Positions 1 through 64,000 of a DNA stretch of 64,000 bases are shown here, one piece after another. Below the pieces are notes generated by a model, which worked only from the letters and a program-made list of their open reading frames with translations, did not search any database and was not told the origin of the DNA. Numbering within the stretch: the stretch's first letter is position 1; each line of letters starts with the position of its first letter. This DNA comes from Roseicyclus marinus (GTDB lineage: Bacteria > Pseudomonadota > Alphaproteobacteria > Rhodobacterales > Rhodobacteraceae). A program made the position numbers and the translations under genes. The stretch is from NCBI RefSeq assembly GCF_036322625.1, contig NZ_AP027266.1, forward strand, positions 1,057,001 through 1,121,000, read 5' to 3'.

Positions 1-28
1 ACGGTGGCCAATGGATGAGCTGATGACC

Positions 29-1507
29 ATGAACCGCCCCGTTCCGCTCTCCACCGCCACGCTGGCCGATCTGCCGCAAGACATCCTGCGCCCCGGCTAT
101 GACCGCGCGCGGCTCACGCCCGGCATCGTCCATATCGGGCTTGGCAATTTTCACCGCGCCCATCAGGCCTGGTATACCCACCGCCTGATGCAACAGGGCC
201 TGGCGCAGGATTGGGCCATCCTGGGCGCAGGCGTCCGCCCCTATGACGCGGGCATGCGCGACAGGCTTCTGGCGCAGGATTGCCTGACCACGCTGATCGA
301 TTTGTCGCCCAAGGGCCGCAGCGCCGAAGTGACCGGCGCGATGATCGACTATCTGCCCATCGCAGAGGGTAATGCCCCCCTCATCGCCGCCATGGCCGAT
401 CCCGCGATCCGCATCGTGGCCCTGACCGTGACCGAGGGCGGCTATTTCATCGATGCCTCCGGGGGGTTCGATGCAACCCATCCCGACATCGCCCATGACG
501 TGGCCCATCCGGGCAGCCCCCGCACCGCCTTTGGCGCGATGGTCGCGGCGCTGCGGCTCCGGCGGGCGGCGGGGCAGGGGCCTTTCACGGGCCTTTCGTG
601 CGACAACCTGCGGGGCAATGGCGCGATCTTGCGGCAGGTGGTGACGGGGCTTGCGCGGCTCACCGACCCCGACCTCGCTGATTGGATCGACGCCAACGGC
701 GCCTTTCCCAATTCCATGGTCGATTGCATCGTGCCCGCCACCGGCCCCGCCGAACTTGCGCTGGCCCGCGAGATCGGCATCGCCGATGCCGCCCCCGTGA
801 CGCACGAGAATTTCCGCCAATGGGTGATCGAGGATGCGTTTTGCGCAGGCCGCCCCGACTGGGACCGTGTCGGCGCGACCTTCACCCCCGATGTCCATGA
901 TTACGAGATGATGAAGATCCGCATCCTGAATGCGGGCCATCAGGTTCTGGCCAATGCAGGTGAGCTGCTCTCCGTGCCCACCATCGCCGATTGCATGGCC
1001 CATCCCGCCATCGCCGCCCTGTTCCGTAAGGTGCAGAGCCGCGAAATCCTGCCCCATGTCCATGCCGTGCCGGGGATGACGCCCACCGCCTATCTCGACC
1101 TGATCGAGACGCGCTTCGCCAATCCCGCGATCCGCGACACGACGCGGCGCGTGGCCTTCGACGGCTCGTCGCGGCATCCGGGCTTCGTCCTGCCGATCCT
1201 GCGCGACGGGCTGGCGGCAGGAACCCCGGTCGACGGCCTCGCGCTGGTCGAGGCGCTCTGGGCGCGCATGTGCGCGGGCACGCGGGAGGATGGCAGCCTG
1301 ATCGAGGCCAATGATCCCGACTGGTCCCGCCTGGCCGAGATTGCCTCCGCCGCCCGCGCGCGGCCCATGGCATGGCTGGAACAGGGGGCGATCTACGGCG
1401 ATCTGGCGGCTGTTCCGCGCTTTGCCGATGCTTTCGACCACTGGCTTGGCATGCTTTGGCGCGCGGGTACGGCGGCGACACTGGCCGCCTACACCCAGGC
1501 CGACTGA
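29..1507 (+). CDS. Mannitol dehydrogenase family oxidoreductase
   Basis: NAD-dependent polyol or hexuronate oxidoreductase of the long-chain mannitol dehydrogenase/fructuronate reductase family, predicted to interconvert a sugar alcohol (mannitol, arabinitol, sorbitol) and a ketose, or fructuronate and mannonate, in the cytoplasm. The N-terminal nucleotide-binding motif is GIVHIGLGNFHRAHQ, and the catalytic Lys-x5-Asn-x3-His pattern is visible in MKIRILNAGHQVLANAGEL near residue 300. The length (about 492 residues) is normal for the family. ATG codons at 11, 23 and 29 are all in frame; 29 is chosen because family members usually start close to the LADLP segment. Overlapping ATGs and stops at 11-25 suggest tight coupling to an upstream gene outside the window, commonly a sugar ABC transporter in this order, but that gene is not visible. 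The exact substrate cannot be assigned. Confidence 0.85.
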   Translation: MNRPVPLSTATLADLPQDILRPGYDRARLTPGIVHIGLGNFHRAHQAWYTHRLMQQGLAQDWAILGAGVRPYDAGMRDRLLAQDCLTTLIDLSPKGRSAEVTGAMIDYLPIAEGNAPLIAAMADPAIRIVALTVTEGGYFIDASGGFDATHPDIAHDVAHPGSPRTAFGAMVAALRLRRAAGQGPFTGLSCDNLRGNGAILRQVVTGLARLTDPDLADWIDANGAFPNSMVDCIVPATGPAELALAREIGIADAAPVTHENFRQWVIEDAFCAGRPDWDRVGATFTPDVHDYEMMKIRILNAGHQVLANAGELLSVPTIADCMAHPAIAALFRKVQSREILPHVHAVPGMTPTAYLDLIETRFANPAIRDTTRRVAFDGSSRHPGFVLPILRDGLAAGTPVDGLALVEALWARMCAGTREDGSLIEANDPDWSRLAEIASAARARPMAWLEQGAIYGDLAAVPRFADAFDHWLGMLWRAGTAATLAAYTQAD

Positions 1508-1533
1508 GCGCCGCGCGCAACGCCCCCCCCGTT

Positions 1534-1591
1534 CATGGGTGTTGCCTGCGCGCAGCGCTTTTGCGCCTTTTTGCTCGCGACGGCACCCATG
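1534..1591. terminator. Inverted repeat and short hairpin with T-run after the oxidoreductase
   Basis: Seven-base arms CATGGGT (1534-1540) and ACCCATG (1585-1591) enclose a small GCGC-TTTT-GCGC hairpin (1555-1566) followed by five Ts (1568-1572). This is a plausible weak intrinsic terminator separating the oxidoreductase from the next unit. The stem is short, so it is tentative. Confidence 0.35.
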
Positions 1592-1701
1592 TGGCGCGTA
1601 ACGCCCCAACTTTGTCCATAATCGACCCGAAGTGGGGGCCTTCTTCCGCCGTCCGGCGGCCATGAGCCGCCCCCTTGCGTGCCACGAAAGACGGAAAACA
1701 G

Positions 1702-3249
1702 ATGTCGAAAACCGGGATCACGGGTCTCAAGGCGGGCACTGTCCTCGCCGCCGCGCTCGCCCTCCAGCTTGCCGCACTGCCCATGGCGCAAGCCCAGGCT
1801 CAGGAACAGGATACCGCTGCCATCACGCTGAACGGCGTCACCGTCTATGACGGCACGGCCCTGTTGCTCTTTGCCGCCCGCGTCGCCGCCGAACGTCACG
1901 GGACGGTGACCGCCGATCAGATCGCGGCCATCGTGCAAAGCATCTATGCCGAAGATGGCTATTTCCTCGCCGATGTGCGCGCCACGCCCGATGGCCGCGC
2001 CATCGTGGTGACCGAAGGCGTCATCGCCTCCGTCAGTGTCGAGGGCACCGACCCCCGCACCTTCGACAGGCTGCGGGGCTATTTCGATCCCCTGATCGGC
2101 CAGCCTGCACCCGATATCCACCGTTTCGAACGCGCCGTTCTTCTGGCCGACGATCTCGAAACCATCGCGGTGACCGCCGAGATCGACGCCAGCGACCCCG
2201 CCGGGGCGCATGTGCGCCTCGTCGCCATCCCCGAGGCCAGCTCTGCCGGGGCCATCACCCTCGACAACCCGGCGCGCGCCTTCGGCGATGCGCTGACCCT
2301 CTCCTTCAATCAGGAATATTACGCGGCCCTCCAACCCGGCGATCTCCTGCGCCTGTCGCTCAGCCATACCGAAGGTTTCGATCCGGAAGACCGCGAAACC
2401 ATGGGCTCCGTGACCTACCGCGCGCCGGTCGGCAGCGGCGGCGGCTATGTCGAAACCTATCTCGCCAATATCGCCGCCCAGCATGACGCCTTCGGCACGC
2501 TGCAACAGACTGACCGCGCCGGCCTGACCGGGATCATCGCCTTTGGCTATCCCGTCCTGCGCAGCATCGACCGCTACGTCTATGGGCTCGTGGAACTGCG
2601 CGGTGCCCGGACCGAGGTCGATGTCGGCGCGCGGCGCTTCAATTCCGAGCTTTACGCGCTCTCGGCCTCCTGGATCGACGGTCAGGCCCTGGCCGATGGC
2701 GGGGCGCTCGAATATGCGCTCGATCTGACCTACGGGCAGCAGGTTTCGGTTCCCGCCGGTCTGGATGCGGGCGATCTGACCTTCTGGTATCTGCGCGCGG
2801 GCCTCGATTTCGAAATCCCGTTGGGCTTCATGCCCGATGCCAGCCTGCGCTTTGACGCCACCGCCCAATTCACCACCGCACGCCTGCCCGCGGCCGAGGA
2901 ATATGTCCTTGGCGGGCAAGAGGACCTGCGCGGCTTCCCCTTCGCCGAGGCGCAGGGCGACAGCGGCCTGTCCTTCGCGTTGTCGGCAGGGCGCGATTTC
3001 CGCCCCGCGACCGGCGCGATCCAGCGCATCCGTCCCTTCGTCTTCGTCGATGCAGGTCGGATCTGGAACAACCAGCCCTCCGCCTCCGAGACCACCGCGA
3101 TCTCTCTCGCTTCTGCCGGGGCCGGGGTCGAGATGCAGATGGACGGCAATCTCTACCTTCGCGGGCATATGGGCTTTCCGCTCACCGACGGGGTGACGCA
3201 ACGCACGAGCAACCCCGCGATCTATCTTGGCCTGACGAGGAGCTGGTGA
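1702..3249 (+). CDS. TpsB/ShlB-FhaC-like outer-membrane translocator with POTRA domains
   Basis: Predicted outer-membrane beta-barrel secretion protein of the two-partner secretion (ShlB/FhaC/HecB) branch of the Omp85 superfamily. An N-terminal signal peptide (about residues 1-33, alanine-rich, ending AQAQAQ) precedes two POTRA-like domains: the first contains QSIYAEDGYFLADV, the second EGVIASVSVEGTDP followed by ERAVLLADDLETIAV. The C-terminal half is an aromatic-rich barrel with a GGQEDLRGF segment matching the conserved loop-6 (V/L)RG(F/Y) motif, and it ends in Trp. About 515 residues, normal for TpsB. Start at 1702 (MSKTG), with the purine-rich ACGGAAA upstream; an ATG nine codons earlier is less likely because the signal peptide begins here. 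It is followed after one base by a secreted repeat protein, its probable partner. No classical TpsA exoprotein lies beside it in this window. Confidence 0.85.
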   Translation: MSKTGITGLKAGTVLAAALALQLAALPMAQAQAQEQDTAAITLNGVTVYDGTALLLFAARVAAERHGTVTADQIAAIVQSIYAEDGYFLADVRATPDGRAIVVTEGVIASVSVEGTDPRTFDRLRGYFDPLIGQPAPDIHRFERAVLLADDLETIAVTAEIDASDPAGAHVRLVAIPEASSAGAITLDNPARAFGDALTLSFNQEYYAALQPGDLLRLSLSHTEGFDPEDRETMGSVTYRAPVGSGGGYVETYLANIAAQHDAFGTLQQTDRAGLTGIIAFGYPVLRSIDRYVYGLVELRGARTEVDVGARRFNSELYALSASWIDGQALADGGALEYALDLTYGQQVSVPAGLDAGDLTFWYLRAGLDFEIPLGFMPDASLRFDATAQFTTARLPAAEEYVLGGQEDLRGFPFAEAQGDSGLSFALSAGRDFRPATGAIQRIRPFVFVDAGRIWNNQPSASETTAISLASAGAGVEMQMDGNLYLRGHMGFPLTDGVTQRTSNPAIYLGLTRSW

Positions 3250-3250
3250 C

Positions 3251-4333
3251 ATGACCACGCGTTCCCTGTTCGCGGCGATCCTGCCCTTGACCCTTCTGTC
3301 CGTGCAACCCGCACAGGCCGTGCCGCGCGGCTGGTGTCAGGGTGTCGGAAACCCGCATCAAAGCGTTGCCTGTGCCGGCTCGACAAGCCTGCCCCAGACG
3401 GGGGGCGGCGTGATCCCGGGCGCAACGACCCAGCCCGGCGGCCTGACCGGCGCCACCACCGCGCCCGCATCCCTGACAGCCCACCCGGTGCTCGTCACGC
3501 CGATCGCCCCGCTGACCTTCACCGGCTACGGCCCGGTCCAGACCGTCACCGGGACGGTGGGGGCCCCCATCGTCGGCTATGCGCCCGTGCAGGTGGTGAC
3601 CGGCACCTTTGCGCCGCCCGTCGTCGGCTACGCGCCTGTCCAGACGGTCACAGGCACCGTCGCGCCGCCCATCGTCGGTTATGCACCCGTGCAGACCGTG
3701 ACCGGCACCGTCGCGCCCCCCATCGTCGGCTATGGTCCCGTGCAGAACGTCACGGGCACGACCGGACCCTCCTTCGTGGGCTACGGGCCGGTGCCTGTTG
3801 CGCCCGGTGCCACGGGGACCGGCACACCGTCCATGGGAATCGCCGTCACCCCGCTGCCCCCCCGCGTGATCGAAGGCTACGGCCCCGTCCCCCCGACGAT
3901 CCTTGTCCATCCGGTGGCATCGCCGGGTGTGACCGGAACCGGGCAGGTGCCGCCCTTGGCCGGCAATCCGGGGGGCGCGGCCCAGCCGACGCTCATTCCC
4001 CGCCCGCGCCCCTTGGGCCAACCGACAGCCCCCGGCGCACAGGCCACGACAGGCGGTGCCGCCACCCACGACCGCACCGGCGGCGGCGCTTCCGCGGCAC
4101 AGGCCATCGTGCCCCATGCCACGGGCCGACAGGAGGGGGGCGGTGCCGTGTCGCAAGGCACGTCATGGACCTGCCTGACGGGCGGCCATGGCCCGCGTCT
4201 GGTCGAAACCGGATCGGGCCCGCGCGTCATCGGCACCTATTCCCATATCGGTCAGGTCGATGCGCTGGCGCGCGACGTGCCGGCACGCCATCCCACCCAA
4301 CCCCATTGCATCGTCGCCATAAGGCGCGACTGA
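3251..4333 (+). CDS. Secreted tandem-repeat protein, probable partner of the TpsB-like translocator
   Basis: 360-residue exported protein of unknown function. It has a clear Sec signal peptide ([19 protein letters not shown], cleavage after AQA near residue 24). Residues 92-176 consist of five 17-residue repeats of consensus GYxPVQxVTGTxxPPIV and a partial sixth, then a Pro/Gly/Thr-rich stretch and a C-terminal segment with a Cys pair (SWTCLTGG and [10 protein letters not shown]) that could form a disulfide. It starts one base after the stop of the translocator gene, so the two are almost certainly cotranscribed. The repeats look like a beta-strand-forming surface or adhesive module, which is inference. 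It lacks the long N-terminal TPS secretion domain of known TpsA proteins and is far shorter. The family is not recognised. Confidence 0.75.
3524..3778 (+). repeat. 51-bp in-frame tandem repeats (five copies)
   Basis: Five consecutive 51-bp units encode the 17-residue repeats of the secreted protein; copies 3 and 4 are identical in amino-acid sequence, and a degenerate sixth follows. Because the period is a multiple of three, copy number can change by slippage without breaking the reading frame, which is typical of length-variable surface proteins. Confidence 0.9.
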
Positions 4334-4423
4334 CCGCAGCCTCGGGACAGCGGCCCAACCGCGAGAGCGTTCCTGCGCGCCTGCCGCAGGCGGGCCTTCC
4401 CGCCATGCCATCCCGACCTCTCC

Positions 4424-4711
4424 GCGCCGCAGACGCGCGTTGGTCGGGACCGACAGGGCCAGCCGTTGCACGGTTTGAGGATAAATCGGGGGGATGGTGC
4501 CGCAGGGGAGGATTGATCTCTCGACCAAGCAGCGCCGCAGGCGCGCGTTGGTCGGGACCGACAGGGCCAGCCGTTGCACGGTTTGAGGATAAATCGGGGG
4601 GATGGTGCCGCAGGGGAGGATTGATCTCTCGACCAAGCAGCGCCGCAGGCGCGCGTTGGTCGGGACCGACAGGGCCAGCCGTTGCACGGTTCGAGGATAA
4701 ATCGGGGGGAA
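4424..4711. repeat. 108-bp tandem repeats carrying mutated tRNA-Thr 3' ends
   Basis: Units at 4424-4531 and 4532-4639 are nearly identical, and a third (4640-4711) runs into the intact tRNA-Thr gene. Each full unit contains a copy of the tRNA acceptor/T-arm end on the minus strand (TGGTGCCGCAGGGGAGGATTGA, beginning near 4495 and 4603). The two upstream copies diverge from the true tRNA at the T-stem (TCTCTCGACC instead of ACTCCCGACC), so they cannot form a functional tRNA. No coding sequence is supported in 4334-4711. Confidence 0.9.
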
Positions 4712-4786
4712 TGGTGCCGCAGGGGAGGATTGAACTCCCGACCTTACCCTTACCAAGGGTACGCTCTACCACTGAGCTACTGCGGC
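4712..4786 (-). tRNA. tRNA-Thr (anticodon GGT)
   Basis: Read on the minus strand, the gene folds into a complete cloverleaf: acceptor GCCGCAG/CTGCGGC, D-arm with GCTCAGTGGTAGAGC, anticodon loop TTGGTAA giving anticodon GGT (threonine), T-loop TTCAATC with stem GGGAG/CTCCC, and an encoded ACCA end (complement TGGT at 4712-4715). It is 75 nucleotides including CCA. It sits just upstream of, and divergent from, the small gene at 4872. Confidence 0.95.
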
Positions 4787-4871
4787 GATGTGGGCGCTCC
4801 AATAAAAGCATCTTTCCCCCTCCGCAAGCGCAATCTGGACGCTCGGGCGCATCAAGGGTAAAGGCTGGCAC

Positions 4872-5051
4872 ATGGCACGCAAGGATGGCGATACCGGCAG
4901 GGCAGGGGGCGGGGCGGGCGACCGTACGGCGCGGCTCAAGGCGACGCTCAAGGCCAATCTGGCCCGCCGCAAGGCTCAGGCCCGCGCGCGCTCGGCGACA
5001 GACGACACAGAACAGCCGGACGACACCGGCGACGACCAACACGGGCAGTGA
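4872..5051 (+). CDS. Small basic protein of the murA locus (59 residues)
   Basis: A 59-residue highly charged protein starting [14 protein letters not shown], with a basic central helix ([20 protein letters not shown]) and an acidic tail ending [10 protein letters not shown]. No enzymatic domain is recognisable. Small basic proteins with an [20 protein letters not shown] helix commonly precede murA in Rhodobacterales, from memory of the family; function unknown. It ends 13 bases before the murA start and is probably cotranscribed with it. The basic/acidic layout could suit nucleic-acid or ribosome binding, but that is a guess. Confidence 0.7.
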
Positions 5052-5064
5052 AAGGGCAGGGGCG

Positions 5065-6328
<1,264 letters not shown>

Positions 6329-6336
<8 letters not shown>

Positions 6337-6793
6337 CGACGCCCGGTTCGAGGATGCAGCCGAAGGCCCCGTCGCGCTCCGCGCGCTCGATGCCGATGAC
6401 CTGCGCGTGATCTCGGCGCTTGTGCAGGACGCGATCCTGCCCGCCGCCGAAATGACCTTCGACCGCCGCCGCCGCCGCTTCGCGCTTCTTCTCAACCGCT
6501 TCCGCTGGGAAGATGCCGCCGCCCGCCCCCCCGAACGGGTGCAGGCCGTGCTCGCCATCGAGGATGTGCGGGCCGTGGCCAGCCAGGGCATCGACCGCGC
6601 CGATCCCGATCTGGTCCTGTCGCTCCTCGCGCTCGACTGGACCCCGGGCGAGGATGGCACGGGCCGCATCACGCTGGTCCTTGCGGGCGACGGGGCCATC
6701 GCGCTCGATGTCGAAACCATCGAGGTGACGCTCAAGGACGTGACCCGCCCCTATGTCGCCCCCTCGGGCCAGACCCCGCGCCACCCCGAATGA
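6329..6793 (+). CDS. DUF2948 family protein
   Basis: A 154-residue cytoplasmic protein of the DUF2948 family, which is conserved in alphaproteobacteria between murA and hisD. Recognisable segments are [26 protein letters not shown] near the N-terminus, [19 protein letters not shown], and the C-terminal [18 protein letters not shown]. Function is unknown. The start at 6329 overlaps the end of murA. The gene order alone strongly supports the assignment. Confidence 0.9.
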
Positions 6794-6809
6794 CAGCTGC
6801 GGCGCTTCC

Positions 6810-7307
6810 ATGACGATCCGGCGGCTCGACCCGTCCGACTGGGCACGGTTCCGCGAGATCCGCCTCGACATGCTGCGCACCGCCCCCACCGCTTTCGGCT
6901 CCACGCAAGAAGAATGGGCCGCCAAACCCGAACGCGACATCCGCGACTGGCTGGCGAAAATCCATACGCTGGGCCTTTTCGACGGCCCCCGCCTTGTCGG
7001 TACCGCAGCCTTTCACCGCCAGACCTCCCCCCGCGCCACCCACCGCGCCGAGGTCATCGCCGTCTACCTCCGCCCCGCGGCGCGCGGGCAGGGCCATGCC
7101 CTGACCCTTCTCGCCGCCCTCGCCGATGCCGCCAAAACCCAAGGCATCGTGCAACTCGACCTCCATGTCGCCGATTGGAACGCGCCCGCCATTGCGCTCT
7201 ACGAGCGTGCGGGCTTTGCCACCACCGGCCGGATGCCGCGCGCCATGCGCCATGGCGGCCGCTTCAGCGACACGCTCATCATGGTCCGTGCCCTCGACAC
7301 GCCCTGA
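6810..7307 (+). CDS. GNAT family N-acetyltransferase
   Basis: A 165-residue GCN5-related acyltransferase predicted to move an acetyl group from acetyl-CoA to an amine. The acetyl-CoA-binding motif A is visible in AVYLRPAARGQGHALTLLAALADAA (R-x-x-G-x-G/A form), and motif B in ALYERAGFATTG. The N-terminus MTIRRLDPSDWARFREIRL is typical of the family. It starts 16 bases after the DUF2948 stop and lies within the housekeeping operon. The substrate cannot be predicted. Confidence 0.88.
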   Translation: MTIRRLDPSDWARFREIRLDMLRTAPTAFGSTQEEWAAKPERDIRDWLAKIHTLGLFDGPRLVGTAAFHRQTSPRATHRAEVIAVYLRPAARGQGHALTLLAALADAAKTQGIVQLDLHVADWNAPAIALYERAGFATTGRMPRAMRHGGRFSDTLIMVRALDTP

Positions 7308-7416
7308 TCCCCCCCCGATCCGACCTGAGGCACCTTGCGCGCTTGAGACCGCGCCGCCCCCGCGCTATCTGCCCCCGACCGCACCCGCGCCCCGTTCCGA
7401 CAAAGGCGACAGAAGA

Positions 7417-8742
7417 ATGCCCCAGTTCCTCTCCACCACCGACGCCGATTTCGCCCCCCGCTTCGCCGCCCTTCTGGAGATGAAGCGCGAAGACGCGCCC
7501 GAAGTGGACGACATCGTCGCCCGCATCATCGCCGATGTGCGCGCGCGCGGCGATGCCGCCGTGATCGAGCTGACCGAACGCTTCGACCGCCTGTCGCTCA
7601 CCCCCGAGACGCTGGCCTTCAGCCCCGCGGAGATCGCCGCGGCGATCGACAAGGTGCCCGGCCCCGAACGCGCCGCGCTGGAACTGGCCGCCGCCCGCAT
7701 CCGCACCTATCACGAACGCCAACGCCCCGCTGATGCCGAATGGACCGATCCCTCGGGCGCCACGCTCGGCTGGCGCTGGACGGCGGTCGAGGCGGCGGGC
7801 CTCTACGTGCCGGGCGGGCTCGCCTCCTATCCCTCCAGCGTGCTGATGAACGCGATCCCCGCGCAGGTGGCGGGCGTCAAACGCCTTGTCATGTGCGCGC
7901 CCACCCCGGGTGGCGTGGTCAATCCGCTCGTCCTCCTTGCAGCCCATCTCTCGGGCATCGACACGATCTACCGCATCGGCGGCGCGCAGGCCGTGGCCGC
8001 CATGGCCTATGGCACGGCCACCATCACTCCCGTCGACAAGATCACCGGCCCCGGCAACGCTTTCGTCGCCGCCGCCAAGCGCCGCGTCTTCGGCAAGGTC
8101 GGCATCGACATGATCGCGGGCCCCTCCGAGATTCTCGTCGTGGCCGATGCCGACAATGACCCCGACTGGATCGCGCTCGACCTCCTGTCCCAGGCCGAAC
8201 ATGACGAAAGCGCGCAATCGATCCTGATCACCACCGATGCCGCCTTCGGGCAGGCCGTGGCCGCCGCCGTCGACAAACGCCTCGAAACGCTCGACCGCCG
8301 CGCCATCGCCGGGGCCAGCTGGCGCGATTACGGGGCCATCGTCACCGTCCGCGACCTGTCCGAGGCGGCGGCGCTGACCGACCGCATCGCCCCCGAGCAT
8401 CTGGAATTGTGCGTGGCCGACCCCGTCGCGCTGTCGCAGACCATCACCCATGCCGGCGCGATCTTTCTTGGACAGTGGACGCCCGAGGCGATCGGCGATT
8501 ACATCGGGGGGCCGAACCACGTCCTGCCCACGGCGCGCTCGGCCCGGTTTTCCAGTGGGCTCTCGGTGCTCGATTTCATGAAACGCACGACCCTTGCCCG
8601 CATGACGCCCGAGGCGCTGAAATCCATCGGTCCCGCCGCCGAAACGCTCGCGGCCTCCGAAAGCCTCGAGGCCCATGGCCTCTCGGTCGGCGCGCGGCTC
8701 GCGCGGCTCAACCGCAAGGGCGGCGAGGATACGGGGGCATGA
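7417..8742 (+). CDS. hisD: Histidinol dehydrogenase
   Basis: Catalyses the last two steps of histidine synthesis: NAD-dependent, zinc-dependent oxidation of L-histidinol to L-histidine. Diagnostic motifs are AGLYVPGGLASYPSSVLMN, the PVDKITGPGNAFVAAAKRRVFG segment, GPSEILVVAD, and the catalytic IAPEHLEL Glu-His pair, with YIGGPNHVLPT near the C-terminus. 441 residues, normal length. Start ATG 7417 follows a purine-rich AGAAGA. The stop overlaps the next gene in an ATGA arrangement. Confidence 0.97.
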   Translation: MPQFLSTTDADFAPRFAALLEMKREDAPEVDDIVARIIADVRARGDAAVIELTERFDRLSLTPETLAFSPAEIAAAIDKVPGPERAALELAAARIRTYHERQRPADAEWTDPSGATLGWRWTAVEAAGLYVPGGLASYPSSVLMNAIPAQVAGVKRLVMCAPTPGGVVNPLVLLAAHLSGIDTIYRIGGAQAVAAMAYGTATITPVDKITGPGNAFVAAAKRRVFGKVGIDMIAGPSEILVVADADNDPDWIALDLLSQAEHDESAQSILITTDAAFGQAVAAAVDKRLETLDRRAIAGASWRDYGAIVTVRDLSEAAALTDRIAPEHLELCVADPVALSQTITHAGAIFLGQWTPEAIGDYIGGPNHVLPTARSARFSSGLSVLDFMKRTTLARMTPEALKSIGPAAETLAASESLEAHGLSVGARLARLNRKGGEDTGA

Positions 8743-9221
8743 CCATGCATATCAGCCATATCGAGATCGACATGGACGGCATGCCCGCCCCCACGCCGGA
8801 AATCGAACAGGAACGCCGCGTCGCCATCTTCGACCTGCTCGAGGAAAATTCCTTCGCGCTGCCCGCCCGCGACGACCGCGTGGTGCCGCCCGGTCCCTAT
8901 CACGTCACCCTCTCGATCCGCGAAAAGCGCCTCGTCTTCGACGTGAACACCGAAGATGCGCAGGATGCGGCCGAGTTTCACCTCTCCCTCTCGCCCTTCC
9001 GGCAGGTGGTCAAGGATTACTGGCAGATCTGCGAAAGCTACTACAAGGCGGTGAAAAACCTGCCCCCCAGCCAGATCGAGGCGATCGACATGGCCCGGCG
9101 CGGCATCCACAACGAGGGCGCGCGCATCTTGCAAGAACGGCTCGAGGGCAAGGCGAGCGTCGATACCGACACCGCGCGCCGCCTCTTCACGCTGATCTGC
9201 GTCCTGCATTTCGGGGCCTGA
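8739..9221 (+). CDS. UPF0262 family protein
   Basis: A 160-residue protein of the UPF0262 family, an alphaproteobacterial family of unknown function found next to hisD. Recognisable stretches are EIEQERRVAIFDLLEENSF, PYHVTLSIREKRLVFDV and MARRGIHNEGARILQERLEGK. The start overlaps the hisD stop (ATGA), so translation is coupled; ATG 8745 is an alternative start two codons in. It is followed 14 bases later by the phosphatase gene. Confidence 0.9.
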   Translation: MTMHISHIEIDMDGMPAPTPEIEQERRVAIFDLLEENSFALPARDDRVVPPGPYHVTLSIREKRLVFDVNTEDAQDAAEFHLSLSPFRQVVKDYWQICESYYKAVKNLPPSQIEAIDMARRGIHNEGARILQERLEGKASVDTDTARRLFTLICVLHFGA

Positions 9222-9235
9222 GGGGTAGGGCTGGC

Positions 9236-9694
9236 GTGAGCGGCGATTTCCCCTCCTCGGTGCTCTTTTGTTGCGATCACAACGCGACGCGCTCGCCCAT
9301 GGCCGAAGGGCTGATGAAGAAATTCTACGGCCACCGCGCCTATGTGCAATCGGCGGGGGTGCGCAACGATCTGGAAATCGACGGCTTTGCCGTCGCCGTC
9401 TGCGCCGAAATGGGCGTCGAATTGCAACGCCACCGCGTGCGCAGCTTCGACGACATGCACCAATGGGGCGACGACATCTCGGGCTTCGACCTGATCGTGG
9501 CGCTCTCGCCCGCCAGCCAGCGCCGCGCGCTCGAACTGACCGGCACATTCCATCTCGACGTGGAATACTGGCCGATCCTCGATCCCACCGGCCTTGGCGA
9601 AACGCGCGAGGCGAAACTTGCCAGCTACCGGCAGGCCCGCGACCAGATCGTCGACCGCATGATCGCCCGCTTCGGGCCCCCGACCGAAGCGTGA
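9236..9694 (+). CDS. Low-molecular-weight phosphatase family protein
   Basis: A 152-residue cytoplasmic protein of the low-molecular-weight protein-tyrosine-phosphatase/arsenate-reductase fold. The P-loop-like segment VLFCCDHNATRSPMAEGLMKK resembles CxxNxxRSPMAE, with His-Asn-Ala-Thr-Arg in place of the classical loop residues; YWPILDPTGLGET near the C-terminus supplies the general-acid Asp region (DP). The start is GTG 9236, since no ATG lies between the previous stop and the conserved N-terminus. The position after UPF0262 and, in many relatives, immediately before infA fits the Rhodobacterales order; here 2.5 kb is inserted before infA. Confidence 0.85.
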   Translation: MSGDFPSSVLFCCDHNATRSPMAEGLMKKFYGHRAYVQSAGVRNDLEIDGFAVAVCAEMGVELQRHRVRSFDDMHQWGDDISGFDLIVALSPASQRRALELTGTFHLDVEYWPILDPTGLGETREAKLASYRQARDQIVDRMIARFGPPTEA

Positions 9695-9765
9695 TCGCCC
9701 CACCCGCGCCAAAGTCTCACCTGCCTCAGCCGGACGGGTCGTGTTATCCTTCCCTGAGGAATGTC

Positions 9766-9791
9766 GCGCAAAAGTGGAAACCGGTTTGCGC
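9766..9791. repeat. REP-like palindrome in the gene-free stretch
   Basis: Arms GCGCAAA (9766-9772) and TTTGCGC (9785-9791) flank AGTGGAAACCGG. Very similar palindromes (GCGCAAAAGTGGAAACCGGTTTTGCGC type, recalled from rhizobial genomes) are dispersed intergenically in alphaproteobacteria. It lies in the 183-bp gene-free gap (9695-9877) before the inserted four-gene block. Confidence 0.5.
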
Positions 9792-9877
9792 TACCCGGGC
9801 ATGTGACATCAGAATGTTGGAGAGCGGCGCGTGACTGCGAATGAACGCGACGCGCACCAGGCCCATACGGATCGGAG

Positions 9878-10162
9878 GTGATCGCCCTGAACAGCCATGG
9901 CATCCGCTTCACCGCCCGCATCCTGCGCAAGCAGGACGATCTGCCGCGCTACATCGTGGTGCACCCCGACCTTGTCGCGGGCCGCACTGCCGCCTTCGCC
10001 GCCGATGTGATGTTGAACCAGGCCGGCCCTTTTCGGCGCAACATCCGCCCATGGGGCAAGGGGTCGGATGTGTTCTTCTTCAACCTGACCACGCCGCAAT
10101 GCCAAAAGGCCGGTCTCGACACCCATGACACATGCGAGGTGACGATCCTGCCCCTCTCGTGA
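9878..10162 (+). CDS. Small DUF1905-like protein
   Basis: A 94-residue protein, possibly of the DUF1905 beta-barrel type: it begins with a strand like FTARILRKQ, has YIVVHPDLVAGRTAAF, an RRNIRPWGKGSDVFFFNLT core and ends GLDTHDTCEVTILPLS, following the family layout (hydrophobic strand, Rx5G, then GLxxGDxVEVxL). The similarity is by eye only. Start GTG 9878 overlaps a strong GGAGG at 9874-9878 on its 5' side, which is unusual because the ribosome-binding site then sits on the start codon; no other start exists after the in-frame stop at 9842. It begins the inserted block between the phosphatase and infA. Confidence 0.5.
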   Translation: MIALNSHGIRFTARILRKQDDLPRYIVVHPDLVAGRTAAFAADVMLNQAGPFRRNIRPWGKGSDVFFFNLTTPQCQKAGLDTHDTCEVTILPLS

Positions 10163-10216
10163 CCTCGGGCCGCCTTGGCCCTTCCCGTCGGTGCCCTCGC
10201 GTTCTATCGTCAGGGC

Positions 10217-10621
10217 ATGTCTGACACCCACGCCCTCATCACCCGCTATTACGCCGCCTTCAACGCAGGCGACATCGACGCCATGATCGCCTGCCTGTCG
10301 CCCGACGTGGCCCATCACGTGAACGAGGGGCAGGTGCGGCGCGGCACCATCGCTTTCCGCGCCTTTTGCGATCACATGGCGCGCTGCTATGCCGAACGGC
10401 TCGACGACATGGTCATCATGACCACGCCCGATGGCACCCGCGCCGCCGCCGAATTCACCGTCCACGGCACGTATCTGGCGACCGACAAAGGCCTGCCGCC
10501 CGCCCATGGCCAGACCTATACCCTGCCGGCGGGTGGCTTCTTCACCATCCGCGACGGGCAGATTTCGCGCATCGTCACCTATTACAACCTCGCCGACTGG
10601 ATGGCGCAGGTCTCGGCATGA
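10217..10621 (+). CDS. SnoaL/NTF2-like ketosteroid isomerase-related protein
   Basis: A 134-residue cytoplasmic protein of the NTF2-like fold. It begins MSDTHALITRYYAAFNAGDIDAMIACLSPDVAHHVNEG, the usual helix pair followed by the first strand, and ends TIRDGQISRIVTYYNLADWMAQV, the closing sheet. Proteins of this type bind or isomerise small molecules, but no particular reaction can be assigned. ATG 10217 is preferred over a TTG at 10175. The ATGA overlap with the acetyltransferase gene shows coupling. Confidence 0.8.
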   Translation: MSDTHALITRYYAAFNAGDIDAMIACLSPDVAHHVNEGQVRRGTIAFRAFCDHMARCYAERLDDMVIMTTPDGTRAAAEFTVHGTYLATDKGLPPAHGQTYTLPAGGFFTIRDGQISRIVTYYNLADWMAQVSA

Positions 10622-11202
10622 GCCTTGCCATCCGCAGCTATCGCGGCGCTGCCATCGCGCCCATGGTCGAGGATTTCGCCCATCTGCGCATATCGGTCTT
10701 CCGCGACTGGCCCTATCTCTATGACGGCGATCTCGATTACGAACGCCGCTACCTGGCCGATTACACCCGATCCGACAGCATTCTGGTCGCCGCTTTCGAC
10801 GGTGACACGCTCGTGGGCGGCTCCACCGGATTGCCCTTATCCGATCATTCCGAGGTTGCCGCCGATCTCGCCCATGCCCTGCCATGCGACGCGAAGAACG
10901 TCTATTACTGCGCTGAATCCGTTCTGCTTTCGACCCACAGGGGGCAGGGGGCCTACCGCCGTTTCTTCACCCTGCGCGAGGATCACGCCCGCAGCCTGAA
11001 TTGCACTTATGCGATCTTCGCCGCCGTGATCCGTCCCGCTGACCACCCCCTCCGCCCCGCAGGCGCCCAAACCCTAGATCCCGTCTGGCGGCACTACGGC
11101 TACGCGCCCCTGCCGGGGGTCACGACCACGATTTCCTGGCGCGACATCGGTGACGCGGTCGAGACGCCCAAACCCCTTCAGGTCTGGATCAAACCCTTAT
11201 GA
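10618..11202 (+). CDS. GNAT family N-acetyltransferase
   Basis: A 194-residue acyltransferase. The N-terminal ISVFRDWPYLYDGDLDYERRYLADY is typical of a GNAT subgroup found with ketosteroid isomerase-related and nitrilase-like genes. The acyl-CoA-binding segment is VLLSTHRGQGAYRRFFTLREDHA (R-G-x-G). ALN-type substrate information is absent, so the acceptor is unknown. It overlaps its neighbours by four bases on both sides, so the three genes 10217-12092 form one translational unit. Confidence 0.8.
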   Translation: MSLAIRSYRGAAIAPMVEDFAHLRISVFRDWPYLYDGDLDYERRYLADYTRSDSILVAAFDGDTLVGGSTGLPLSDHSEVAADLAHALPCDAKNVYYCAESVLLSTHRGQGAYRRFFTLREDHARSLNCTYAIFAAVIRPADHPLRPAGAQTLDPVWRHYGYAPLPGVTTTISWRDIGDAVETPKPLQVWIKPL

Positions 11203-12092
11203 GGATCGCCACCGCCGCCTATCCGCTCGACGCGCCCGCCACATGGGCCGCCTATGCCGAGAAACAGATCGCCTGGGTCCGCGAGGCGGCCCACGCCGGG
11301 GCCGACCTGCTGGTGTTCCCCGAATATGCCCGCATGGAACTGGCCGCCCTCCAGGGCGTCGCCCATGACCTCGAAGCCTCGCTTCATGCCGCCGCCGCGC
11401 TGGCCGAAAAGGCCGATCACCTCATGGCCGATCTGGCGCAGGGCTATGGCGTCCACATCCTCTGCCCCTCGGGCCCCGTCTTCGACGAAGACCACGACCG
11501 CCCCGTCAACCGCGCCTGGCTGCTCGGCCCCGATCCCGCCGCGCCCTTCCTCGGCCACCAGGACAAACAGGTCATGACACGCTTCGAGCGCGAAACCTGG
11601 AATGTCGTCCCCGGCGATCCGCCGGGCGTCATCGACACGCCCCTTGGCCGGATCGGCATCCTGATCTGCTACGACGCCGAATTCCCCCTTCTGGCCCGCG
11701 CGCTGGTCGACCAGGGGGCCGAGATCCTGCTCGTCCCCTCCTGCACCGACACCGAACATGGCTACAACCGCGTCCGCATCGGGTCCATGGCCCGCGCCTT
11801 GGAAAATCAATGCGTTGTCGTGCAATCCCCCACCGTGGGCGATGCGCCCTGGTCGCCCGCCGTGGATGAGAACGTGGGGGCTGCGGGCATCTTCGGCCCC
11901 CCCGATCTGGGCTTTCCCGCCGACGGGATCCTCGCCCAGGGCGCGCTGAACGAACCGGGCTGGGTCATGGCCGATATCGACCCTGCCGCCATCGCCCGCG
12001 TCCGCGCCGAGGGGGCCGTTTTCAACCACGCCCATTGGCCTGAGAGCGCCACCCGCGCGGCCCTTGCCGGGGACGAGGCAGATTTGCCTTGA
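11199..12092 (+). CDS. Carbon-nitrogen hydrolase (nitrilase superfamily)
   Basis: A 297-residue cytoplasmic amidase or nitrilase-superfamily hydrolase that cleaves non-peptide C-N bonds. The Glu-Lys-Cys triad is visible: Glu in [12 protein letters not shown], Lys in [13 protein letters not shown] and Cys in [16 protein letters not shown]. It lacks extra domains such as a glutamine synthetase half, so it is a stand-alone amidohydrolase. It is translationally coupled to the GNAT gene. Together with the ketosteroid isomerase-related protein, a small amide-salvage unit is possible, but this is inference. Confidence 0.88.
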
Positions 12093-12165
12093 AAATCTGC
12101 CGCAAGGGGCGCATTTACCCGCCACCTGCGCCGCCCCACGGTGGCGCGCCAATCAAGGAGTGACC

Positions 12166-12384
12166 ATGGCCAAGGAAGAAATGCTCGAATTTCCTGGTGT
12201 CGTTAAGGAACTCCTGCCCAATGCGACATTCCGGGTCGAGCTTGAAAACGGCCATGAGATCATCGCGCATACGGCAGGAAAGATGCGCAAGAACCGCATC
12301 CGCGTTCTGGCCGGCGACCGGGTTCAGGTCGAAATGACGCCCTATGATCTGACAAAGGGCCGCATCAACTACCGTTTCAAATAA
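12166..12384 (+). CDS. infA: Translation initiation factor IF-1
   Basis: A 72-residue OB-fold protein that binds the 30S A-site during initiation. [39 protein letters not shown] and the ending KGRINYRFK are fully diagnostic. A strong AAGGAG ribosome-binding site sits 6 bases before ATG 12166. It begins the infA - maf - rng block. Confidence 0.98.
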
Positions 12385-12468
12385 CGCGACCCTTGCGGTC
12401 GTGCAGTGCGGGTGAGCGTGGCGCCGCAGGCGACGCGCGCCCCACCCAAGATCCGACAGGGCGCTGAC

Positions 12469-13068
12469 ATGACACATCCGCTGCCCTCAAGGCCCCGCCT
12501 GATCCTCGGATCGGGCAGCCCCCGCCGCAAGGAATTGCTGGCGGTGCTTGGCGTCGTGCCTGATGCCATCCTGCCCCCCGACATCGACGAAACGCCTGCG
12601 CGCGGCGAATTGCCCGGCCCCTATTGCGCCCGCATCGCGCGCGAGAAACTGGCCGCCATCCCCGCCGGTCCCGATGATGTCGTGCTCTCGGCCGATACGA
12701 CCGTGGCGCTCGGTCGCCGGATCCTGGGCAAACCCGCCGACGAGGGCGAGGCGCGCGCCTTTCTGGACCTGCTGTCAGGCCGCCGTCACCGCGTCTTCAC
12801 CGCGCTCGCGGTCCGGCGCGGCCCCCTTGTCCGCGAACGCCTCGTCGAATCGCGGGTCAAGATGAAACAGCTCTCCCCTGCCGAACGCGACGGCTACATC
12901 GCCACCGGCGATTGGCGCGGCAAGGCGGGCGGCTATTCGATCCAGGGGCCTGCCGGGGCCTTCATCCCGTGGATTTCCGGCAGCCACAGTGCCATCGTGG
13001 GCCTGCCGCTATCGGAAACCGCGCAACTTCTGCAGGCCATGGGCCTCGAGATCTGGGGGCAGGGATGA
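12469..13068 (+). CDS. maf: Maf family nucleoside triphosphate pyrophosphatase
   Basis: A 199-residue house-cleaning pyrophosphatase that hydrolyses non-canonical nucleotides such as dTTP or UTP analogues. The P-loop-like [14 protein letters not shown], the catalytic region [16 protein letters not shown] and [20 protein letters not shown] are typical of Maf proteins. ATG 12469 lies 84 bases after infA; an earlier in-frame start at 12406 would add a low-quality N-terminus. The stop overlaps the start of the ribonuclease gene (ATGA). Confidence 0.93.
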
Positions 13069-14117
13069 AGGGCCGCGTCATTCTCCTCGACCAGCTGCAG
13101 GGCCGGGCCGCCGCCGCGCTCATGGTCGATGGCCATCTGGCCGATATCTTCGTCGATCCGCCCGAGGATGCGGGCCCGATGCCCGGCGCGATCTTCCGCG
13201 CTGTCGCCGATCGCCCGATGAAAGGGCAGGGCGGCGTCACCGTCAGCATGGGCGCGGCCAAGGGCTTCCTGAAACAGGCGGGCGGCATGTCCCCCGGCGA
13301 CAGGCTCCTGGTGCAGGTGACAGGCCCCGCCGAGCCGGGCAAGGCCGCGCCGGTGACGACGCGCCTCCTGTTCAAAAGCCGCTATGCCATCGTCACCCCC
13401 GACGCGCCGGGGCTCAACATCTCCCGCCGCATCCGGGACGAGGCCGAACGCGACCGGCTCCTCGAAATCGCCCATGCCGCGATGGAGGGCGCGCCCGAGG
13501 GCCACGGCCTGATCCTGCGCAGCGCGGCCGAGGCGGTCGATCCCGAGGCGCTCGAGGATGACATCACCGCCATGCGCGATCTGGCCGCCGCCGTGGTGGC
13601 CGATACCGACGGCCCGCCCGAATGCCTCGTCGATGCGCCCGATGCGCATCTTCTCGCATGGCGCGACTGGGCCGATCCCGACCCGGACGAGGTCGTCGAC
13701 AGGCCCGGCTGTTTCGAGACCCATGGCGTGATCGACGCGGTGGAGGCGGCGCTGTCGCCCCGTGTCGATCTGCCGGGCGGGGGCACGGCCTATGTCGAAC
13801 CCACCCGCGCGCTCGTCGCGGTCGATGTGAACACCGGGGCCGACACCTCGCTTGCCGCGGGGCTCAAGGCCAATCTGGCGCTGGCCCGTATCCTGCCGCG
13901 CATTCTGCGCATCAAGGGTCTGGGCGGGCAGGTGACGCTCGACCTCGCGCCCATGCCCAAGAAAGACCGCCGCGTGATCGAGGATGCCTTGCGCCGCGCC
14001 TTCCGCGAGGACGGGGCCGAGGTGGTGCTCGCCGGCTGGACGCCGCTGGGCTGTTTCGAATTGCAAAAGAAACGCGACCGCCCCCCGCTCGCCACCCTCT
14101 GGCCCGACCTCGGCTGA
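13065..14117 (+). CDS. rng: Ribonuclease E/G family protein (short alphaproteobacterial form)
   Basis: A 350-residue endoribonuclease of the E/G family involved in rRNA and mRNA processing. The metal-binding block [17 protein letters not shown] carries the catalytic Asp, and [17 protein letters not shown] supplies the second acidic position. At 350 residues it is much shorter than E. coli RNase G (about 489), lacking a recognisable S1 domain; this short form is common in Rhodobacterales between maf and yacG. The start at 13065 overlaps maf by four bases. Confidence 0.88.
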
Positions 14118-14126
14118 TCCCCCCTT

Positions 14127-14360
14127 CGGCTGGGGCGCGCGCGTCACGGCGCACCAACTTCCCCCCTCTCCCACCTTGGGTAGGGTGCGCGCGTCACGGC
14201 GCACCAACTGCCAGCCTCATCCACCTTTGGTGGCGCGCGCACGTCGCGGCGCACCAACTGCCCCCCCTCATCCACCTTGGGTAGGGTGCGCGCGTCACGG
14301 CGCACCAACTGCCCCCCTCACCCAACGTGGGTGCGGTGCGCGTCACGGCACATCACCCCT
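14127..14360. repeat. 50-bp minisatellite, about 4.5 degenerate copies
   Basis: The core GCGTCACGGCGCACCAACT recurs with a 50-bp period: GCACCAACT begins at 14151, 14201, 14251 and 14302, and a decayed copy follows near 14349. Copies differ by substitutions. It fills the gap after ribonuclease G. The rest of the gap (14361-14586) is gene-free on both strands and shows nothing recognisable beyond proline-codon-rich composition. Confidence 0.9.
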
Positions 14361-14586
14361 TCCATCCTCTCCGCCCGGCCGTGGCGCACACCCTCGGACG
14401 CGCCCAACCCCGAACCCGCACCCCGCCCTCGGCACTCCGCTGCCCTCACACCCGCGCACCATTAACCACGCCGCACCCCGCCAACCTGCGCAAATCGGTA
14501 ACACCCGATGCACGACGGGTTCCCTACGCCATCACGACGCCATCACGACGGCGGCAATGCCCCCCGACAGGCCCAAATCCACCCCG

Positions 14587-15846
14587 TCACCCCTGCCGCA
14601 ACCTTTCCAGCAAAACGGGTGACGGCCGCCCGTCCACCGGCAAACCGCGCTCTGCCTGATAGGCGCGGATCGCGGCCTCCGTCCTGCGCCCGACAACCCC
14701 GTCCGGCGTTCCCACATCGTACCCGGCCCGGTTCAAAAGCCCTTGCAATTCAATGCGTTCGGCCTGCGTCAACCCGGTTTCATCCGGCCCGAAGCTGCGC
14801 GAAAGCCTCCCTCCGCCCGCCAGCCTGTCCGCCATGTAACCCACGCCCAGCCCGTAATTCGTGGACGGGTTGTAGCGCAGGATCATGTTGAAATTGTGAT
14901 AGACGATCCAGGCCGGCGCCTCGGCGCCCCCGGGTGCGATGATCGCCGCCGGACCGGCATCGGGCAGGGGGCCGCCGCGCGCGGGCCGGACACCGGCCGC
15001 CGCCCATTCGGCGACCGCGCGCCGCGTCTCCCGCCCCGTGCGCGCCGTGTCGAACCCCTGCGGCAGATGCACTTCCATCCCCCAGGGTTGGTCCCGCCGC
15101 CACCCTGCCCGGCGCAGGTATTCGGCGGTCGAGGCCAGCGCATCCGCAGGGTCCGTCCCCCAGATGTCGCGCCGCCCATCTCCCGTGAAATCAACGGCAT
15201 AATCCTCGAAAACAGTCGGCATCAATTGCGTATGCCCCATCGCGCCTGCCCAGGACCCGAGCATTCGGTCCGTCGTCGTGTCGCCTGCCTGCAAGATGCG
15301 CAGCGCCGCGATCAGCTGCGCCTCGAAAAAGCGGCCGCGCCGCCCCTCCCATGCCAGCGTCGAGGTGGCCGAGATCACCGGGATATCCCCCAGCCGCGTG
15401 CCGAACCGGGTCTCGAGCCCCCAGATCGCGCCCAGAACATCGGCATCGACGCCGCTTGATTGTTCGATTTGTGACAGAACGCGCCTCTGCGGGGCCACCC
15501 TTGCCCGCCCCGTCGCCACATCCTCCTCCGAGGCGACAAGCGCCAGGTAATCCTCCGTCGTGCGCCGGAATTCCGTCTGGTTCCGGTCCCTTTCGACCAC
15601 TCCGGGCAGGAATCCCTGCCCGCGAAACCCCCGCTCCAGCGTCGTCTCGCTGATCCCCTGCGCCCGCGCCCGGGTGCGGAAGGCCGCGACCCAGGCGTCG
15701 TAATCGGCATTGGGTTGCGGCCTGAATGCCGGATCGCGGCTCGGCCCGTTTGCCCCCACGCCGCCTGTCCCGCCCAGCGTCGGCACGCAGCCCGCAAGCC
15801 CCGCCGCCGCCCCTCCCGCCAACATCATCCTGCGTGTCCAAGCCAT
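14587..15846 (-). CDS. MltB-type lytic murein transglycosylase lipoprotein with peptidoglycan-binding domain
   Basis: A membrane-anchored lytic transglycosylase that cleaves the MurNAc-GlcNAc bond to give anhydromuropeptides during wall remodelling. It starts MAWTRRMMLAGGAAAGLAGC, a lipoprotein signal with an LAGC lipobox. The catalytic-domain motifs are AIWGLETRFGTRLGDIPV (catalytic Glu) and GSWAGAMGHTQLMPTVFEDYAVDFTGDG, followed by YNPSTNYGLGVGYMADRL. A C-terminal PG_binding_1 domain carries the LLNRAGYDVGTPDGVVGRRT motif. About 419 residues. ATG 15846 is chosen over 15858 because the lipobox then lies at the usual distance. It is transcribed against its neighbours and splits rng from yacG. 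Confidence 0.9.
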   Translation of the reverse strand: MAWTRRMMLAGGAAAGLAGCVPTLGGTGGVGANGPSRDPAFRPQPNADYDAWVAAFRTRARAQGISETTLERGFRGQGFLPGVVERDRNQTEFRRTTEDYLALVASEEDVATGRARVAPQRRVLSQIEQSSGVDADVLGAIWGLETRFGTRLGDIPVISATSTLAWEGRRGRFFEAQLIAALRILQAGDTTTDRMLGSWAGAMGHTQLMPTVFEDYAVDFTGDGRRDIWGTDPADALASTAEYLRRAGWRRDQPWGMEVHLPQGFDTARTGRETRRAVAEWAAAGVRPARGGPLPDAGPAAIIAPGGAEAPAWIVYHNFNMILRYNPSTNYGLGVGYMADRLAGGGRLSRSFGPDETGLTQAERIELQGLLNRAGYDVGTPDGVVGRRTEAAIRAYQAERGLPVDGRPSPVLLERLRQG

Positions 15847-15964
15847 CCTGCCCACCATATCTGCTCTTGTCCCGACGACCGGGATGTCCTGCCGCCCCCG
15901 CCTTGCACGGGGGCCAGCCAGAGCCCATAGTGCCAGAAGACGCGCCGAAAGCCGAGAGTTCGAC

Positions 15965-16147
15965 ATGAGTTGCCCGATCTGCAATCGCGACACGGTCCCC
16001 GCCTACCGCCCCTTCTGCTCGCGCCGCTGCGCCGATGTCGATCTGGCGCGCTGGCTGACCGGATCCTACGCGATCCCCTCCGATGATCCCGAAGACCTGC
16101 AAGCCGCCGCCGAAGCCGTTACCCAGGCGCCGCCAAAGCCGCATTGA
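15965..16147 (+). CDS. yacG: DNA gyrase inhibitor YacG
   Basis: A 60-residue zinc protein that inhibits DNA gyrase by binding GyrB. The zinc motif CPICNRDTVPAYRPFCSRRC (Cys-x2-Cys-x12-Cys-x3-Cys) is intact, followed by ADVDLARWLTGSYAIP, a hallmark of the family. It is divergent from the transglycosylase gene and ends 108 bases upstream of tRNA-Phe, as in other Rhodobacterales. Confidence 0.93.
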   Translation: MSCPICNRDTVPAYRPFCSRRCADVDLARWLTGSYAIPSDDPEDLQAAAEAVTQAPPKPH

Positions 16148-16255
16148 GCCCCGCGCGCGTCGCAGGAAAAAATCGCGCTTTCCCCTATGGACAGCCCCGC
16201 GCGATGGCCCTAGAACGCCGCTCACCCAGAAGGGCATCGCGCCCCTCGAACCCGT

Positions 16256-16330
16256 GCCCGGGTAGCTCAGGGGTAGAGCAGTGGATTGAAAATCCTCGTG
16301 TCGGTGGTTCGATTCCGCCCCCGGGCACCA
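16256..16330 (+). tRNA. tRNA-Phe (anticodon GAA), integration target
   Basis: The cloverleaf is complete: acceptor GCCCGGG/CCCGGGC, D-arm GCTC-AGGGGTAGA-GC, anticodon loop TTGAAAA giving GAA (phenylalanine), T-arm GGTGG-TTCGATT-CCGCC, and an encoded ACCA end. The anticodon stem has one T-T mismatch. Its 3' part (16283-16333) is duplicated at 42129-42179, so this is the attachment site of the integrated element, with the functional tRNA reconstituted on the left. Confidence 0.96.
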
Positions 16331-16333
16331 CTT
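16283..16333 (+). repeat. attL core: 51-bp tRNA-Phe 3' end direct repeat
   Basis: This 51-bp segment, from the anticodon stem of tRNA-Phe to three bases past the CCA, is identical to 42129-42179. The sequences diverge on both sides (T versus G before, AAC versus CCC after). The same orientation and the adjacent integrase make it the left attachment site. Confidence 0.95.
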
Positions 16334-16374
16334 AACAAGCTGAACTGTTTGGGTTTTTTGGTCATGTCTGGTCC

Positions 16375-17475
16375 TTACTCGGATCGGGTTTGACGCTTTT
16401 CGGCGGAAGGTTTGACAATCTTCGCGCGTCTCGCGTTCTCTTTTTCCAGCGTCGCCATCGTCTCGCGGTTCTTGTCGGCGAGGTTCGCGGACCGCGAATA
16501 ATGCCGCGCCATTGACGGCGTTTTCTGCCCCAAGAGGTCCGCGATGCGCCGCTCATCGAGTCCCGCCTCGCGCAGCGTCGTCGCCACGGTGTGTCGCAGG
16601 CCCTTGAGCGTGAGGCCCGGAGCGATCAGCCCTTCCTCCTCCAGCCCGGTCTTGAAACGGTGCCAGACGGTGGAAAAGCCGTTGTAGGTCCAAGGCCCGC
16701 CCTGCGAGCTGGCCAGCACCGTGGCGGCCTCATGCACGGGTATGCTGTCGAGGGCGGCCTGCAAGGTCGGGCTGACGGGAATCGCAACCTCCTCCCCCGT
16801 CTTGCCGCGCACGCCCCAGATCGTGTCACCGTCGATCTGATCCTTGCGCAGCTTCAGCGCGTCCGAAGGATCAAGCCCGGTATTCATCATCAGCGCCAGC
16901 GCCACCCGCACATGCGGCTTGGCGCGGGACAGGACGATGTCGCGTTCCTCGATACTCCATGGCCGGTTGGCATAGGCGCGGTCGCGGGGCCGGCGCTTGG
17001 GGATCACGTCCTTGGCGTAGTTTGCGGCGATCAGGCCCTGCGGGATGGCATGGCGGAACACCTCGCTCAGCAGGGTGCGGACCATGTTCGCCCGCCGCCA
17101 GCCGATCTTTTTCGCGGCCTTGTCGTGGATGCCCGCGATCAGCGGCGTATCGATCACGTGGACCGGCGTGTCGCGGATGGGGGCGAGGAAATCCGCGCAT
17201 TTGCGGTAATCGCGGCGCGTGGCTTCGGCCAGATTGGCGAAATGCCCGGTCTCGAAATACCCCTTGATCAGCCCGCCCAAAGTGCCCGCGCGCGGGCCTT
17301 TCTCCTTCTGCGCCACGGCGATGGCGCGGATCGTCTCGCATTGTGCCAGAAACTCGGCCGATCCCAGCGGTGCCTCTGTCAGGTCGATCTTGTGGCCCGT
17401 CGCGCGGTGGTAGCAGCGCATCCGGCCGTGGCGATCCTTGAATATCTTGAACCCCTTGACGCGCACATGGGTCAT
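16375..17475 (-). CDS. Tyrosine-type site-specific integrase
   Basis: A 366-residue phage-type tyrosine recombinase that integrates the element at tRNA-Phe. The C-terminal catalytic domain holds GLRHTVATTLREAGLDERRIADLLGQ and the nucleophile Tyr in ARHYSR. Core residues deviate from the classical set: the first Arg (TGLR) reads TGLDPSDALKL, the His of HxxR is Lys (LKGLR), and the second His (LLGH) is Gln. A KTGEEVAIPV strand supplies the beta-hairpin Lys. The start at 17475 overlaps by one base the stop of the AlpA-like gene upstream (TGATG), and the gene ends 45 bases from the tRNA, the usual integrase-next-to-att layout. Confidence 0.92.
   Translation of the reverse strand: MTHVRVKGFKIFKDRHGRMRCYHRATGHKIDLTEAPLGSAEFLAQCETIRAIAVAQKEKGPRAGTLGGLIKGYFETGHFANLAEATRRDYRKCADFLAPIRDTPVHVIDTPLIAGIHDKAAKKIGWRRANMVRTLLSEVFRHAIPQGLIAANYAKDVIPKRRPRDRAYANRPWSIEERDIVLSRAKPHVRVALALMMNTGLDPSDALKLRKDQIDGDTIWGVRGKTGEEVAIPVSPTLQAALDSIPVHEAATVLASSQGGPWTYNGFSTVWHRFKTGLEEEGLIAPGLTLKGLRHTVATTLREAGLDERRIADLLGQKTPSMARHYSRSANLADKNRETMATLEKENARRAKIVKPSAEKRQTRSE
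16387..16420. promoter_or_regulatory. Candidate integrase arm-type sites near attL
   Basis: GGTTTGAC occurs at 16387-16394 and GGTTTGACAATC at 16409-16420. The 12-mer GGTTTGACAATC recurs exactly at 42037-42048 beside attR, with a further GGTTTGACA at 42078. Repeats at both att flanks in the same orientation are what arm-type binding sites of tyrosine integrases look like. They lie inside the 3' end of the integrase gene. Confidence 0.5.
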
Positions 17476-17711
17476 CAGAGCCGGTCCAGAATGTCGTCGC
17501 GCGTCATCTCGACATGGTCGGCCTTCATCGTGTCGATCCAGCGGTCGATGTCGCGCCGGTCCCACAGCAGGGTGCCGCGCGCCAGTTCTACGGGCCGCAC
17601 CGGGCAGCTCGCCTTGAAATGCTTGACGGCGAGGCCGGTGTAACTGGCGGCCTCGGATTGTTTCAGCATGCGCTTGTCGATCACGCTGATGTTGAGATTG
17701 GTCGTGCCCAT
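17475..17711 (-). CDS. AlpA-like excisionase/HTH protein
   Basis: A 78-residue DNA-binding protein. The segment MLKQSEAASYTGLAVKHFKASCPVRPVEL is a winged-helix/MerR-like HTH of the AlpA/excisionase class, followed by LLWDRRDIDRWIDTM, the typical second half of such proteins. Its stop overlaps the integrase start by one base, so integrase expression is translationally tied to it. The likely role is recombination directionality or control of integrase, inferred from position. Confidence 0.75.
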   Translation of the reverse strand: MGTTNLNISVIDKRMLKQSEAASYTGLAVKHFKASCPVRPVELARGTLLWDRRDIDRWIDTMKADHVEMTRDDILDRL

Positions 17712-17726
17712 CGGCTCTCCCCCTGA

Positions 17727-17951
17727 TCAATTCACACTCGACACCGAACCATCCCTCTCCCTCTCGTCCCCGCGCAGCTTCGTGGCGCGCTTCTGGAACC
17801 GCTCCCAGCCCGTCATGGTCAGCAGGCGGGTCTTGGGCGTGATCTCGACGAATTCGAGCCGCCCGTCGTTCATCAAGGCACGAATCTGCGCCGTGCTGAG
17901 CCCCACAAGAGCGCCAAGTTCCTTGGGCGACAGCAGCTTTTCCTGTGACAA
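17727..17951 (-). CDS. Small excisionase-like HTH protein
   Basis: A 74-residue protein with the HTH segment LLSPKELGALVGLSTAQIRALMNDGRLEFVEI and a basic tail (WERFQKRATKLRGDERERDG). The layout resembles helix-turn-helix 17/excisionase proteins. The start is taken as TTG 17951 because a strong AAGGAGAGG lies 7 bases upstream on the minus strand; ATG 17987 would run through that site. It precedes the AlpA-like gene by 15 bases in the same operon. Confidence 0.6.
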   Translation of the reverse strand: MSQEKLLSPKELGALVGLSTAQIRALMNDGRLEFVEITPKTRLLTMTGWERFQKRATKLRGDERERDGSVSSVN

Positions 17952-17980
17952 ACCCCTCTCCTTTCCTGCAAATGGACGAA

Positions 17981-18068
17981 AACGCATTGAATGCGGTGCT
18001 TGGCCGTGGTTCGATGGTGAAACGCAGGCGTTAACGCACAAACGTGCGCTTATATGCGTTCATGCGTC
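17981..18068. promoter_or_regulatory. Cluster of AACGCA/TGCGTT half-sites between divergent regulators
   Basis: AACGCA occurs at 17981, 18021 and 18033; the inverse TGCGTT at 18055, with near-copies GGCGTT (18027) and TGCGTC (18063). They form the palindromes AACGC-AG-GCGTT (18021-18032) and GCGTTAACGC (18028-18037), plus CGCAC-N4-GTGCG (18035-18048). This is the divergent promoter region between the integrase operon and the XRE-regulator gene, so it is a likely operator for the XRE repressor. Confidence 0.6.
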
Positions 18069-18083
18069 ATAGCAAGCTGATTG

Positions 18084-18515
18084 ATGTCAAGAATAGTGAA
18101 TCGTCCGGATACCTACCTCGGCGGCCTCGGCGCGCGCATGGCGATCGCGCGCAACGAGCTTGGCCTGTCGCAGGCCCGGATGGCCGAGGCACTCGGCATG
18201 TCGCAGCGGGCTTATCAGAGCTACGAGACCGGCAAACGCTCGATGCCGGTCGAGGCGCTGGTCGACATGCACCGCCAGTTCGGCGTGGACCTGAACTGGA
18301 TCCTGATGGGAGTCGAAGCGGTGCGCCCGGGCCATGACCTGGCGGCGCTAGAGGGGTTCGAGACGGCGCTGGACCGCCACCTCAGCGCGACGGGTATCCG
18401 CCTGAAAAGCGAGAAACGCGGGGCGATCGTGGCGCGCTGGTACCGATCGTTCCTGGAGGGGAAGGAAATCCCGATGGACGACGTCCACACCTGGATCGAA
18501 TTGTTGAGAGAATGA
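18084..18515 (+). CDS. XRE-family transcriptional regulator
   Basis: A 143-residue repressor-like protein with an N-terminal lambda-repressor HTH: ARMAIARNELGLSQARMAEALGMSQRAYQSYETGKRSMPVEALVDMHRQFGVDLNWIL. The C-terminal part (GFETALDRHLSATGIRLKSEKRGAIVARWYRSFLE) is helical and probably mediates dimerisation. It is divergent from the excisionase/integrase operon across a cluster of inverted repeats, the arrangement of a lysogeny-type switch. Start ATG 18084; TTG 18081 precedes it directly. Its stop overlaps the next gene (ATGA). Confidence 0.85.
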   Translation: MSRIVNRPDTYLGGLGARMAIARNELGLSQARMAEALGMSQRAYQSYETGKRSMPVEALVDMHRQFGVDLNWILMGVEAVRPGHDLAALEGFETALDRHLSATGIRLKSEKRGAIVARWYRSFLEGKEIPMDDVHTWIELLRE

Positions 18516-18802
18516 TGATGGAAATCGAGAAGAGCGTTGCTTGGCAACGGCACCAGCTGGCGACGGTGGAACGGATGCAGCGCGACCTCGCGCGCTTGAC
18601 GCATCCGGTGATCCGGGCGGTCGGGCTGTGCGGGGTGGCCTATCTGGCGAGCTGGGCGGTGGTGATGGTGCTTGGAGCTGCTGCCGAGGCGATGGTGATA
18701 GTGGCGGCGGTGTTTGCGGGTGCGCTGGTGCTGGTCGCTCCAGCCTTTGCGTTGGCGGTGGCGGTTGAGCGGTATGTTCGGGGGCGGTTGGAAGACCACT
18801 AG
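18512..18802 (+). CDS. Small membrane protein coupled to the XRE regulator
   Basis: A 96-residue protein with an amphipathic basic N-terminus (SVAWQRHQLATVERMQRDLARL) and two hydrophobic segments, VIRAVGLCGVAYLASWAVVM and AEAMVIVAAVFAGALVLVAP, ending in a short charged tail. It is translationally coupled to the XRE gene. No family is recognised. Two membrane spans plus a regulator could be a small toxin or a membrane sensor, but nothing proves either. Confidence 0.65.
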   Translation: MMMEIEKSVAWQRHQLATVERMQRDLARLTHPVIRAVGLCGVAYLASWAVVMVLGAAAEAMVIVAAVFAGALVLVAPAFALAVAVERYVRGRLEDH

Positions 18803-18946
18803 AATTAAGTGCAAGCGCTTCGCGATCGGCCCTGAGCTGACGTTTGAAAGCGTGCCCACGCCGCAGCGCGGCTTTCCCGAAGCAGTCGCTCGTGGCTTTC
18901 TTGCGGCCAACTAGGTGCCATTTTTGCAAATCGCGCCGCTTTTCAT

Positions 18947-20764
18947 CTAGTCGCCTTCGGCTTCCTGCATTCGCGCCTCAAGCTCGTTTAGGAACGGAGA
19001 GCGTCCCCAATACTGCCTGCCAAAGCGGGTATCGACGAAACCAGAATATAGCATGTGGATTTCATCGCGTGCCCGCGTTAGCCCCACATAGAACAGACGT
19101 CGACTTTCTCGCTGGGTCGCAGGTGCTTCGTTGCGCCATGGAAGGCTACCAAGATCGAGCCCCACCATGATAACCACATCGTACTCGCACCCCTTTGCAG
19201 AGTGTAGTGTCAACAAATTGAGGTGAAGCGGTGAACCATCACGTCCACCAAGACTTGCGAGGTCAAGGTCCTCAAGCGGCCCACCCAAGGCGACTGCCGC
19301 TGACATCCGCTCGACCTGTTCTTGCTGATCGGCAAGGCTCGGCTCGTCTACCATCAGCGCGTCGAGCATTCCTGCTCGCAGCTCCGCTACGAAGTCTCGG
19401 GCCAGCCCCTCTTCAACCCGGAGCGACCAGAGAAGCCGGGTGAGGCTTTGCAATTCCGCGCTGGCCTGCGCGTCCGAAATCCGTGCGCGATGGAAACCGA
19501 TCCAGCGGTCCAACAAGCCACGCAGTTGCGGCTGTGCTTTACGCCAGCCCCCCGAGCACCAGGCGGCGCAGTCCTCGATCCAGCTCGTGAGCGCGACCTT
19601 GCGATAAGGCGCGGCCGTGTCGACCCGCACAAAGTCGAGACCCTCGGCCGCGACCGCAGCCGCCACCACGTCGCCGGCACGATAGTCCCTATAGAGGATG
19701 GCGATGTCGCCGAGCGTACGTCCCGGTTTTGCGGCAAGCGCCACTGGGATGATCTCGGCAACCGCGTGCGCGGCCTGGCCTTCTAGACCATCGTCGCATT
19801 CGACGAAGGCGATGACCGCCTGGCGATCTGGGTCGTTCGATCGGTAGCCGCGATCTTCGCCGAGCGCCATTTCGGCGGTACTGATAATACGCGAGGCGGA
19901 TCGATAATTGAGTTGAAGCTGAATGCGCTCGACATCCTCGTGCTCCGCCAACTCCTGCAGCAAAGCCCCGTCCGCGCCCGTGAAGCCGTAGATCGACTGA
20001 TCCGGATCTCCGACCGCAAAGAGGCGGACACCTCCGTCGAAGGCAACGCGCTTGACTATGCGGTGCAGCGCAACGCCGAGGTCCTGATATTCATCAACCG
20101 CTAAGATCGGGAATTTCGCTTGGAGCAGCGGGAGCACCCAGTCGTGTTCCGACACCAGGCGTTGGCCGAAAATTACCAGGTCGTCGAAATCGACGAGACC
20201 TGTTCGCCGCAGCTCGGCTTCATAGCCCTCTGCCCAGGCCGCAAGCTCCTCCTCATTTGACCAGGCTTCCGATGTCCTGTCCAATATCGATCGCCTATGA
20301 CGCCCCAGGTCCATCGGCTTGTTCGGATGACCTATGCCGAAGAGCCTGTCCCCGACCCGCTTCATCAACTGGTCGCTCTGCCGTTGCGTGGCGACTGCAA
20401 GCGGGAAAGGCACCGGCAGATTGGCAAGACGGCCATAGGGCATCAACAGATGCCTCAGACAAAAACCATGGACCGTACCGATGAAGAGGTTTGGCGCCTC
20501 TCGGAGGCCCAGCCGCTCCAGCCGGCGCGTCAGCTCGCGCGCGCACTCCTGGCTGTAGGTGATGCATGCCGCGCCGCGTGGCGCGCGTACGTCTTCAGCC
20601 ATGATCCGGGCAAGCTTGAGCACCAGCGTCTTGGTCTTGCCGCTGCCGGGGCCGGCAAGCACAACACAATGGCCGGTTGAGTCATAGGCGGCTTGCTGGC
20701 CCGGGTTACTGACCAAGTCTGCTGCTTGCGCGAGATAGGCGGCTCTAACACTACGCAAGGGCAT
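18947..20764 (-). CDS. gajB: UvrD-like helicase, Gabija GajB homologue
   Basis: A 605-residue superfamily 1A helicase. Motif I is VLAGPGSGKTKTLVLKL (about residue 36), motif II AVDEYQDLG, motif III GDPDQSIYGFTGADG, and motif VI RLFYVGLTRARDEIHM. In Gabija, GajB is the UvrD-like partner of the nuclease GajA and acts when phage depletes nucleotides or opens DNA. It follows the OLD-family gene on the same strand, overlapping it by 14 bases, the gajA-gajB order. It is somewhat longer than the Bacillus protein (about 494). An alternative reading is a generic class 2 OLD/UvrD pair, which is the same architecture. Confidence 0.8.
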   Translation of the reverse strand: MPLRSVRAAYLAQAADLVSNPGQQAAYDSTGHCVVLAGPGSGKTKTLVLKLARIMAEDVRAPRGAACITYSQECARELTRRLERLGLREAPNLFIGTVHGFCLRHLLMPYGRLANLPVPFPLAVATQRQSDQLMKRVGDRLFGIGHPNKPMDLGRHRRSILDRTSEAWSNEEELAAWAEGYEAELRRTGLVDFDDLVIFGQRLVSEHDWVLPLLQAKFPILAVDEYQDLGVALHRIVKRVAFDGGVRLFAVGDPDQSIYGFTGADGALLQELAEHEDVERIQLQLNYRSASRIISTAEMALGEDRGYRSNDPDRQAVIAFVECDDGLEGQAAHAVAEIIPVALAAKPGRTLGDIAILYRDYRAGDVVAAAVAAEGLDFVRVDTAAPYRKVALTSWIEDCAAWCSGGWRKAQPQLRGLLDRWIGFHRARISDAQASAELQSLTRLLWSLRVEEGLARDFVAELRAGMLDALMVDEPSLADQQEQVERMSAAVALGGPLEDLDLASLGGRDGSPLHLNLLTLHSAKGCEYDVVIMVGLDLGSLPWRNEAPATQRESRRLFYVGLTRARDEIHMLYSGFVDTRFGRQYWGRSPFLNELEARMQEAEGD

Positions 20765-22535
20765 CGCGAATGTGCTCCAGCGCCTTCCTGATATAGTCCG
20801 GGCAGGTATCCTCCTCGACGTACGGCGCCAGCGCCTGCGCGAAGCGTCCCTTGCCGATCCGTTCGATGAGCTTGATCAGCCTCTCCTCATCGAGCGTGTT
20901 GGTGTCGTCGACCCAGCCCTGAAGGAGGTCGCGGGTCGCCTGTTTGATTGGCAGTTCCTCCTCGATGACCTCGCGCATTGCGTCCGCGAGGCCGCCACAG
21001 AATAGCTCCGGCTCTAGCGTGTTGCCATTCACGAAATAGCCGAGCGGCTCCGCGCGGGCGATCACGGCATCGACGTCGAGCGGCGTGTAGTCCACCCCGT
21101 TCTCCACGAGGCTCAGCACCTTGATGAGGCGACGGCGTACCAGCGGCGGCTTCGAGCCGTTCGGATCGCGATCTGTCAGGATGACGTGCGGAATGTTCAG
21201 GCCCTGCGGACCCAGTAACTTGATATAGGGCGTGAAATTGGTGCCACTCACCGAGCAGACCGTAATGCCCAGCATGTCGAGCGGGATGTCCAGTGCCTCA
21301 GCGAATGCGGGGATGAGAAACCGCTCGGCATCGCCTTCGACGAGGATGACGCCTCGCGCAAAGAAGATCTCGCCGCGGCTGACATCGACGTAACGCTGGA
21401 GGTCGGCCTCATCGCGCTCCGTCAATGGAGCCTTCGCTGTTGAGACGGCGGTCGTCGCATCCTCGCCGGCGTCGTGGCGAAGCAGGACGATCGAGCGGAT
21501 CGGTGTCACGCTGGCGATATGCGGCGAGTGCGTCGTGAGGATGGTCGTAAGGGGCGGAGCATCTTCTTGGTCATCTGCAGCGCCGCCGAGGAAATACCGA
21601 TAGACCAGCCGCTGGACATGTGGATGAAGATGCGCCTCAGGCTCTTCGACCACGAAGAAGGTGTGGTCACGCTCGCCGTCAGTCACCAAACGATCCAACT
21701 CTAGGCTCTTCAACGCCAGGAAGATCAAGTTGGCGGTGCCGAGGCTGGCATCGCCAATGCCGCGCGCACCATTGTCGATCAGCAGGCGAAGGCTGCGCAG
21801 CAGCGCATCGACCCGCGTCGGAGCTAGGCCGAGCGTGAGCGGAACGGCGTGCTGCTCACCCGCAATAGCGATCAAGCGATCGCTGATCCGCTGGGCGGTA
21901 GCAACAACCTCGGCATGACCGGCAAGCTCGGCTTGAGCCTCGTTTACTTGTTCCTGGATTTCGTCGCGAGCGTCTTCGTCCAGCGAAGTTGCCAACTGTT
22001 CGATCAACGGCCTTAGCGGCGAATTTCGCCAGCTTGACAGGTCTTTCTCTGCGTCACGCAGCGCCACCTGAACGTCGAGCGGGAGCATCCGGCGCAATGA
22101 TGACCCGATCGCCATATCGGGATCGTCGCCGCCGAAAATGACGTACTCGTAGTCGGCCAGACTCTCGGGATCACGGCCGAGATTTGCCTTTGGCTGGAAG
22201 CGGTACGTGAGGCGCGCGACCATGGGCGGGCCTGGCTCCACCACGCAGTCGTTGAGGTGCGCCATCAGGCGCGGGTCGCCGGTGAAATCCGTCAGTTCGA
22301 CAGAGATTTCGATTGTCTCGCCGAGCTTGTCCTCGTCCAGGCCGTCCCAGAAGTGTTCGAGCCCGAGATGCCGGTCACGCTCCGACAGCCCGGGATCGAG
22401 GATCAGTTGCAGGGCGCGGATGAAGTTGCTCTTGCCGACCTTGTTCTCACCGACGATGACGATACTCTCGCCCGTCTCGACGTCGAGGTCGGAGAAATTT
22501 GCAAAGTTGGTTATCCTTACTCGCGAAATCCGCAT
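20751..22535 (-). CDS. gajA: OLD-family ATPase-TOPRIM nuclease, Gabija GajA homologue
   Basis: A 594-residue protein with an ABC/SMC-like ATPase and a C-terminal TOPRIM nuclease. Walker A is IVGENKVGKSNFIRALQLIL (near residue 30), the signature region carries GIGDASLGTANLIFLALKSLE, and Walker B is FFVVEEPEAHLHPHVQRL with the H-loop TTHSPH. The TOPRIM domain follows: VILVEGDAERFLIPAFAEAL (Glu) and VILTDRDPNGSK (DxD). This is a class 2 OLD protein, the GajA type that nicks DNA when NTPs fall. Its length matches GajA (about 578). The gene-free region upstream (22536-22780) is AT-rich and should hold the promoter. Confidence 0.82.
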   Translation of the reverse strand: MRISRVRITNFANFSDLDVETGESIVIVGENKVGKSNFIRALQLILDPGLSERDRHLGLEHFWDGLDEDKLGETIEISVELTDFTGDPRLMAHLNDCVVEPGPPMVARLTYRFQPKANLGRDPESLADYEYVIFGGDDPDMAIGSSLRRMLPLDVQVALRDAEKDLSSWRNSPLRPLIEQLATSLDEDARDEIQEQVNEAQAELAGHAEVVATAQRISDRLIAIAGEQHAVPLTLGLAPTRVDALLRSLRLLIDNGARGIGDASLGTANLIFLALKSLELDRLVTDGERDHTFFVVEEPEAHLHPHVQRLVYRYFLGGAADDQEDAPPLTTILTTHSPHIASVTPIRSIVLLRHDAGEDATTAVSTAKAPLTERDEADLQRYVDVSRGEIFFARGVILVEGDAERFLIPAFAEALDIPLDMLGITVCSVSGTNFTPYIKLLGPQGLNIPHVILTDRDPNGSKPPLVRRRLIKVLSLVENGVDYTPLDVDAVIARAEPLGYFVNGNTLEPELFCGGLADAMREVIEEELPIKQATRDLLQGWVDDTNTLDEERLIKLIERIGKGRFAQALAPYVEEDTCPDYIRKALEHIRDALA

Positions 22536-22780
22536 TTGTACAAATTCCCCAAGATATGGTCGCCGAGCAAATGCTCACCGCTTACGCTTAAGTTTCTTGA
22601 TTTGCGCAAACAACTTCAAGGCGCTTTCTTTTGCACTATTCACCTCAGAGCATGTGCTCGTCATTTATCAAGGAAACTAGCTGCGGTCTTTTGAGCGTCC
22701 GCCTTTCCGACATGACGCAACTGGAATGCCACACCTGCATCGGACAGCTTTCCGCCCATTTCGATCTCCGACCATCAACC

Positions 22781-25700
22781 CTAGACACCATACAACTCCC
22801 GCAGCTGCTGCGGCACCGGCTCGGCAATATCCCACTGCACCGTGATCGGCGCATCTCCCTCCCAGCCCGCGAATTGCACCGGTCCAGCGTAGCGGAACGG
22901 GGCTGCGCGCCCATCGCGCAGTTTCGATTTTCGAAGGAACAGGTGAACCGTCCAGCCAGGTTCTACGCCCGAGATGATGCGACCGCGCATGTCGTCGCGG
23001 CGTGTGCTGGTCTGGGTTTGCCAGACAAAGCGCGTGGGGCTCGCGAATTGGTCGGCGTAATGGCTGCCAACGGACATGCTGCCCTTGTCCATCGTTACCA
23101 GAAGGATCATCGCCCGCACGCCCTTCAGGACCACGATACCAGCGTTCCATGATCCGGTGTTGAACACCGCCCCGAAATGCGGCGCGATCTGGTCGCGCTG
23201 GTATTCCTGCCAGAGGCTCAGACCTCTGGTCGGGGCGACCGGTGAGGGGGCGGCCTCTTCGGCGGCTTCCACCAGGCCGGTAGCCTCGGGAATGTCATAG
23301 GTCACATCCCGCGCCTGGAGATATCGCAGGAGCCGCCAGTCCACGAGTTCCGAGGCGAGCGCGGTGAGGGCCGTGGTCTCGCCCTCGGCAAACGTGGTCT
23401 CGAACGTGCCCGGCCCCAACTGGAACCAGTCCGTCTCGCCCAGGATCTTGAGCGGTTGCTGCATCAGAAGCGTGCGCAGACGGGGCGCATCGTCAGGGTC
23501 GACGCTCAGGTCCGTCTTTATCTGCGGGTTGCGCCGGGCGAGACGGGCAACGCGCTCCACCAGATCGGTCAGCGCGATCCGGCCTGGGAAGGCTCCAGCT
23601 TCGATCATCGCGCGCAATACCAGCATCTTGTAGCTGCGGGTCATGCGCGTCGTCTCGATCTCGTCCAGAAGCGCGCGATGCGCAGTCCAGGCGCTGCGCT
23701 GCGCCTCCGACAGGTCGCCCATGTCGGCCACGAACCCCAGCCAGCCCGCATGCCCTGTGCGACCGGGGTTGAAGAGGGCGTGCTGCACCTCGGAGGCTGT
23801 GGGCCGTGTGCCGTGGCGCTCGCGGAAATCGCGGTAGAAGGCGGCCAGTTCCTCGCCGTCGCGCGGCTGGCGGATCAGGGACCGCAGTATGTCGAGCGCC
23901 TGCAGGTCATAGGTCACCTCGCAGCCTACCGGGAACTGGATCAGCTTGTCGGTCAGCCGCTCCAGCGCCAGCCGCAGCGCGCCGTCGCCAGCGCCCAGCT
24001 TGAGAAGCGTGCGGAACTTGGTCAGGAAAATCCGGTGGTTGCCGATATAGTCGATGACGGCCAGATGCGTTTTTTCTGCCGAGCGGCGCAATCCACGGCC
24101 CAGTTGCTGCAGCCAGATCACCGGGCTTTCGGTCGGGCGCAGCATCAGCACCGTGTCGATCGAGGGCACATCGACACCTTCGTTGAACATGTCGACAGCA
24201 AAGACGATGTCGAGACCGCCGTCCTCCAGCGCCTTCAGCGCGCTGGCGCGGGGGGCGGAGGTGTCGCCCGAATGGACCGCCACGGCGCGCAGACCGCGCG
24301 CTTGCGCGAAATCGGCCATGAAATCGGCGTGGCGGCGGGAGACGCAGAAGCCGATCGTCTTCTTGCCACCGCGTTTCGCGAGCTGTTCGAGCGCGTTTTC
24401 GGCGCGGGCCTGGGTTGCGACCGCTTCGGTCAGCGCAGCCTCATCGAACCGCCCGCTGCGCCAGGGGATCTGGGAATACTCGACCGGATCGGGCACGCCG
24501 AAATAGTGGAAAGGTGCCAGAAGCCCCCGGTCGATGCCCGACCAGAGATCGCATTCATAGACGAGGTTTTCTTCGCACAGCCCCAACAAGTCGCCACCAT
24601 CGCTGCGGTCGGGTGTGGCGGTCAGGCCCAGCAGAAAGCCAGGCTGGAAATGATCGATGATCCGCCGGTAGGTGGCGGCTGCCGCGTGGTGGAATTCGTC
24701 GACGACGATGTAATCAAACGCCTGCGGATCGAACCGGGTAAGATGCGCATTTCGCGCGAGAGTCTGGACAGAGGCGAAGATGATGTCAGCCTCGGCGTCC
24801 TTTTCCTCACCTGAGTAGCGCCCAAGCCGGGCGCGAGGCCGGACAGCGCGGAAGGCGGCCATGGCTTGGGTCAGGATTTCCTCGCGATGCGCGACGAACA
24901 GGACGCGGGCCGCATCCGCGCTGTCGAAAGCCGCGAGGAATGTCTTGCCAAGGCCCGTGGCCAAAACCAACAGCCCGGCACCATAACCCTTCGCTCGGGT
25001 CGCGCGCAGGGCCGCCAGCGCCTCATCCTGAACTTCGTGCGGGGTGGGGGCGATTTCCGGGGCCTCCAGTGGTGCGCCGCTGGCCGTGGGCAGGGGTGCG
25101 ATGCGACGCGCCTCGTAAGCGTCGATCCAGGCGGGCGTCAGCTCTGTGACCTCGGGCCGAGCGAGCAGCGCCTCGAAGGCCTCACGGGCGGCCAGAAGCG
25201 AGGCATGATCGACCGGATCGACATGACGCAGGTTCCATTCGATGCCGTCTGTCAGCGCCGACCGGGACAGGTTCGACGACCCGACGATCAGCGCCCCGCC
25301 GTCGCCCGCAAATGTGAACATCCAGGCCTTGGGGTGAAACGGGATCTGCGCAGCCCGAAACACATGCAGCCTGCGTGCGCCCTCAAGGTCGGCAATCAGT
25401 CGTAGCGCCGCCGGTTCCGTCACGCCCAGATAATCGCCGGTCAAGAGCCGCAGCTCGCCGCCACGGTCCAGCAGATCGCGCAGATGCGGCAGCACCAGCC
25501 TGACGCCGGAGGTCATCAGGAAGGAGACCGACAGATCGACGGCGCGCGCCCGATCAATGAGGGGGCGCAGATGGGCGTGCAGCGCATCTTCACCGCCCGA
25601 GATCAGCGGGCGATCATGGGGCATGCCCTGCAAGGGGCCGGGTGCCGCCAATGGCGGATCAAGGCGCAGGTGGACATGTCCGCCAGTCTCGACCAGCGTC

Positions 25701-25933
25701 ACCCGCGCGGTGGTGCCCTCGGTCTCGAGCAGGGTTTGCGCCGCCCCGATCCTGGCAGCAAGGGCCGCTTGATCTGCGGTGAAAAGCTCCCGCCAGCGAG
25801 CGACATGACGACGGGGCGCAAGGGCAAGACCCGCGCCGTGGCGGATCAGGATGACCTGGGCGTCGCATTCCACGATGGCGCTGGCGGCGGCATCGCAGAG
25901 AGGACAAGGCAGGTCATCTTCCTCGCCCCTCAT
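22781..25933 (-). CDS. HIT-like / phospholipase D-like / SF2 helicase / DUF3427-like fusion
   Basis: A 1050-residue multidomain protein. Residues 1-105: an HIT-like domain with CPLC near the start and GGHVHLRL, where the third His of HxHxH is Arg while the catalytic middle His remains. Residues 115-260: a PLD-like (HKD) nuclease with HPKAWMFTF and GSSNLSRSAL. Residues 300-640: an SF2 helicase with ATGLGKT (about 326), VDEFHHAAA (about 410), LGLTATPDRSDG and QLGRGLRRS. Residues 650-1050: a DUF3427-like tail with SLWQEYQRDQIAPHFGAVFN. The architecture resembles HKD-nuclease/SSL2 helicase proteins of defence islands. The start at 25933 overlaps the methyltransferase stop (ATGA), so the two are coupled. 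The function is presumably DNA/RNA attack on foreign nucleic acid, which is inference. Confidence 0.85.
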   Translation of the reverse strand: MRGEEDDLPCPLCDAAASAIVECDAQVILIRHGAGLALAPRRHVARWRELFTADQAALAARIGAAQTLLETEGTTARVTLVETGGHVHLRLDPPLAAPGPLQGMPHDRPLISGGEDALHAHLRPLIDRARAVDLSVSFLMTSGVRLVLPHLRDLLDRGGELRLLTGDYLGVTEPAALRLIADLEGARRLHVFRAAQIPFHPKAWMFTFAGDGGALIVGSSNLSRSALTDGIEWNLRHVDPVDHASLLAAREAFEALLARPEVTELTPAWIDAYEARRIAPLPTASGAPLEAPEIAPTPHEVQDEALAALRATRAKGYGAGLLVLATGLGKTFLAAFDSADAARVLFVAHREEILTQAMAAFRAVRPRARLGRYSGEEKDAEADIIFASVQTLARNAHLTRFDPQAFDYIVVDEFHHAAAATYRRIIDHFQPGFLLGLTATPDRSDGGDLLGLCEENLVYECDLWSGIDRGLLAPFHYFGVPDPVEYSQIPWRSGRFDEAALTEAVATQARAENALEQLAKRGGKKTIGFCVSRRHADFMADFAQARGLRAVAVHSGDTSAPRASALKALEDGGLDIVFAVDMFNEGVDVPSIDTVLMLRPTESPVIWLQQLGRGLRRSAEKTHLAVIDYIGNHRIFLTKFRTLLKLGAGDGALRLALERLTDKLIQFPVGCEVTYDLQALDILRSLIRQPRDGEELAAFYRDFRERHGTRPTASEVQHALFNPGRTGHAGWLGFVADMGDLSEAQRSAWTAHRALLDEIETTRMTRSYKMLVLRAMIEAGAFPGRIALTDLVERVARLARRNPQIKTDLSVDPDDAPRLRTLLMQQPLKILGETDWFQLGPGTFETTFAEGETTALTALASELVDWRLLRYLQARDVTYDIPEATGLVEAAEEAAPSPVAPTRGLSLWQEYQRDQIAPHFGAVFNTGSWNAGIVVLKGVRAMILLVTMDKGSMSVGSHYADQFASPTRFVWQTQTSTRRDDMRGRIISGVEPGWTVHLFLRKSKLRDGRAAPFRYAGPVQFAGWEGDAPITVQWDIAEPVPQQLRELYGV

Positions 25934-26523
25934 CGCTTGACCACCACAGCATTCACCCACAGTTCCGACGCGCGATCCGGGCGGCAATCGCGGCTTTCCC
26001 AGATATCAGGTTCGCCGAACACGCCGGATCGGTCGAGGAGCGCCGCCAGAGTTTCCGCCGTCATGTCGGTAAATCGGCGTCCGTCCTTCACCCGCTCGCC
26101 GGTGCCGCGCTTGAATGACAGGTAGAGCGCGCCGTCAGGAACCAGATGGTCGGCAAGGCGGTCGACGACTCCGGGCAGTTCCGCATCGGCCACATGCAGC
26201 AGCGAGGCGCAGGCCCAGATGCCTTCGAGCGAATGCTCCCAGGCGAAATCCTCGAAACGCATCAGTCGGGTCTCGACTGCCGAATGCGCTTGCGTGGCAG
26301 CCACCATGGCAGGCGCGGCATCGAAGGCCTTCACATCGTAGCCTGAGACGCGGAAAGCCAGCGCATCGCGCCCCGACCCTGATCCGGCATCGAGAATACG
26401 TGCTGGACCATCCGCCCGCGCAGGCACAGCCGCCAGAAACCGTTCCCGCGCATCCGACATATCGACGTCGCGCGTGGTGGCGATGAAGCCATTCGCGTTG
26501 CTGTCGTAGTAATTGGTCAACAT
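25930..26523 (-). CDS. Class I SAM-dependent methyltransferase
   Basis: A 197-residue methyltransferase with motif I ARILDAGSGSGRDALAFRVSGYDVKAFDAAP (SAM-binding GxGxG and the acidic Asp at the end of strand 2) and motif IV-like GIWACASLLHVA. It resembles TehB/UbiG-type small-molecule methyltransferases rather than DNA methyltransferases: the NPPY or DPPY motif of DNA amino-methyltransferases is absent. It is the first gene of a minus-strand operon, coupled by ATGA to the HIT-PLD-helicase, and divergent from the RecQ-UvrD fusion. In a defence setting it could make self-marking or a small-molecule signal, but neither is shown by the sequence. Confidence 0.85.
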   Translation of the reverse strand: MLTNYYDSNANGFIATTRDVDMSDARERFLAAVPARADGPARILDAGSGSGRDALAFRVSGYDVKAFDAAPAMVAATQAHSAVETRLMRFEDFAWEHSLEGIWACASLLHVADAELPGVVDRLADHLVPDGALYLSFKRGTGERVKDGRRFTDMTAETLAALLDRSGVFGEPDIWESRDCRPDRASELWVNAVVVKR

Positions 26524-26672
26524 GGGCTCCGATCTGGCTCTTTCAGCCGTATCTTCTCAATAAATCATGGGTTTGACCAGGTGATGAAAAGGGGTCGTGA
26601 GCACCAATTTCTTCGGGATGGCGGCCTGACCAACACCCAGCTCTCGTCCGCAATGCGCTTGGAGGACTAGGT

Positions 26673-26701
26673 TTGACACAAATGTCCCGTTTAACGATCA
26701 T
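26673..26701 (+). promoter_or_regulatory. Candidate sigma70 promoter of the exonuclease-RecQ-UvrD gene
   Basis: A perfect TTGACA (26673-26678) is followed after 17 bases by GATCAT (26696-26701, 4 of 6 matches to TATAAT), about 75 bases upstream of ATG 26777. It lies in the 253-bp divergent region to the methyltransferase. The region is visibly more AT-rich than its surroundings. Confidence 0.5.
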
Positions 26702-26776
26702 TTTTGCTGACTTGCTTGTGTTTGGTCATGGAAACGTATCCTTTGTTTCCAATCGGTTCCGGAGCTTGGTTAAACC

Positions 26777-29700
26777 ATGGAAGAAAGGCATGGCGCGTTG
26801 TTGTCGCGATGCTTGGCTGTCGATCTCGAGGTCGACCCAAGCACTGCCCGCGTCTTTGCCATGGCCGCGGTTCGTCACGATGACTGCCGTGTCCTGATCA
26901 CGCACGGCGAACCGAGCGTCCGCCAGCTTGACGATCTCGAAGCCGCCATAAGCGACGTGGACCACCCGATTGGCCACAACTTTCTCAGCCATGACATGCA
27001 GCACCTGATCGCTGCGAGGCCACGCCTTTCGCGGATGATGGACGCGCCGATCGACACGCTCTGGCTCAACCCGCTCGCCTTTCCGCGCAACCCGTATCAC
27101 CATCTGGTCAAGCATTATCAGGATGGTCGCCTCGCCAAGGGGCATGTCAACGACCCCGAACTGGACGCAAGGCTGGTGTTCGAGGTCTTGGCTAACCAGC
27201 TCGATGCCTTTGCCACCCTGAAGAAAACCCAGCCCGATGCCTTGGCCGCCTATCACTATCTCACGACGCGGATGGAGCGGGCAGCGGGCTTTGATGCTGT
27301 CTTTGCCTATGTTCGCGCAGCGCCTTGTCCAAACGAAAACGAGGTACATGCGGCCCTGCATCGAATGCTGTCCGGCAAAGCTTGCCAAAAGCGGATCGAC
27401 CAGACGCTGGGCCGCATGTCCAACCCGCGCAATGGCTGGGCGATGGCCTATGCGCTGTCCTGGATCACGGTGGCGGGCGGGGACTCGGTCATGCCGCCCT
27501 GGGTTCGTGCACAGTTCCGGGAGGCTTCCCTGATCGTGCGCCATCTGCGCGACACCTCGTGCCGCGATCCCGGCTGCAGCTGGTGTGCAGAACAGAATGA
27601 TCCTGTGCGCGCGCTGCAGCGATGGTTCGGCTTTGATGCCTTCCGCCCGGAACCCGTGGACCCCGAAGGCCGCCCGTTGCAGGAGCGTATCGTCGACGAA
27701 GGCATGTCCGGCAAAAGTCTTCTGGGCATCTTGCCGACCGGCACAGGAAAATCACTGTGCTATCAGGTGCCTGCCCTGTCGCGCTACGACAAGACGGGTG
27801 CCCTGACGGTTGTGATCTCGCCCCTTGTCGCGCTCATGGCCGACCAGGTGCAGGGGATGGAGCGGGCGGGGATTTCCTGCGCCGTGACGATCAACGGCAT
27901 GATGTCGATGCCGGAACGGCAGGATGCGCTCGACAAGGTGCGCATGGGCGATGCAGGCATTCTCATCATCTCGCCCGAGCAGCTACGCAGCACTTCGATC
28001 CGTTCGGTTCTGGCCCAGCGGGAGGTCGGGTTCTGGGTTGTTGACGAGGCGCATTGCGTCTCGAAATGGGGCCATGATTTCCGACCCGATTACCGCTATC
28101 TCGGGCGCTTCATTCGCGAGTTCTCCGGTGATCAGACGCCCGCGCCGATCACATGCCTGACCGCGACCGCCAAGCCCGAGGTGGTGGCCGACATTGTCGA
28201 ACATTTCCGAACGCGCCTTGGCGTCGATCTGCTGACGCTGGATGGCGGGGCATCGCGCCCGAACCTGACCTTTGCGGTCCGGCCCACGACCAAGCCAGAG
28301 AAGCTGGCGCATGTCCTGTCCACAATCGAGGAATTCCTGCCCTCCGACGGGCGCTCCGGGGCCGTCGTCTATTGTGCCTCGCGCAAAGAAACGCACCGCG
28401 TGGCCGAGTTCCTCGAGGCCCAGGGCATGGATGCCGCCGCCTTTCATGCCGGGCTTGGGGCGGACGAGAAGAAAGAGGTGCAGGAAAAGTTCCGGGTGGG
28501 CGATCTGCGTGTGATCGCGGCGACCAATGCGTTCGGCATGGGGATAGACAAGCCCGACATCCGCCTTGTCGTTCATGCCGACATTCCCGGTTCGTTGGAA
28601 AATTACCTGCAGGAAGCCGGGCGGGCCGGGCGGGACCGGAAGGATGCCCATTGTGTCCTGCTTTTTGCCGCCGATGACATCGAGAACCAGTTCCGCCTGT
28701 CCGCCAGTTCCCGCCTGCAACGCCACGAGATCGGCGCAATCCTCAAGGCGCTGCGACGGATCGACGAGCGAACCAAGAAGACAGGCACGATAGTCGCCAC
28801 CTCGGGCGAAATCATCCGCTCCGAAAAAGACCGTGAATTCGACCGGGACAGCGCGACCGACGACACGCGCGTCAAGACGGCGGTCTCCTGGCTGGAAGAA
28901 GCGACGCTCGTCTCGCGCGAGGAAAACCGGGTGCAGGTTTTCCCGTCCTCGCTCCGCACCCGAACGCTGGACGAGGCGCGCGCGCGTCTGGCCACCGCCG
29001 AGATCACCGAGACCTATCGCAAGCAACTGCTCGACATCATCGCGCATCTGATGTCGACGCCCGCTGACGAAGGCGTGTCGACCGACGATCTGTCCTCAGC
29101 CTGCGGTCTGGCCCCCGGTGCCCTTTCCAAAGCGATGGCTGACCTCGAGAGCCTCGGCCTTGCGCGAAACGACGTGGCAATGACGGTCTTCGTCCATGTC
29201 GGCGTGGCCCAGGCCTCGGCGGCCCGTCTTGCCGATGCGGCTAGACTTGAGGTCGATCTGATCCAGCTCATGCAGGAACTGGCGCCGGATGCCGACGACA
29301 GGGTGCCCAACCCCCTGCATCTGGCCGAGACATGTCAACGCCTGCGCGACCGGGGTCATGCGACTGCACGGCCCGACATCGTGGACAAGCTCCTGCGGGG
29401 CATCGCGCGGGATGGACGGGGGCAGGATGGCGGTAAGGGCAACATCAGCCTCAGGACTGCCAGCCGCAACACTCTGCTGGTCACTCTTGAGCGCCCCTGG
29501 AAAACGGTTGCGCAGACTGCGGAACTGCGCCGCGCGGCCGCCGGTCTGTTGCTCGAACACCTGATTGGTCGCCTCGACAAGGGCGCGCGCGGCAAGGATC
29601 TGCAGGTCGACACTACCGTGGGCGATCTGCTCGCGCAGATTCAGCAGGATGCTCTTTTGCAGAGCAGCGGCATCCGCGACATGACTAAGCTGCTGGAGCG

Positions 29701-32365
29701 GTCGCTCCTGTGGCTGCACGAGCAAGACGTGGTGACGTTGGGCAAGGGCCTGACCGTGTTCCGTCCGGCGATGACCATCTGCCTGAACCCGAAAGGCGGG
29801 ACTTTCACACAGGCCGATTTCTCGCCCCTCGAAGATCATTACGCCGAACAGACGCTACAGACCCATGTGATGGCGACCTATGCCGAAACGGGCCTGTCCT
29901 CCATGCCCGACGCGATCCGCCTGTCCGAGGATTACTTCCTGCTCAACAAGGACCAGTTCCTCAAGCGGTGGATGCCCGGCAAGGCAAGCCAGATCCGCCG
30001 CCAGACCACCGGCAAATCCTGGAAATCCATCGTCGAGGATCTGGGTAACAAGACGCAACAGGAGATCGTAACCGATGATCGGGACCGCACCAATGTCCTG
30101 ATCCTGGCCGGTCCGGGGTCGGGCAAGACACGGGTTCTGGTCCACCGGATCGCATACCTCTTGCGGATCAAGCGCGAGGATCCGCGCGGCATTCTCGTGC
30201 TGGCCTACAACCGCCATGCCGCCGCCGAAATCCGCGCCCGGCTGCGCGCGCTGGTGGGCGATGATGCCGTGGGCGTGACCATTTCGACCTGTCACGCGCT
30301 GGCCATGAAACTGGTCGGTGCGAGTTTCGCCGGGGTGCAGGCCGCGTCCGAAGATTTCGATACGGTCGTGATGGAAGCGGTGCGCCAGCTCAACCCCGAA
30401 GGCCTCACGAAATCCGAGGCGGAGGCCCAGAGGGAAGCCCTGATCCAGGGCTATCGCTGGATCCTGGTCGATGAATACCAGGACATCGGCCCGCAGGAAT
30501 ATGCGCTCATCGCCGCCGTGGCCGGGCGCACGCTGGAAGACGCCGACCTCAAGCTCAGTCTCTTCGCGGTCGGGGACGACGATCAGAACATCTACGCCTT
30601 CAGCGGTGCATCGGTCGAGTACATCCGCAGGTTCGAGGAGGACTATAAGGCAAGGCCGGCGTTCCTCGTGGAAAACTACCGATCGACAGCCCACATCATC
30701 GATGCCTCCAACCACGTGATTTCGAAAGCCTCGGCCCGGATGAAGCGTGATCACCCGATCCGGATCGATGCGGCGCGGCTGAAGCGCCCCGTAGGGGGGG
30801 CTCTGGAACAGGCCGATACAGTCGCCAAGGGGCGGGTTCAGCTACTTGACGTGCCGCCGGGCGACATGGCGCAGGCCGCTGCCGCGGTTGACGAACTCAT
30901 CCGGCTGTCGCGCCTCGATCCGGACTGGAGCTGGAACCGCGCCGCGGTGATTTCGCGGACATGGCATGCCCTCAACGCCGTGCGCGCCTATGCCGAGGCG
31001 CAGGGGATCAAAGTCGAGATGGCGAACGAGGACATGCCCAACATATGGCGCCTGCGCGAAACGCAGCGTCTGGTGGCGGGGCTGCGTCAACGCAAGGCGG
31101 CGTTGCTGTGCATCCAGGATATTCTCGACATCCTCAACGAACAGCCTCTGAACCGATGGATCAGCCTTCTGGCGGAAGGGATCGCCGATCTGGCGCGGGA
31201 ATTGAACACCGGCACCATGCCCGTTCCAGACATCATCGAGTGGATCGCCGAGTGGGCGCGCGATACGAGGGGCCAGCAAAGGGGTCTGCTCTTGTTGACG
31301 GCGCACCGCGCCAAGGGCCTCGAATTCGACCACGTGGTGATCTTGAACGGCGATTGGCGCAATCCGTCGCGAAACGAAGACCCGGATGCGCCGCGGCGCC
31401 TGTTCTATGTGGCCATGACCCGCGCCCGTCAAAGTCTGACGGTGCTAACCCAAGGGCCGCATCATCTGCTGGACTCTGACGCACCTTCGGTTCTGCGCCG
31501 CAAGGTTGCCGTCGAGGCGACGCATGAGCTTCCCGCTGCCGACATCTATGTGTTGCCAAGCCTGAGATTGGTCGATCTCTCATTTGCCGGGCGCAAACAC
31601 GTCAGCCAACATAGTTTAGCAGCTATCCGCGATGCAAAGGTGGGTGATCCGCTGACGCTTGAGCAGCGGGACGGGAAATGGGTGCTGATCGATGCCGGCG
31701 GACGATTGCTTGGTCGGATGGTCAATGCATGGCAACTTCCACCGGGACATGCCTTCGACAAGGGCCAAGTGGGTGCTATCGTCAATTGGCGTAAGGTCGA
31801 CAACAAGGAAGAGTTTCACGGTACTCTGAGCCGCGATAGCTGGGAAACCGTTCTGCCCGAGTTGATCTTTAGGCCGCTGCGCGAAGAAACTCGCAATCGG
31901 CTACCTGTCGGTGAGCCTAAAGCGCGGGAACCCAAGACCCAACCTTTCGTCAATAACGCTGCAGTGGCGAAAAGCACAGAAGATGCGGTGTCCGACGCGC
32001 TCCAGGACGACCTCGCCCTTGTCGCAACGATCATCCAGGATGCTCTCTCCGCTGCAAATAGCTGGGAAGCGCTTGTCGCAAATCTAGAGTGCAAGGACAT
32101 CACGCTTATCCCTAAGAGCGGTGGGCTGGTCGTTGTAGACGCGAAAAGCGGGGCGGATATCTGCAAGCTTTCCGCGATCGGCTTTCGATATCTCGATCTG
32201 ATCAAGAGGTTCGGCGAGGGGTTTCCGGGCCATCCCGCGACTTGGTTGGTGGAGCGTGCGCTGTCAGATGGCTACACCGCCAAGGCACAATCCAAACCCA
32301 GAAAGGGCCGAAGAAATCGTAGAACCGGGCGGGGGGGCGATGACATCACTCTCGTTGAAGACTGA
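26777..32365 (+). CDS. Giant exonuclease-like / RecQ helicase / UvrD helicase fusion
   Basis: An 1862-residue protein joining three enzymes. Residues 1-200: a DnaQ-like 3'-5' exonuclease fold, with CLAVDLEVDP (DxE) and HPIGHNFLSHDMQ. A Cys-rich segment CRDPGCSWC (about 262) may bind metal. Residues 280-700: RecQ-type SF2 helicase with LPTGTGKSLCYQVP (about 318), VVDEAHCVSKWGHDFRPDY (about 421) and AGRAGRD. Residues 1080-1600: UvrD/Rep SF1 helicase with LAGPGSGKTRVL (about 1110), VDEYQDIGPQEY (about 1231), DDQNIYAFSGASVEY and YVAMTRARQSL (about 1543). Residues 1600-1862: a variable tail with a HIRAN-like feel (GRLLGRMVNAWQLP). Cytoplasmic DNA-processing role; likely anti-phage given its place. 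It stands alone in its transcription unit and has no frameshift. Confidence 0.9.
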   Translation: MEERHGALLSRCLAVDLEVDPSTARVFAMAAVRHDDCRVLITHGEPSVRQLDDLEAAISDVDHPIGHNFLSHDMQHLIAARPRLSRMMDAPIDTLWLNPLAFPRNPYHHLVKHYQDGRLAKGHVNDPELDARLVFEVLANQLDAFATLKKTQPDALAAYHYLTTRMERAAGFDAVFAYVRAAPCPNENEVHAALHRMLSGKACQKRIDQTLGRMSNPRNGWAMAYALSWITVAGGDSVMPPWVRAQFREASLIVRHLRDTSCRDPGCSWCAEQNDPVRALQRWFGFDAFRPEPVDPEGRPLQERIVDEGMSGKSLLGILPTGTGKSLCYQVPALSRYDKTGALTVVISPLVALMADQVQGMERAGISCAVTINGMMSMPERQDALDKVRMGDAGILIISPEQLRSTSIRSVLAQREVGFWVVDEAHCVSKWGHDFRPDYRYLGRFIREFSGDQTPAPITCLTATAKPEVVADIVEHFRTRLGVDLLTLDGGASRPNLTFAVRPTTKPEKLAHVLSTIEEFLPSDGRSGAVVYCASRKETHRVAEFLEAQGMDAAAFHAGLGADEKKEVQEKFRVGDLRVIAATNAFGMGIDKPDIRLVVHADIPGSLENYLQEAGRAGRDRKDAHCVLLFAADDIENQFRLSASSRLQRHEIGAILKALRRIDERTKKTGTIVATSGEIIRSEKDREFDRDSATDDTRVKTAVSWLEEATLVSREENRVQVFPSSLRTRTLDEARARLATAEITETYRKQLLDIIAHLMSTPADEGVSTDDLSSACGLAPGALSKAMADLESLGLARNDVAMTVFVHVGVAQASAARLADAARLEVDLIQLMQELAPDADDRVPNPLHLAETCQRLRDRGHATARPDIVDKLLRGIARDGRGQDGGKGNISLRTASRNTLLVTLERPWKTVAQTAELRRAAAGLLLEHLIGRLDKGARGKDLQVDTTVGDLLAQIQQDALLQSSGIRDMTKLLERSLLWLHEQDVVTLGKGLTVFRPAMTICLNPKGGTFTQADFSPLEDHYAEQTLQTHVMATYAETGLSSMPDAIRLSEDYFLLNKDQFLKRWMPGKASQIRRQTTGKSWKSIVEDLGNKTQQEIVTDDRDRTNVLILAGPGSGKTRVLVHRIAYLLRIKREDPRGILVLAYNRHAAAEIRARLRALVGDDAVGVTISTCHALAMKLVGASFAGVQAASEDFDTVVMEAVRQLNPEGLTKSEAEAQREALIQGYRWILVDEYQDIGPQEYALIAAVAGRTLEDADLKLSLFAVGDDDQNIYAFSGASVEYIRRFEEDYKARPAFLVENYRSTAHIIDASNHVISKASARMKRDHPIRIDAARLKRPVGGALEQADTVAKGRVQLLDVPPGDMAQAAAAVDELIRLSRLDPDWSWNRAAVISRTWHALNAVRAYAEAQGIKVEMANEDMPNIWRLRETQRLVAGLRQRKAALLCIQDILDILNEQPLNRWISLLAEGIADLARELNTGTMPVPDIIEWIAEWARDTRGQQRGLLLLTAHRAKGLEFDHVVILNGDWRNPSRNEDPDAPRRLFYVAMTRARQSLTVLTQGPHHLLDSDAPSVLRRKVAVEATHELPAADIYVLPSLRLVDLSFAGRKHVSQHSLAAIRDAKVGDPLTLEQRDGKWVLIDAGGRLLGRMVNAWQLPPGHAFDKGQVGAIVNWRKVDNKEEFHGTLSRDSWETVLPELIFRPLREETRNRLPVGEPKAREPKTQPFVNNAAVAKSTEDAVSDALQDDLALVATIIQDALSAANSWEALVANLECKDITLIPKSGGLVVVDAKSGADICKLSAIGFRYLDLIKRFGEGFPGHPATWLVERALSDGYTAKAQSKPRKGRRNRRTGRGGDDITLVED

Positions 32366-32719
32366 ACTTCGTTTCATGCGGATCGTAGTCAGGGCGGCGA
32401 CCACTGTGGGTACGGCTACTTCCGTGCCGTGACCGTTGGTGTGCGACCATCAAGGTGCATTTGTCGATCGCCGATCCGTGCTGACCGCTCAGGCCGCTGA
32501 TACGCGCCCTTGCATCTTCGAAACACGCCCTTAGTGCTGCTTCCCGACTACCAAGACCGTCCAGTTTTCGGCGTTGCGGTTTACATCAACGCCACATCGG
32601 CAAACCCGCAGCAGAGCGCAGAATCCGGTAATCGCATGCAACGGCGGGCAACTCGCTGTTGCGCCCGATTCTAGTTCCCGCCATCATCACCCTGCGGCTC
32701 TCTAGACGGTGGATTGACG
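32366..32719. other. Gene-free stretch (354 bp)
   Basis: No frame on either strand shows convincing coding sequence between the RecQ-UvrD fusion and the next gene. I see no clear hairpin terminator with a T-run. A purine-rich segment is absent immediately before ATG 32720, and an in-frame TTG lies six bases before it. The sequence may be decayed coding material, but no family is recognised. Confidence 0.6.
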
Positions 32720-34264
32720 ATGAAGGATTTTGGGCCGGGCTTCCCTGAATGGACTGAACTCGGCCAGGATGGCGGCCTCGATCCCCTTGGAATGCAACGC
32801 CCCATCGAAGCGATCTATCAATCCCTGCTGCCCGGCATCAGCACCATCACGCTTCGCTTCAGGTACTATTCGTTTTTCGTCTGGATGCTCGAAGTCTACG
32901 CAAGAGAGCAAGGAAACACCGATCCCATTGCATTCCGGGCGTTCCAGCGACGCTGTGAGACCCTCTTTGCCCTTATTGCTGCACGGGGCGCGACTGAATT
33001 GGGCGTTGCCGGGATAGACTGGGCGCAAAAGCAACTAGGCGACGTTCCGAACGATCCGGAAACCATCATCGACTTCTCCGTCGGGGCCGATCCGGACACG
33101 GACGTCGGCCAGCGCTACTTGCGCAATAAGGGCGGTGCTTTCGGCGGCATCTATGCCACCCAGATGTTCGAGATGGGCCTGATCACACTTGGCGATGATC
33201 GGAACCCGATTGCAGTCTGCACGAACCGCGCACTTCCACTGGCAGAGGCTTTCGCCGCGGAGATTGGCGAGCTCGGCACTGCATTCCTGCGCTGTGTGAA
33301 AGCCGGAACAGTGACGCTAGCTGATCTCGACCGGATGGCGCCGATGCAACCCTCAGAGATCGTGGCGGGCAGCGCCGAACATCGGCAGCTCGTCCAAGTG
33401 CTGCTTGGCCAGTTATCGCCAGCAATCGCGCCCGACAAGCTGCGAAGATCCACCGCAATTATGCTTCTGCAGCTCATTGGTGCGACGAAGGAGGTGCCGC
33501 GCGCCGAGGCCGTGAAATGGGAATGGTTCAGTGCTGGCCATCCGGAACCCGAACCCGCTCCAGCCATCGAGAACGTTCGCGTCATGTGGGCGCTTTATCA
33601 GGCATGTGATCTCATGCGGCTTGCCTATGAGAACATCCTCGATCTTGCCTTGGACATTCTGCAAGAAGCTGAACTGGGGCGTATGCCGCTCGGTGATGTG
33701 GTGACGGAATTGGTCGGCCTTGTCGACGTGCCCGGTGGCATGACTTGGCGGGACTACTCCGCGAGCCTGCTCGAAGGCTTGGATCCGGCCAAGGCCGCGC
33801 GGTTGGCTGACGAGCGCATGATCGAGGCCCGGGCTTCGGGGGATCGGGCAACGCGAATGCAATCTGTCGTGGCGCTTGTCGCGGCGATAGTCGAACGGGC
33901 GGTAGCCTTCGGCGAGTTGCTGGACAGCGCGCTGAATGCGCCGGACCACTTCCAGTCGCTGCGAACAGAAGTCAAATACCTGCAGGTGCGAGAGCAGGAG
34001 AATGCGCGGACTGTCCTTGTCGCCTTGGTTCGTGAACGTGTCCTGAAACGCCATCTCTGGGTGGCGTCGCGTAAGTTCCGCAACCAAAAAGCCTATACCT
34101 TCCTGATCGAGCCCGAGGAGGGTTTGCTGCGGTACAGAGATCGCTTCCGGGTGTCGCCAAGCAGCCCGCGCCTGGATCAAGCCATGCGGTTCCTTCGGGA
34201 CGTCAAGCTGATTGACGATGAAGGGCTGACCGAGATCGGCCGCGCGGAGCTTGATGCCGCATGA
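32720..34264 (+). CDS. DUF6361-like protein of a two-gene defence candidate
   Basis: A 514-residue, mostly helical protein. The N-terminal block DPLGMQRPIEAIYQSLLPG followed by ISTITLRFRYYSFFVWMLEV resembles the conserved start of DUF6361 proteins (LFPGTSTxQTRxRYF); this is by eye. No catalytic motif, HTH or membrane span can be picked out. A C-terminal segment FLIEPEEGLLRYRDRFRVSP is followed by a winged-helix-like FLRDVKLIDDEGLTEIG. The stop overlaps the PLD gene by four bases, so the two are translated together and probably interact. ATG 32720 follows an in-frame TTG at 32714. Its placement downstream of the RecQ-UvrD fusion suggests the same island module, but cotranscription is not shown, given the 354-bp gap. 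Confidence 0.7.
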   Translation: MKDFGPGFPEWTELGQDGGLDPLGMQRPIEAIYQSLLPGISTITLRFRYYSFFVWMLEVYAREQGNTDPIAFRAFQRRCETLFALIAARGATELGVAGIDWAQKQLGDVPNDPETIIDFSVGADPDTDVGQRYLRNKGGAFGGIYATQMFEMGLITLGDDRNPIAVCTNRALPLAEAFAAEIGELGTAFLRCVKAGTVTLADLDRMAPMQPSEIVAGSAEHRQLVQVLLGQLSPAIAPDKLRRSTAIMLLQLIGATKEVPRAEAVKWEWFSAGHPEPEPAPAIENVRVMWALYQACDLMRLAYENILDLALDILQEAELGRMPLGDVVTELVGLVDVPGGMTWRDYSASLLEGLDPAKAARLADERMIEARASGDRATRMQSVVALVAAIVERAVAFGELLDSALNAPDHFQSLRTEVKYLQVREQENARTVLVALVRERVLKRHLWVASRKFRNQKAYTFLIEPEEGLLRYRDRFRVSPSSPRLDQAMRFLRDVKLIDDEGLTEIGRAELDAA

Positions 34265-36624
34265 AGTACTTTGATGTATTCGCCGAAAGGGGATTTCATT
34301 CGGCATTTCTGACAACTTACGCCTTCGGGGCGCAGGCCTTCGAGGACGTGCCATTCTCGCGGCTGCGGGGGGCGGGCTGCCGGAACATCGTGATCCTTGC
34401 CGATCGGCAGATGGTCAACCAGAGCTTTGCAGAACTGGGCCCGCCGAAATTCGCGGGAAGCAGCTATCACCTTATCAAGGCAGATGCGCCGGGTGCCTTC
34501 CACCCGAAGATCACGTTGCTCGTCGGGGCGAAGAAGGGCCGATTGCTGATCGGCTCTGCCAATCTCACCGCGCTCGGCCTCGGTGGAAACAGGGAACTGG
34601 TCGCCAGCCTCTCTTACGGCGAAGACGCGACGGGCAATGCCCACCATTTTGCTGCGGCACTGAACTACATTCGCAGCAAGGTCCCCTCGGACGACCTTTG
34701 GTTTGCAACGGCGATGCAGCGGGCGCTTCGTTCATCGCCATGGCTGCGCGAGGTGATGGAAACCCCTTTCCCAGAGAAAGAGGCTGAGCTTGAAGTCTCC
34801 CTGCTGCATGATCGCCCGGACGCGACCATGCTGGACCAGATCGCTGCAAGCGTGGGCGATGATCGGATAGAGCGCTTGATTGTCGTGTCGCCCTATTGGG
34901 ACGTGAAACTCGAAGGGCTGGCAAGATTGAGGGCCATTATGGGCGACCCGCCGACGGATTTGCTGATCGACGCCGCTTCGACCTACTTCCCGAAATCCGA
35001 ACTGCCGCGGTTCTCGGACATCGGGATTTTCAAGGTCGACACGTCCGACAGCAAGAGGTTTGTCCACGCCAAGCTGGTGATTGCACGAGGCCAGGCATGG
35101 GATCACGTGATTTCGGGCAGCATGAACTGCACCTTGCCTGCCTTGCTCGGCCCAACGATTGTGCGCGGCAATGCCGAAGCCGGGATCTACAAACGCGTTC
35201 CGCCGGGAACGGCCCTCGCAGCGCTTGGCCTGGAGAGCTACCGCGATGCGCCGTTGCAGCCGAATGATCTCCACGAACTGACCTCCGCCACGGTGAAAAG
35301 TCCTTCGTGCGAGGCGTACACCGATGGCGGGACGATGATCTTGCAGTTGGGAAGGTTGGTCTGGAAGCCGCCAGCCAGTTTTGTGCCTGGATCGGCCACT
35401 GCCATCACCTTGCAGGACCGTGAAGAGGTCCAGTTCGGCAATCGGATTGACCTCGCGCAAGGAGGCGACACGGCTTGGCGCTTGGACCTCGAAGCAGGAC
35501 GTCCTAAGTCCGGAATCGTCCACTTTGCCGATGGCTCCGTATCCGCGCCGGTCCAGGTCATTGATCTCGATGTCCTCGCCGTCCGCACGCTACCACCCGC
35601 GCAAGGTCGCAAGAAGTCGCTGACGGATATCCTTGCCGAGGCGATGAACGAAGACCTGATCCTGATCGAGACCCTGAACCAACTGGAAGCACTGGAGCTT
35701 GAAGAAACCGGTGCGACTGAAGATCCTGCACCGAGGGCCTTTTCCCCTCCCTCGGCTGCATCAACCGAGCAGGTCCATGCGATCCTCTCCTATGACGAAT
35801 TCGTGCGGGTACGCAGCAGTGCAATGGCGCAGGGAAGCCAGATTTCGGACGGTTTTTTCGGTCGACACGACAGCCCGGCCAACACCCTGAGCGCGGCGCT
35901 CAACCGGATCATCGGCCTCGTCGGGCTGGATCTTGACGCTGATGAAGATCGAGAATTGAAGGCGATTGCGGCCATGGATTTCCGCATGACCGAACCTGCG
36001 GCACCGAGTGATGCCGTACCATCCACACCGCAAGCAGAACCGACGAAACCAGCAAAAGCCACGAAGCAGGCCGTGGCCACTGCGAAAAAGATGAAAGAGG
36101 CAGTCGACGCATTCGAGGCAAGATGCCGATTGCTGAGAGGCAAGCCGATCAGTACCGCGGAACTTGTGCGTCTTCGTGCTCTCCTCCAAATCCTGCTTTC
36201 CCATGCTCAACCGATCCGAGGGGCTGCGCTACCAACTCAGATCCTGCCAATCCATACCAAGGACAGCTACGACTGGCCGCGGCTGGTCGGACGGTTGCTC
36301 AAGCAGCATTTTGGCACCGCGCGGGCGCTGCAGAAGCTGCAGGTGGCGCAAGATGAGGGCGAGCAGAAGCGCGTACTTGAATACCTCGCCATGGCAGACT
36401 GGGCGGCAAAGGCGGCAGCGACTGCCGCAGCTTCACATTCCAAGACTGCTGACCTGCGTGGACCACTGGAAGGTCTGGCGAAAGCCCTAGCGGCGCAGGT
36501 CGCTTCGATCATCGGGACTGTCGACGAGGACAGGAGATATTTCGATGAATTTACAGCGCGGCTGGACGAAAGGTTTGCTGATCGCCTGGCGCTAATTCCC
36601 GGTACGCGCTTGTCATGTTCGTGA
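34261..36624 (+). CDS. Phospholipase D-like protein with two HKD motifs
   Basis: A 787-residue protein. The N-terminal third is a PLD-superfamily fold with two active-site motifs: FHPKITLLVGAKKGRLLIGSANLT (His about 81) and VHAKLVIARG followed by ISGSMNCT (His about 268). Both keep the HxK-Gx2N core, so a PLD-like dimer-in-one nuclease or phosphotransfer site is plausible. The rest has no recognised domain; around residue 600 a Lys/Ala-rich helix (ATKQAVATAKKMKEAVDAF) looks coiled. PLD-type nucleases with a second gene occur in DISARM and related systems, but no helicase or DUF1998 partner is coupled here. ATGA overlap with the DUF6361-like gene. No signal peptide, so a cytoplasmic role is expected. 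Confidence 0.8.
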   Translation: MKYFDVFAERGFHSAFLTTYAFGAQAFEDVPFSRLRGAGCRNIVILADRQMVNQSFAELGPPKFAGSSYHLIKADAPGAFHPKITLLVGAKKGRLLIGSANLTALGLGGNRELVASLSYGEDATGNAHHFAAALNYIRSKVPSDDLWFATAMQRALRSSPWLREVMETPFPEKEAELEVSLLHDRPDATMLDQIAASVGDDRIERLIVVSPYWDVKLEGLARLRAIMGDPPTDLLIDAASTYFPKSELPRFSDIGIFKVDTSDSKRFVHAKLVIARGQAWDHVISGSMNCTLPALLGPTIVRGNAEAGIYKRVPPGTALAALGLESYRDAPLQPNDLHELTSATVKSPSCEAYTDGGTMILQLGRLVWKPPASFVPGSATAITLQDREEVQFGNRIDLAQGGDTAWRLDLEAGRPKSGIVHFADGSVSAPVQVIDLDVLAVRTLPPAQGRKKSLTDILAEAMNEDLILIETLNQLEALELEETGATEDPAPRAFSPPSAASTEQVHAILSYDEFVRVRSSAMAQGSQISDGFFGRHDSPANTLSAALNRIIGLVGLDLDADEDRELKAIAAMDFRMTEPAAPSDAVPSTPQAEPTKPAKATKQAVATAKKMKEAVDAFEARCRLLRGKPISTAELVRLRALLQILLSHAQPIRGAALPTQILPIHTKDSYDWPRLVGRLLKQHFGTARALQKLQVAQDEGEQKRVLEYLAMADWAAKAAATAAASHSKTADLRGPLEGLAKALAAQVASIIGTVDEDRRYFDEFTARLDERFADRLALIPGTRLSCS

Positions 36625-36773
36625 GGCTATTGTCCCGTATACGCAAGATGCGCCGATCGCCGTGTGATGCAAGTTGTTGCCAGCGTTTCAGTTGACGCTG
36701 TTGGATTTAGGAAAAGTTCGAAAACCAGACCTGCGCAGTTCAGACAGCGAATGACCACTTCCTGCCCTGCACT

Positions 36774-38090
36774 TCATCCGTCATTTCCCGCGACCAATCG
36801 CGCCACCCTCTGCTCGAACCCCAGCCTGACTGAGGCCACCAGCCCCTCGGGAAACCCCGGCGGCATCTCCGCCAATGCCCCTTCAAATGCCCGCTCCGCC
36901 CGCCCACGAATGTCCTCGAACACCCCCGTCACCTGTTCACGAGAGAACCCCGCCGCCAGCGCCGTCTCCACGAAGTGCCGACCGTGGATGTCCACGACCC
37001 GGTAGTGCCGCCCTTGGCCGGCGCGCATGGCGAGCTTCATGTCCTTGATCTGCAACGTCCCCGCATCGAGCGAGGGTTGCACCGTCAGCACGTCGTAGAT
37101 CGGCGTCATGCGGAAACGCCCGCCGGGCATCAGGGCGATGCTGAAGTTCTTGGCGTGCCCGTCCGTCGCCCCGATCAGCCAGAACAGGATCACGGCCTTC
37201 AGGAAATCCGCCCGGTCGCGCTGCGGCTCGTCGCTGCCGGTCAGCAGATCGCAGATTTCCACGATCCCCGGACCGCCCTCGTTCTGGTACTTGCGGGTCG
37301 GGGGCACAGACAGGGCCTGGCAGCAATCCTCCTGCGGCAGGCGGATCAGGCGACCGTCCCGGGCGCGCAGCCGGTCGAAGCGCTCAACGACCAGCGCGCG
37401 CGTCCTTTCGAAATCCGCGATCTCGGTCCGTGCCACGGGCAGTCCGAAGCCCGCCAGCAGGCGCAGGCAGAAGTGTTCGTTCTCGATGCTGTCGGTCAGG
37501 TCCATGCCATTGGGCAGGCGGCCGATGGCGGGCTTAAGGATATGGGTCGTGGGCGTTGTGCCGGTCGGCAGAACCCATTGCCCATCGTGGAACAGGAGCG
37601 CGGTCTTTTCCTGTGCGCCGGCGACGGAGATGCGGAAATCCTGCTCGGCCCGGATGCCAAGCGGGGTCTGCGCCAGATCGCTCAGCATGGCGCCAATCCG
37701 AGCGTCGCTCAACGGCTCACCGGTCAGCGCGCGGGCATCGCCGGGCTCCTCGCCCTCGGGCAGGAATTGCAGCGCGCCCACGCAATCGCGCCCGATCCGC
37801 GCGAGCAGGCTGTAGGCGTCCACACCATCCGCGCCCACGCGTTCCGCCACACGGCGGCGGATCAGGTCGCTGTCGGGCAGCAGGTTCTCGAAAACCGCGA
37901 TCACGGGCGGGCCGGTGTAGCGCTCGGGCCGCAGGGGCAGGGCGCGCGAGATGGGCAGCGTGTTCTCCCAGGCCAGCCATTCCGCCGCATAGGTGAAGGC
38001 GAAGGCCCCGTCCGGCGCGCGGAAATATTGTCCCACGCGGCGGCCGTTCATGTAGACGTCGAGCGGCGCATAGGCGCGCTTGCGCCCCAT
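36774..38090 (-). CDS. hipA: HipA-family serine/threonine kinase toxin (module 1)
   Basis: A 438-residue HipA toxin. Canonical HipA phosphorylates glutamyl-tRNA synthetase, causing growth arrest and persistence. The kinase motifs are present: ISVAGAQEKTALL (ATP-binding P-loop-like), GATDGHAKNFSIAL (catalytic loop) and MTPIYDVLTVQP (metal-binding Asp). The N-terminal GRDCVGALQFLPEGEEP is typical. Its start overlaps the stop of hipB by one base (TGATG), so antitoxin and toxin are coupled. It is one of two such modules placed head to head. Confidence 0.92.
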   Translation of the reverse strand: MGRKRAYAPLDVYMNGRRVGQYFRAPDGAFAFTYAAEWLAWENTLPISRALPLRPERYTGPPVIAVFENLLPDSDLIRRRVAERVGADGVDAYSLLARIGRDCVGALQFLPEGEEPGDARALTGEPLSDARIGAMLSDLAQTPLGIRAEQDFRISVAGAQEKTALLFHDGQWVLPTGTTPTTHILKPAIGRLPNGMDLTDSIENEHFCLRLLAGFGLPVARTEIADFERTRALVVERFDRLRARDGRLIRLPQEDCCQALSVPPTRKYQNEGGPGIVEICDLLTGSDEPQRDRADFLKAVILFWLIGATDGHAKNFSIALMPGGRFRMTPIYDVLTVQPSLDAGTLQIKDMKLAMRAGQGRHYRVVDIHGRHFVETALAAGFSREQVTGVFEDIRGRAERAFEGALAEMPPGFPEGLVASVRLGFEQRVARLVAGNDG

Positions 38091-38341
38091 CAGAAGATGT
38101 CCTCGAGATCACGCGGGGTCATCTTGCTGCGCGGCACGATCCGCAGTTCGAGGTCGAGCGCTGCCAGCAGGTCGAAGATCGTCTCCGCCTTGGCGCCGCT
38201 GGCGCCGGTCTCGATGTTGGACACTGTGCGCTGCCAGACGCCCGCGCGGGCGGCAAGCTCGGCCTGCGTCAGGCCTTTGGCCTTGCGGGCGGCGCGCAGG
38301 GTCTGGCCGAGGTCCTTGGTGGTGCGGGCGATCTGATCCAT
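38090..38341 (-). CDS. hipB: HipB-type antitoxin with XRE HTH (module 1)
   Basis: An 83-residue antitoxin and autorepressor. The HTH core is GQTLRAARKAKGLTQAELAARAGVWQRTVSNIETG, and the C-terminal segment (LDLELRIVPRSK) forms the strand that dimerises and touches HipA. It precedes hipA with a one-base overlap. A palindrome (ATGATC-N4-GATCAT, 38366-38381) lies 24 bases upstream and is its probable operator. Confidence 0.9.
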   Translation of the reverse strand: MDQIARTTKDLGQTLRAARKAKGLTQAELAARAGVWQRTVSNIETGASGAKAETIFDLLAALDLELRIVPRSKMTPRDLEDIF

Positions 38342-38365
38342 CCGGGTAATCCTTTCCCGACGAAG

Positions 38366-38381
38366 ATGATCGGGAGATCAT
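38366..38381. promoter_or_regulatory. Operator-like palindrome of hipBA module 1
   Basis: ATGATC-GGGA-GATCAT is a perfect inverted repeat with 6-base arms, 24 bases upstream of the hipB start on the minus strand. A TATGAT hexamer (minus strand, 38377-38382) overlaps it and could be the -10 box. This spacing suits autoregulation by HipB. Confidence 0.55.
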
Positions 38382-38581
38382 ATGGAGTCAATATGTTCTG
38401 TGGGTGATAATTGCGATTTATGACCCCCCAGACATTTTCCATCTTCGTTCGTCTTTGCCTTCTGCCGGGCGAGTGGTGGTGGATCGTCGACCATGTACGG
38501 GATGGCTACTTGATGCCGGTCGGCATGTATTTCCTCTACGCACAGAGATTGAGAATTAGCCCATGGGCTATATGCGACGCT

Positions 38582-38605
38582 TATAGCTCTTGCGCTATAT
38601 TGACA
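38582..38605 (+). promoter_or_regulatory. Operator-like palindrome and promoter elements of hipBA module 2
   Basis: TATAGC-N6-GCTATA (38582-38599) is a perfect inverted repeat that overlaps a TATATT -10-like box (38596-38601) and a TTGACA (38600-38605). Further GCTAT copies lie at 38567 (GGGCTATA) and 38621 (GCTATC). It is about 36 bases upstream of the hipB start at 38635. If TTGACA is the -35, the transcript would start close to the ATG and be nearly leaderless. Confidence 0.6.
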
Positions 38606-38634
38606 AAATATCGTCCTTGAGCTATCAGGGAGCC

Positions 38635-38883
38635 ATGGACACCTTGCCCGCATACCCCATCCGAAGCCTCCGCCAAGCCGGGGCCGTGCTGAAGGCGCGG
38701 CGCGCGGCGCGGAAGATCAGCCAGAAGCAGCTTGGCGAGATGACGGGCACAGCGCAATCCACCATTTCCGACATCGAGAACGGAGTCGTTTCCGTCAGCC
38801 TCGATGTCTATCTGCGTCTTCTCGAGGCCCTCGGCGCGGAACTGTCCGCGACGGATCGTATAGCCGACCCTGGGCGGCCATAA
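38635..38883 (+). CDS. hipB: HipB-type antitoxin with XRE HTH (module 2)
   Basis: An 82-residue antitoxin with HTH core AVLKARRAARKISQKQLGEMTGTAQSTISDIENG and a C-terminal strand region (LRLLEALGAELSATDRI). The start is ATG 38635 with CAGGGAG upstream; an earlier TTG at 38590 would extend through the operator. It ends one base before the hipA gene. It differs clearly from the HipB of module 1. Confidence 0.88.
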   Translation: MDTLPAYPIRSLRQAGAVLKARRAARKISQKQLGEMTGTAQSTISDIENGVVSVSLDVYLRLLEALGAELSATDRIADPGRP

Positions 38884-38884
38884 A

Positions 38885-40210
38885 ATGGCACGCATCGCCC
38901 GCGCGGGCCGCCGCACACGCCAAAGCAAGACCGCCGTCTGGTACGAAAGGGCGCGGGTGGGCACGCTGACCCGCGCGACGGATGGGGCCATCGCCTTCTC
39001 CTACGATCCCGACTGGCTCGCGTCCGAGGCCGCTTTTCCGGTCGCCAGCGCCCTGCCGCTGACCAGGCTCAAATGGCAGGGCGATCCCGCTATCGCCGCC
39101 TTCGACAACCTCCTGCCCGATGCCGAAGGCGAGCTGCGCGAGAAGATTGCCGCGCGTGTCGGGGCGCAGGGCAAGGATGTGTTCTCTCTGCTGTCCGTGC
39201 TGGGGCGCGACTGTGTCGGCGCGCTGCAATTCCTGCCGGTGGACGAGGCCCCATCCGAACAGGACATGCAGTATCGCATCATTTCCGAAGAGGAGATGGT
39301 CGCCGACCTGAAGAACCTTGCCGCCGCGCCGCTCGCCCTGAGCGAAGACGAGGATTTCCGGATCTCCATCGCCGGTGCGCAGGAGAAGACGGCCTATCTG
39401 CGGATCAATGGCCAATGGGCCAAGCCGCGCGGCATCACGCCGACCAGCCATATCTTCAAGACGCCCATGGGCCTCATTCCCGGCCCCGAGCAGATCGACC
39501 TGAGCGACAGCGTCGAGAATGAACTCTTCTGCATGACCCTGGCGGGCGAAATCGGCCTGCCCGTCGCGCAGGTCGAAAAGCTCACATTGCCCGGGCAGGT
39601 CGTGCTGTCGGTCGAGCGGTTCGACCGCGTCTGGCACGGCGACACCCTGAAACGCCTGCCGCAAGAGGATATCTGTCAGTCGTTGGGTTACCCTTCTGCC
39701 ATGAAATACCAGAGGCTCGGCGGCCCCGGCGTCGCGCAGATCATGGAGCTTTTGCGGGAATCCGATACGCCCATCGAGGACCGGGAGACTTTCTTCCGGG
39801 CGCAGATCTTCTTCTTCCTGATCGGGGCCTCGGACGGGCACGCCAAGAACTTCAGCCTGCGTCTGGGGCGTCGGGCGCGATTCACCCTCGCGCCCCTCTA
39901 TGACATCCTGAGCGTCGCCGCGGTCGTCCGCGCCGGACGCTTGCAGCGCAAGCGCTACCGCCTCGCAATGTCGATCGACGGCCATTACGGCATCGACGAG
40001 ATCGTGCCGCGCCACTTCGAGGCCGAGGGCCGCGCGGCAGGTCTGCCCAAGGGCCGCGCCCTCGAGTTGTTGCAGGAGATGACCGATCGGCTGGGCCCCG
40101 CGCTGGAGCGGGCGCTTCTGGCGGTAGGCGATCAGGTCCCGGCGGCGGTCAGCGAGCCGATCGCAAGCGATGCGACGCAGCGGGCGGCGCAGATGCGGGA
40201 GCTGCTTTAG
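38885..40210 (+). CDS. hipA: HipA-family serine/threonine kinase toxin (module 2)
   Basis: A 441-residue HipA toxin with the same motif set as module 1: ISIAGAQEKTAYL, GASDGHAKNFSLRL (catalytic loop) and LAPLYDILSVAA. N-terminal GRDCVGALQFLPVDEAP is shared with module 1, so the two toxins are paralogues of the same subfamily. Its stop overlaps the end of the convergent HTH/MobC-like gene by four bases. Both toxins appear intact. Confidence 0.92.
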   Translation: MARIARAGRRTRQSKTAVWYERARVGTLTRATDGAIAFSYDPDWLASEAAFPVASALPLTRLKWQGDPAIAAFDNLLPDAEGELREKIAARVGAQGKDVFSLLSVLGRDCVGALQFLPVDEAPSEQDMQYRIISEEEMVADLKNLAAAPLALSEDEDFRISIAGAQEKTAYLRINGQWAKPRGITPTSHIFKTPMGLIPGPEQIDLSDSVENELFCMTLAGEIGLPVAQVEKLTLPGQVVLSVERFDRVWHGDTLKRLPQEDICQSLGYPSAMKYQRLGGPGVAQIMELLRESDTPIEDRETFFRAQIFFFLIGASDGHAKNFSLRLGRRARFTLAPLYDILSVAAVVRAGRLQRKRYRLAMSIDGHYGIDEIVPRHFEAEGRAAGLPKGRALELLQEMTDRLGPALERALLAVGDQVPAAVSEPIASDATQRAAQMRELL

Positions 40211-40782
40211 GGCTCCGGAGCATCTGCGGCCAACCCCTCCAACGCCTTGTCGACCTCGCGCGTTTTCGCGGCCAGCTGTGCCTCCCACAGACTGCGAAAC
40301 GCCTCGGCGAATTCGACCAGACCCCCGGCGAAGGTGCGGATCATGGTCATGTCGTCTTCGGTGAAGGGCAGCGGGCGGCCGCGCAGTTTTGCCTCGTTCA
40401 GCTTGCGGGCAATGTGGTTGACGGCAGCGCCTTCGGTGGCGACTTGCGCGCCCCAGGCTTGCAGGTGGTCGAGCACAACCTGATCCACTGGGCGCAGCAG
40501 GATGTCGGCCGCTTCCATCAGACGTCGCAGGGCGGCGGGTTGGTCGGTGATGCCGCGACGCACCAATGCGGCCTGAAACCCCGCAAGTTGGCGCGCGCTC
40601 AGGCGCATGCTGATCGTCTTGGTGGGGCGAGGGCGCGTGCCTTTGGCCCGGCTCAGCGTGTTGTAGATCGTTCGGGGCGAGACGCCGAAGCGGTGGGCCA
40701 GAACGGCGGCTGATGTGCCCTCAGCGCGGGCCTCGATGATCTGGCGGCGTTCTTCCTCGGTCAGTTTGCGATGGTGGCGCAT
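40207..40782 (-). CDS. HTH/MobC-like mobilisation protein
   Basis: A 191-residue protein. The N-terminus MRHHRKLTEEERRQIIEARAEGTSAAVLAHRFGVSPRTIYNTL is a resolvase/Hin-like HTH. The middle (TKTISMRLSARQLAGFQAALVRRGITDQPAALRRLMEA) and GAAVNHIARKLNEAKLRGRPLPFTEDD resemble relaxosome accessory MobC proteins (ribbon-helix-helix with IArqLNQ motif). No relaxase gene accompanies it. It could help mobilise the element in trans at an oriT. The reading is by eye and therefore moderate. Confidence 0.6.
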   Translation of the reverse strand: MRHHRKLTEEERRQIIEARAEGTSAAVLAHRFGVSPRTIYNTLSRAKGTRPRPTKTISMRLSARQLAGFQAALVRRGITDQPAALRRLMEAADILLRPVDQVVLDHLQAWGAQVATEGAAVNHIARKLNEAKLRGRPLPFTEDDMTMIRTFAGGLVEFAEAFRSLWEAQLAAKTREVDKALEGLAADAPEP

Positions 40783-40896
40783 GTGAAGTTTACGTTCCTA
40801 TTTCTTGCCAACTTCCTCCAGGCCCCCCGCCTCCCAGCGTCAGCGGAGGCGGGTCAGGGGCTTGGAGTCCGTTTCGATGGGTTTGCTTGGTTGGAC

Positions 40897-41036
40897 GGGG
40901 CGCAGGGGACGCGATGCGGGAAACGCGATGCGCACTGCAGGGTGCGGGGAGCGCGGCGCAAAGGACGCGAGACAGGGCGCACGCTCCGGAAAGCGCGATG
41001 CACGGGACGCGATGCACGGGACGCGATGGGCGGCGC
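40897..41036. repeat. Ten-unit 14-bp iteron-like array
   Basis: Ten consecutive 14-bp units are in exact register, with consensus GCGATGCxxGGxxC. Units starting at 40995 and 41009 are identical (GCGATGCACGGGAC), while 40911, 40925 and 41023 share GCGATG, and 40897, 40939, 40953, 40967 and 40981 are degenerate. The period is not a multiple of three and the region lies between genes, so it is not coding. The array sits next to the replication-initiator-like gene, which fits iterons or an oriT. Confidence 0.8.
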
Positions 41037-41057
41037 AACCTGCGCAAAACGCGCCCC

Positions 41058-41918
41058 TCATCCCGTCAACCCCGCCGCGCGCAGCTGGCCATCGGTCACC
41101 AGCCCCGCAGCCACCAGCGCCGTCACCTGCGGGGCGGTGATGTGCTTGCACATCGGGCTGCGGTCGCGGACCCAAGCGGCCAGTCGGGCGTGGTGATCTG
41201 CGGTCAGCGCCTTGTGCGCCTGCCGTTCCTCGGCCATCGCCTCAAGGAACCGTTGCCACCGGCGGGCAGCGAACCAGTTGTCCGAGAAACAGACCTTGGA
41301 GCGGGTGAAGCCCGCGCTTTCGGTCGCATAGGCCTGAACGGCGCGCAGCAGGTCGTCGGGGTCGATGCCTTCGGCCAGCGCCTCGGCAATCGCGCTCACG
41401 CTCGCCGCCTTCCCGCGCTGCCGGTCCTTGGGGTAGGCGGCCCAGATCCTTTCAACCCTTTCATCCACCGCCGCCGCCTCCGCGCGCTTGCGCGTAGGTG
41501 GTTTATGGATGGTTTCAGGGTGGTTTGGGGTCCACCGTGGACCCCGTACCCCGTCCACCATGGACCCCCTACCGGGGTCACGCTGGACGGGGTCCACCAT
41601 GGACCCCGTTCCTTCGTCAGGTTCGGCGGAGCTTTCCAAGGCCATCACGCGGTCGAGAACGATCCGGTAGATGACGGTGAAACCGTTCTTGCAGGGACGC
41701 CGCCCGGTCTCGATCAGGATGCCTTCGCGCAGGAAGTCGGTGATGGTGCGCTTGACGGTGCTTTCACCCAGTTCGGTGTGGCGCTGGATCGTGCCCTTGG
41801 AGCACCAGATGCCCGAGCCGTCATCGCTCGCCTTGTCGGCCAGGAACATGATGATCTGCTTGCGGGCGGCGCTGCCGAAGATCCGGTCGGCGCAGCGATT
41901 GGCGATCTTCCAGCTCAT
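41058..41918 (-). CDS. Replication-initiator-like HTH protein
   Basis: A 286-residue protein. The N-terminus MSWKIANRCADRIFGSAARK, followed by IIMFLADKASDDGSGIWCSKGTIQRHTELGESTVKRTITDF, is a winged-helix HTH of the helix_turn_helix_36 type found in plasmid and phage replication proteins. The C-terminal half includes IWAAYPKDRQRGKAASVSAIAEALAEG and a FSDNWFAARRWQRFLEAMAEER segment common in these proteins. Residues 113-135 are a low-complexity GSMVDPVQRDPGRG stretch encoded by repeated palindromes. It stands next to the 14-bp array and close to attR, where such genes usually sit in integrative elements. A regulator role remains possible. Confidence 0.7.
   Translation of the reverse strand: MSWKIANRCADRIFGSAARKQIIMFLADKASDDGSGIWCSKGTIQRHTELGESTVKRTITDFLREGILIETGRRPCKNGFTVIYRIVLDRVMALESSAEPDEGTGSMVDPVQRDPGRGSMVDGVRGPRWTPNHPETIHKPPTRKRAEAAAVDERVERIWAAYPKDRQRGKAASVSAIAEALAEGIDPDDLLRAVQAYATESAGFTRSKVCFSDNWFAARRWQRFLEAMAEERQAHKALTADHHARLAAWVRDRSPMCKHITAPQVTALVAAGLVTDGQLRAAGLTG
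41527..41607. repeat. Three GTCCACCRTGGAC palindromes inside the initiator-like gene
   Basis: GGGGTCCACCGTGGACCCC occurs at 41527-41545, GTCCACCATGGACCCC at 41553-41568 and GGGGTCCACCATGGACCCC at 41589-41607. They are in-frame repeats in the low-complexity hinge but are perfect DNA palindromes, so they may also be protein-binding sites. Confidence 0.75.
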
Positions 41919-42036
41919 GCGCAGGCCTCCGGGAAGGAGGCACGGCGAAGCGTCAAGGGCGGCGGATCATTCCGCTTGACAGAATGGAAAACGCCGCCGC
42001 ACCATCCGCCCAAAGCCCCTTTCCGGGCCCGCAAAT

Positions 42037-42116
42037 GGTTTGACAATCGGCCCGTAAGTGCCTGATTTTCCGTAGTGGGTTTGACAAAAATTTCGCCCGT
42101 AACCGCCTGATCTTCC
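42037..42116. promoter_or_regulatory. Direct repeats next to attR, candidate integrase arm sites
   Basis: Two imperfect copies of a block lie at 42037-42071 and 42078-42116. Each begins GGTTTGACA and continues through GCCCGTAA and GCCTGAT to TTCC. The GGTTTGACAATC of the first copy is identical to the sequence at 16409-16420 near attL. They lie 13 bases or more from the attR core. The 210-bp gap 41919-42128 has no gene. Confidence 0.55.
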
Positions 42117-42128
42117 ATCCACAATCTG

Positions 42129-42179
42129 GGATTGAAAATCCTCGTGTCGGTGGTTCGATTCCGCCCCCGGGCACCACTT
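42129..42179 (+). repeat. attR core: 51-bp tRNA-Phe 3' end direct repeat
   Basis: The block is identical over 51 bp to 16283-16333. It includes the anticodon stem, T-arm and acceptor end of tRNA-Phe with CCA but no 5' half, so it is a pseudo-tRNA fragment and marks the right boundary of the element. Confidence 0.95.
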
Positions 42180-42366
42180 CCCAGCCCCCGCAACGTCACG
42201 CCGCGTATCACCTGCGCGCTTGGGCTTTTCTCGCCCCCTCGAGCCTGCCGCCCATCGGCCAAATCCTCGCGGCGCTGACACCCCGTTTGCCGGCGTCCGC
42301 CCTCCCAACAGCCGCGCCCCATCGGATAGTGAATTCACCAAATCGATAAACGCCATGTGACTTAGT

Positions 42367-42379
42367 GATTTTCGTGATC
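42367..42379. promoter_or_regulatory. Shared 13-bp motif upstream of the alpha/beta hydrolase operon
   Basis: GATTTTCGTGATC is the exact reverse complement of GATCACGAAAATC at 48755-48767, upstream of the FAD monooxygenase. It sits 45 bases upstream of ATG 42424, in the 244-bp region between attR and the hydrolase. A TGAATTCA palindrome lies near 42330. Confidence 0.6.
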
Positions 42380-42423
42380 CCGCTCCGTGACCTAAGACAA
42401 AGGGCAAGCTGGGGTGGGGACAG

Positions 42424-43581
42424 ATGTTCAAGTATTTTCCGACCAATTATCCGTGGAACCTTTCGGTCATGCTCTCGATCGAGATGGGCGCGCGCATGGG
42501 CGAGATCGCCGAGATGTGCGGCCCCCTGATCGCGGCCTCCCAAGCCCCCGATGCCGAAGGCACCGCAGCCTTCCGCACAACATGGGCCGACATGGCCGAC
42601 CGGCTCTGCGCCCTGGCCGATGAGGACAGGGCCGCCGGGCGCGCGATCTCTGCGGGCGACAAATACCTGCGCGCGGCCAATTACCTGCTGACGGCCGAAC
42701 GCCTGCAACCGCATGGCGCGCCGGGGCGGGTGGCGCTCTACGAGCGTTTCCTCGACACCTTCGCCCTGGGGCTCGACCTGACCCATGCCGCCGTCGAACG
42801 GGTGCGCATCCCCTATGGCGACAGCTTCCTGTCGGCCCTCTTCGTGCCCGCGCGCGGCGTGACCGGGCCGCAACCCGTGCTGGTGCAGGTCAACGGCCTC
42901 GATAGCACGAAGGAGATGAAATATTTCGTGGGCCTGCCCAAATGGCTGGCCGAACGCGGCGTCGCCTCGCTCATCGTCGATCAACCCGGCACGGGCGATG
43001 CGCTGCGCCTGCGGGGCCTGACTGCGCGCTTCGACAGCGAACACTGGGCCTCCCGCATCGTCGATTGGCTCGAGACGCGGGCCGATATCGACCCCGCCCG
43101 CATCGGGATGGAGGGGGTCAGCCTTGGCGGCTATTACTGCCCCCGCGCCGTGGCCTTCGAGCCGCGCTTTGCCATGGGCGTCGTCTGGGGCGCGAACCAT
43201 GATTGGCGCGACGTGCAGAAACGGCGGCTGGAAAAGGAGGGGAATTTCCCCGTTCCCCATTACTGGGCCCATGTCTGCTGGGTCTGGGGCGCCAGGGATA
43301 CCGAGGATTTCATGCGCATCGCCGAGGATGTGCATCTCGACGGCATCCTCGACCGCATCCGGGTGCCCTTCCTTGTGACCCATGGCAAGCATGACAGCCA
43401 GATCCCGTTGAAATGGGCGGAAAAAACCTATGCCGAGCTGGTCAACAGCCCCAGGCGCGAACTCAAGATCTTCGATGAACGCACGGGCGGCGTGCAGCAT
43501 TCGAGCTTCGACAATTCCGCCAATGCCGGGGCCTATATCGCCGATTGGGTGGCCGAGGTGCTGGGCGGGCGCACCGCATGA
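42424..43581 (+). CDS. Alpha/beta hydrolase, pseudooxynicotine-hydrolase-like
   Basis: A 385-residue cytoplasmic alpha/beta hydrolase. The nucleophile elbow is GMEGVSLGGYYCPR (GxSxG), and the oxyanion-hole region is VQVNGLDSTKEM. The final segment TGGVQHSSFDNSANAG contains the catalytic His and LVTHGKHDSQIPL the Asp. The N-terminal helical part (about 130 residues) resembles 2,6-dihydroxypseudooxynicotine hydrolase and related C-C bond hydrolases, from memory of the family. It heads a four-gene plus-strand operon in which stop and start codons overlap or nearly touch. The substrate is probably a ring-fission or diketone intermediate, which is inference. Confidence 0.82.
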   Translation: MFKYFPTNYPWNLSVMLSIEMGARMGEIAEMCGPLIAASQAPDAEGTAAFRTTWADMADRLCALADEDRAAGRAISAGDKYLRAANYLLTAERLQPHGAPGRVALYERFLDTFALGLDLTHAAVERVRIPYGDSFLSALFVPARGVTGPQPVLVQVNGLDSTKEMKYFVGLPKWLAERGVASLIVDQPGTGDALRLRGLTARFDSEHWASRIVDWLETRADIDPARIGMEGVSLGGYYCPRAVAFEPRFAMGVVWGANHDWRDVQKRRLEKEGNFPVPHYWAHVCWVWGARDTEDFMRIAEDVHLDGILDRIRVPFLVTHGKHDSQIPLKWAEKTYAELVNSPRRELKIFDERTGGVQHSSFDNSANAGAYIADWVAEVLGGRTA

Positions 43582-44579
43582 ATCCGCTCGATGGATTCCG
43601 GGTCGACCCCGCCACGCTCGGCTTCCTGGGCGAGGGGCTCGAGCGGCCCGAATGCATCCTGGCCGAGCGGGACGGCACGCTTTGGGTCGCCGATGGGCGG
43701 GGCGGGGTCACGCGCATCGACCCCGACGGGGCGCAGGCGCTGATCCTGCAGGGCGAGGCCAACACGGCCACGGGCTTCCATGACCGCCTGGTCGCGGCCG
43801 AGGGCAGCCTGCCCAACGGCCTCTGCTTCGACCAGGACGGCACGATCCTCATCGCCAATTGGGGCACCGAGCGGCTGGAGCGGATGACCCGCGATGGCCG
43901 GACCGAGGTGTTGCTCGACCAGATCGACGGGCAGCGCATCGGCAAGGCCAATTTCGTCGCCCGCGACGCGGCAGGGCGGCTGTGGCTGACCGTCACCACC
44001 CGCATGCAGCCCTGGACCGACCATGTGCGCAGCCTGTCGCGCGACGGCTATATCGCGGTGATCGACGGGCGCGGCGCGCGGATCGTCGCCGACGGGCTCT
44101 GCGGCACGAACGAGCTGCGCTTCGATCCCACGGGGGAGTGGCTCTATGTCGCCGAAACCACCGCCCGCCACATCACCCGCTTCCGCGTCGATGGCGACCG
44201 GTTGTCGGGGCGCGAGGTCTATGGCCCCTCGAATGTCGGCGGGTTCTGCGACGGGATCGCCTTTGACGCCCATGGCAATCTCTGGACGACGCTCGTGATG
44301 GCCGACCGGCTGGTGGCGATCACGCCCAAGGGCGATCTCCACACGATCCTTGATCTGGGGGGCGATCCCGCAGCCTTGGCCGCACTTGACGCCGCATGGG
44401 CCGAGGCGCGGCTGACGCCCGAGATCATGCAGGCCACAGGCGGCACGCTCTGCCGCTGGATGGCCTCGCTCACCTTCGGGGGCCCGGATCTGAAAACCGT
44501 CTATCTCGGCTCGCTTCAGGGCAAAAGCATCCCGTTTTTCCGGTCGCCCGTGGCCGGGCTTGCCCTTCCGGGATGGTAG
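43578..44579 (+). CDS. SMP-30/gluconolactonase-family lactonase
   Basis: A 333-residue beta-propeller hydrolase that opens sugar or aromatic-derived lactones with a divalent metal. Typical motifs are LERPECILAERDGTLWVADGRG, PNGLCFDQDGTILIANWG, the C-terminal FCDGIAFDAHGNLWTTLV, and ELRFDPTGEWLYVAET. The start (ATG 43578) overlaps the hydrolase stop (ATGA). In the cluster it could hydrolyse a lactone made by the monooxygenase or cyclase steps. Confidence 0.88.
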   Translation: MNPLDGFRVDPATLGFLGEGLERPECILAERDGTLWVADGRGGVTRIDPDGAQALILQGEANTATGFHDRLVAAEGSLPNGLCFDQDGTILIANWGTERLERMTRDGRTEVLLDQIDGQRIGKANFVARDAAGRLWLTVTTRMQPWTDHVRSLSRDGYIAVIDGRGARIVADGLCGTNELRFDPTGEWLYVAETTARHITRFRVDGDRLSGREVYGPSNVGGFCDGIAFDAHGNLWTTLVMADRLVAITPKGDLHTILDLGGDPAALAALDAAWAEARLTPEIMQATGGTLCRWMASLTFGGPDLKTVYLGSLQGKSIPFFRSPVAGLALPGW

Positions 44580-44581
44580 GA

Positions 44582-45481
44582 ATGCGGGTCGTCATCACCG
44601 GGGCGGGCGGCTTTCTGGGCAGGCGGATCGCGCATCTGCTGGCTGCCGATCCGCGTGTCACGGCGCTCCGCCTTGTCGATCACGCGGACCTGCCCGACCT
44701 GCCGGGGGCCGAGTGTCTGACCGGCGATCTGGCCCATCCCGATCTCACCGCCCGGGCCATCATGGGCGCCGATGCCGTGATCCACCTGGCCGCCATTCCC
44801 GGCGGCGCGGCCGAAGCCGACCCGTCCCTTGCCCATCGCGTGAACATCGACGCCACGATGGCGCTGATGGGCGCGCTCCGGGGCAGGGGGGTGCGCTTTG
44901 TCTTCGCCTCCACCGTTGCGGTGCTGGGTGACGCCCTGCCGCCCGTGGTCGATGATGATACGCCCCCCGCCCCCCGCCTGATCTATGGCGCGCAAAAGGC
45001 GATGATCGAGACCTGGCTTTCGACGCTCGCGCGGCGCGGCGATCTTGACGGCGTGGCGCTGCGCCCGGCGGGGATCGTGGCGCGCGACGGGACGGATGCG
45101 GGGCTCAAGACCGCCTTCCTCAGCCGCGTCTTTCACGCCCTCCGGCGGGGGGAGGATATCACTTTGCCCGTGTCCCCCGATGGCACGACATGGCTCGCCT
45201 CGGTCGAGAACGTGGCGCGGAACTTCGTTCATGCCGCCTTCGTGGCCGACCTCGGGCCGCGCCGGGTGTTGACCCTGCCCGCGCTCACCTTGCGCTTCGA
45301 TGCGCTGGTCGCAGCCCTTCAGGCCGAATTCCCGGACAGCGCCGCGCGCGTCACCCATGCGCCCGATCCCGCGATCATGGCAGCCTTCGGCCGCCAGCCC
45401 CCGCTTCTGACCCCAGCCGCCGAGGCGCTGGGCTTTGCCCGCGATGCCGACGCCCGCGCGCTGGTGCGCGCCGCCTTCTGA
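44582..45481 (+). CDS. NAD-dependent epimerase/dehydratase
   Basis: A 299-residue extended short-chain dehydrogenase. The NAD motif is VVITGAGGFLGRRIA, the strand ends in D at RLVDHADLP, and the active-site region carries the Ser (FASTVAVLGD) and YGAQKAMIE (Tyr-x3-Lys). It resembles D-erythronate or aldonate dehydrogenases (DenD type), which oxidise hydroxy acids. ATG 44582 is preceded by GGTAGGA. It lies three bases after the lactonase stop, so lactone opening and oxidation may be consecutive. Confidence 0.85.
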   Translation: MRVVITGAGGFLGRRIAHLLAADPRVTALRLVDHADLPDLPGAECLTGDLAHPDLTARAIMGADAVIHLAAIPGGAAEADPSLAHRVNIDATMALMGALRGRGVRFVFASTVAVLGDALPPVVDDDTPPAPRLIYGAQKAMIETWLSTLARRGDLDGVALRPAGIVARDGTDAGLKTAFLSRVFHALRRGEDITLPVSPDGTTWLASVENVARNFVHAAFVADLGPRRVLTLPALTLRFDALVAALQAEFPDSAARVTHAPDPAIMAAFGRQPPLLTPAAEALGFARDADARALVRAAF

Positions 45482-45490
45482 AGGAGAGAG

Positions 45491-46453
45491 ATGATGCGCC
45501 TTGCGACCCTGCCCGATGGAACGCCCGATGGACGCCTCCATATCGTCAGCCGCGACAATGCCCGCTGCGCCCCCGCTGAGGCCGCCCACACCCTGCAAGC
45601 CGCGCTCGAAGGCTGGGACAGCCTGCGCCCCCTGCTCGCGGCGGAATACGATACCCTCAACCAGGGCGGCGGTGCGCCTTTCGATCCCGCCACGGCCATG
45701 GCCCCGCTGCCCCGCGCCTGGGCCTGGCTCGACGGCTCGGCCTTCGACAATCACGGCCTCCTGATGGACGAGGCCTTCGGCGTCAAGGCCGAGAAGATCC
45801 CGGGCAAGCCCCTGATGTATCAAGGGATTTCCGACCGCTTCCTTGCGCCCGCCGCCGATGTCCCCCTGCCGTCCGAGGGGGACGGGATCGATTTCGAAGG
45901 GGAATTCGGCGTGCTGACCAGCGCCGTCCCGATGGGCACGACCGACACCCTGCCGAAAATCGCGCTTCTGGTGCAGATCAACGACTGGTCGCTGCGCAAG
46001 CTGGGTGCGGCCGAGATGAAGACGCGCTTTGGCTGGATACAGGCCAAGCCCGCCTGCGCCATGGCCCCCGTGGCCCTGACCCCCGATGAGCTTGGCCCCG
46101 CCTGGGCCGGGGGGCGCATCCACCTGCCCCTGCAGGTCGCTTGGAACGGTGCGACCTTTGGCAACCCTCACGGGGGCGAGATGTCGGTGGGCTTTGACGC
46201 GCTTGTGGCCCATGCCGCCTATTCCCGCCACCTGCCCGCCGGCACGGTGATCGGCTCCGGCACGGTGTCGAATGCCGCCTATCGCAGCGTCGGGTCGGCC
46301 TGCATCGCCGAACGCCGCGCGATCGAGATGCTCGATCATGGCGATGCGCAGACCCCCTTCCTGTCCTTCGGTGACCGGGTGCGGATGGAATGCCGCGCCG
46401 CCGATGGTGGCCCGCTCTTCGGGGCCATCGACCAAAGGGTGATCCCCGCCTGA
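45491..46453 (+). CDS. Fumarylacetoacetate hydrolase family protein
   Basis: A 320-residue metal-dependent C-C bond hydrolase or isomerase. The metal-binding Glu-Glu-Asp set is seen in EGDGIDFEGEFGVL (ExE) and IALLVQINDWSLRKL (Asp). SGTVSNA and GDRVRMEC close the fold. Members cleave fumarylacetoacetate, acylpyruvates or hydroxymuconate derivatives at the end of aromatic degradation. It follows the epimerase by 9 bases with AAGGAGAG before the start, and ends a plus-strand operon. Confidence 0.88.
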   Translation: MMRLATLPDGTPDGRLHIVSRDNARCAPAEAAHTLQAALEGWDSLRPLLAAEYDTLNQGGGAPFDPATAMAPLPRAWAWLDGSAFDNHGLLMDEAFGVKAEKIPGKPLMYQGISDRFLAPAADVPLPSEGDGIDFEGEFGVLTSAVPMGTTDTLPKIALLVQINDWSLRKLGAAEMKTRFGWIQAKPACAMAPVALTPDELGPAWAGGRIHLPLQVAWNGATFGNPHGGEMSVGFDALVAHAAYSRHLPAGTVIGSGTVSNAAYRSVGSACIAERRAIEMLDHGDAQTPFLSFGDRVRMECRAADGGPLFGAIDQRVIPA

Positions 46454-46459
46454 CCCCGT

Positions 46460-46795
46460 TCAGGGCGGCGCATCCAGCCAGACCGCGCCGCCCTCGATCC
46501 GCACGGGCACCGGCGTCAACGCCTGCCCAAGGCAGGGGCCGATCTCGCACACCCCATCCTCGATCCGGAACAACGCCCCATGCGCCGCGCACAGGATGCG
46601 CGTGCCATCCCCGTTCAGAAACGCATCCTTGCGCCAGCCAAGCGGCGCACGGTCATAATGGGGGCAGTTGTTGACATAGGCATAGACCCGCCCGCCCCGG
46701 CGCAACAGCACCACGCCATCGCGCCCGCGTGCATTGGGCAGCACGCCGCGCGCGCCGCCCTCGGGGATATCCTCGAGCCGGCAGAGCAGCGTCAT
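46460..46795 (-). CDS. Rieske [2Fe-2S] ferredoxin-like protein
   Basis: A 111-residue Rieske protein. The cluster ligands are in NCPHYDRAPLGW (CxH) and ILCAAHGALFRIEDGVC (Cys-x2-His). It ends VRIEGGAVWLDAPP. Stand-alone Rieske ferredoxins deliver electrons to ring-hydroxylating oxygenases. The start at 46795 overlaps the stop of the VOC gene (ATGA), so both are coproduced. No large oxygenase alpha subunit is nearby in this window, so the electron acceptor is unclear; it could be the VOC dioxygenase or an enzyme elsewhere. A longer frame start at 46828 is not needed. Confidence 0.85.
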   Translation of the reverse strand: MTLLCRLEDIPEGGARGVLPNARGRDGVVLLRRGGRVYAYVNNCPHYDRAPLGWRKDAFLNGDGTRILCAAHGALFRIEDGVCEIGPCLGQALTPVPVRIEGGAVWLDAPP

Positions 46796-47721
46796 CCCTT
46801 GCCGGGGGGCGGGCCGCCGGGTGCCCATTTGGCGACATTCTCGAACAGGAACATCTGGGCGGCCTCCTTGGACATCGGTACTTCGCGCAGGGTCCAGTCG
46901 CCGTCATGCTTGTCCATGTCGGCGTCGTATTCGACATGGGTCCCGAGCGGAGAGTTGAAATACCAAAACCAGTTCGACCCGAACTTGTGCCGCCCCGGCC
47001 CCCAGAAGCTTTCGTATCCCTTCTTCACCATGCGGCTGCCCGCCAGCATCAGCTCGGTCGGTCCTTGCATGTGAAAGGCCAGATGCTCCAGCCCCTGCAT
47101 GTATTCGGGCGTCTGGATCATGAACAGGACGTGGTGGTCGTCATTGGCCTGCGGACGCAGGAAGGGGCCGGTATTGGTGAACTTGTCGGTGACGACGAAG
47201 CCCAGCCGGTCGATGTAGAAATTGGCCATCCTGTCCATGTCGGGCACGAAAAACACGATATGGCTCAGCGTGCGGGGACGGGCGGGGGCATCCTCGTTCG
47301 CGCCGATCTCGTTGGGGGCGCGCCCCGGTGCGGCACCGGGCGAATTGATCCGCTCGGGCGGCAGGTCCAGCACGATGCGCCGCGTCACCTGAAAGCCGAT
47401 GCGAAACCCGCCGTCATCCACGGTATGCAGCCGCCCGTCGGCATCCACCGTCACCTCGCGGTCCTTCGACAATTCGGCGGCGATGGCATCAAGCGTGGCC
47501 TGATCCTCCACCCCCCAGATCGTTTCGCGCAGCCGCGTGGCCGTGGGCAAGGGCGGGGGCAGCGCGGGGTCATTCCTGTCGCGCAGGATGACGGCGGTGC
47601 GATCCAGCGCCTCGAAACAATCCGGCGCGCTTTCGCTCAGCCCGTAATCGCTCAGAAAGGCACGGCAGGCCTCGATATTGTCCACGCCAAAGATCAGTTC
47701 GTCCGGCCCTATGATCCGCAT
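46792..47721 (-). CDS. VOC-superfamily extradiol-type dioxygenase
   Basis: A 309-residue two-domain vicinal-oxygen-chelate protein. Domain 1 (residues 1-120) starts IIGPDELIFGVDNIEACRAFL, and domain 2 starts RTLSHIVFFVPDMDRMANFYIDRLGF. Three possible iron ligands are in register: His (TLSH), His (LEHLAFH) and Glu (GTHVEYDAD). This is the type I extradiol layout, which cleaves catechol-like rings. Its precise substrate cannot be told. The gene is transcribed toward the Rieske gene and divergent from the LysR regulator. Confidence 0.83.
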   Translation of the reverse strand: MRIIGPDELIFGVDNIEACRAFLSDYGLSESAPDCFEALDRTAVILRDRNDPALPPPLPTATRLRETIWGVEDQATLDAIAAELSKDREVTVDADGRLHTVDDGGFRIGFQVTRRIVLDLPPERINSPGAAPGRAPNEIGANEDAPARPRTLSHIVFFVPDMDRMANFYIDRLGFVVTDKFTNTGPFLRPQANDDHHVLFMIQTPEYMQGLEHLAFHMQGPTELMLAGSRMVKKGYESFWGPGRHKFGSNWFWYFNSPLGTHVEYDADMDKHDGDWTLREVPMSKEAAQMFLFENVAKWAPGGPPPGKG

Positions 47722-47772
47722 CGTGCAGGTCCTTTCGCAGTTTGTTGACCTGTTGCTAGCGGATGCCGTAGC

Positions 47773-47818
47773 ATTCATGAAATTGGAAACATGGATGCGA
47801 TGCATCTGATTGGTGGAT
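47773..47818. promoter_or_regulatory. LysR-type binding region between VOC operon and regulator
   Basis: ATCTGATTGGTGGAT (47804-47818) fits the NodD-box form ATC-N9-GAT and contains T-N11-A. ATTCATGAAAT (47773-47783) contains the palindrome TTCATGAA, which recurs inverted at 53909-53919 upstream of the DctP gene. The region lies between the divergent VOC gene (start 47721) and the LysR gene (start 47827), the classical place for a LysR operator. Confidence 0.6.
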
Positions 47819-47826
47819 AGATCACC

Positions 47827-48747
47827 ATGCGATTCAAGAAACTCGATCTGAACCTTCTGGTGGCGCTCGATCATCTGGTGACGCTGAAATCGGTCAGCCT
47901 TGCCGCCGAAAAGATGTTCATGAGCCAATCGGCCATGTCCAATGCGCTCAACCGCCTGCGGCAGTATTTCGACGATCCGCTTCTGGTGCAGGTCGGCAAA
48001 CGGATGGAGGTGACACCGCGCGCCGAGGCGATGCATCCCGCCATCCGCGAGATCCTCGTGCGGATCGAGGCGACGATCGACACCCATCCCGAATTCGACC
48101 CCACCCAATCCAGCCGCACCTTCAACGTTCTGGTCTCCGACTATTCGCTGCGGGTGCTGATCCCGCTCGTTCTGGCCGAGATGGAACGCCAGGACGCGCG
48201 GGTGCGGCTGAACCTTCTGACGCAAAGCAGCACGCCGCACATGATGCTCGAACGCGGCGATGCCGATCTGTTGATCAGCCCCGACCTGTTCATCTCGCCC
48301 GAACATCCCTCGCAGCTTCTGTTCGAGGATCGCTATGTCGTCATCGCCTGCGCCCATGGTCCCCATGCGGGCGCCCGGATGGATCTCGCGCGCTACAGCA
48401 CGGCCCGGCACGCCGTCATGCTGCCCCCCAACACCAGCGGCATGTCCGCCCCCGTCGAAGACCGCTACCTCAAGCAACTGGGCGTCACGCGGCAGGTGGA
48501 CATGACGACCTTTTCCTTCCTCTCCTTGCCCTATCTCGTGGCCGGAACCAGCCGCATCGCGACGGTTCACAGCTATCTGGCCGATCACACGATGGCCGAC
48601 GCCGGGATCGTGCACTTCCCCTTGCCCTTCGACATGCCGCCCTTCCGGCAGATGATGCAGTGGCACAGCTACCGCGATCAGGACCCCGGCATCGGCTGGA
48701 TCCGGAACCTCTTTGCCAGGGCCGGGGCGCAGCTGACCAAGTATTGA
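47827..48747 (+). CDS. LysR-family transcriptional regulator, NodD-like subgroup
   Basis: A 306-residue regulator. The N-terminal HTH is MRFKKLDLNLLVALDHLVTLKSVSLAAEKMFMSQSAMSNALNRLRQYFDDPLLVQVGKRM, and the opening FKKLDLNLLVALD is typical of the NodD subgroup, whose members often sense flavonoids or other plant aromatics. The effector domain contains DADLLISPDLF and ends RNLFARAGAQLTKY. It lies divergent from the VOC/Rieske operon and upstream of the monooxygenase, so it is the likely activator of the cluster. Confidence 0.93.
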   Translation: MRFKKLDLNLLVALDHLVTLKSVSLAAEKMFMSQSAMSNALNRLRQYFDDPLLVQVGKRMEVTPRAEAMHPAIREILVRIEATIDTHPEFDPTQSSRTFNVLVSDYSLRVLIPLVLAEMERQDARVRLNLLTQSSTPHMMLERGDADLLISPDLFISPEHPSQLLFEDRYVVIACAHGPHAGARMDLARYSTARHAVMLPPNTSGMSAPVEDRYLKQLGVTRQVDMTTFSFLSLPYLVAGTSRIATVHSYLADHTMADAGIVHFPLPFDMPPFRQMMQWHSYRDQDPGIGWIRNLFARAGAQLTKY

Positions 48748-48754
48748 CAGGATC

Positions 48755-48767
48755 GATCACGAAAATC
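48755..48767. promoter_or_regulatory. Shared 13-bp motif upstream of the FAD monooxygenase
   Basis: GATCACGAAAATC is the exact reverse complement of 42367-42379. It lies 70 bases upstream of the monooxygenase start. Both promoters head catabolic units of the same cluster, so this is a candidate regulator site. Confidence 0.6.
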
Positions 48768-48836
48768 GGTTCTTTCCATTTCCGTGATGTATCTTTTTCG
48801 CCTAGCCTCCCCAAGACGAGTGAGGGAGGTCACAAG

Positions 48837-49958
48837 TTGCCAGGAAACGTGCTTGTTGTCGGCGGGGGAATCGGCGGGCTGACGGCGGCCATCGCGCTTT
48901 GCCGCAAGGGGTTCTCGGTCCAGATCGTGGAACGCGACCCGTCGTGGTCGGTCTATGGCGTGGGCATCATCCAGCAGATGAATGTCGTGCGCGCGATGAA
49001 GGAGATCGGCGTGCTGGACAGCTACCTGTCCAAGGCGCGCGGCTTTGACCGCTCCACCATCTTCGTGGGCCCCGGCGGCGTGCAGGAAGCCTCCTTCGAG
49101 ACGCCGCGCCTTGCAGGCCCCGAATACCCCTCGAACGCGGGCATCAGGCGCAAGGACCTGCAAGAGGTTCTGGGCGATGCGGCCAAGGCTGCGGGGGCAA
49201 GCATCCGGCTGGGCGTCACCGTCGCCGCGATGGCAGATGACGGCGCGGGCGTGGATGTGACCTTCTCCGATGGCGCCACCGCGCGCTTTGACATCGTGGT
49301 GGGGGCCGATGGCATCTATTCGCGCACGCGTGCCGCCATCCTGCCCGATGCGCCCAAGCCCCGCTACACCGGGCAATGGGTCTGGCGCTACAACCTGCCC
49401 ATCCCCGCCGATCTCGACGGGATCCATATCTTCGCCGGTCCCTGCAATGCGGGGCTGGTGCCGATGACCGATGACCTGATGTATCTCTTCCTCGTCAGCC
49501 AGGAACCCGAGGGGCATTTCCAACCCGTCGAAGGGGCCGCCGCCGCCATGCGGTCGCGCGCCAGGATGCCCGCCCCCCAGCTTGTCCCCCATCTCGACGC
49601 CATCACCGAGGATGCGGGCGTCGTCGCCCGCCCCATCGAGGCGGTGTTCCTCGAGCATCAGCCCTGGCATGTGGGCCGCGTCGTGCTGATCGGGGATGCG
49701 GTCCATGCCTCCTCCCCGCATCTCGCCCAAGGGGCGGGCATGGCGATCGAGGATGCGCTGGTCCTGGCCGAGGAACTGGCACGCCACGACAGGCCCGAGG
49801 CCGCCTTTGACGCCTATCGCGCGCGCCGCTTCGACCGCGTGTCCCATGTCGCGCTCAACTCGCTCAAGATCGGCGAGATGCAGATGGGCCTGATCCCGCC
49901 CTTCGACGTGGGCGCGCTCACCGGGCAGACCATCCGCATGATGTGCGGGCCGATCTGA
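48837..49958 (+). CDS. FAD-dependent aromatic monooxygenase (3-hydroxybenzoate 6-hydroxylase-like)
   Basis: A 373-residue group A flavoprotein monooxygenase. The FAD motif is VLVVGGGIGGLTAAIALCRKG, the second region DIVVGADGIYSRTR (DG fingerprint) and the third VVLIGDAVHASSPHLAQGAGMAIEDALVLAEEL (GD motif). Such enzymes hydroxylate salicylate, 3-hydroxybenzoate or related phenols with NAD(P)H. The start is TTG 48837, preceded by the strong GAGGGAGG 8 bases upstream; ATG codons downstream fall after the FAD motif. It opens a plus-strand operon with the cyclase, and probably the TRAP permease. Confidence 0.9.
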   Translation: MPGNVLVVGGGIGGLTAAIALCRKGFSVQIVERDPSWSVYGVGIIQQMNVVRAMKEIGVLDSYLSKARGFDRSTIFVGPGGVQEASFETPRLAGPEYPSNAGIRRKDLQEVLGDAAKAAGASIRLGVTVAAMADDGAGVDVTFSDGATARFDIVVGADGIYSRTRAAILPDAPKPRYTGQWVWRYNLPIPADLDGIHIFAGPCNAGLVPMTDDLMYLFLVSQEPEGHFQPVEGAAAAMRSRARMPAPQLVPHLDAITEDAGVVARPIEAVFLEHQPWHVGRVVLIGDAVHASSPHLAQGAGMAIEDALVLAEELARHDRPEAAFDAYRARRFDRVSHVALNSLKIGEMQMGLIPPFDVGALTGQTIRMMCGPI

Positions 49959-49959
49959 C

Positions 49960-50733
49960 ATGGCCCGCCGCCTGATCGATCTCTCCGTCACGCTCGATGA
50001 CCGGATCGCCGCCGATCCGCCGGGTCTTGGCCCCACCATCCACTACAGCGACCACGACGCGGGCGCGCGGGATTTCGAACGCATCTTCGGCATGCCCGTG
50101 TCCCGCCAGCTGGGCGGCAAGGGGGCCGCCGTCGAACGGGTCGAGATGACCACCCATAATGGCACCCATATGGATGCGCCCTGGCACTACCATCCCACGA
50201 TGAACGGGGGCGAACGGGCGCTGACCATCGACGAGATCCCGCTCGACTGGTGCATGGGGCGCGGCGTGCGGCTCGATTTCCGGCATCTGGCCCATGGCCA
50301 TGTCGTCACCGCGGCCGAGGTTCGGGCGGAACTGTCCCGCATTGGCCATGACCTGCGCCCGGGCGACATCGTGCTCGTGAACACCGCAGCCGGGGCGCGC
50401 TACGGCCAGCCCGATTACGTCGCCTCCGGCTGCGGCATGGGGCGCGAGGCGACGCTCTGGCTCGCCGCGCAAGGCATGCGGCTGTGCGGCACCGACGCCT
50501 GGAGCTGGGACGCCCCCCTTGCCCGCCAGATGGAACGCGTGCGCGAAACCGGCGATGACAGCCTGTTCTGGGAAGGGCACAAGGCCGGGGCCGATTGCGT
50601 CTATTGCCACATGGAAAAGCTCGCCAATCTCGATCTCCTGCCCGCCACGGGCTTCGAGGTCATGGCCTTTCCGGTCAAGGTCGCGGGCGGCTCGGCGGGC
50701 TGGTGCCGCCCGGTGGCGCTCATCGACGCCTGA
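49960..50733 (+). CDS. Cyclase-family metal-dependent hydrolase (kynurenine formamidase-like)
   Basis: A 257-residue hydrolase of the bacterial kynurenine formamidase/arylformamidase family. The metal-binding signature is THNGTHMDAPWHYHPT (HxGTHxDAPxH), with DLSVTLDDRI near the start and ILVNT-like VLVNTAAGA. It acts on N-formyl or cyclic amides and some aromatic lactones. Start ATG 49960 is one base after the monooxygenase stop. It continues the catabolic operon; the actual substrate is unknown. Confidence 0.85.
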   Translation: MARRLIDLSVTLDDRIAADPPGLGPTIHYSDHDAGARDFERIFGMPVSRQLGGKGAAVERVEMTTHNGTHMDAPWHYHPTMNGGERALTIDEIPLDWCMGRGVRLDFRHLAHGHVVTAAEVRAELSRIGHDLRPGDIVLVNTAAGARYGQPDYVASGCGMGREATLWLAAQGMRLCGTDAWSWDAPLARQMERVRETGDDSLFWEGHKAGADCVYCHMEKLANLDLLPATGFEVMAFPVKVAGGSAGWCRPVALIDA

Positions 50734-50780
50734 CAGGCGCAAACCGCACCAGGACCGATCACCAAAAGGGTAGGGAAGCG

Positions 50781-52709
50781 ATGCAACTTGCTGTCGATAC
50801 CGCGTCATCGCCGATCATGGCGCAGCTCCGAAAGGGGACCGGCCTGATCGCCGTCGGGGCCATCGCGGCGGCCCTTCTGGGCGCACTGGTGATCGTGGGC
50901 GATGTCCTGGCGCGGTGGCTCTTTTCCACCGCCGTCTTTGCCTTGAACGAGATCATTTCGCTCGTCTTTGCCATCGCCGTTGCCTTTACCCTGCCTGCGG
51001 GGGCTTCCCTTCGGGTCAATCTCAGGATCGATCTTCTGGCCCATCTGACGGGCCCGCGCCTGACGGCATGGCTGCGGCTGGCGGGCTCGGTGGCGCTCTT
51101 CGTCTTTTTCGCCATCCTTGCCTGGCGGCTTTTCGGTCTGGCGCTGCGCTTTGGCGACAGCGGGCGCGCGACGCCCCTGTTGCAGGTCCCGCTTGCGCCC
51201 GCCTATTTCGCGATCAGCGCAGGGCTTGCCGCCGCCGCGCTCGTGCAGGTCTTCATGATCGCCGAGGATGCCCTGGCCCTTCGCGCGCCGCCGGGGCAGG
51301 GGCGCTCGCACCCCGTGGTGCTCGTGTTGTTGGCGGTCTTCGTGGGGGGCCTTTTGTCCATCGGGCTCTGGATCATCCTCGATTTCGACGGCTTTGCCGA
51401 ATTTTCGCTGCTCCGGCCGGGTCTCGCCGCAGGCGTGGCCTTTGCGATGATGTGGGTCGCCGTCCTGTTGCAGATCCCTCTGGCCGCCGCGACCGCCCTT
51501 GTGGGGGTGGTGGGCGCGATGGGGATGCTGGGGCCGATGGCCTCGCTCAACACCTTCGCGGGCGATACGGCCGATTTCTTGCGCAACCCTCAGGTGGCGA
51601 CCCTGCCCATGTTCCTGATCATGGGCGCTTTCGCGGTGGTCGCGGGCGTGTCCGATGACCTCTTCCGCCTCGGGCAGGCGCTTTTGGGCCGGTTCCGGGG
51701 CGGGCTGGCCTATGCCACCGTCCTGGGCTGCGCGGGCTTTGGCGCGGTTTCGGGCAATTCCATCGCCACATCGGCCACCTTCGGGCGCATGGCGCTGCCC
51801 GCGATGGCGCGCTCGGGCTATGCGCCGGGTCTGGCCACGGGCAGTGTCGCGGCGGGCGGAACGCTGGGCGCGCTCGTGCCGCCCTCGGGGGTGCTGGTGC
51901 TGTTTGCGCTTCTGACCGAAAGCTCCATCGGCGCGCTCTTCGTGGCGGCGATGATCCCCGCGCTTCTGGCGGTCGTGCTCTATTTCGGGGCGATCTTCGT
52001 CACGATCCGCATGAACCCTGCGACAGTGCCCGCCGCCGAACCCGCCGCCCCCGGCGCGACCCGCGCGGCCCTGCGCGGGTCCTTCCCGGTCATCGCGATG
52101 TTCGGCGTCGTCATCGGCGGGCTTTACGGCGGCATCTTCACCGCGACCGAAAGCGCGGCGGTGGGCGCGGTCAGCGCGGTTCTGCTCGCCATTCTGCGCG
52201 GCAAGCTCACCCGGCAAAGCATGCTCGCCGTCTTTGCCGAGACGACGGCCACCACCGCGATGATCTACGCGCTGATCTTCGGCGGGCTGATGTTCGCCTT
52301 TTTCATCAACCTGGGCGGCATCCCCGACATGATGAGCGCCTGGGTCGCGGCCATCGATGCGCGCCCCATCGTCGTGCTGGCGGTGCTGATCCTCGTCTAC
52401 CTGCTGCTGGGGTCGGTCATGGACAGTTTCGCGGTGATGATCATCACGGTTCCGGTCATCACGCCCATCGTGCTGGCGATGGGATACGACATCCTCTTCT
52501 GGGGCATCTTGATGCTCATGGTGGTCGAGATCGGCATGATCTCGCCCCCCTTCGGAATGAACCTCTTCATCCTCAAGAGCATCGACCGCGATGTCCGGCT
52601 GGGAACCGTGATGCGCGGGGTTCTGCCCTTCGTCACCGTCGATCTGGTCAAGGTCGTCTTGCTCGTGGCCTTTCCCGCGCTGGCGCTCTGGCTGCCCTCG
52701 ACGATGTAG
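50781..52709 (+). CDS. Fused TRAP transporter permease DctQM
   Basis: A 642-residue inner-membrane protein that joins the small (DctQ, residues about 1-190, four spans) and large (DctM, about 200-642, twelve or so spans) subunits of a tripartite ATP-independent periplasmic transporter. The large part shows GCAGFGAVSGNSIATSATFG, SGYAPGLATGSVAAGGTLGALVPPSG, and ISPPFGMNLFILKS, all TRAP hallmarks. It imports a carboxylate-like substrate with a sodium or proton gradient. ATG 50781 follows GGTAGGGAAG. It lies 47 bases after the cyclase gene and probably in the same operon; its binding protein is encoded convergently. Confidence 0.92.
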   Translation: MQLAVDTASSPIMAQLRKGTGLIAVGAIAAALLGALVIVGDVLARWLFSTAVFALNEIISLVFAIAVAFTLPAGASLRVNLRIDLLAHLTGPRLTAWLRLAGSVALFVFFAILAWRLFGLALRFGDSGRATPLLQVPLAPAYFAISAGLAAAALVQVFMIAEDALALRAPPGQGRSHPVVLVLLAVFVGGLLSIGLWIILDFDGFAEFSLLRPGLAAGVAFAMMWVAVLLQIPLAAATALVGVVGAMGMLGPMASLNTFAGDTADFLRNPQVATLPMFLIMGAFAVVAGVSDDLFRLGQALLGRFRGGLAYATVLGCAGFGAVSGNSIATSATFGRMALPAMARSGYAPGLATGSVAAGGTLGALVPPSGVLVLFALLTESSIGALFVAAMIPALLAVVLYFGAIFVTIRMNPATVPAAEPAAPGATRAALRGSFPVIAMFGVVIGGLYGGIFTATESAAVGAVSAVLLAILRGKLTRQSMLAVFAETTATTAMIYALIFGGLMFAFFINLGGIPDMMSAWVAAIDARPIVVLAVLILVYLLLGSVMDSFAVMIITVPVITPIVLAMGYDILFWGILMLMVVEIGMISPPFGMNLFILKSIDRDVRLGTVMRGVLPFVTVDLVKVVLLVAFPALALWLPSTM

Positions 52710-52729
52710 CGACGGGCTGGCGCGCAAGC

Positions 52730-52764
52730 AAAAGGGCCGCCGGGATCTGTCCCGCCGGCCCTTT
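52730..52764. terminator. Bidirectional hairpin between DctQM and DctP genes
   Basis: AAAAGGGCC at the left pairs with GGCCCTTT at the right across GCCGGGATCTGTCCCGCC, giving a stem with a small internal mismatch, with A- and T-rich ends on each strand. It lies in the 75-bp gap between two convergent genes, so it can terminate both. Confidence 0.65.
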
Positions 52765-52784
52765 CATCTGGCCCGAATAGGGCC

Positions 52785-53810
52785 TCAGTTCTCGCCCAGT
52801 TCCGCGCGCGCCGCCGCCATGGCCTCTTGCCATTGCGCCAGCAGCTCCGCTCCGCCCTCGATGCGCTGGGCAAAGCCGTCGAACACGGCCTGCGCGATCT
52901 CGCCCTGCAGCAGGGCCAGATCCTCGGGCGGGATGTCGATGACCGTATGACCGGGCTGGGCTGCGACCATCGCGCGCCCCTCGGCATCCCAGGCATCCAT
53001 GATCGCGCCCACCTCGCGCGTGACATCGCAGCCGGAATTGGCCTCCAGCACCGCGCGGGCCTCCGGCGTCAGCGCCTCCCAGCGGGCCCGCGACATGAAG
53101 ACCATGCCGGTCGCCCCTCCCAGTGGTGCCGCCATATGCGCCGTCGTCACCTCGTGGAGGTTGAACGCCGGGAAAGCCGTGAAGGGCAGGATATTGCCAT
53201 CCGCCGTTCCCAGTTGCAGCGCCTGGTAATTGTCATAGACCGGGATCGACAGCGGCGTGCCGCCAAGCCCGGTCACCACGGCCGCCGCCGTCGGGCTTCC
53301 GACGATGATCTTGCGCCCCGCGATATCGGTTACCGACGACAACTCGCCCCCGTTCACATGCAGCGAGGATTGCGGGAACGGGACGAAGAACAGCGGCACC
53401 ACATCGGCGAAGTCCTCTCCGAATGCGCCCTCTTCGTAGAGCCTGCACATCGCGATGGCCGCAGCCTCCGCCGAACCTTCGACGAAGGGCACTGACGTGA
53501 CCAGCGAGCGCGGGAAACGGCCGGGCTGGAAGACAAGCATGCCAAAGGCGATCTGGACCACGTCATCGGTCACGCGGTCGACGTAATTGTCGTTGTTGAC
53601 GAGCATCGGACCATGCCGGACCACCAGCTCGATCACGCCTTCACCCTGTTCGGCAACCCGTTCTGCCCAGGGGATGATGACGCGCAGGTTCATCGGGTGG
53701 ATGGGGATATTGCCTGTTCCCACCATCAGGCGCTCCGGTTCGGCGGCTGCCGAAATCGGCGCAAGGGCCGTAGTTGCGGCCAAAAGCAGGCCCAGCGAAA
53801 GCTGTCTCAC
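52785..53810 (-). CDS. TRAP transporter periplasmic substrate-binding protein (DctP-like)
   Basis: A 341-residue periplasmic protein with a Sec signal peptide (MRQLSLGLLLAATTALAPIS, cut after AAA near residue 23). Family features are ERVAEQGEGVIELVV, VQIAFGMLVFQPGRFP, DIAGRKIIVGSPTAAAVVTGLGGTPLSIP and ALQLGTADGNILPFTAF. The middle IVGSPTAA differs from the usual RVP motif. It lies tail to tail with the DctQM gene and most likely supplies its substrate. It is transcribed from the AT-rich region 53811-54088, which it shares with the divergent spondin-like gene. Confidence 0.9.
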   Translation of the reverse strand: MRQLSLGLLLAATTALAPISAAAEPERLMVGTGNIPIHPMNLRVIIPWAERVAEQGEGVIELVVRHGPMLVNNDNYVDRVTDDVVQIAFGMLVFQPGRFPRSLVTSVPFVEGSAEAAAIAMCRLYEEGAFGEDFADVVPLFFVPFPQSSLHVNGGELSSVTDIAGRKIIVGSPTAAAVVTGLGGTPLSIPVYDNYQALQLGTADGNILPFTAFPAFNLHEVTTAHMAAPLGGATGMVFMSRARWEALTPEARAVLEANSGCDVTREVGAIMDAWDAEGRAMVAAQPGHTVIDIPPEDLALLQGEIAQAVFDGFAQRIEGGAELLAQWQEAMAAARAELGEN

Positions 53811-53908
53811 GTTCTCCTCCCGTTTACTGTCCGTTTACCGTCGACGTCGCGCAAGCGTAGGGCGAGAGCATGCCTTCACAAAGCAGATTTGCTAAATCAC
53901 TGGCATTG

Positions 53909-53938
53909 ATTTCATGAATTTGACCACCGTTCGGTGGT
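53909..53938. promoter_or_regulatory. Palindromes in the DctP/spondin-like divergent region
   Basis: ACCACCG-TT-CGGTGGT (53923-53938) is a perfect inverted repeat with 7-base arms. Just left, ATTTCATGAAT (53909-53919) is the reverse complement of ATTCATGAAAT at 47773-47783, upstream of the VOC operon. The 278-bp gap 53811-54088 is clearly AT-rich and holds divergent promoters; no other gene is seen in it. Confidence 0.55.
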
Positions 53939-54088
53939 ATCGGTTTCGTCAATGATTTGTATATTTATTATCCGTTTTGGTAATGATGCATTAACCCATA
54001 CCTTGCCCGAGGCAGCAGGGAACGGGGGGTGGATGTCTGCCGCGAACCCGTCCCGATGCGACCGTTTCCAATCGGGAGGAACAGCGAA

Positions 54089-54616
54089 ATGAAACACGGA
54101 ATTCTTGCGATCGGCGCCCTTCTCCTTGCGGCTGGCGCAGCCTCGGCCCAGGACTTCAACTTTTCCGTCACCAACCTGCGCGCGGAAGCCGACCATTACA
54201 TGGCCCCCATCGTCATCGTCGATGACGCGATGGCCGAACCCTTTCTCTTTGCCGATGGCTACCTGACCGAAGGCTTCATCGACGCGGTCCTCAATGGCGA
54301 TCCGCGCCCGCTCAACGCCCAGATCGGGGCGGGTTATGCCGGTCCCGTTCTGGGCAATCGCAACGGCACGGGCCCGCATATCTCGGCCGGTGAAACGGCG
54401 GCGGCCGATTACTTCATCACCTCCGAACGCCTGCGTTTCTACGCCAAGGGCGGCTATTCCGAGGGCGAGGATACGGTGATCACGGGCACCTGGGACGTGA
54501 CGCCCGAGGGCGGCGAGATCCTGCTCGATCTTTACGATATCGGCCATGACGAGGGGCGTCGCGAACTTGTCATGGTCCAGGAAGGCGTTGTGCGCCTCGT
54601 CATCACGCCGAACTGA
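54089..54616 (+). CDS. Exported spondin-domain-like protein
   Basis: A 175-residue exported protein with a Sec signal (MKHGILAIGALLLAAGAASA, cut before QDF). The mature part FNFSVTNLRAEADHYMAPIVIVDDA, followed by FLFADGYLTEGFIDAVLNGD and later TSERLRFYAKGGYSEGEDTVITG, resembles bacterial Spond_N proteins (beta sandwich with metal or adhesive role); the assignment is by eye. GGGAGGA precedes ATG 54089. It is divergent from the DctP gene, so it may belong to the same regulon, but no catabolic role is evident. Confidence 0.6.
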   Translation: MKHGILAIGALLLAAGAASAQDFNFSVTNLRAEADHYMAPIVIVDDAMAEPFLFADGYLTEGFIDAVLNGDPRPLNAQIGAGYAGPVLGNRNGTGPHISAGETAAADYFITSERLRFYAKGGYSEGEDTVITGTWDVTPEGGEILLDLYDIGHDEGRRELVMVQEGVVRLVITPN

Positions 54617-54631
54617 TCAGGTCATCCGATT

Positions 54632-54776
54632 TGCGGCGGTCGGCCCCGCAGGCCGCCGCAGATCTTGGGTCGGTGCGCCCCCTGATCTCTCCTGAACCAT
54701 CTGTTTTTCAAAGTTTTTTTCCCCTGCCATGAAGGTCAGGGGCCAGCATTCCCCCTTGGCTGAAAGCTGCCAAGGG
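54632..54776. other. Three consecutive hairpins in a 325-bp gene-free stretch
   Basis: Perfect inverted repeats occur at 54632-54639/54653-54660 (TGCGGCGG/CCGCCGCA), 54721-54726/54737-54742 (CCCCTG/CAGGGG) and 54753-54760/54769-54776 (CCCTTGGC/GCCAAGGG). The first, just after the spondin-like gene, may terminate it, although no T-run follows. The others are unexplained. The gap 54617-54941 holds no gene; its right part has the promoter of the FIST gene. Confidence 0.5.
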
Positions 54777-54941
54777 ATGCCATGCCGCTTGCCTCCGTCG
54801 CGTGGCGCGCATCGGGTCCGGCCCCGCCGTCCCTGCTATCTATCGATACAAACATGCATACTTTAAGAGCGCGAACTTAACCCAAAGACAAAAGCGGGCG
54901 CCCTAAACTTTCGATACTGTCCTGCCGTAAAGGAGACCGGC

Positions 54942-56132
54942 ATGGACATCAGGACAGCGCAATCACAAGCGGGCGCGGCGCGGACAGCGATCGCGGAGCT
55001 TTGCGCCGGCCTGGGTCTTGCCGATCGACCCCGGCCCGATTTCGTGGCGCTCCATTTCGCGGTCGGTCTGGATCGGGAGGAACTGGCTCTTGCGGGCCGC
55101 GTGGCCTTTGGGGATGTGCCCCTGCACGGCGGGTCCTCCTGTCTGGGGGTCATGGGTTCGGACGGCATCTCCATCGACGGATCGGGAAGCGGCGCCTTTG
55201 CCATCTGGGACCCGGACGGCAGCTACGGGACGGCATCGGCCCCGCTGGGCGAAGATCCGCAAGCGGCGGCGCGCGCCGTGGTTCTTGCCGCGCTCGTGCG
55301 GGCCGGTCGTCCGGGCGAATTGCCCGACATGGTCTGGGTCACGGCCTCTCCCGGGCGGGAGGAAGCGGTTCTCGCGGGCCTGCGCTCCGTGCTCGGGTCC
55401 GAAACCCTGATCGTCGGCGGTTCGGCGGCCGACAACGACGTGAGCGGCCAATGGGCGCTCTTCGGCCCCGACGGGCTGCACCGCGACGGGATCGTGGTGT
55501 CGGTCCTCTTTCCCACGCAGCCCATCGCATCGGTCTATCAAAGCGGCTATGCCCCGATCGGTCCCAGCGGCGTGGTCACCCGCGCCGAAGGGCGCAAGCT
55601 GATCGAGATCGACGGGCAGAGCGCGGCCGAGGTTCTGCATCACTGGTCGGGCGGCGTCGTTCCCCCCGTTGGCCCGGAGCCGCAGTCCATCCTTGCGCCC
55701 ACGGCCCTTTGGCCGCTCGGTCGCGTGGTGCGCCATGTGGCTAATGTGCCCTTCCACCTGATCGTCCATCCCGCGACGGTCTGCCCGGACGGATCGGTCG
55801 ATCTCTTCGCCGATGTCTCGGTCGGGGATCGGCTCTGGCAGATGCGTGGCACGACCGACAGCATTCTTGGCCGTGCCGGCGCGGTGGCGGCCGCCGCGCG
55901 GGCAAATGTCGGCGGGGCGGCGGCGGGTGCCCTTGTCGTCTATTGCGGGGGATGCATGTTGTCGATGCGCGACCGCCTTGGCGAGGTGGCCCAAGGCGTC
56001 ACCGCAGCCTTGGGGGATGCGCCCTGGCTGGGCGTGTTCACCTTCGGCGAACAGGGCGTGCCTGCGGGCGACGAGGTCCGGCACGGCAACCTGATGATTT
56101 CGTGCAGTGTGCTGGCCGCGCCTGATGCGTGA
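54942..56132 (+). CDS. FIST-domain signal sensor protein
   Basis: A 396-residue protein of the FIST family (FIST N and FIST C domains), proposed to sense small ligands such as amino acids. N-terminal LHGGSSCLGVMGSDG and IVGGSAADNDVSGQW are typical FIST_N features, while YAPIGPSGVVTRAEGRKLIEIDGQSAAEVL opens FIST_C and CGGCMLSMRDRLGE closes it. A strong AAGGAG precedes ATG 54942. It is followed by a hybrid histidine kinase and a LuxR-type regulator, a grouping seen in FIST signal-transduction loci. No signal peptide or membrane span, so it is cytoplasmic. Confidence 0.9.
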   Translation: MDIRTAQSQAGAARTAIAELCAGLGLADRPRPDFVALHFAVGLDREELALAGRVAFGDVPLHGGSSCLGVMGSDGISIDGSGSGAFAIWDPDGSYGTASAPLGEDPQAAARAVVLAALVRAGRPGELPDMVWVTASPGREEAVLAGLRSVLGSETLIVGGSAADNDVSGQWALFGPDGLHRDGIVVSVLFPTQPIASVYQSGYAPIGPSGVVTRAEGRKLIEIDGQSAAEVLHHWSGGVVPPVGPEPQSILAPTALWPLGRVVRHVANVPFHLIVHPATVCPDGSVDLFADVSVGDRLWQMRGTTDSILGRAGAVAAAARANVGGAAAGALVVYCGGCMLSMRDRLGEVAQGVTAALGDAPWLGVFTFGEQGVPAGDEVRHGNLMISCSVLAAPDA

Positions 56133-56174
56133 GCATCCCGGTTTCCCGCATCCGGACCGGCAGGCGCATCGCTG

Positions 56175-56189
56175 CCGCAAGGCTTGCGG
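56175..56189. promoter_or_regulatory. Palindrome between FIST and kinase genes
   Basis: CCGCAAG-G-CTTGCGG is a perfect inverted repeat with 7-base arms, in the 138-bp gap between the FIST stop and the kinase start. It could be an operator or a small attenuating hairpin; no T-run follows. Confidence 0.4.
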
Positions 56190-56270
56190 TCCGATACGCG
56201 ATGCGCGATCCTGTGTCCCACGGTATCGAGTGACCGCGGCCCGCATGGCTGCGCGGCAAGGTGCGGTTGC

Positions 56271-59200
56271 ATGAAAGACGCCAAGACCGATCCAGACTGG
56301 CTGGCCGCCCGCCTCGCGGAGGAACAGGAGGCCCGGCGCGCCGCCGAACGGCAACTGGCAGAGCGCAGCCGCGAACTGGACGATCTCGGTCAACGCCTGC
56401 TGGCCGAAACAGAGGCGCTGCGCGACGCCCTCTCGGTCACCGACGCCCTGCGCCAGAGCGAGGCATCGGCGCTCAGGGATCGGTCCATCCTGTCGGAGGC
56501 ATTGAAGGCGCTGACCGGCCGCAACAGCGCCGATGCGGCGCTCCAGTCCCTGCTTGATGTGCTCAGGCTGAGCGTCCCGGCGCGCCAGTGTTTCTTCCTG
56601 ACCGACGAAGGCGGGCAGACGCGCATTGCGGCCTCCGCCTGCGATGGGTTCGCGGGACAGGACCTGCCCATCCCGCCCGGCATCCTGGCGCGATCGCGCC
56701 GCATACCCGACCTGAGGTCGCTGGCCGCCGATGGGGCGCCCTGGCCCGACAGCTTGCCGGGCGCCACCCCCGCGCTGATCGTTCCCATGAAGCTCGGCGA
56801 TGAAACGGCGGCGGCCCTTTTGCTCGTCTTTGATGCGCCCACCGATCTGACATCGGACAGGCTCAGGACGCTCGAACAGGTGGCGGGCTTCGCGGTACAG
56901 GCGCTGCGTGCCCTGCGCGAGGCGCGGCGCAACGCGCTCCTTGTCGCCCTGGTCGAGGGCAAGCCGCCGGAACGGGCCGACAGCATTCTCGATACGCCGC
57001 TCGAGGCGATCCACGGTGCCTTTTCCCGCCTGACCGAAATGCAGGGCGAGGCGGTTGGCATTCTCGATGCGCTTCTGGGGGCGCCGCTCCATGACACGGA
57101 CATCGCCATCGACGATGCCCTTGCCCGGATGGGCCGGTTGACCGCGACGGACCGTGTCTATGTCTTCCGGCTTCGGCCCGAGGGCGATTTCATCGACAAT
57201 ACCCATGAATGGTGCGCGCCCGGCATCGCGCCCATGCGCGAAACGCTGCAAGACATCCCGTCGGGGATGATCGACCATTGGCGGGCGGTCTTCGATGCCG
57301 GCGAGCCTGTCGTGATCCCCGATGTCGAAACGATGCCCGACAGCGCCCCCGAGAAAGAGACGCTGCGCCTGCAGGGCATCCGCTCGCTCCTGGCCGCACC
57401 CATGGTCAGCGACGGGCGGTTCCATGGTTTCGTGGGCTTTGACGCCGTGCGCGCGACGCGCAGCTTCCTGCCCGGCGAGGTCTACCTGATCCGCTCCGTG
57501 GCCAAGGTGGTCGTATCCGTTCTGGCGCGCCGCGATGCGGTCGAGCGTCTGGCCCAGGCCCATGCCGAAACCGTCGTCCAGCGCCGCAGGCTCGAGGCCG
57601 TGCTGGCCGCCATGCCCGATCTGATCGTCGAGCTTGACGGCGAGGGGCGGTTCACCTCGTGGCATTCCGGGGCAATCGCCGTGCCCGATCCGGTCTACCA
57701 GTATTTCCTCCATCGCACCCCCGAGGAAACCCTGCCGCCCGAGCTGGCTGCGATCGCGCGCGCCAAGTTGCGCGAACTGGACGCGGGCGCGCGCAGCATC
57801 AGCCATGATTTCAAGCTCGCGCTGCTCGGGCCGGATGAACGCTGGTGGCAGGTGATCGGCACCGCGCAGGGCGACAGCGGCTATATCTTCGCCTTGCGCG
57901 ACATCACCGACCTGCGCGCCCAAAGCGCCGAGATCGAACGCCTGTCCAAGATCGCGCGGCGCACCACGAACCTCGTGGTGGTCACCGATGCAAAGCGCCG
58001 GATCGAATGGGTGAATGCCGCCTTCGAAAAGACCACCGGCTGGACCCTCGAGGAAGTGCGCGGGCGCAATCCGGGCCAGTTCCTGCATTGCGCGGATACC
58101 GACCCCGAAACCGTTGCCCGGTTCCGCGCGGCGCTGGATGCGGGCATGGCCGTGCAGGGCGAGATCCTGAACCAGTCGCGGACCGGCGAACGGTACTGGC
58201 TGTCGATCGACATCCAGCCCGTGCAGGACGAGGATGGCAATCTCGACGGGTTCATGGCCGTGCAGGTCGACATCACCGAGCAAAAGCGACAGGCCGATGC
58301 GCTGCGCCAAGCCGCCCGCGAAGCGGCGTCTGCGCGCGCGACGCTCGAAACGGCGGTCGAGGCGCTTCGAGACGGTTTCGTCCTCTACGACAGCGACGAC
58401 CGGCTCGTGATCTGCAACACCCGCTACCGCGAAATCTACGCCCTGTCCGCGCCCGCCATCGTGCCGGGGGCCAGTTTCGAAAGCATCCTGCGCTACGGGC
58501 TGGCGCAAGGCCAGTATCCCGATGCGCATGGCCGCGAAGAGGCATGGCTGGCCCAACGGCTCGGCCTGCATGGCGCGGATGAAAGCGAAGTGGAACAGCG
58601 GCTGGCGGACGGCACCTGGCTCAGGATCTACGAAAAGGCCACGCCCGATGGCGGTCGCGTCGGTCTACGGGTCGATATCACCGAACTCAAACTGGCCGAA
58701 CAGCGCGCCATCGCCGACCGCGCCACCGCGATGGAGGCAAGCCTTGACGGCATCGCCATTACCGATGGCGAGGGCTGCTACACCTACATGAACCGCGCCC
58801 ATCTGGAGATGTTCGGCTTCAGCTCCGAAGCCCAGGTCCTGGGGCGGCACTGGTCCATCCTCTACGGTCCCGAGGAAACCGCCTGGCTCACGGCCCATGC
58901 GATGCCGGTCCTGATGCGCGACGGCGGCTGGTCGGGCGAGATCATGGGCCTTGCCCGCGACGGCAGGCCGGTGGATCAGGACGTGTCGATGACCCGCAAG
59001 GATGATGGCGGTTTCCTGATCATCAGCCGCGACATCACCCAGCGCAGGCAGGAGCGCGCCGAGCGCGAGCGTCTGGAGCACGAGCTGCAACTGGCGCAGC
59101 GCCGCGAGATGATCGGCCAGATGGCCGCGGGGCTTGCCCATGATTTCAACAACCTGCTGGCCGTGATCGCGGGGGGGGCCTCCCTGATCCGCGAAACGGC

Positions 59201-60239
59201 CTCGCAGGACGACAGCGCCGCCATCGGCGCGGCGCGCATCCTGGCGGCCTCCGACCAGGCCGCGGGCCTCGTGCGGCGTCTCTTGGCGCTTGGCGCGCGT
59301 CAGCCTGCGCGGGTCACGCTCGACCTGCGCCAACCCGTGCGCGAAGCGGCCGAGCTTGTCCGCTCCAGCCTGCGCGCGCCGATGCGGCTTTTCCTGTCCC
59401 TGCCCGATCAGGCGGTCGAGGCGCTGGCCGATCCGACCGACATTCTTCAGGTCATCCTGAACCTTGCCATCAATGCGCGGGACGCGCTGGCCGATGGGCC
59501 GGGGTCGATCGCCATCAACCTGACCCCGCCCGAACTTCCTGCCGTGATGGGCGGCGTGACCGTCGGCAGGCTCGACCCCCAGCGGCGCTACGCCTGCCTG
59601 TCGGTGGTCGATACGGGGCCGGGCATGCCGCCCAATGTCGCCGCGCGCATCTTCGATCCCTATTTCAGCACCAAGGGGGAAAAGGGCACGGGGCTCGGGC
59701 TTGCGGTCGTGTCCTCGGTGATCGCGGACAACGGGGGCGCGATGCGTCTGGAAACCGCGCCGGGGCAGGGGACGCGCTTCGATGTCTTCTGGCCGACCGA
59801 GCCGCTGTCCAACAGCCAAAGGCCCGACACGCTGCCGGGCGCGCCGCTGACCGGGCGGCTGGATGGGCGCACGATCCTTGTTCTCGACGACCAGCAAGAG
59901 GTGCTGGACGTGCTCACCGCCTATCTCGAGGCGGCCGGGGCCGAGGTCGCCCCCTCGACCGATCCGCGCGACATTGTCGATGCGCTGCAAGATGATCCCG
60001 GGGCCTGGGATCTTCTGGTCACCGATTACGACATGCCCCAGATCAACGGGGCCGAACTGGCACGGGCGGCGCGGCTGCATGCACCCGGCCTGCCGGTGGT
60101 CCTCGTGACGGCGCTGGTCGGGGAAACCGGGCGCAACAGCGATGATTTCTCCGCCGTCTTGCCCAAACCGCTCGACCGCGAGGCGCTGTTGTCCACGGCC
60201 GAGCGCGTCATTCTTTCTTCAGTGAACCGAGACGAGTAG
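56271..60239 (+). CDS. Hybrid sensor histidine kinase with GAF, PAS and receiver domains
   Basis: A 1322-residue cytoplasmic kinase without membrane spans. The layout is an N-terminal coiled coil (residues 10-65), a GAF domain (about 80-220), a second GAF (about 285-420), four PAS-like domains (about 440-550, 560-690, 700-810, 820-925), a histidine kinase core (HDFNNLL H-box about 960; N-box NLAINARDAL; G-boxes DTGPGMPP and GTGLGLAV), and a C-terminal receiver (ILVLDDQQEVLDVL, phospho-Asp in LLVTDYDMPQING, Lys in LPKPLDRE). The HDFNN form is the HisKA_2-like/complex sensor type common in alphaproteobacteria. It lies between FIST and the regulator, with two bases to the latter. Start ATG 56271. 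Confidence 0.92.
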   Translation: MKDAKTDPDWLAARLAEEQEARRAAERQLAERSRELDDLGQRLLAETEALRDALSVTDALRQSEASALRDRSILSEALKALTGRNSADAALQSLLDVLRLSVPARQCFFLTDEGGQTRIAASACDGFAGQDLPIPPGILARSRRIPDLRSLAADGAPWPDSLPGATPALIVPMKLGDETAAALLLVFDAPTDLTSDRLRTLEQVAGFAVQALRALREARRNALLVALVEGKPPERADSILDTPLEAIHGAFSRLTEMQGEAVGILDALLGAPLHDTDIAIDDALARMGRLTATDRVYVFRLRPEGDFIDNTHEWCAPGIAPMRETLQDIPSGMIDHWRAVFDAGEPVVIPDVETMPDSAPEKETLRLQGIRSLLAAPMVSDGRFHGFVGFDAVRATRSFLPGEVYLIRSVAKVVVSVLARRDAVERLAQAHAETVVQRRRLEAVLAAMPDLIVELDGEGRFTSWHSGAIAVPDPVYQYFLHRTPEETLPPELAAIARAKLRELDAGARSISHDFKLALLGPDERWWQVIGTAQGDSGYIFALRDITDLRAQSAEIERLSKIARRTTNLVVVTDAKRRIEWVNAAFEKTTGWTLEEVRGRNPGQFLHCADTDPETVARFRAALDAGMAVQGEILNQSRTGERYWLSIDIQPVQDEDGNLDGFMAVQVDITEQKRQADALRQAAREAASARATLETAVEALRDGFVLYDSDDRLVICNTRYREIYALSAPAIVPGASFESILRYGLAQGQYPDAHGREEAWLAQRLGLHGADESEVEQRLADGTWLRIYEKATPDGGRVGLRVDITELKLAEQRAIADRATAMEASLDGIAITDGEGCYTYMNRAHLEMFGFSSEAQVLGRHWSILYGPEETAWLTAHAMPVLMRDGGWSGEIMGLARDGRPVDQDVSMTRKDDGGFLIISRDITQRRQERAERERLEHELQLAQRREMIGQMAAGLAHDFNNLLAVIAGGASLIRETASQDDSAAIGAARILAASDQAAGLVRRLLALGARQPARVTLDLRQPVREAAELVRSSLRAPMRLFLSLPDQAVEALADPTDILQVILNLAINARDALADGPGSIAINLTPPELPAVMGGVTVGRLDPQRRYACLSVVDTGPGMPPNVAARIFDPYFSTKGEKGTGLGLAVVSSVIADNGGAMRLETAPGQGTRFDVFWPTEPLSNSQRPDTLPGAPLTGRLDGRTILVLDDQQEVLDVLTAYLEAAGAEVAPSTDPRDIVDALQDDPGAWDLLVTDYDMPQINGAELARAARLHAPGLPVVLVTALVGETGRNSDDFSAVLPKPLDREALLSTAERVILSSVNRDE

Positions 60240-60241
60240 CC

Positions 60242-60856
60242 ATGCGTGTGTTGATTGCCGATGACCATGAACTTTTGCGCGATTTCTTCGATGCCTGGCT
60301 CCGAAAGGAAGGCATCGAGGTGACGGCGGCCTGCGATCTGCCTGCTGCGCTCGAGATTGCGCGAAAGGCCGAGCCTTTCGATCTGGTCCTGCTCGATTTC
60401 CGCATGCCGGGCATGGACCGGCTCGATGGCCTCGCGCGGTTCCTGGCCGAGGGCAAGGGGGCGGCTGTCGCGCTGATGTCGGGCAATGCCGCGCGTGACG
60501 TGGTCGAGGATGCGTTGCGCATGGGGGCGGCGGGTTTCCTGTCCAAGGTGATGCCGCCGAACGAATTCGTGGCCGCCGTTCGCGCGATGGCCAAGGGGGA
60601 CAGGATCACGCTGCAAGATGACCCCTCCGCGCCCCGTGCGGCATCGATCGATGCAACGCCCCCCGGCGCCTTGACGCGGCGGGAACGCGATGTGCTCGAA
60701 AAGCTGTGCGAGGGCAAATCCGACGCCGATATCGCCCGCGACCTGGGCTTGGGCGAACCCACGGTGCGCCTCCATCTCAAGACCTTGTGCCGCAAGCTCG
60801 GCACACCCGATCGCGCGGCGGCCGCAGATCTTGCCCGGATCGCGGGCATGGTCTGA
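60242..60856 (+). CDS. LuxR-family (NarL-type) response regulator
   Basis: A 204-residue regulator. The receiver has ADDHE, phospho-Asp in LVLLDFRMPG, Ser-Gly in LMSGNA and Lys in FLSKV. The output HTH is GALTRRERDVLEKLCEGKSDADIARDLGLGEPTVRLHLKTLCRKLG. It begins two bases after the kinase stop, so kinase and regulator are one unit. The target genes are unknown. Confidence 0.92.
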   Translation: MRVLIADDHELLRDFFDAWLRKEGIEVTAACDLPAALEIARKAEPFDLVLLDFRMPGMDRLDGLARFLAEGKGAAVALMSGNAARDVVEDALRMGAAGFLSKVMPPNEFVAAVRAMAKGDRITLQDDPSAPRAASIDATPPGALTRRERDVLEKLCEGKSDADIARDLGLGEPTVRLHLKTLCRKLGTPDRAAAADLARIAGMV

Positions 60857-60876
60857 GCGCGCACGGCGCCTCGCGC

Positions 60877-61545
60877 TCAACCGGGGTCGGCGGGCCCCAG
60901 GCCAAAGACCACGGCGGCACTTGCCCCTGCGGCAAGCCCCGCCTCCCACTCCCTTTCGCGCGCGGCCTTGGCCCGCACCGGGTCCAGCCCGCCCGTGACG
61001 GTTTCGGGCGGCAGGCAGACAAGACCGTCATCATCCCCAAGGATCAGGTCGCCCGGATCGATCCTTGCGCCCCCCAGATCCACGGGCGCATTGATCACGC
61101 CCCCTTCGGCGCCCGTGGGGCCGCGCGGGGTGATGTGGCGGGCAAAGACCGCGAAATCCGGCCAGCCCGCCAGCGTCGCCACATCGCGCACCGCCCCGTC
61201 GACCACCAGCCCCGCGACACCCCTGCGCCGCAGCTGACCCGACAGGATATCCCCGATCATCGCCCAGTGCGCGTTGCCGCCCGCCGCCACGCACAGCACA
61301 TCACCCGGTCCGACAAGGTCCAGCACATGCAGCATCGCGCCGAAATCGGGCGGGGTGACCTGCACCGTCACCGCCCGCCCGAACAGGCGCGGCTGTTCGC
61401 CTGCCGGGCGCAGCGGGCGCAGGCTCGGGTCGATCTGGCGCGCGCCCGGCGCGCAATCGACGGCCAGCGCCACGGGCACCGCGCGCCAGGGCGCGATGGC
61501 GGTTTCGGGCAGGGGCGCGGGCGCGGGATGGATCGTCACGGGCAT
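60877..61545 (-). CDS. RraA-family aldolase-like protein
   Basis: A 222-residue protein of the RraA/4-hydroxy-4-methyl-2-oxoglutarate aldolase family, which cleaves or decarboxylates oxaloacetate-like acids. Recognisable are VLCVAAGGNAHWAMIGDILSGQLRRRGVAGLVVDGAVRD and DLGGARIDPGDLILGDDDGLVCLP (metal and substrate site). It follows the aminotransferase by 8 bases on the same strand, probably as one operon acting on an amino-acid-derived keto acid. Confidence 0.87.
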   Translation of the reverse strand: MPVTIHPAPAPLPETAIAPWRAVPVALAVDCAPGARQIDPSLRPLRPAGEQPRLFGRAVTVQVTPPDFGAMLHVLDLVGPGDVLCVAAGGNAHWAMIGDILSGQLRRRGVAGLVVDGAVRDVATLAGWPDFAVFARHITPRGPTGAEGGVINAPVDLGGARIDPGDLILGDDDGLVCLPPETVTGGLDPVRAKAAREREWEAGLAAGASAAVVFGLGPADPG

Positions 61546-61553
61546 GGCAGACC

Positions 61554-62741
61554 TCAGGCATGGCGTTTCAGGGCCGCCCCAAGCGCCGCGATCCCCTCTT
61601 CGATGCGGGCTTCGGACTGGGCGGAATAGTTGAACCGCGCGGTATTGGCGCGTTCGGTCACGGGGTGAAAACTGCCCCCCGGCACATAGGCGACCCGCGC
61701 CTCGGGCAAGGCCACGTCGCGCATGAAGGCCGTGGCATCGAACCCGTCGCGAAACGTCGCCCAGGTGAAAAGCCCGCCTTCGGGGTCGGTGACCGCGACA
61801 TCTTGCGGGAAATGACGGCGCATCGCATCGAGCATCACCGCCTTTTTCCGCGCATAGGCCGCCCGCAGCGTTGCGACATGCGCATCGAGATCATGCTTTT
61901 TGAGAAACAGGCTCGTCGCGGCCATGTTCAGCGTCGAGGTCTGGGTGTCATTGGCGAGCTTCAAGAGCGCCATCTTGGCCCGCAGCGCAGGGGCCGCCAC
62001 GGCCCAGCCCACCCGCAGCCCCGGCACCAGCACCTTGGAAAACGATCCCAGATGGATCACCCGCCCCTCGGTATCGAGCGATTTCAGCGTCGGCAGCGTC
62101 TCGCCCGTGAACCGGATCTGGCGATAGGGCGTATCCTCCAGCACGACCACGTCATGGGCATTGGCCAGCTCGAGCAGCCGGTGACGCCGCTCCAGCGACA
62201 GGGTGACGCCCGTGGGGTTCTGGAATTCGGGGATCGTGTAGATCATCCGGACCTTTGGCCGGGTCTTGAGCACATGTTCCAGCACGTCCATGCGCATGCC
62301 GTCGTCATCCATGGGAACCGGCGCATAAACCGGTTCGCAGGGGTCAAAGGCGATCCGCCCGCCCAGGAACGTCGGGTCCTCGGTCACGATGACATCGCCC
62401 GGATCGACCAGCATCCGCGCCGCGAAATCCAGCCCCTGCTGGCTGCCTTGCAAGATCAGCACATCCGCCGCGTTGCAGGGCGTGCCATCCGCCCGCATCA
62501 GGGCCGCCACCTGTTCGCGCAGCTCCGGCAAACCGTCCGAGGGGGCATATTGCATCGACTGCCCGCCCGGTGCCGCGATCACTTCGGCCATCACCTGCCC
62601 CAGCGCCTCGGCCGGAAACAGCGTCGGGTCCGGGTAGCCGCCGCCAAAGGAGATGATCGAGGGATCGGCCCCCAGCGCCAGCAATTCGCCGATGGCATTG
62701 GGCTCGACCCGCGCCATCCTCCGGGCCAGATGTATCGCCAT
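61554..62741 (-). CDS. PLP-dependent aminotransferase (class I/II, MocR-like fold)
   Basis: A 395-residue pyridoxal-phosphate enzyme of the 2-aminoadipate/valine-pyruvate aminotransferase type. The PLP Lys is in IHLGSFSKVLVPGLRVGW, cofactor contacts are in VLILQGSQQGLDFAARML and IPEFQNPTGVTLSLERR, and the C-terminal ARFNYSAQSEARIEEGIAAL binds the substrate. It uses an amino acid donor of undefined type. ATG 62741 (MAIHLARRM) is preferred over the upstream Arg-rich extension. It is the first gene of the minus-strand pair with RraA. Confidence 0.88.
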   Translation of the reverse strand: MAIHLARRMARVEPNAIGELLALGADPSIISFGGGYPDPTLFPAEALGQVMAEVIAAPGGQSMQYAPSDGLPELREQVAALMRADGTPCNAADVLILQGSQQGLDFAARMLVDPGDVIVTEDPTFLGGRIAFDPCEPVYAPVPMDDDGMRMDVLEHVLKTRPKVRMIYTIPEFQNPTGVTLSLERRHRLLELANAHDVVVLEDTPYRQIRFTGETLPTLKSLDTEGRVIHLGSFSKVLVPGLRVGWAVAAPALRAKMALLKLANDTQTSTLNMAATSLFLKKHDLDAHVATLRAAYARKKAVMLDAMRRHFPQDVAVTDPEGGLFTWATFRDGFDATAFMRDVALPEARVAYVPGGSFHPVTERANTARFNYSAQSEARIEEGIAALGAALKRHA

Positions 62742-62823
62742 CGTCCTGCCTCCCGCGCTGTCCTTGCCCCCAGATGAACAGGGCCGGACCCGCCGCCGCA
62801 ACCCCCCTTTCGTGTCCGGCAGG

Positions 62824-63540
62824 CTAAAGCCCCTCGGCCCCGAGCGTCAGCGCCACGCGGTCGCCCGCGAACCATGTCCGGCCAAGTTCCACGGGCAAAC
62901 CCGCGCCATCCACGTTGACCGCGACCGTGCGCAGGATCGCGGCCCCCGCAGGCAGCTGCAATTGCGCGGCCAGCGTGGGCGTCGCGGGTTTCGCCGTGAT
63001 CTCGGTCCTTGCGCGGGTGTAATCGCCCAGGCCATGCGCCGCGAAAGCCGCCGTGACCGATTGGCTGCTCCGTAGCGCCGCGAGCATGTTCGGAAACCGC
63101 GCCGCCGGGAACACCGACCGAAACAGCGCGATGGGCGCGCCATCGGCAAGGCTCAGACCCTCGTAGACATGGACCTGTGCGCCCGTCTCCAGTTGCAGCG
63201 CCTCCGCCTCCTCGGCATTGGCGATCCGGGTTTCCAGCAACAGGATGCGCCGTTCCGGCACCCGGCCCGCCGCCGTCAGGTTCTGGTGGAACCGCACCCT
63301 TCGCCCCAGGGGATAGGCGGTGGGCCTGTGGCGCACGAAAACGCCCGCGCCGCGCCGCGCATGGACCATGCCCGCCTCCGCCAGATCCGCCAAAGCCCGG
63401 CGCACGGTGTGCCGGTTCACGCCAAAGCGGTCGGCCAACTGCGCCTCGGTCGGCAGCCGGTCGCCCGGCGCATATTGGCCGCGCGCGATATCCTCGGTGA
63501 TGTGGTCGCGGATCGCGGTCCAGAGGGGGGATCGTCCCAT
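62824..63540 (-). CDS. phnF: PhnF, GntR/HutC-family regulator
   Basis: A 238-residue transcriptional regulator. The GntR winged helix is IRDHITEDIARGQYAPGDRLPTEAQLADRFGVNRHTVRRALADLAEAGMV, and the C-terminal UTRA domain carries RVRFHQNLTAAGRVPERRILLLETRIAN and VYEGLSLADGAPIALFRSVFP. It is divergent from phnG, the usual PhnF position. It represses or controls carbon-phosphorus lyase genes for phosphonate use. ATG 63540 is taken as start. Confidence 0.9.
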   Translation of the reverse strand: MGRSPLWTAIRDHITEDIARGQYAPGDRLPTEAQLADRFGVNRHTVRRALADLAEAGMVHARRGAGVFVRHRPTAYPLGRRVRFHQNLTAAGRVPERRILLLETRIANAEEAEALQLETGAQVHVYEGLSLADGAPIALFRSVFPAARFPNMLAALRSSQSVTAAFAAHGLGDYTRARTEITAKPATPTLAAQLQLPAGAAILRTVAVNVDGAGLPVELGRTWFAGDRVALTLGAEGL

Positions 63541-63602
63541 CGGTGTCACCAAAACTTCATGCGGCGGCCCCTTGTGTCGACTCGGGGCCTGTGAGATCAG
63601 AT

Positions 63603-63617
63603 TTGTATAGTTGTATA
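63603..63617. promoter_or_regulatory. TTGTATA direct repeats in the phnF-phnG intergenic region
   Basis: TTGTATA occurs at 63603-63609 and 63611-63617, in an AT-rich patch within the 99-bp divergent region. The placement 23 bases upstream of the phnG ATG suits a PhnF operator. Confidence 0.5.
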
Positions 63618-63639
63618 AATAAATGGACAACTTGCCAAG

Positions 63640-64000
63640 ATGTCTGCCACCGACCCCAAAACCGCCGCCCGCCGCGACCGCCTGTCGGTTCTGGCCGGGG
63701 CCCCCGCCGAACGGCTGCGGGCGCTCTGGACCGACCACATGGCCGAAAGCCCAGACCACGACCTGATCCGCCCGCCCGAGATCGGCACGATCATGCTGCG
63801 CGGCAGGGCAGGGGCCACGGGCGCGCCCTTCAACCTTGGCGAGATGACGGTCACGCGCTGCTCGGTCCGGCTGGCCTCGGGCGCGGTGGGCCACGGCCAT
63901 GTGCAGGGCCGCGACCGGGAGGCGGCGCGCATCGCCGCCCTCATCGACGCCCTGTCCGAGGATGGGCAGGCAGAGCGGCTTGATCTCGCGATCCTCGCCC
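63640..64000 (+). CDS. phnG: PhnG, carbon-phosphorus lyase subunit (partial, runs off window)
   Basis: The first 120 residues of PhnG, a subunit of the C-P lyase core complex (PhnGHIJ) that activates phosphonates with ATP. Hallmarks are PPEIGTIMLRGRAGATGAPFNLGEMTVTRCSVRLASGAVGHGHVQGRDREAARIAALIDAL. Start ATG 63640 is preceded by a weak purine stretch. The gene continues past the right edge, where phnH-phnJ are expected. Confidence 0.9.
   Translation, partial: MSATDPKTAARRDRLSVLAGAPAERLRALWTDHMAESPDHDLIRPPEIGTIMLRGRAGATGAPFNLGEMTVTRCSVRLASGAVGHGHVQGRDREAARIAALIDALSEDGQAERLDLAILA

Follow-up and report, generated by a model that had tools for sequence, protein, structure and literature searches.

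A 25.9-kb integrative element inserted at tRNA-Phe of Roseicyclus marinus carries three nuclease modules, a Gabija system and two HipA genes. The reading favoured here, to which we give a probability of about one half, is that of a stack of separately mobile modules, in which module 1 would cut modified DNA, module 2 would degrade DNA ends and module 3 would act alone. The window referred to below is the whole stretch of DNA analysed, 64,000 nucleotides of contig NZ_AP027266.1. The features of the element are the following:

16283–16333, + strand: left repeat of the element, a perfect 51-bp direct repeat with 42129–42179
16375–17730, − strand: tyrosine integrase (PF00589, E=2e-15)
18947–20764, − strand: GajB, Gabija helicase (PADLOC, 1.2e-237)
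20751–22535, − strand: GajA, Gabija nuclease/ATPase (PADLOC, 1.8e-236)
22781–25933, − strand: module 1, HIT-like/PLD/SF2 helicase/DUF3427 protein (profiles, structure match, motifs)
25930–26523, − strand: module 1, TehB/UbiE-like class I SAM methyltransferase (profile matches)
26777–32365, + strand: module 2, fusion protein of 1,862 aa (profiles, conserved residues)
32714–34264, + strand: module 3, DUF6361-like/ZacA-like protein (start TTG 32714 or ATG 32720)
34261–36624, + strand: module 3, ZacB-like PLD protein (two PLD motifs, HPK..GSANLT and HAK..GSMNCT)
36774–38090, − strand: HipA toxin-like protein 1 (PF07804, 3.4e-51)
38885–40210, + strand: HipA toxin-like protein 2 (PF07804, 1.3e-48)
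42129–42179, + strand: right repeat of the element, a perfect 51-bp match to the left repeat

Architecture of the element

The tRNA gene, the integrase and the flanking direct repeats of a tRNA-integrated mobile element are all present. The left repeat covers the 3' end of tRNA-Phe (gene 16256–16330, ARAGORN) and 3 bases beyond, the integrase frame as listed possibly starts too early, and the G+C content at ~17 to 37 kb is below that of most flanking sequence. Gabija and HipA had been predicted as neighbours of the nuclease genes and both are found, the former as a canonical copy adjoining the modules at 18947–22535, the latter in two copies. Gabija is a system apart from the modules and shows no linkage to module 2 in other genomes.

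The original prediction placed a locus of five genes at 25930–36624. All five open frames are real, since full-length relatives were found and the genes are thus not chance frames, but the bounds need correction: the helicase/DUF3427 protein lies just outside them, and what ends at 25930 is the frame of the methyltransferase. Both proposed couplings hold, with an ATGA stop/start overlap at 25933–25930 between the methyltransferase and the helicase/DUF3427 protein and another at 34261–34264 within the DUF6361-like/PLD pair. The longest frame of the helicase protein opens at 25987 (TTG), the methyltransferase-coupled start being the ATG at 25933. As to other known systems, the PglZ gene of BREX is absent from the window's own genome, and for eight window proteins searched with PADLOC the DISARM, Zorya and Druantia matches are partial and reflect shared domains (e.g., DrmC) among the matches listed, which for some proteins are the best 25.

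Module 1 resembles SauUSI-type restriction enzymes

From its sequence, module 1 appears to be a modification-dependent restriction enzyme of a variant SauUSI type, and its biochemistry would be that of the family. It has in common with SauUSI a PLD nuclease with an H(x)K motif and an SF2 motor, and apparently a DUF3427 C-terminus. Residues 146–653, comprising the PLD domain and the motor, match 7CLG, the SauUSI structure (phmmer, 4.2e-88), and DUF3427 scores 57.4 bits against a Pfam cut-off of 27.7. The PLD HxK is kept in 29 of 29 aligned rows, with Walker A and DEFHH also conserved; the nuclease motif and the homologous SF2 motor by which the SauUSI type is recognised are both present. The nuclease/helicase protein also matches mREase_IV, the PADLOC model for type IV restriction enzymes (5.4e-111). 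With this match and the weak resemblance of module 3 to ZacA/ZacB, the earlier statement that no named system matches was too strong.

Unlike SauUSI, module 1 adds an N-terminal HIT-like domain and a coupled small methyltransferase, is often adjoined by module 2 in Rhodobacteraceae, and shows at its C-terminus no detectable likeness to the SRA-like domain of known structure: the profile of this region matched none of the solved structures, that domain of 7CLG included. The predicted HIT label stands only in part. CxxC and HxHxR motifs are conserved in 11 of 11 rows and a Fhit domain is a weak profile match (E=0.0083), whereas arginine replaces the third triad histidine and Pfam gave no match in eight of eight N-termini. 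The HxHxH triad combined with a significant family profile, which marks the HIT superfamily, is absent, and the domain may be called HIT-like at most.

SauUSI-type type IV restriction enzymes are not known to have a protecting DNA methyltransferase partner. The coupled methyltransferase resembles TehB and small-molecule enzymes, and a DNA-methylase motif was not seen by eye. It stands beside the DUF3427 protein in 12 of 30 module 1 rows and in one frameshifted copy, the 30 rows excluding L122 (G370) and L131 (G305), which a longer false frame masked in ORF picking. In a literature search that covered its sources in part, no paper was recognised as describing a type IV enzyme that combines HIT and methyltransferase components.

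Module 2 is a probable exonuclease fused to two helicases

Module 2 combines a probable DEDD exonuclease (residues ~1–270), RecQ (~274–750), UvrD (~1090–1560) and a C-terminal extension. The two helicases of the predicted exonuclease-RecQ-UvrD fusion are beyond doubt, with 314.2 bits for the RecQ profile TIGR00614 (cut-off 219.8) and above-cut-off scores for the UvrD profiles PF00580 (137.6 bits) and PF13361 (61.6 bits). For the exonuclease the evidence consists of four acidic residues corresponding to those of the DEDD family (D16, E18, D73 and D130, unchanged in all 15 rows) and of a profile hit on DinG, a 3'-5' exonuclease (E=3.2e-4). A single-sequence search of the N-terminus against the PDB gave no significant match, Pfam nothing significant (best 0.02, in 2 of 15 rows) and Foldseek no match at E<=0.001 in the PDB or BFVD, its weak matches including many polymerase exonuclease domains and ExoX. 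DEDD exonucleases usually have a fifth residue, His or Tyr, ahead of the last Asp; here at least 90% of the rows show Asn125 at this position. The N-terminus is described here as a probable DEDD 3'-5' exonuclease.

WRN of eukaryotes consists of a 3'-5' exonuclease and a RecQ helicase, and the same order in one chain, with the exonuclease probable, is found in module 2. This is a parallel layout that does not imply common descent of the whole protein, and module 2 differs from WRN in being bacterial and mobile and in that RecQ is followed by an SF1 helicase of the UvrD type and then by a C-terminal extension. RecBCD/AddAB and MrfAB are likewise helicase and exonuclease systems, and module 2 might work like them, with motor(s) and exonuclease acting on one DNA substrate. 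It is nevertheless not a member of either group, having RecQ and UvrD in one chain, no DUF1998 and no RecB-type nuclease that could be found. MrfB is reported to be a 3'-5' exonuclease (PMC12458937). No paper describing an exonuclease-RecQ-UvrD defence protein was recognised among sources partially covered by the literature search.

Modules 1 and 2 are repeatedly adjacent

Among 394 Rhodobacteraceae genomes surveyed for co-occurrence, the nucleases of modules 1, 2 and 3 are present in 28, 60 and 8, respectively. Modules 1 and 2 are found together in 12 genomes against 4.3 expected (hypergeometric p=2.3e-4), and in eight of the twelve they lie less than 1 kb apart (gaps of 298–933 bp), two others (G154, G161) having the genes on contigs of ~3–13 kb where adjacency is not judgeable. 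The adjacent pairs occur in divergent, tandem and convergent orders; in one genome (G327) the adjacent module 2 is a 401-residue piece and a longer copy is located elsewhere. The linked copies belong to about five clades. Linked rows occupy five separate places in the module-2 tree (6 changes versus 9.6 in shuffles). A point against the link is the module-1 tree, which shows no clustering of the linked label above chance level: it needs 7 changes, and 35 of 500 shuffles need no more. Pieces under 750 aa were excluded from the module-2 tree, six duplicate loci (L113, L145, L146, L147, L175, L181) were dropped from this tree and from the module-2 locus counts, and a near-copy of the window (L016) is part of the 78-locus count and of neither tree; twelve module-2 match rows in nine genomes (G377, G247, G390, G209, G212, G154, G115, G391, G048) were left unopened.

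Control genes behave differently. Of the 60 module-2 genomes, 33 carry type I HsdR (HSDR_N), with the nearest copy at 6.2 kb, giving adjacency within 1 kb of module 2 in 8/12 cases for module 1 versus 0/33 for HsdR (Fisher p=2.3e-6). PglZ is present in five, nearest on a shared contig at ~36 kb, and GajA in three, nearest at 4.2 kb, which is the window itself.

One may argue that all three are fully independent defence modules and that 1 and 2 adjoin through shared integration spots or islands, an account that we consider possible, if doubtful. Its strength is that module 1 is missing from the 3 kb around module 2 in 67 of 78 loci (some of them end at contig edges), that all modules are found on mobile or plasmid DNA, and that no neighbouring modules 1 and 2 were seen outside Rhodobacteraceae, where eight module-2 genomes gave no module-1 match at E<=1e-40 in a search without positive control. 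It sits poorly with the immediate adjacency in most co-carrying genomes, in three arrangements, and with HsdR and PglZ never being found within 1 kb of module 2.

In 62 of the 67 module-2 loci without nearby module 1, the 116 scanned neighbours (of 128 ORFs, the largest left out and a fair number probably false frames) are a mixture of restriction, mobile and housekeeping genes. A Hhe/PDC-S37-like protein adjoins module 2 in four loci and HNH nucleases do so in four. The predicted link to defence genes thus holds in the window and is mixed for module 2 elsewhere. The many loci without module 1, together with these mixed neighbours, indicate that module 2 can stand alone.

A role of module 2 outside defence, as a helicase for recombination or repair that serves mobile elements or the host, is unlikely. 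RecQ and UvrD are repair families, the layout is WRN-like, housekeeping genes adjoin module 2 in several loci, and no PADLOC model among the best 25 listed matches both of its halves; against this stand its patchy presence (60/394), its repeated pairing with a restriction-type enzyme and its carriage on plasmids, with 19 records covering at least 80% of the query. The plasmid records examined annotate it only as a RecQ helicase.

A possible division of labour

For every biochemical step of the stacked-module reading, and for the defence role itself, we infer function. By analogy with its family, the DUF3427 end of module 1 would recognise modified foreign DNA, the SF2 motor would translocate and the PLD domain would cut, while the HIT-like domain and the coupled methyltransferase may add a nucleotide- or protein-directed step. 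Module 2, a WRN-like unit of a probable exonuclease and RecQ fused to a second motor, UvrD, would load on broken or single-stranded DNA, unwind it and digest one strand, which could make the cuts of module 1 irreversible, as RecBCD does after a restriction enzyme. It would be autonomous, yet settle repeatedly beside module 1.

It is possible, though less likely than not, that modules 1 and 2 form an undescribed composite restriction machine, in which a type IV-like cutter with its HIT-like and methyltransferase accessories passes cut DNA to a WRN-like exonuclease-two-helicase fusion. Its parts would have been assembled repeatedly from separately mobile genes, with module 2 as a portable finishing enzyme joinable to different cutters. 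If the pairing is functional, restriction can be built from interchangeable parts, a cutter and a portable DNA degrader, and the pair offers a clear test of cooperation versus mere island-sharing among neighbouring defence genes. Module 2 is carried by about one in seven Rhodobacteraceae genomes, and a defence role would reassign a common gene.

Module 3 is a separate cassette

Module 3 would be a separate defence cassette, made of a PLD nuclease and a mainly helical DUF6361-like partner and present also on phage-like contigs. It has the two-gene DUF6361-like plus PLD layout of ZacA/ZacB and Pfam DUF6361, with partial and weak matches: PADLOC ZacA gives 28.2 bits over 25–115 of 396 only, and ZacB 44.6 bits over 105–331 of 586. 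The DUF6361 label survives as a weak likeness below the Pfam gathering score (14.7 versus 25 bits), seen at E<=1 in 2 of 10 members of the first-protein family (best 0.0023). A model of this protein (mean pLDDT 79) had no Foldseek match at E<=0.001, and the profile of the PLD protein matched nothing at 0.01 among solved structures. A partly noisy literature search found no paper describing ZacA/ZacB, and none on DUF6361.

The original prediction had allowed for all five proteins forming one system if they co-occurred and three systems if only pairs did. The outcome lies between, with pairing within modules, a link between modules 1 and 2, and module 3 unlinked to both. A single five-gene defence system, suggested by the direct adjacency in the window and by one Ruegeria genome (L028) with module 3 divergent beside module 2 (74 and 71% identity), can be rejected: all modules are together in 1 of 394 genomes, the window's own, which is also the only one of the 394 where module 3 is accompanied by module 1 or 2, and other alleles of the locus are without module 3 (such as the close alleles L037 and L112) or without modules 2 and 3.

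The DUF6361-like and PLD genes are paired in seven of eight genomes, the contig of the eighth starting inside the PLD gene. Module 3 stands alone on two viral contigs (L202, L204), beside tail and endolysin-like genes, and no viral contig was confirmed to carry the proteins of modules 1 or 2. In L205 four neighbours of module 3 have no PHROG match, and L206–L208 are known as matches with their surroundings left out. Its relatives also adjoin DrmD in Sphingobium CAP-1 and, in Myroides, lie inside a type I R-M operon.

Three modules on an integrative element

The five genes that the original prediction had joined into a possible single undescribed defence locus are real and form three modules, of which modules 1 and 2 are, with moderate confidence, linked to each other more often than control genes are. 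All lie in a 3.55-Mb genome assembled as one contig, within the following arrangement.

Features of the element (window coordinates)
16283-16333: left copy of a perfect 51-bp direct repeat, starting inside tRNA-Phe
16375-17730: tyrosine integrase (PF00589, 2e-15), just inside the left repeat
18947-22535, minus strand: Gabija
22781-25933, minus strand: large protein of module 1, ATGA overlap with the methyltransferase
25930-26523, minus strand: methyltransferase of module 1
26777-32365, plus strand: module 2, probable exonuclease-RecQ-UvrD fusion
32714-34264, plus strand: first gene of module 3, DUF6361-like
34261-36624, plus strand: second gene of module 3, PLD
36774-38090, minus strand, and 38885-40210, plus strand: HipA genes
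42129-42179: right copy of the 51-bp repeat

The tRNA-Phe repeats and the integrase make the five-gene locus the cargo of a 25.9-kb integrative element, which also holds Gabija and both HipA genes and is of an ordinary kind, an integrated defence island. The expected Gabija neighbour was confirmed by a PADLOC match inside the same element; of the HipBA neighbour the two HipA genes were recovered. G+C content is mostly about 67-70%, with dips, in the first 16 kb and last 20 kb of the window, and lower (59-66%) at 17-37 kb. Most named relatives of the window genes come from Rhodobacteraceae and Roseobacteraceae. A 38-nt direct repeat occurs in three imperfect copies (41530-41629) shortly before the element's right end.

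Linkage of modules 1 and 2

The survey covered 394 genomes of the family Rhodobacteraceae, almost all of distinct genera. Matches to module 1 were obtained in 28 of them, to module 2 in 60 and to module 3 in 8 (E-value limits of 1e-60, 1e-150 and 1e-30). Whether the locus is one system or three had been left open: co-occurrence separates module 3, which meets module 1 or module 2 in the window's own genome only, and associates modules 1 and 2, found together in 12 of the 394 genomes against 4.3 expected (p=2.3e-4) and 298-933 bp apart in eight of those 12. Within 1 kb of module 2, module 1 is present in 8/12 genomes versus 0/33 for HsdR (Fisher p=2.3e-6), in a control set of one large member (HsdR) and two small ones (PglZ, GajA) that is less than a survey of all defence genes. 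HSDR_N, a type I subunit profile, matches 33 of the 60 module-2 genomes at 45 places, shares the module-2 contig in six and comes no nearer than 6.2 kb; PglZ occurs in five of the 60, once on a shared contig at about 36 kb, and GajA in three, the nearest at 4.2 kb in the window itself.

The pair is divergent in the window and in genomes G327, G331, G382 and G397, tandem in G204 and G225, and convergent in G376, three arrangements that argue for separate joinings. Ten linked rows fall in five places of the module-2 tree (76 rows; 6 changes versus 9.6 in shuffles), where one locus scored as unlinked, L045, runs to a contig edge and gains and losses of linkage are not separable by the tree alone. 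The linked label is scattered over the module-1 tree (30 rows; 7 changes, with 35/500 shuffles equally low).

Against the link stands the absence of module 1 within 3 kb of module 2 in 67 of 78 module-2 loci. Among 116 neighbouring ORFs scanned, which come from 62 of these loci, HNH appeared in 4, type I methylases in 2 and type II enzymes in 2, along with a mix of housekeeping and mobile genes. Module 2 also has other recurrent neighbours: a 1,963-aa protein directly upstream in the same direction in four loci (L022, L023, L036, L041), one member of which matches PADLOC PDC-S37 (E=0) and Hhe (8.5e-163), and an HNH protein in four loci. No match to module 1 was obtained in eight module-2 genomes of the class outside the family, a search that had no positive control and shows little.

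Module 1: a probable restriction-type protein and its methyltransferase

The predicted coupling of the methyltransferase to the helicase-DUF3427 protein holds, stop and start overlapping as ATGA. Over residues 146-653 the large protein matches 7clg (4.2e-88), the deposited structure of SauUSI (PMC7913695), and the PADLOC mREase_IV model matches the protein at 5.4e-111. Its DUF3427 scores 57 bits, above cut-off; PMC3874153 and PMC7159879 propose this domain as the recogniser of modified DNA in SauUSI. A profile search with the C-terminus matched no solved structure, so the identity of the recognition domain with an SRA-like one stays putative. The N-terminus, with CxxC and HxHxR and a weak match to Fhit, is HIT-like, with the third His of the triad substituted.

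The methyltransferase resembles TehB and one uncharacterised Rhodopseudomonas protein, and no DNA-methylase motif was seen in its sequence. It adjoins the large protein in 12 of 30 module-1 rows and once more in frameshifted form (L119:10348-10934); since modules 1 and 2 retain long frames there, it may be dispensable. Elsewhere, module 1 has a divergent GajA (29%; L118:11791-13518) as its neighbour; in the window, too, it adjoins Gabija. Shorter module-1 relatives in L128, L129, L130 and L135 adjoin a protein of ~1,155 aa, one member of which gave weak PLD-family matches (DpdK, DrmC, ZacB) and helicase-like sequence.

Module 2 and a proposed mechanism

The RecQ (TIGR00614, 314 bits) and UvrD identities of the fusion are certain by sequence, and its N-terminus is probably an exonuclease. 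D16, E18, D73 and D130, within the first 270 residues, are present in 15/15 rows of one alignment and likewise in the 23 rows of a second, and a profile of this region finds the exonuclease DinG (3.2e-4). Foldseek with the AlphaFold model (mean pLDDT 78.7) gave weak matches only, none at E<=0.001, many of them DNA polymerase exonuclease regions and ExoX. An Asn occupies a position where His or Tyr is usual in such exonucleases. Among the best 25 of 86 PADLOC models matched, none has a best-aligned stretch that spans both halves of the fusion. Plasmid-borne relatives reach gammaproteobacteria, cyanobacteria and Bacteroidota.

In the likeliest mechanism, proposed with low confidence, module 1 would restrict modified DNA and module 2 would degrade the products.

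Many relatives of the fusion stop near residue 1700, short of its C-terminal extension, which in L021 is a separate ORF. The extension (31994-32266, residues about 1740-1830) is similar to a portion of a 171-aa ORF at another place in the genome (L201:6652-7167; 34% over 85 aa, 2.9e-8).

Module 3 as an independent cassette

Module 3 is an independent cassette, as alleles without it and viral contigs with it alone demonstrate. A Marivita MAG locus (L037) tracks window positions 22743-32157 at 95.8% and resumes at 36629, without module 3 and without the end of module 2; this loss, with in-frame stops beyond residue 1702 of the fusion relative (L037:15100-15530), marks it as a deletion. In L112 (genome G231), 22751-26612 is joined to 36804-40205, so that modules 2 and 3 are absent and HipA adjoins module 1. 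In the viral contig L202 the match to the window is confined to 32565-36609 (92.9%), with a tail protein (phrog_4271) and an endolysin-like peptidase as neighbours, and L204 is similar.

The ATGA coupling of the pair was found as predicted. The first protein is DUF6361-like under the cut-off and mostly helical in its predicted model, for which no structural match was found; the second has two PLD motifs, and the PADLOC ZacA and ZacB models match the module weakly. Of the eight family genomes that carry the second gene, seven have the first gene upstream of it; in the eighth the contig starts inside the second gene. Relatives adjoin N-6 methylase genes on a Roseovarius plasmid; the DUF6361-like/PLD pair follows a DrmD-like SNF2 protein on a Sphingobium CAP-1 plasmid (L199:472-9460), and on a Myroides plasmid (L200:1-12695) stands between hsdS and hsdR, inside a type I restriction operon.
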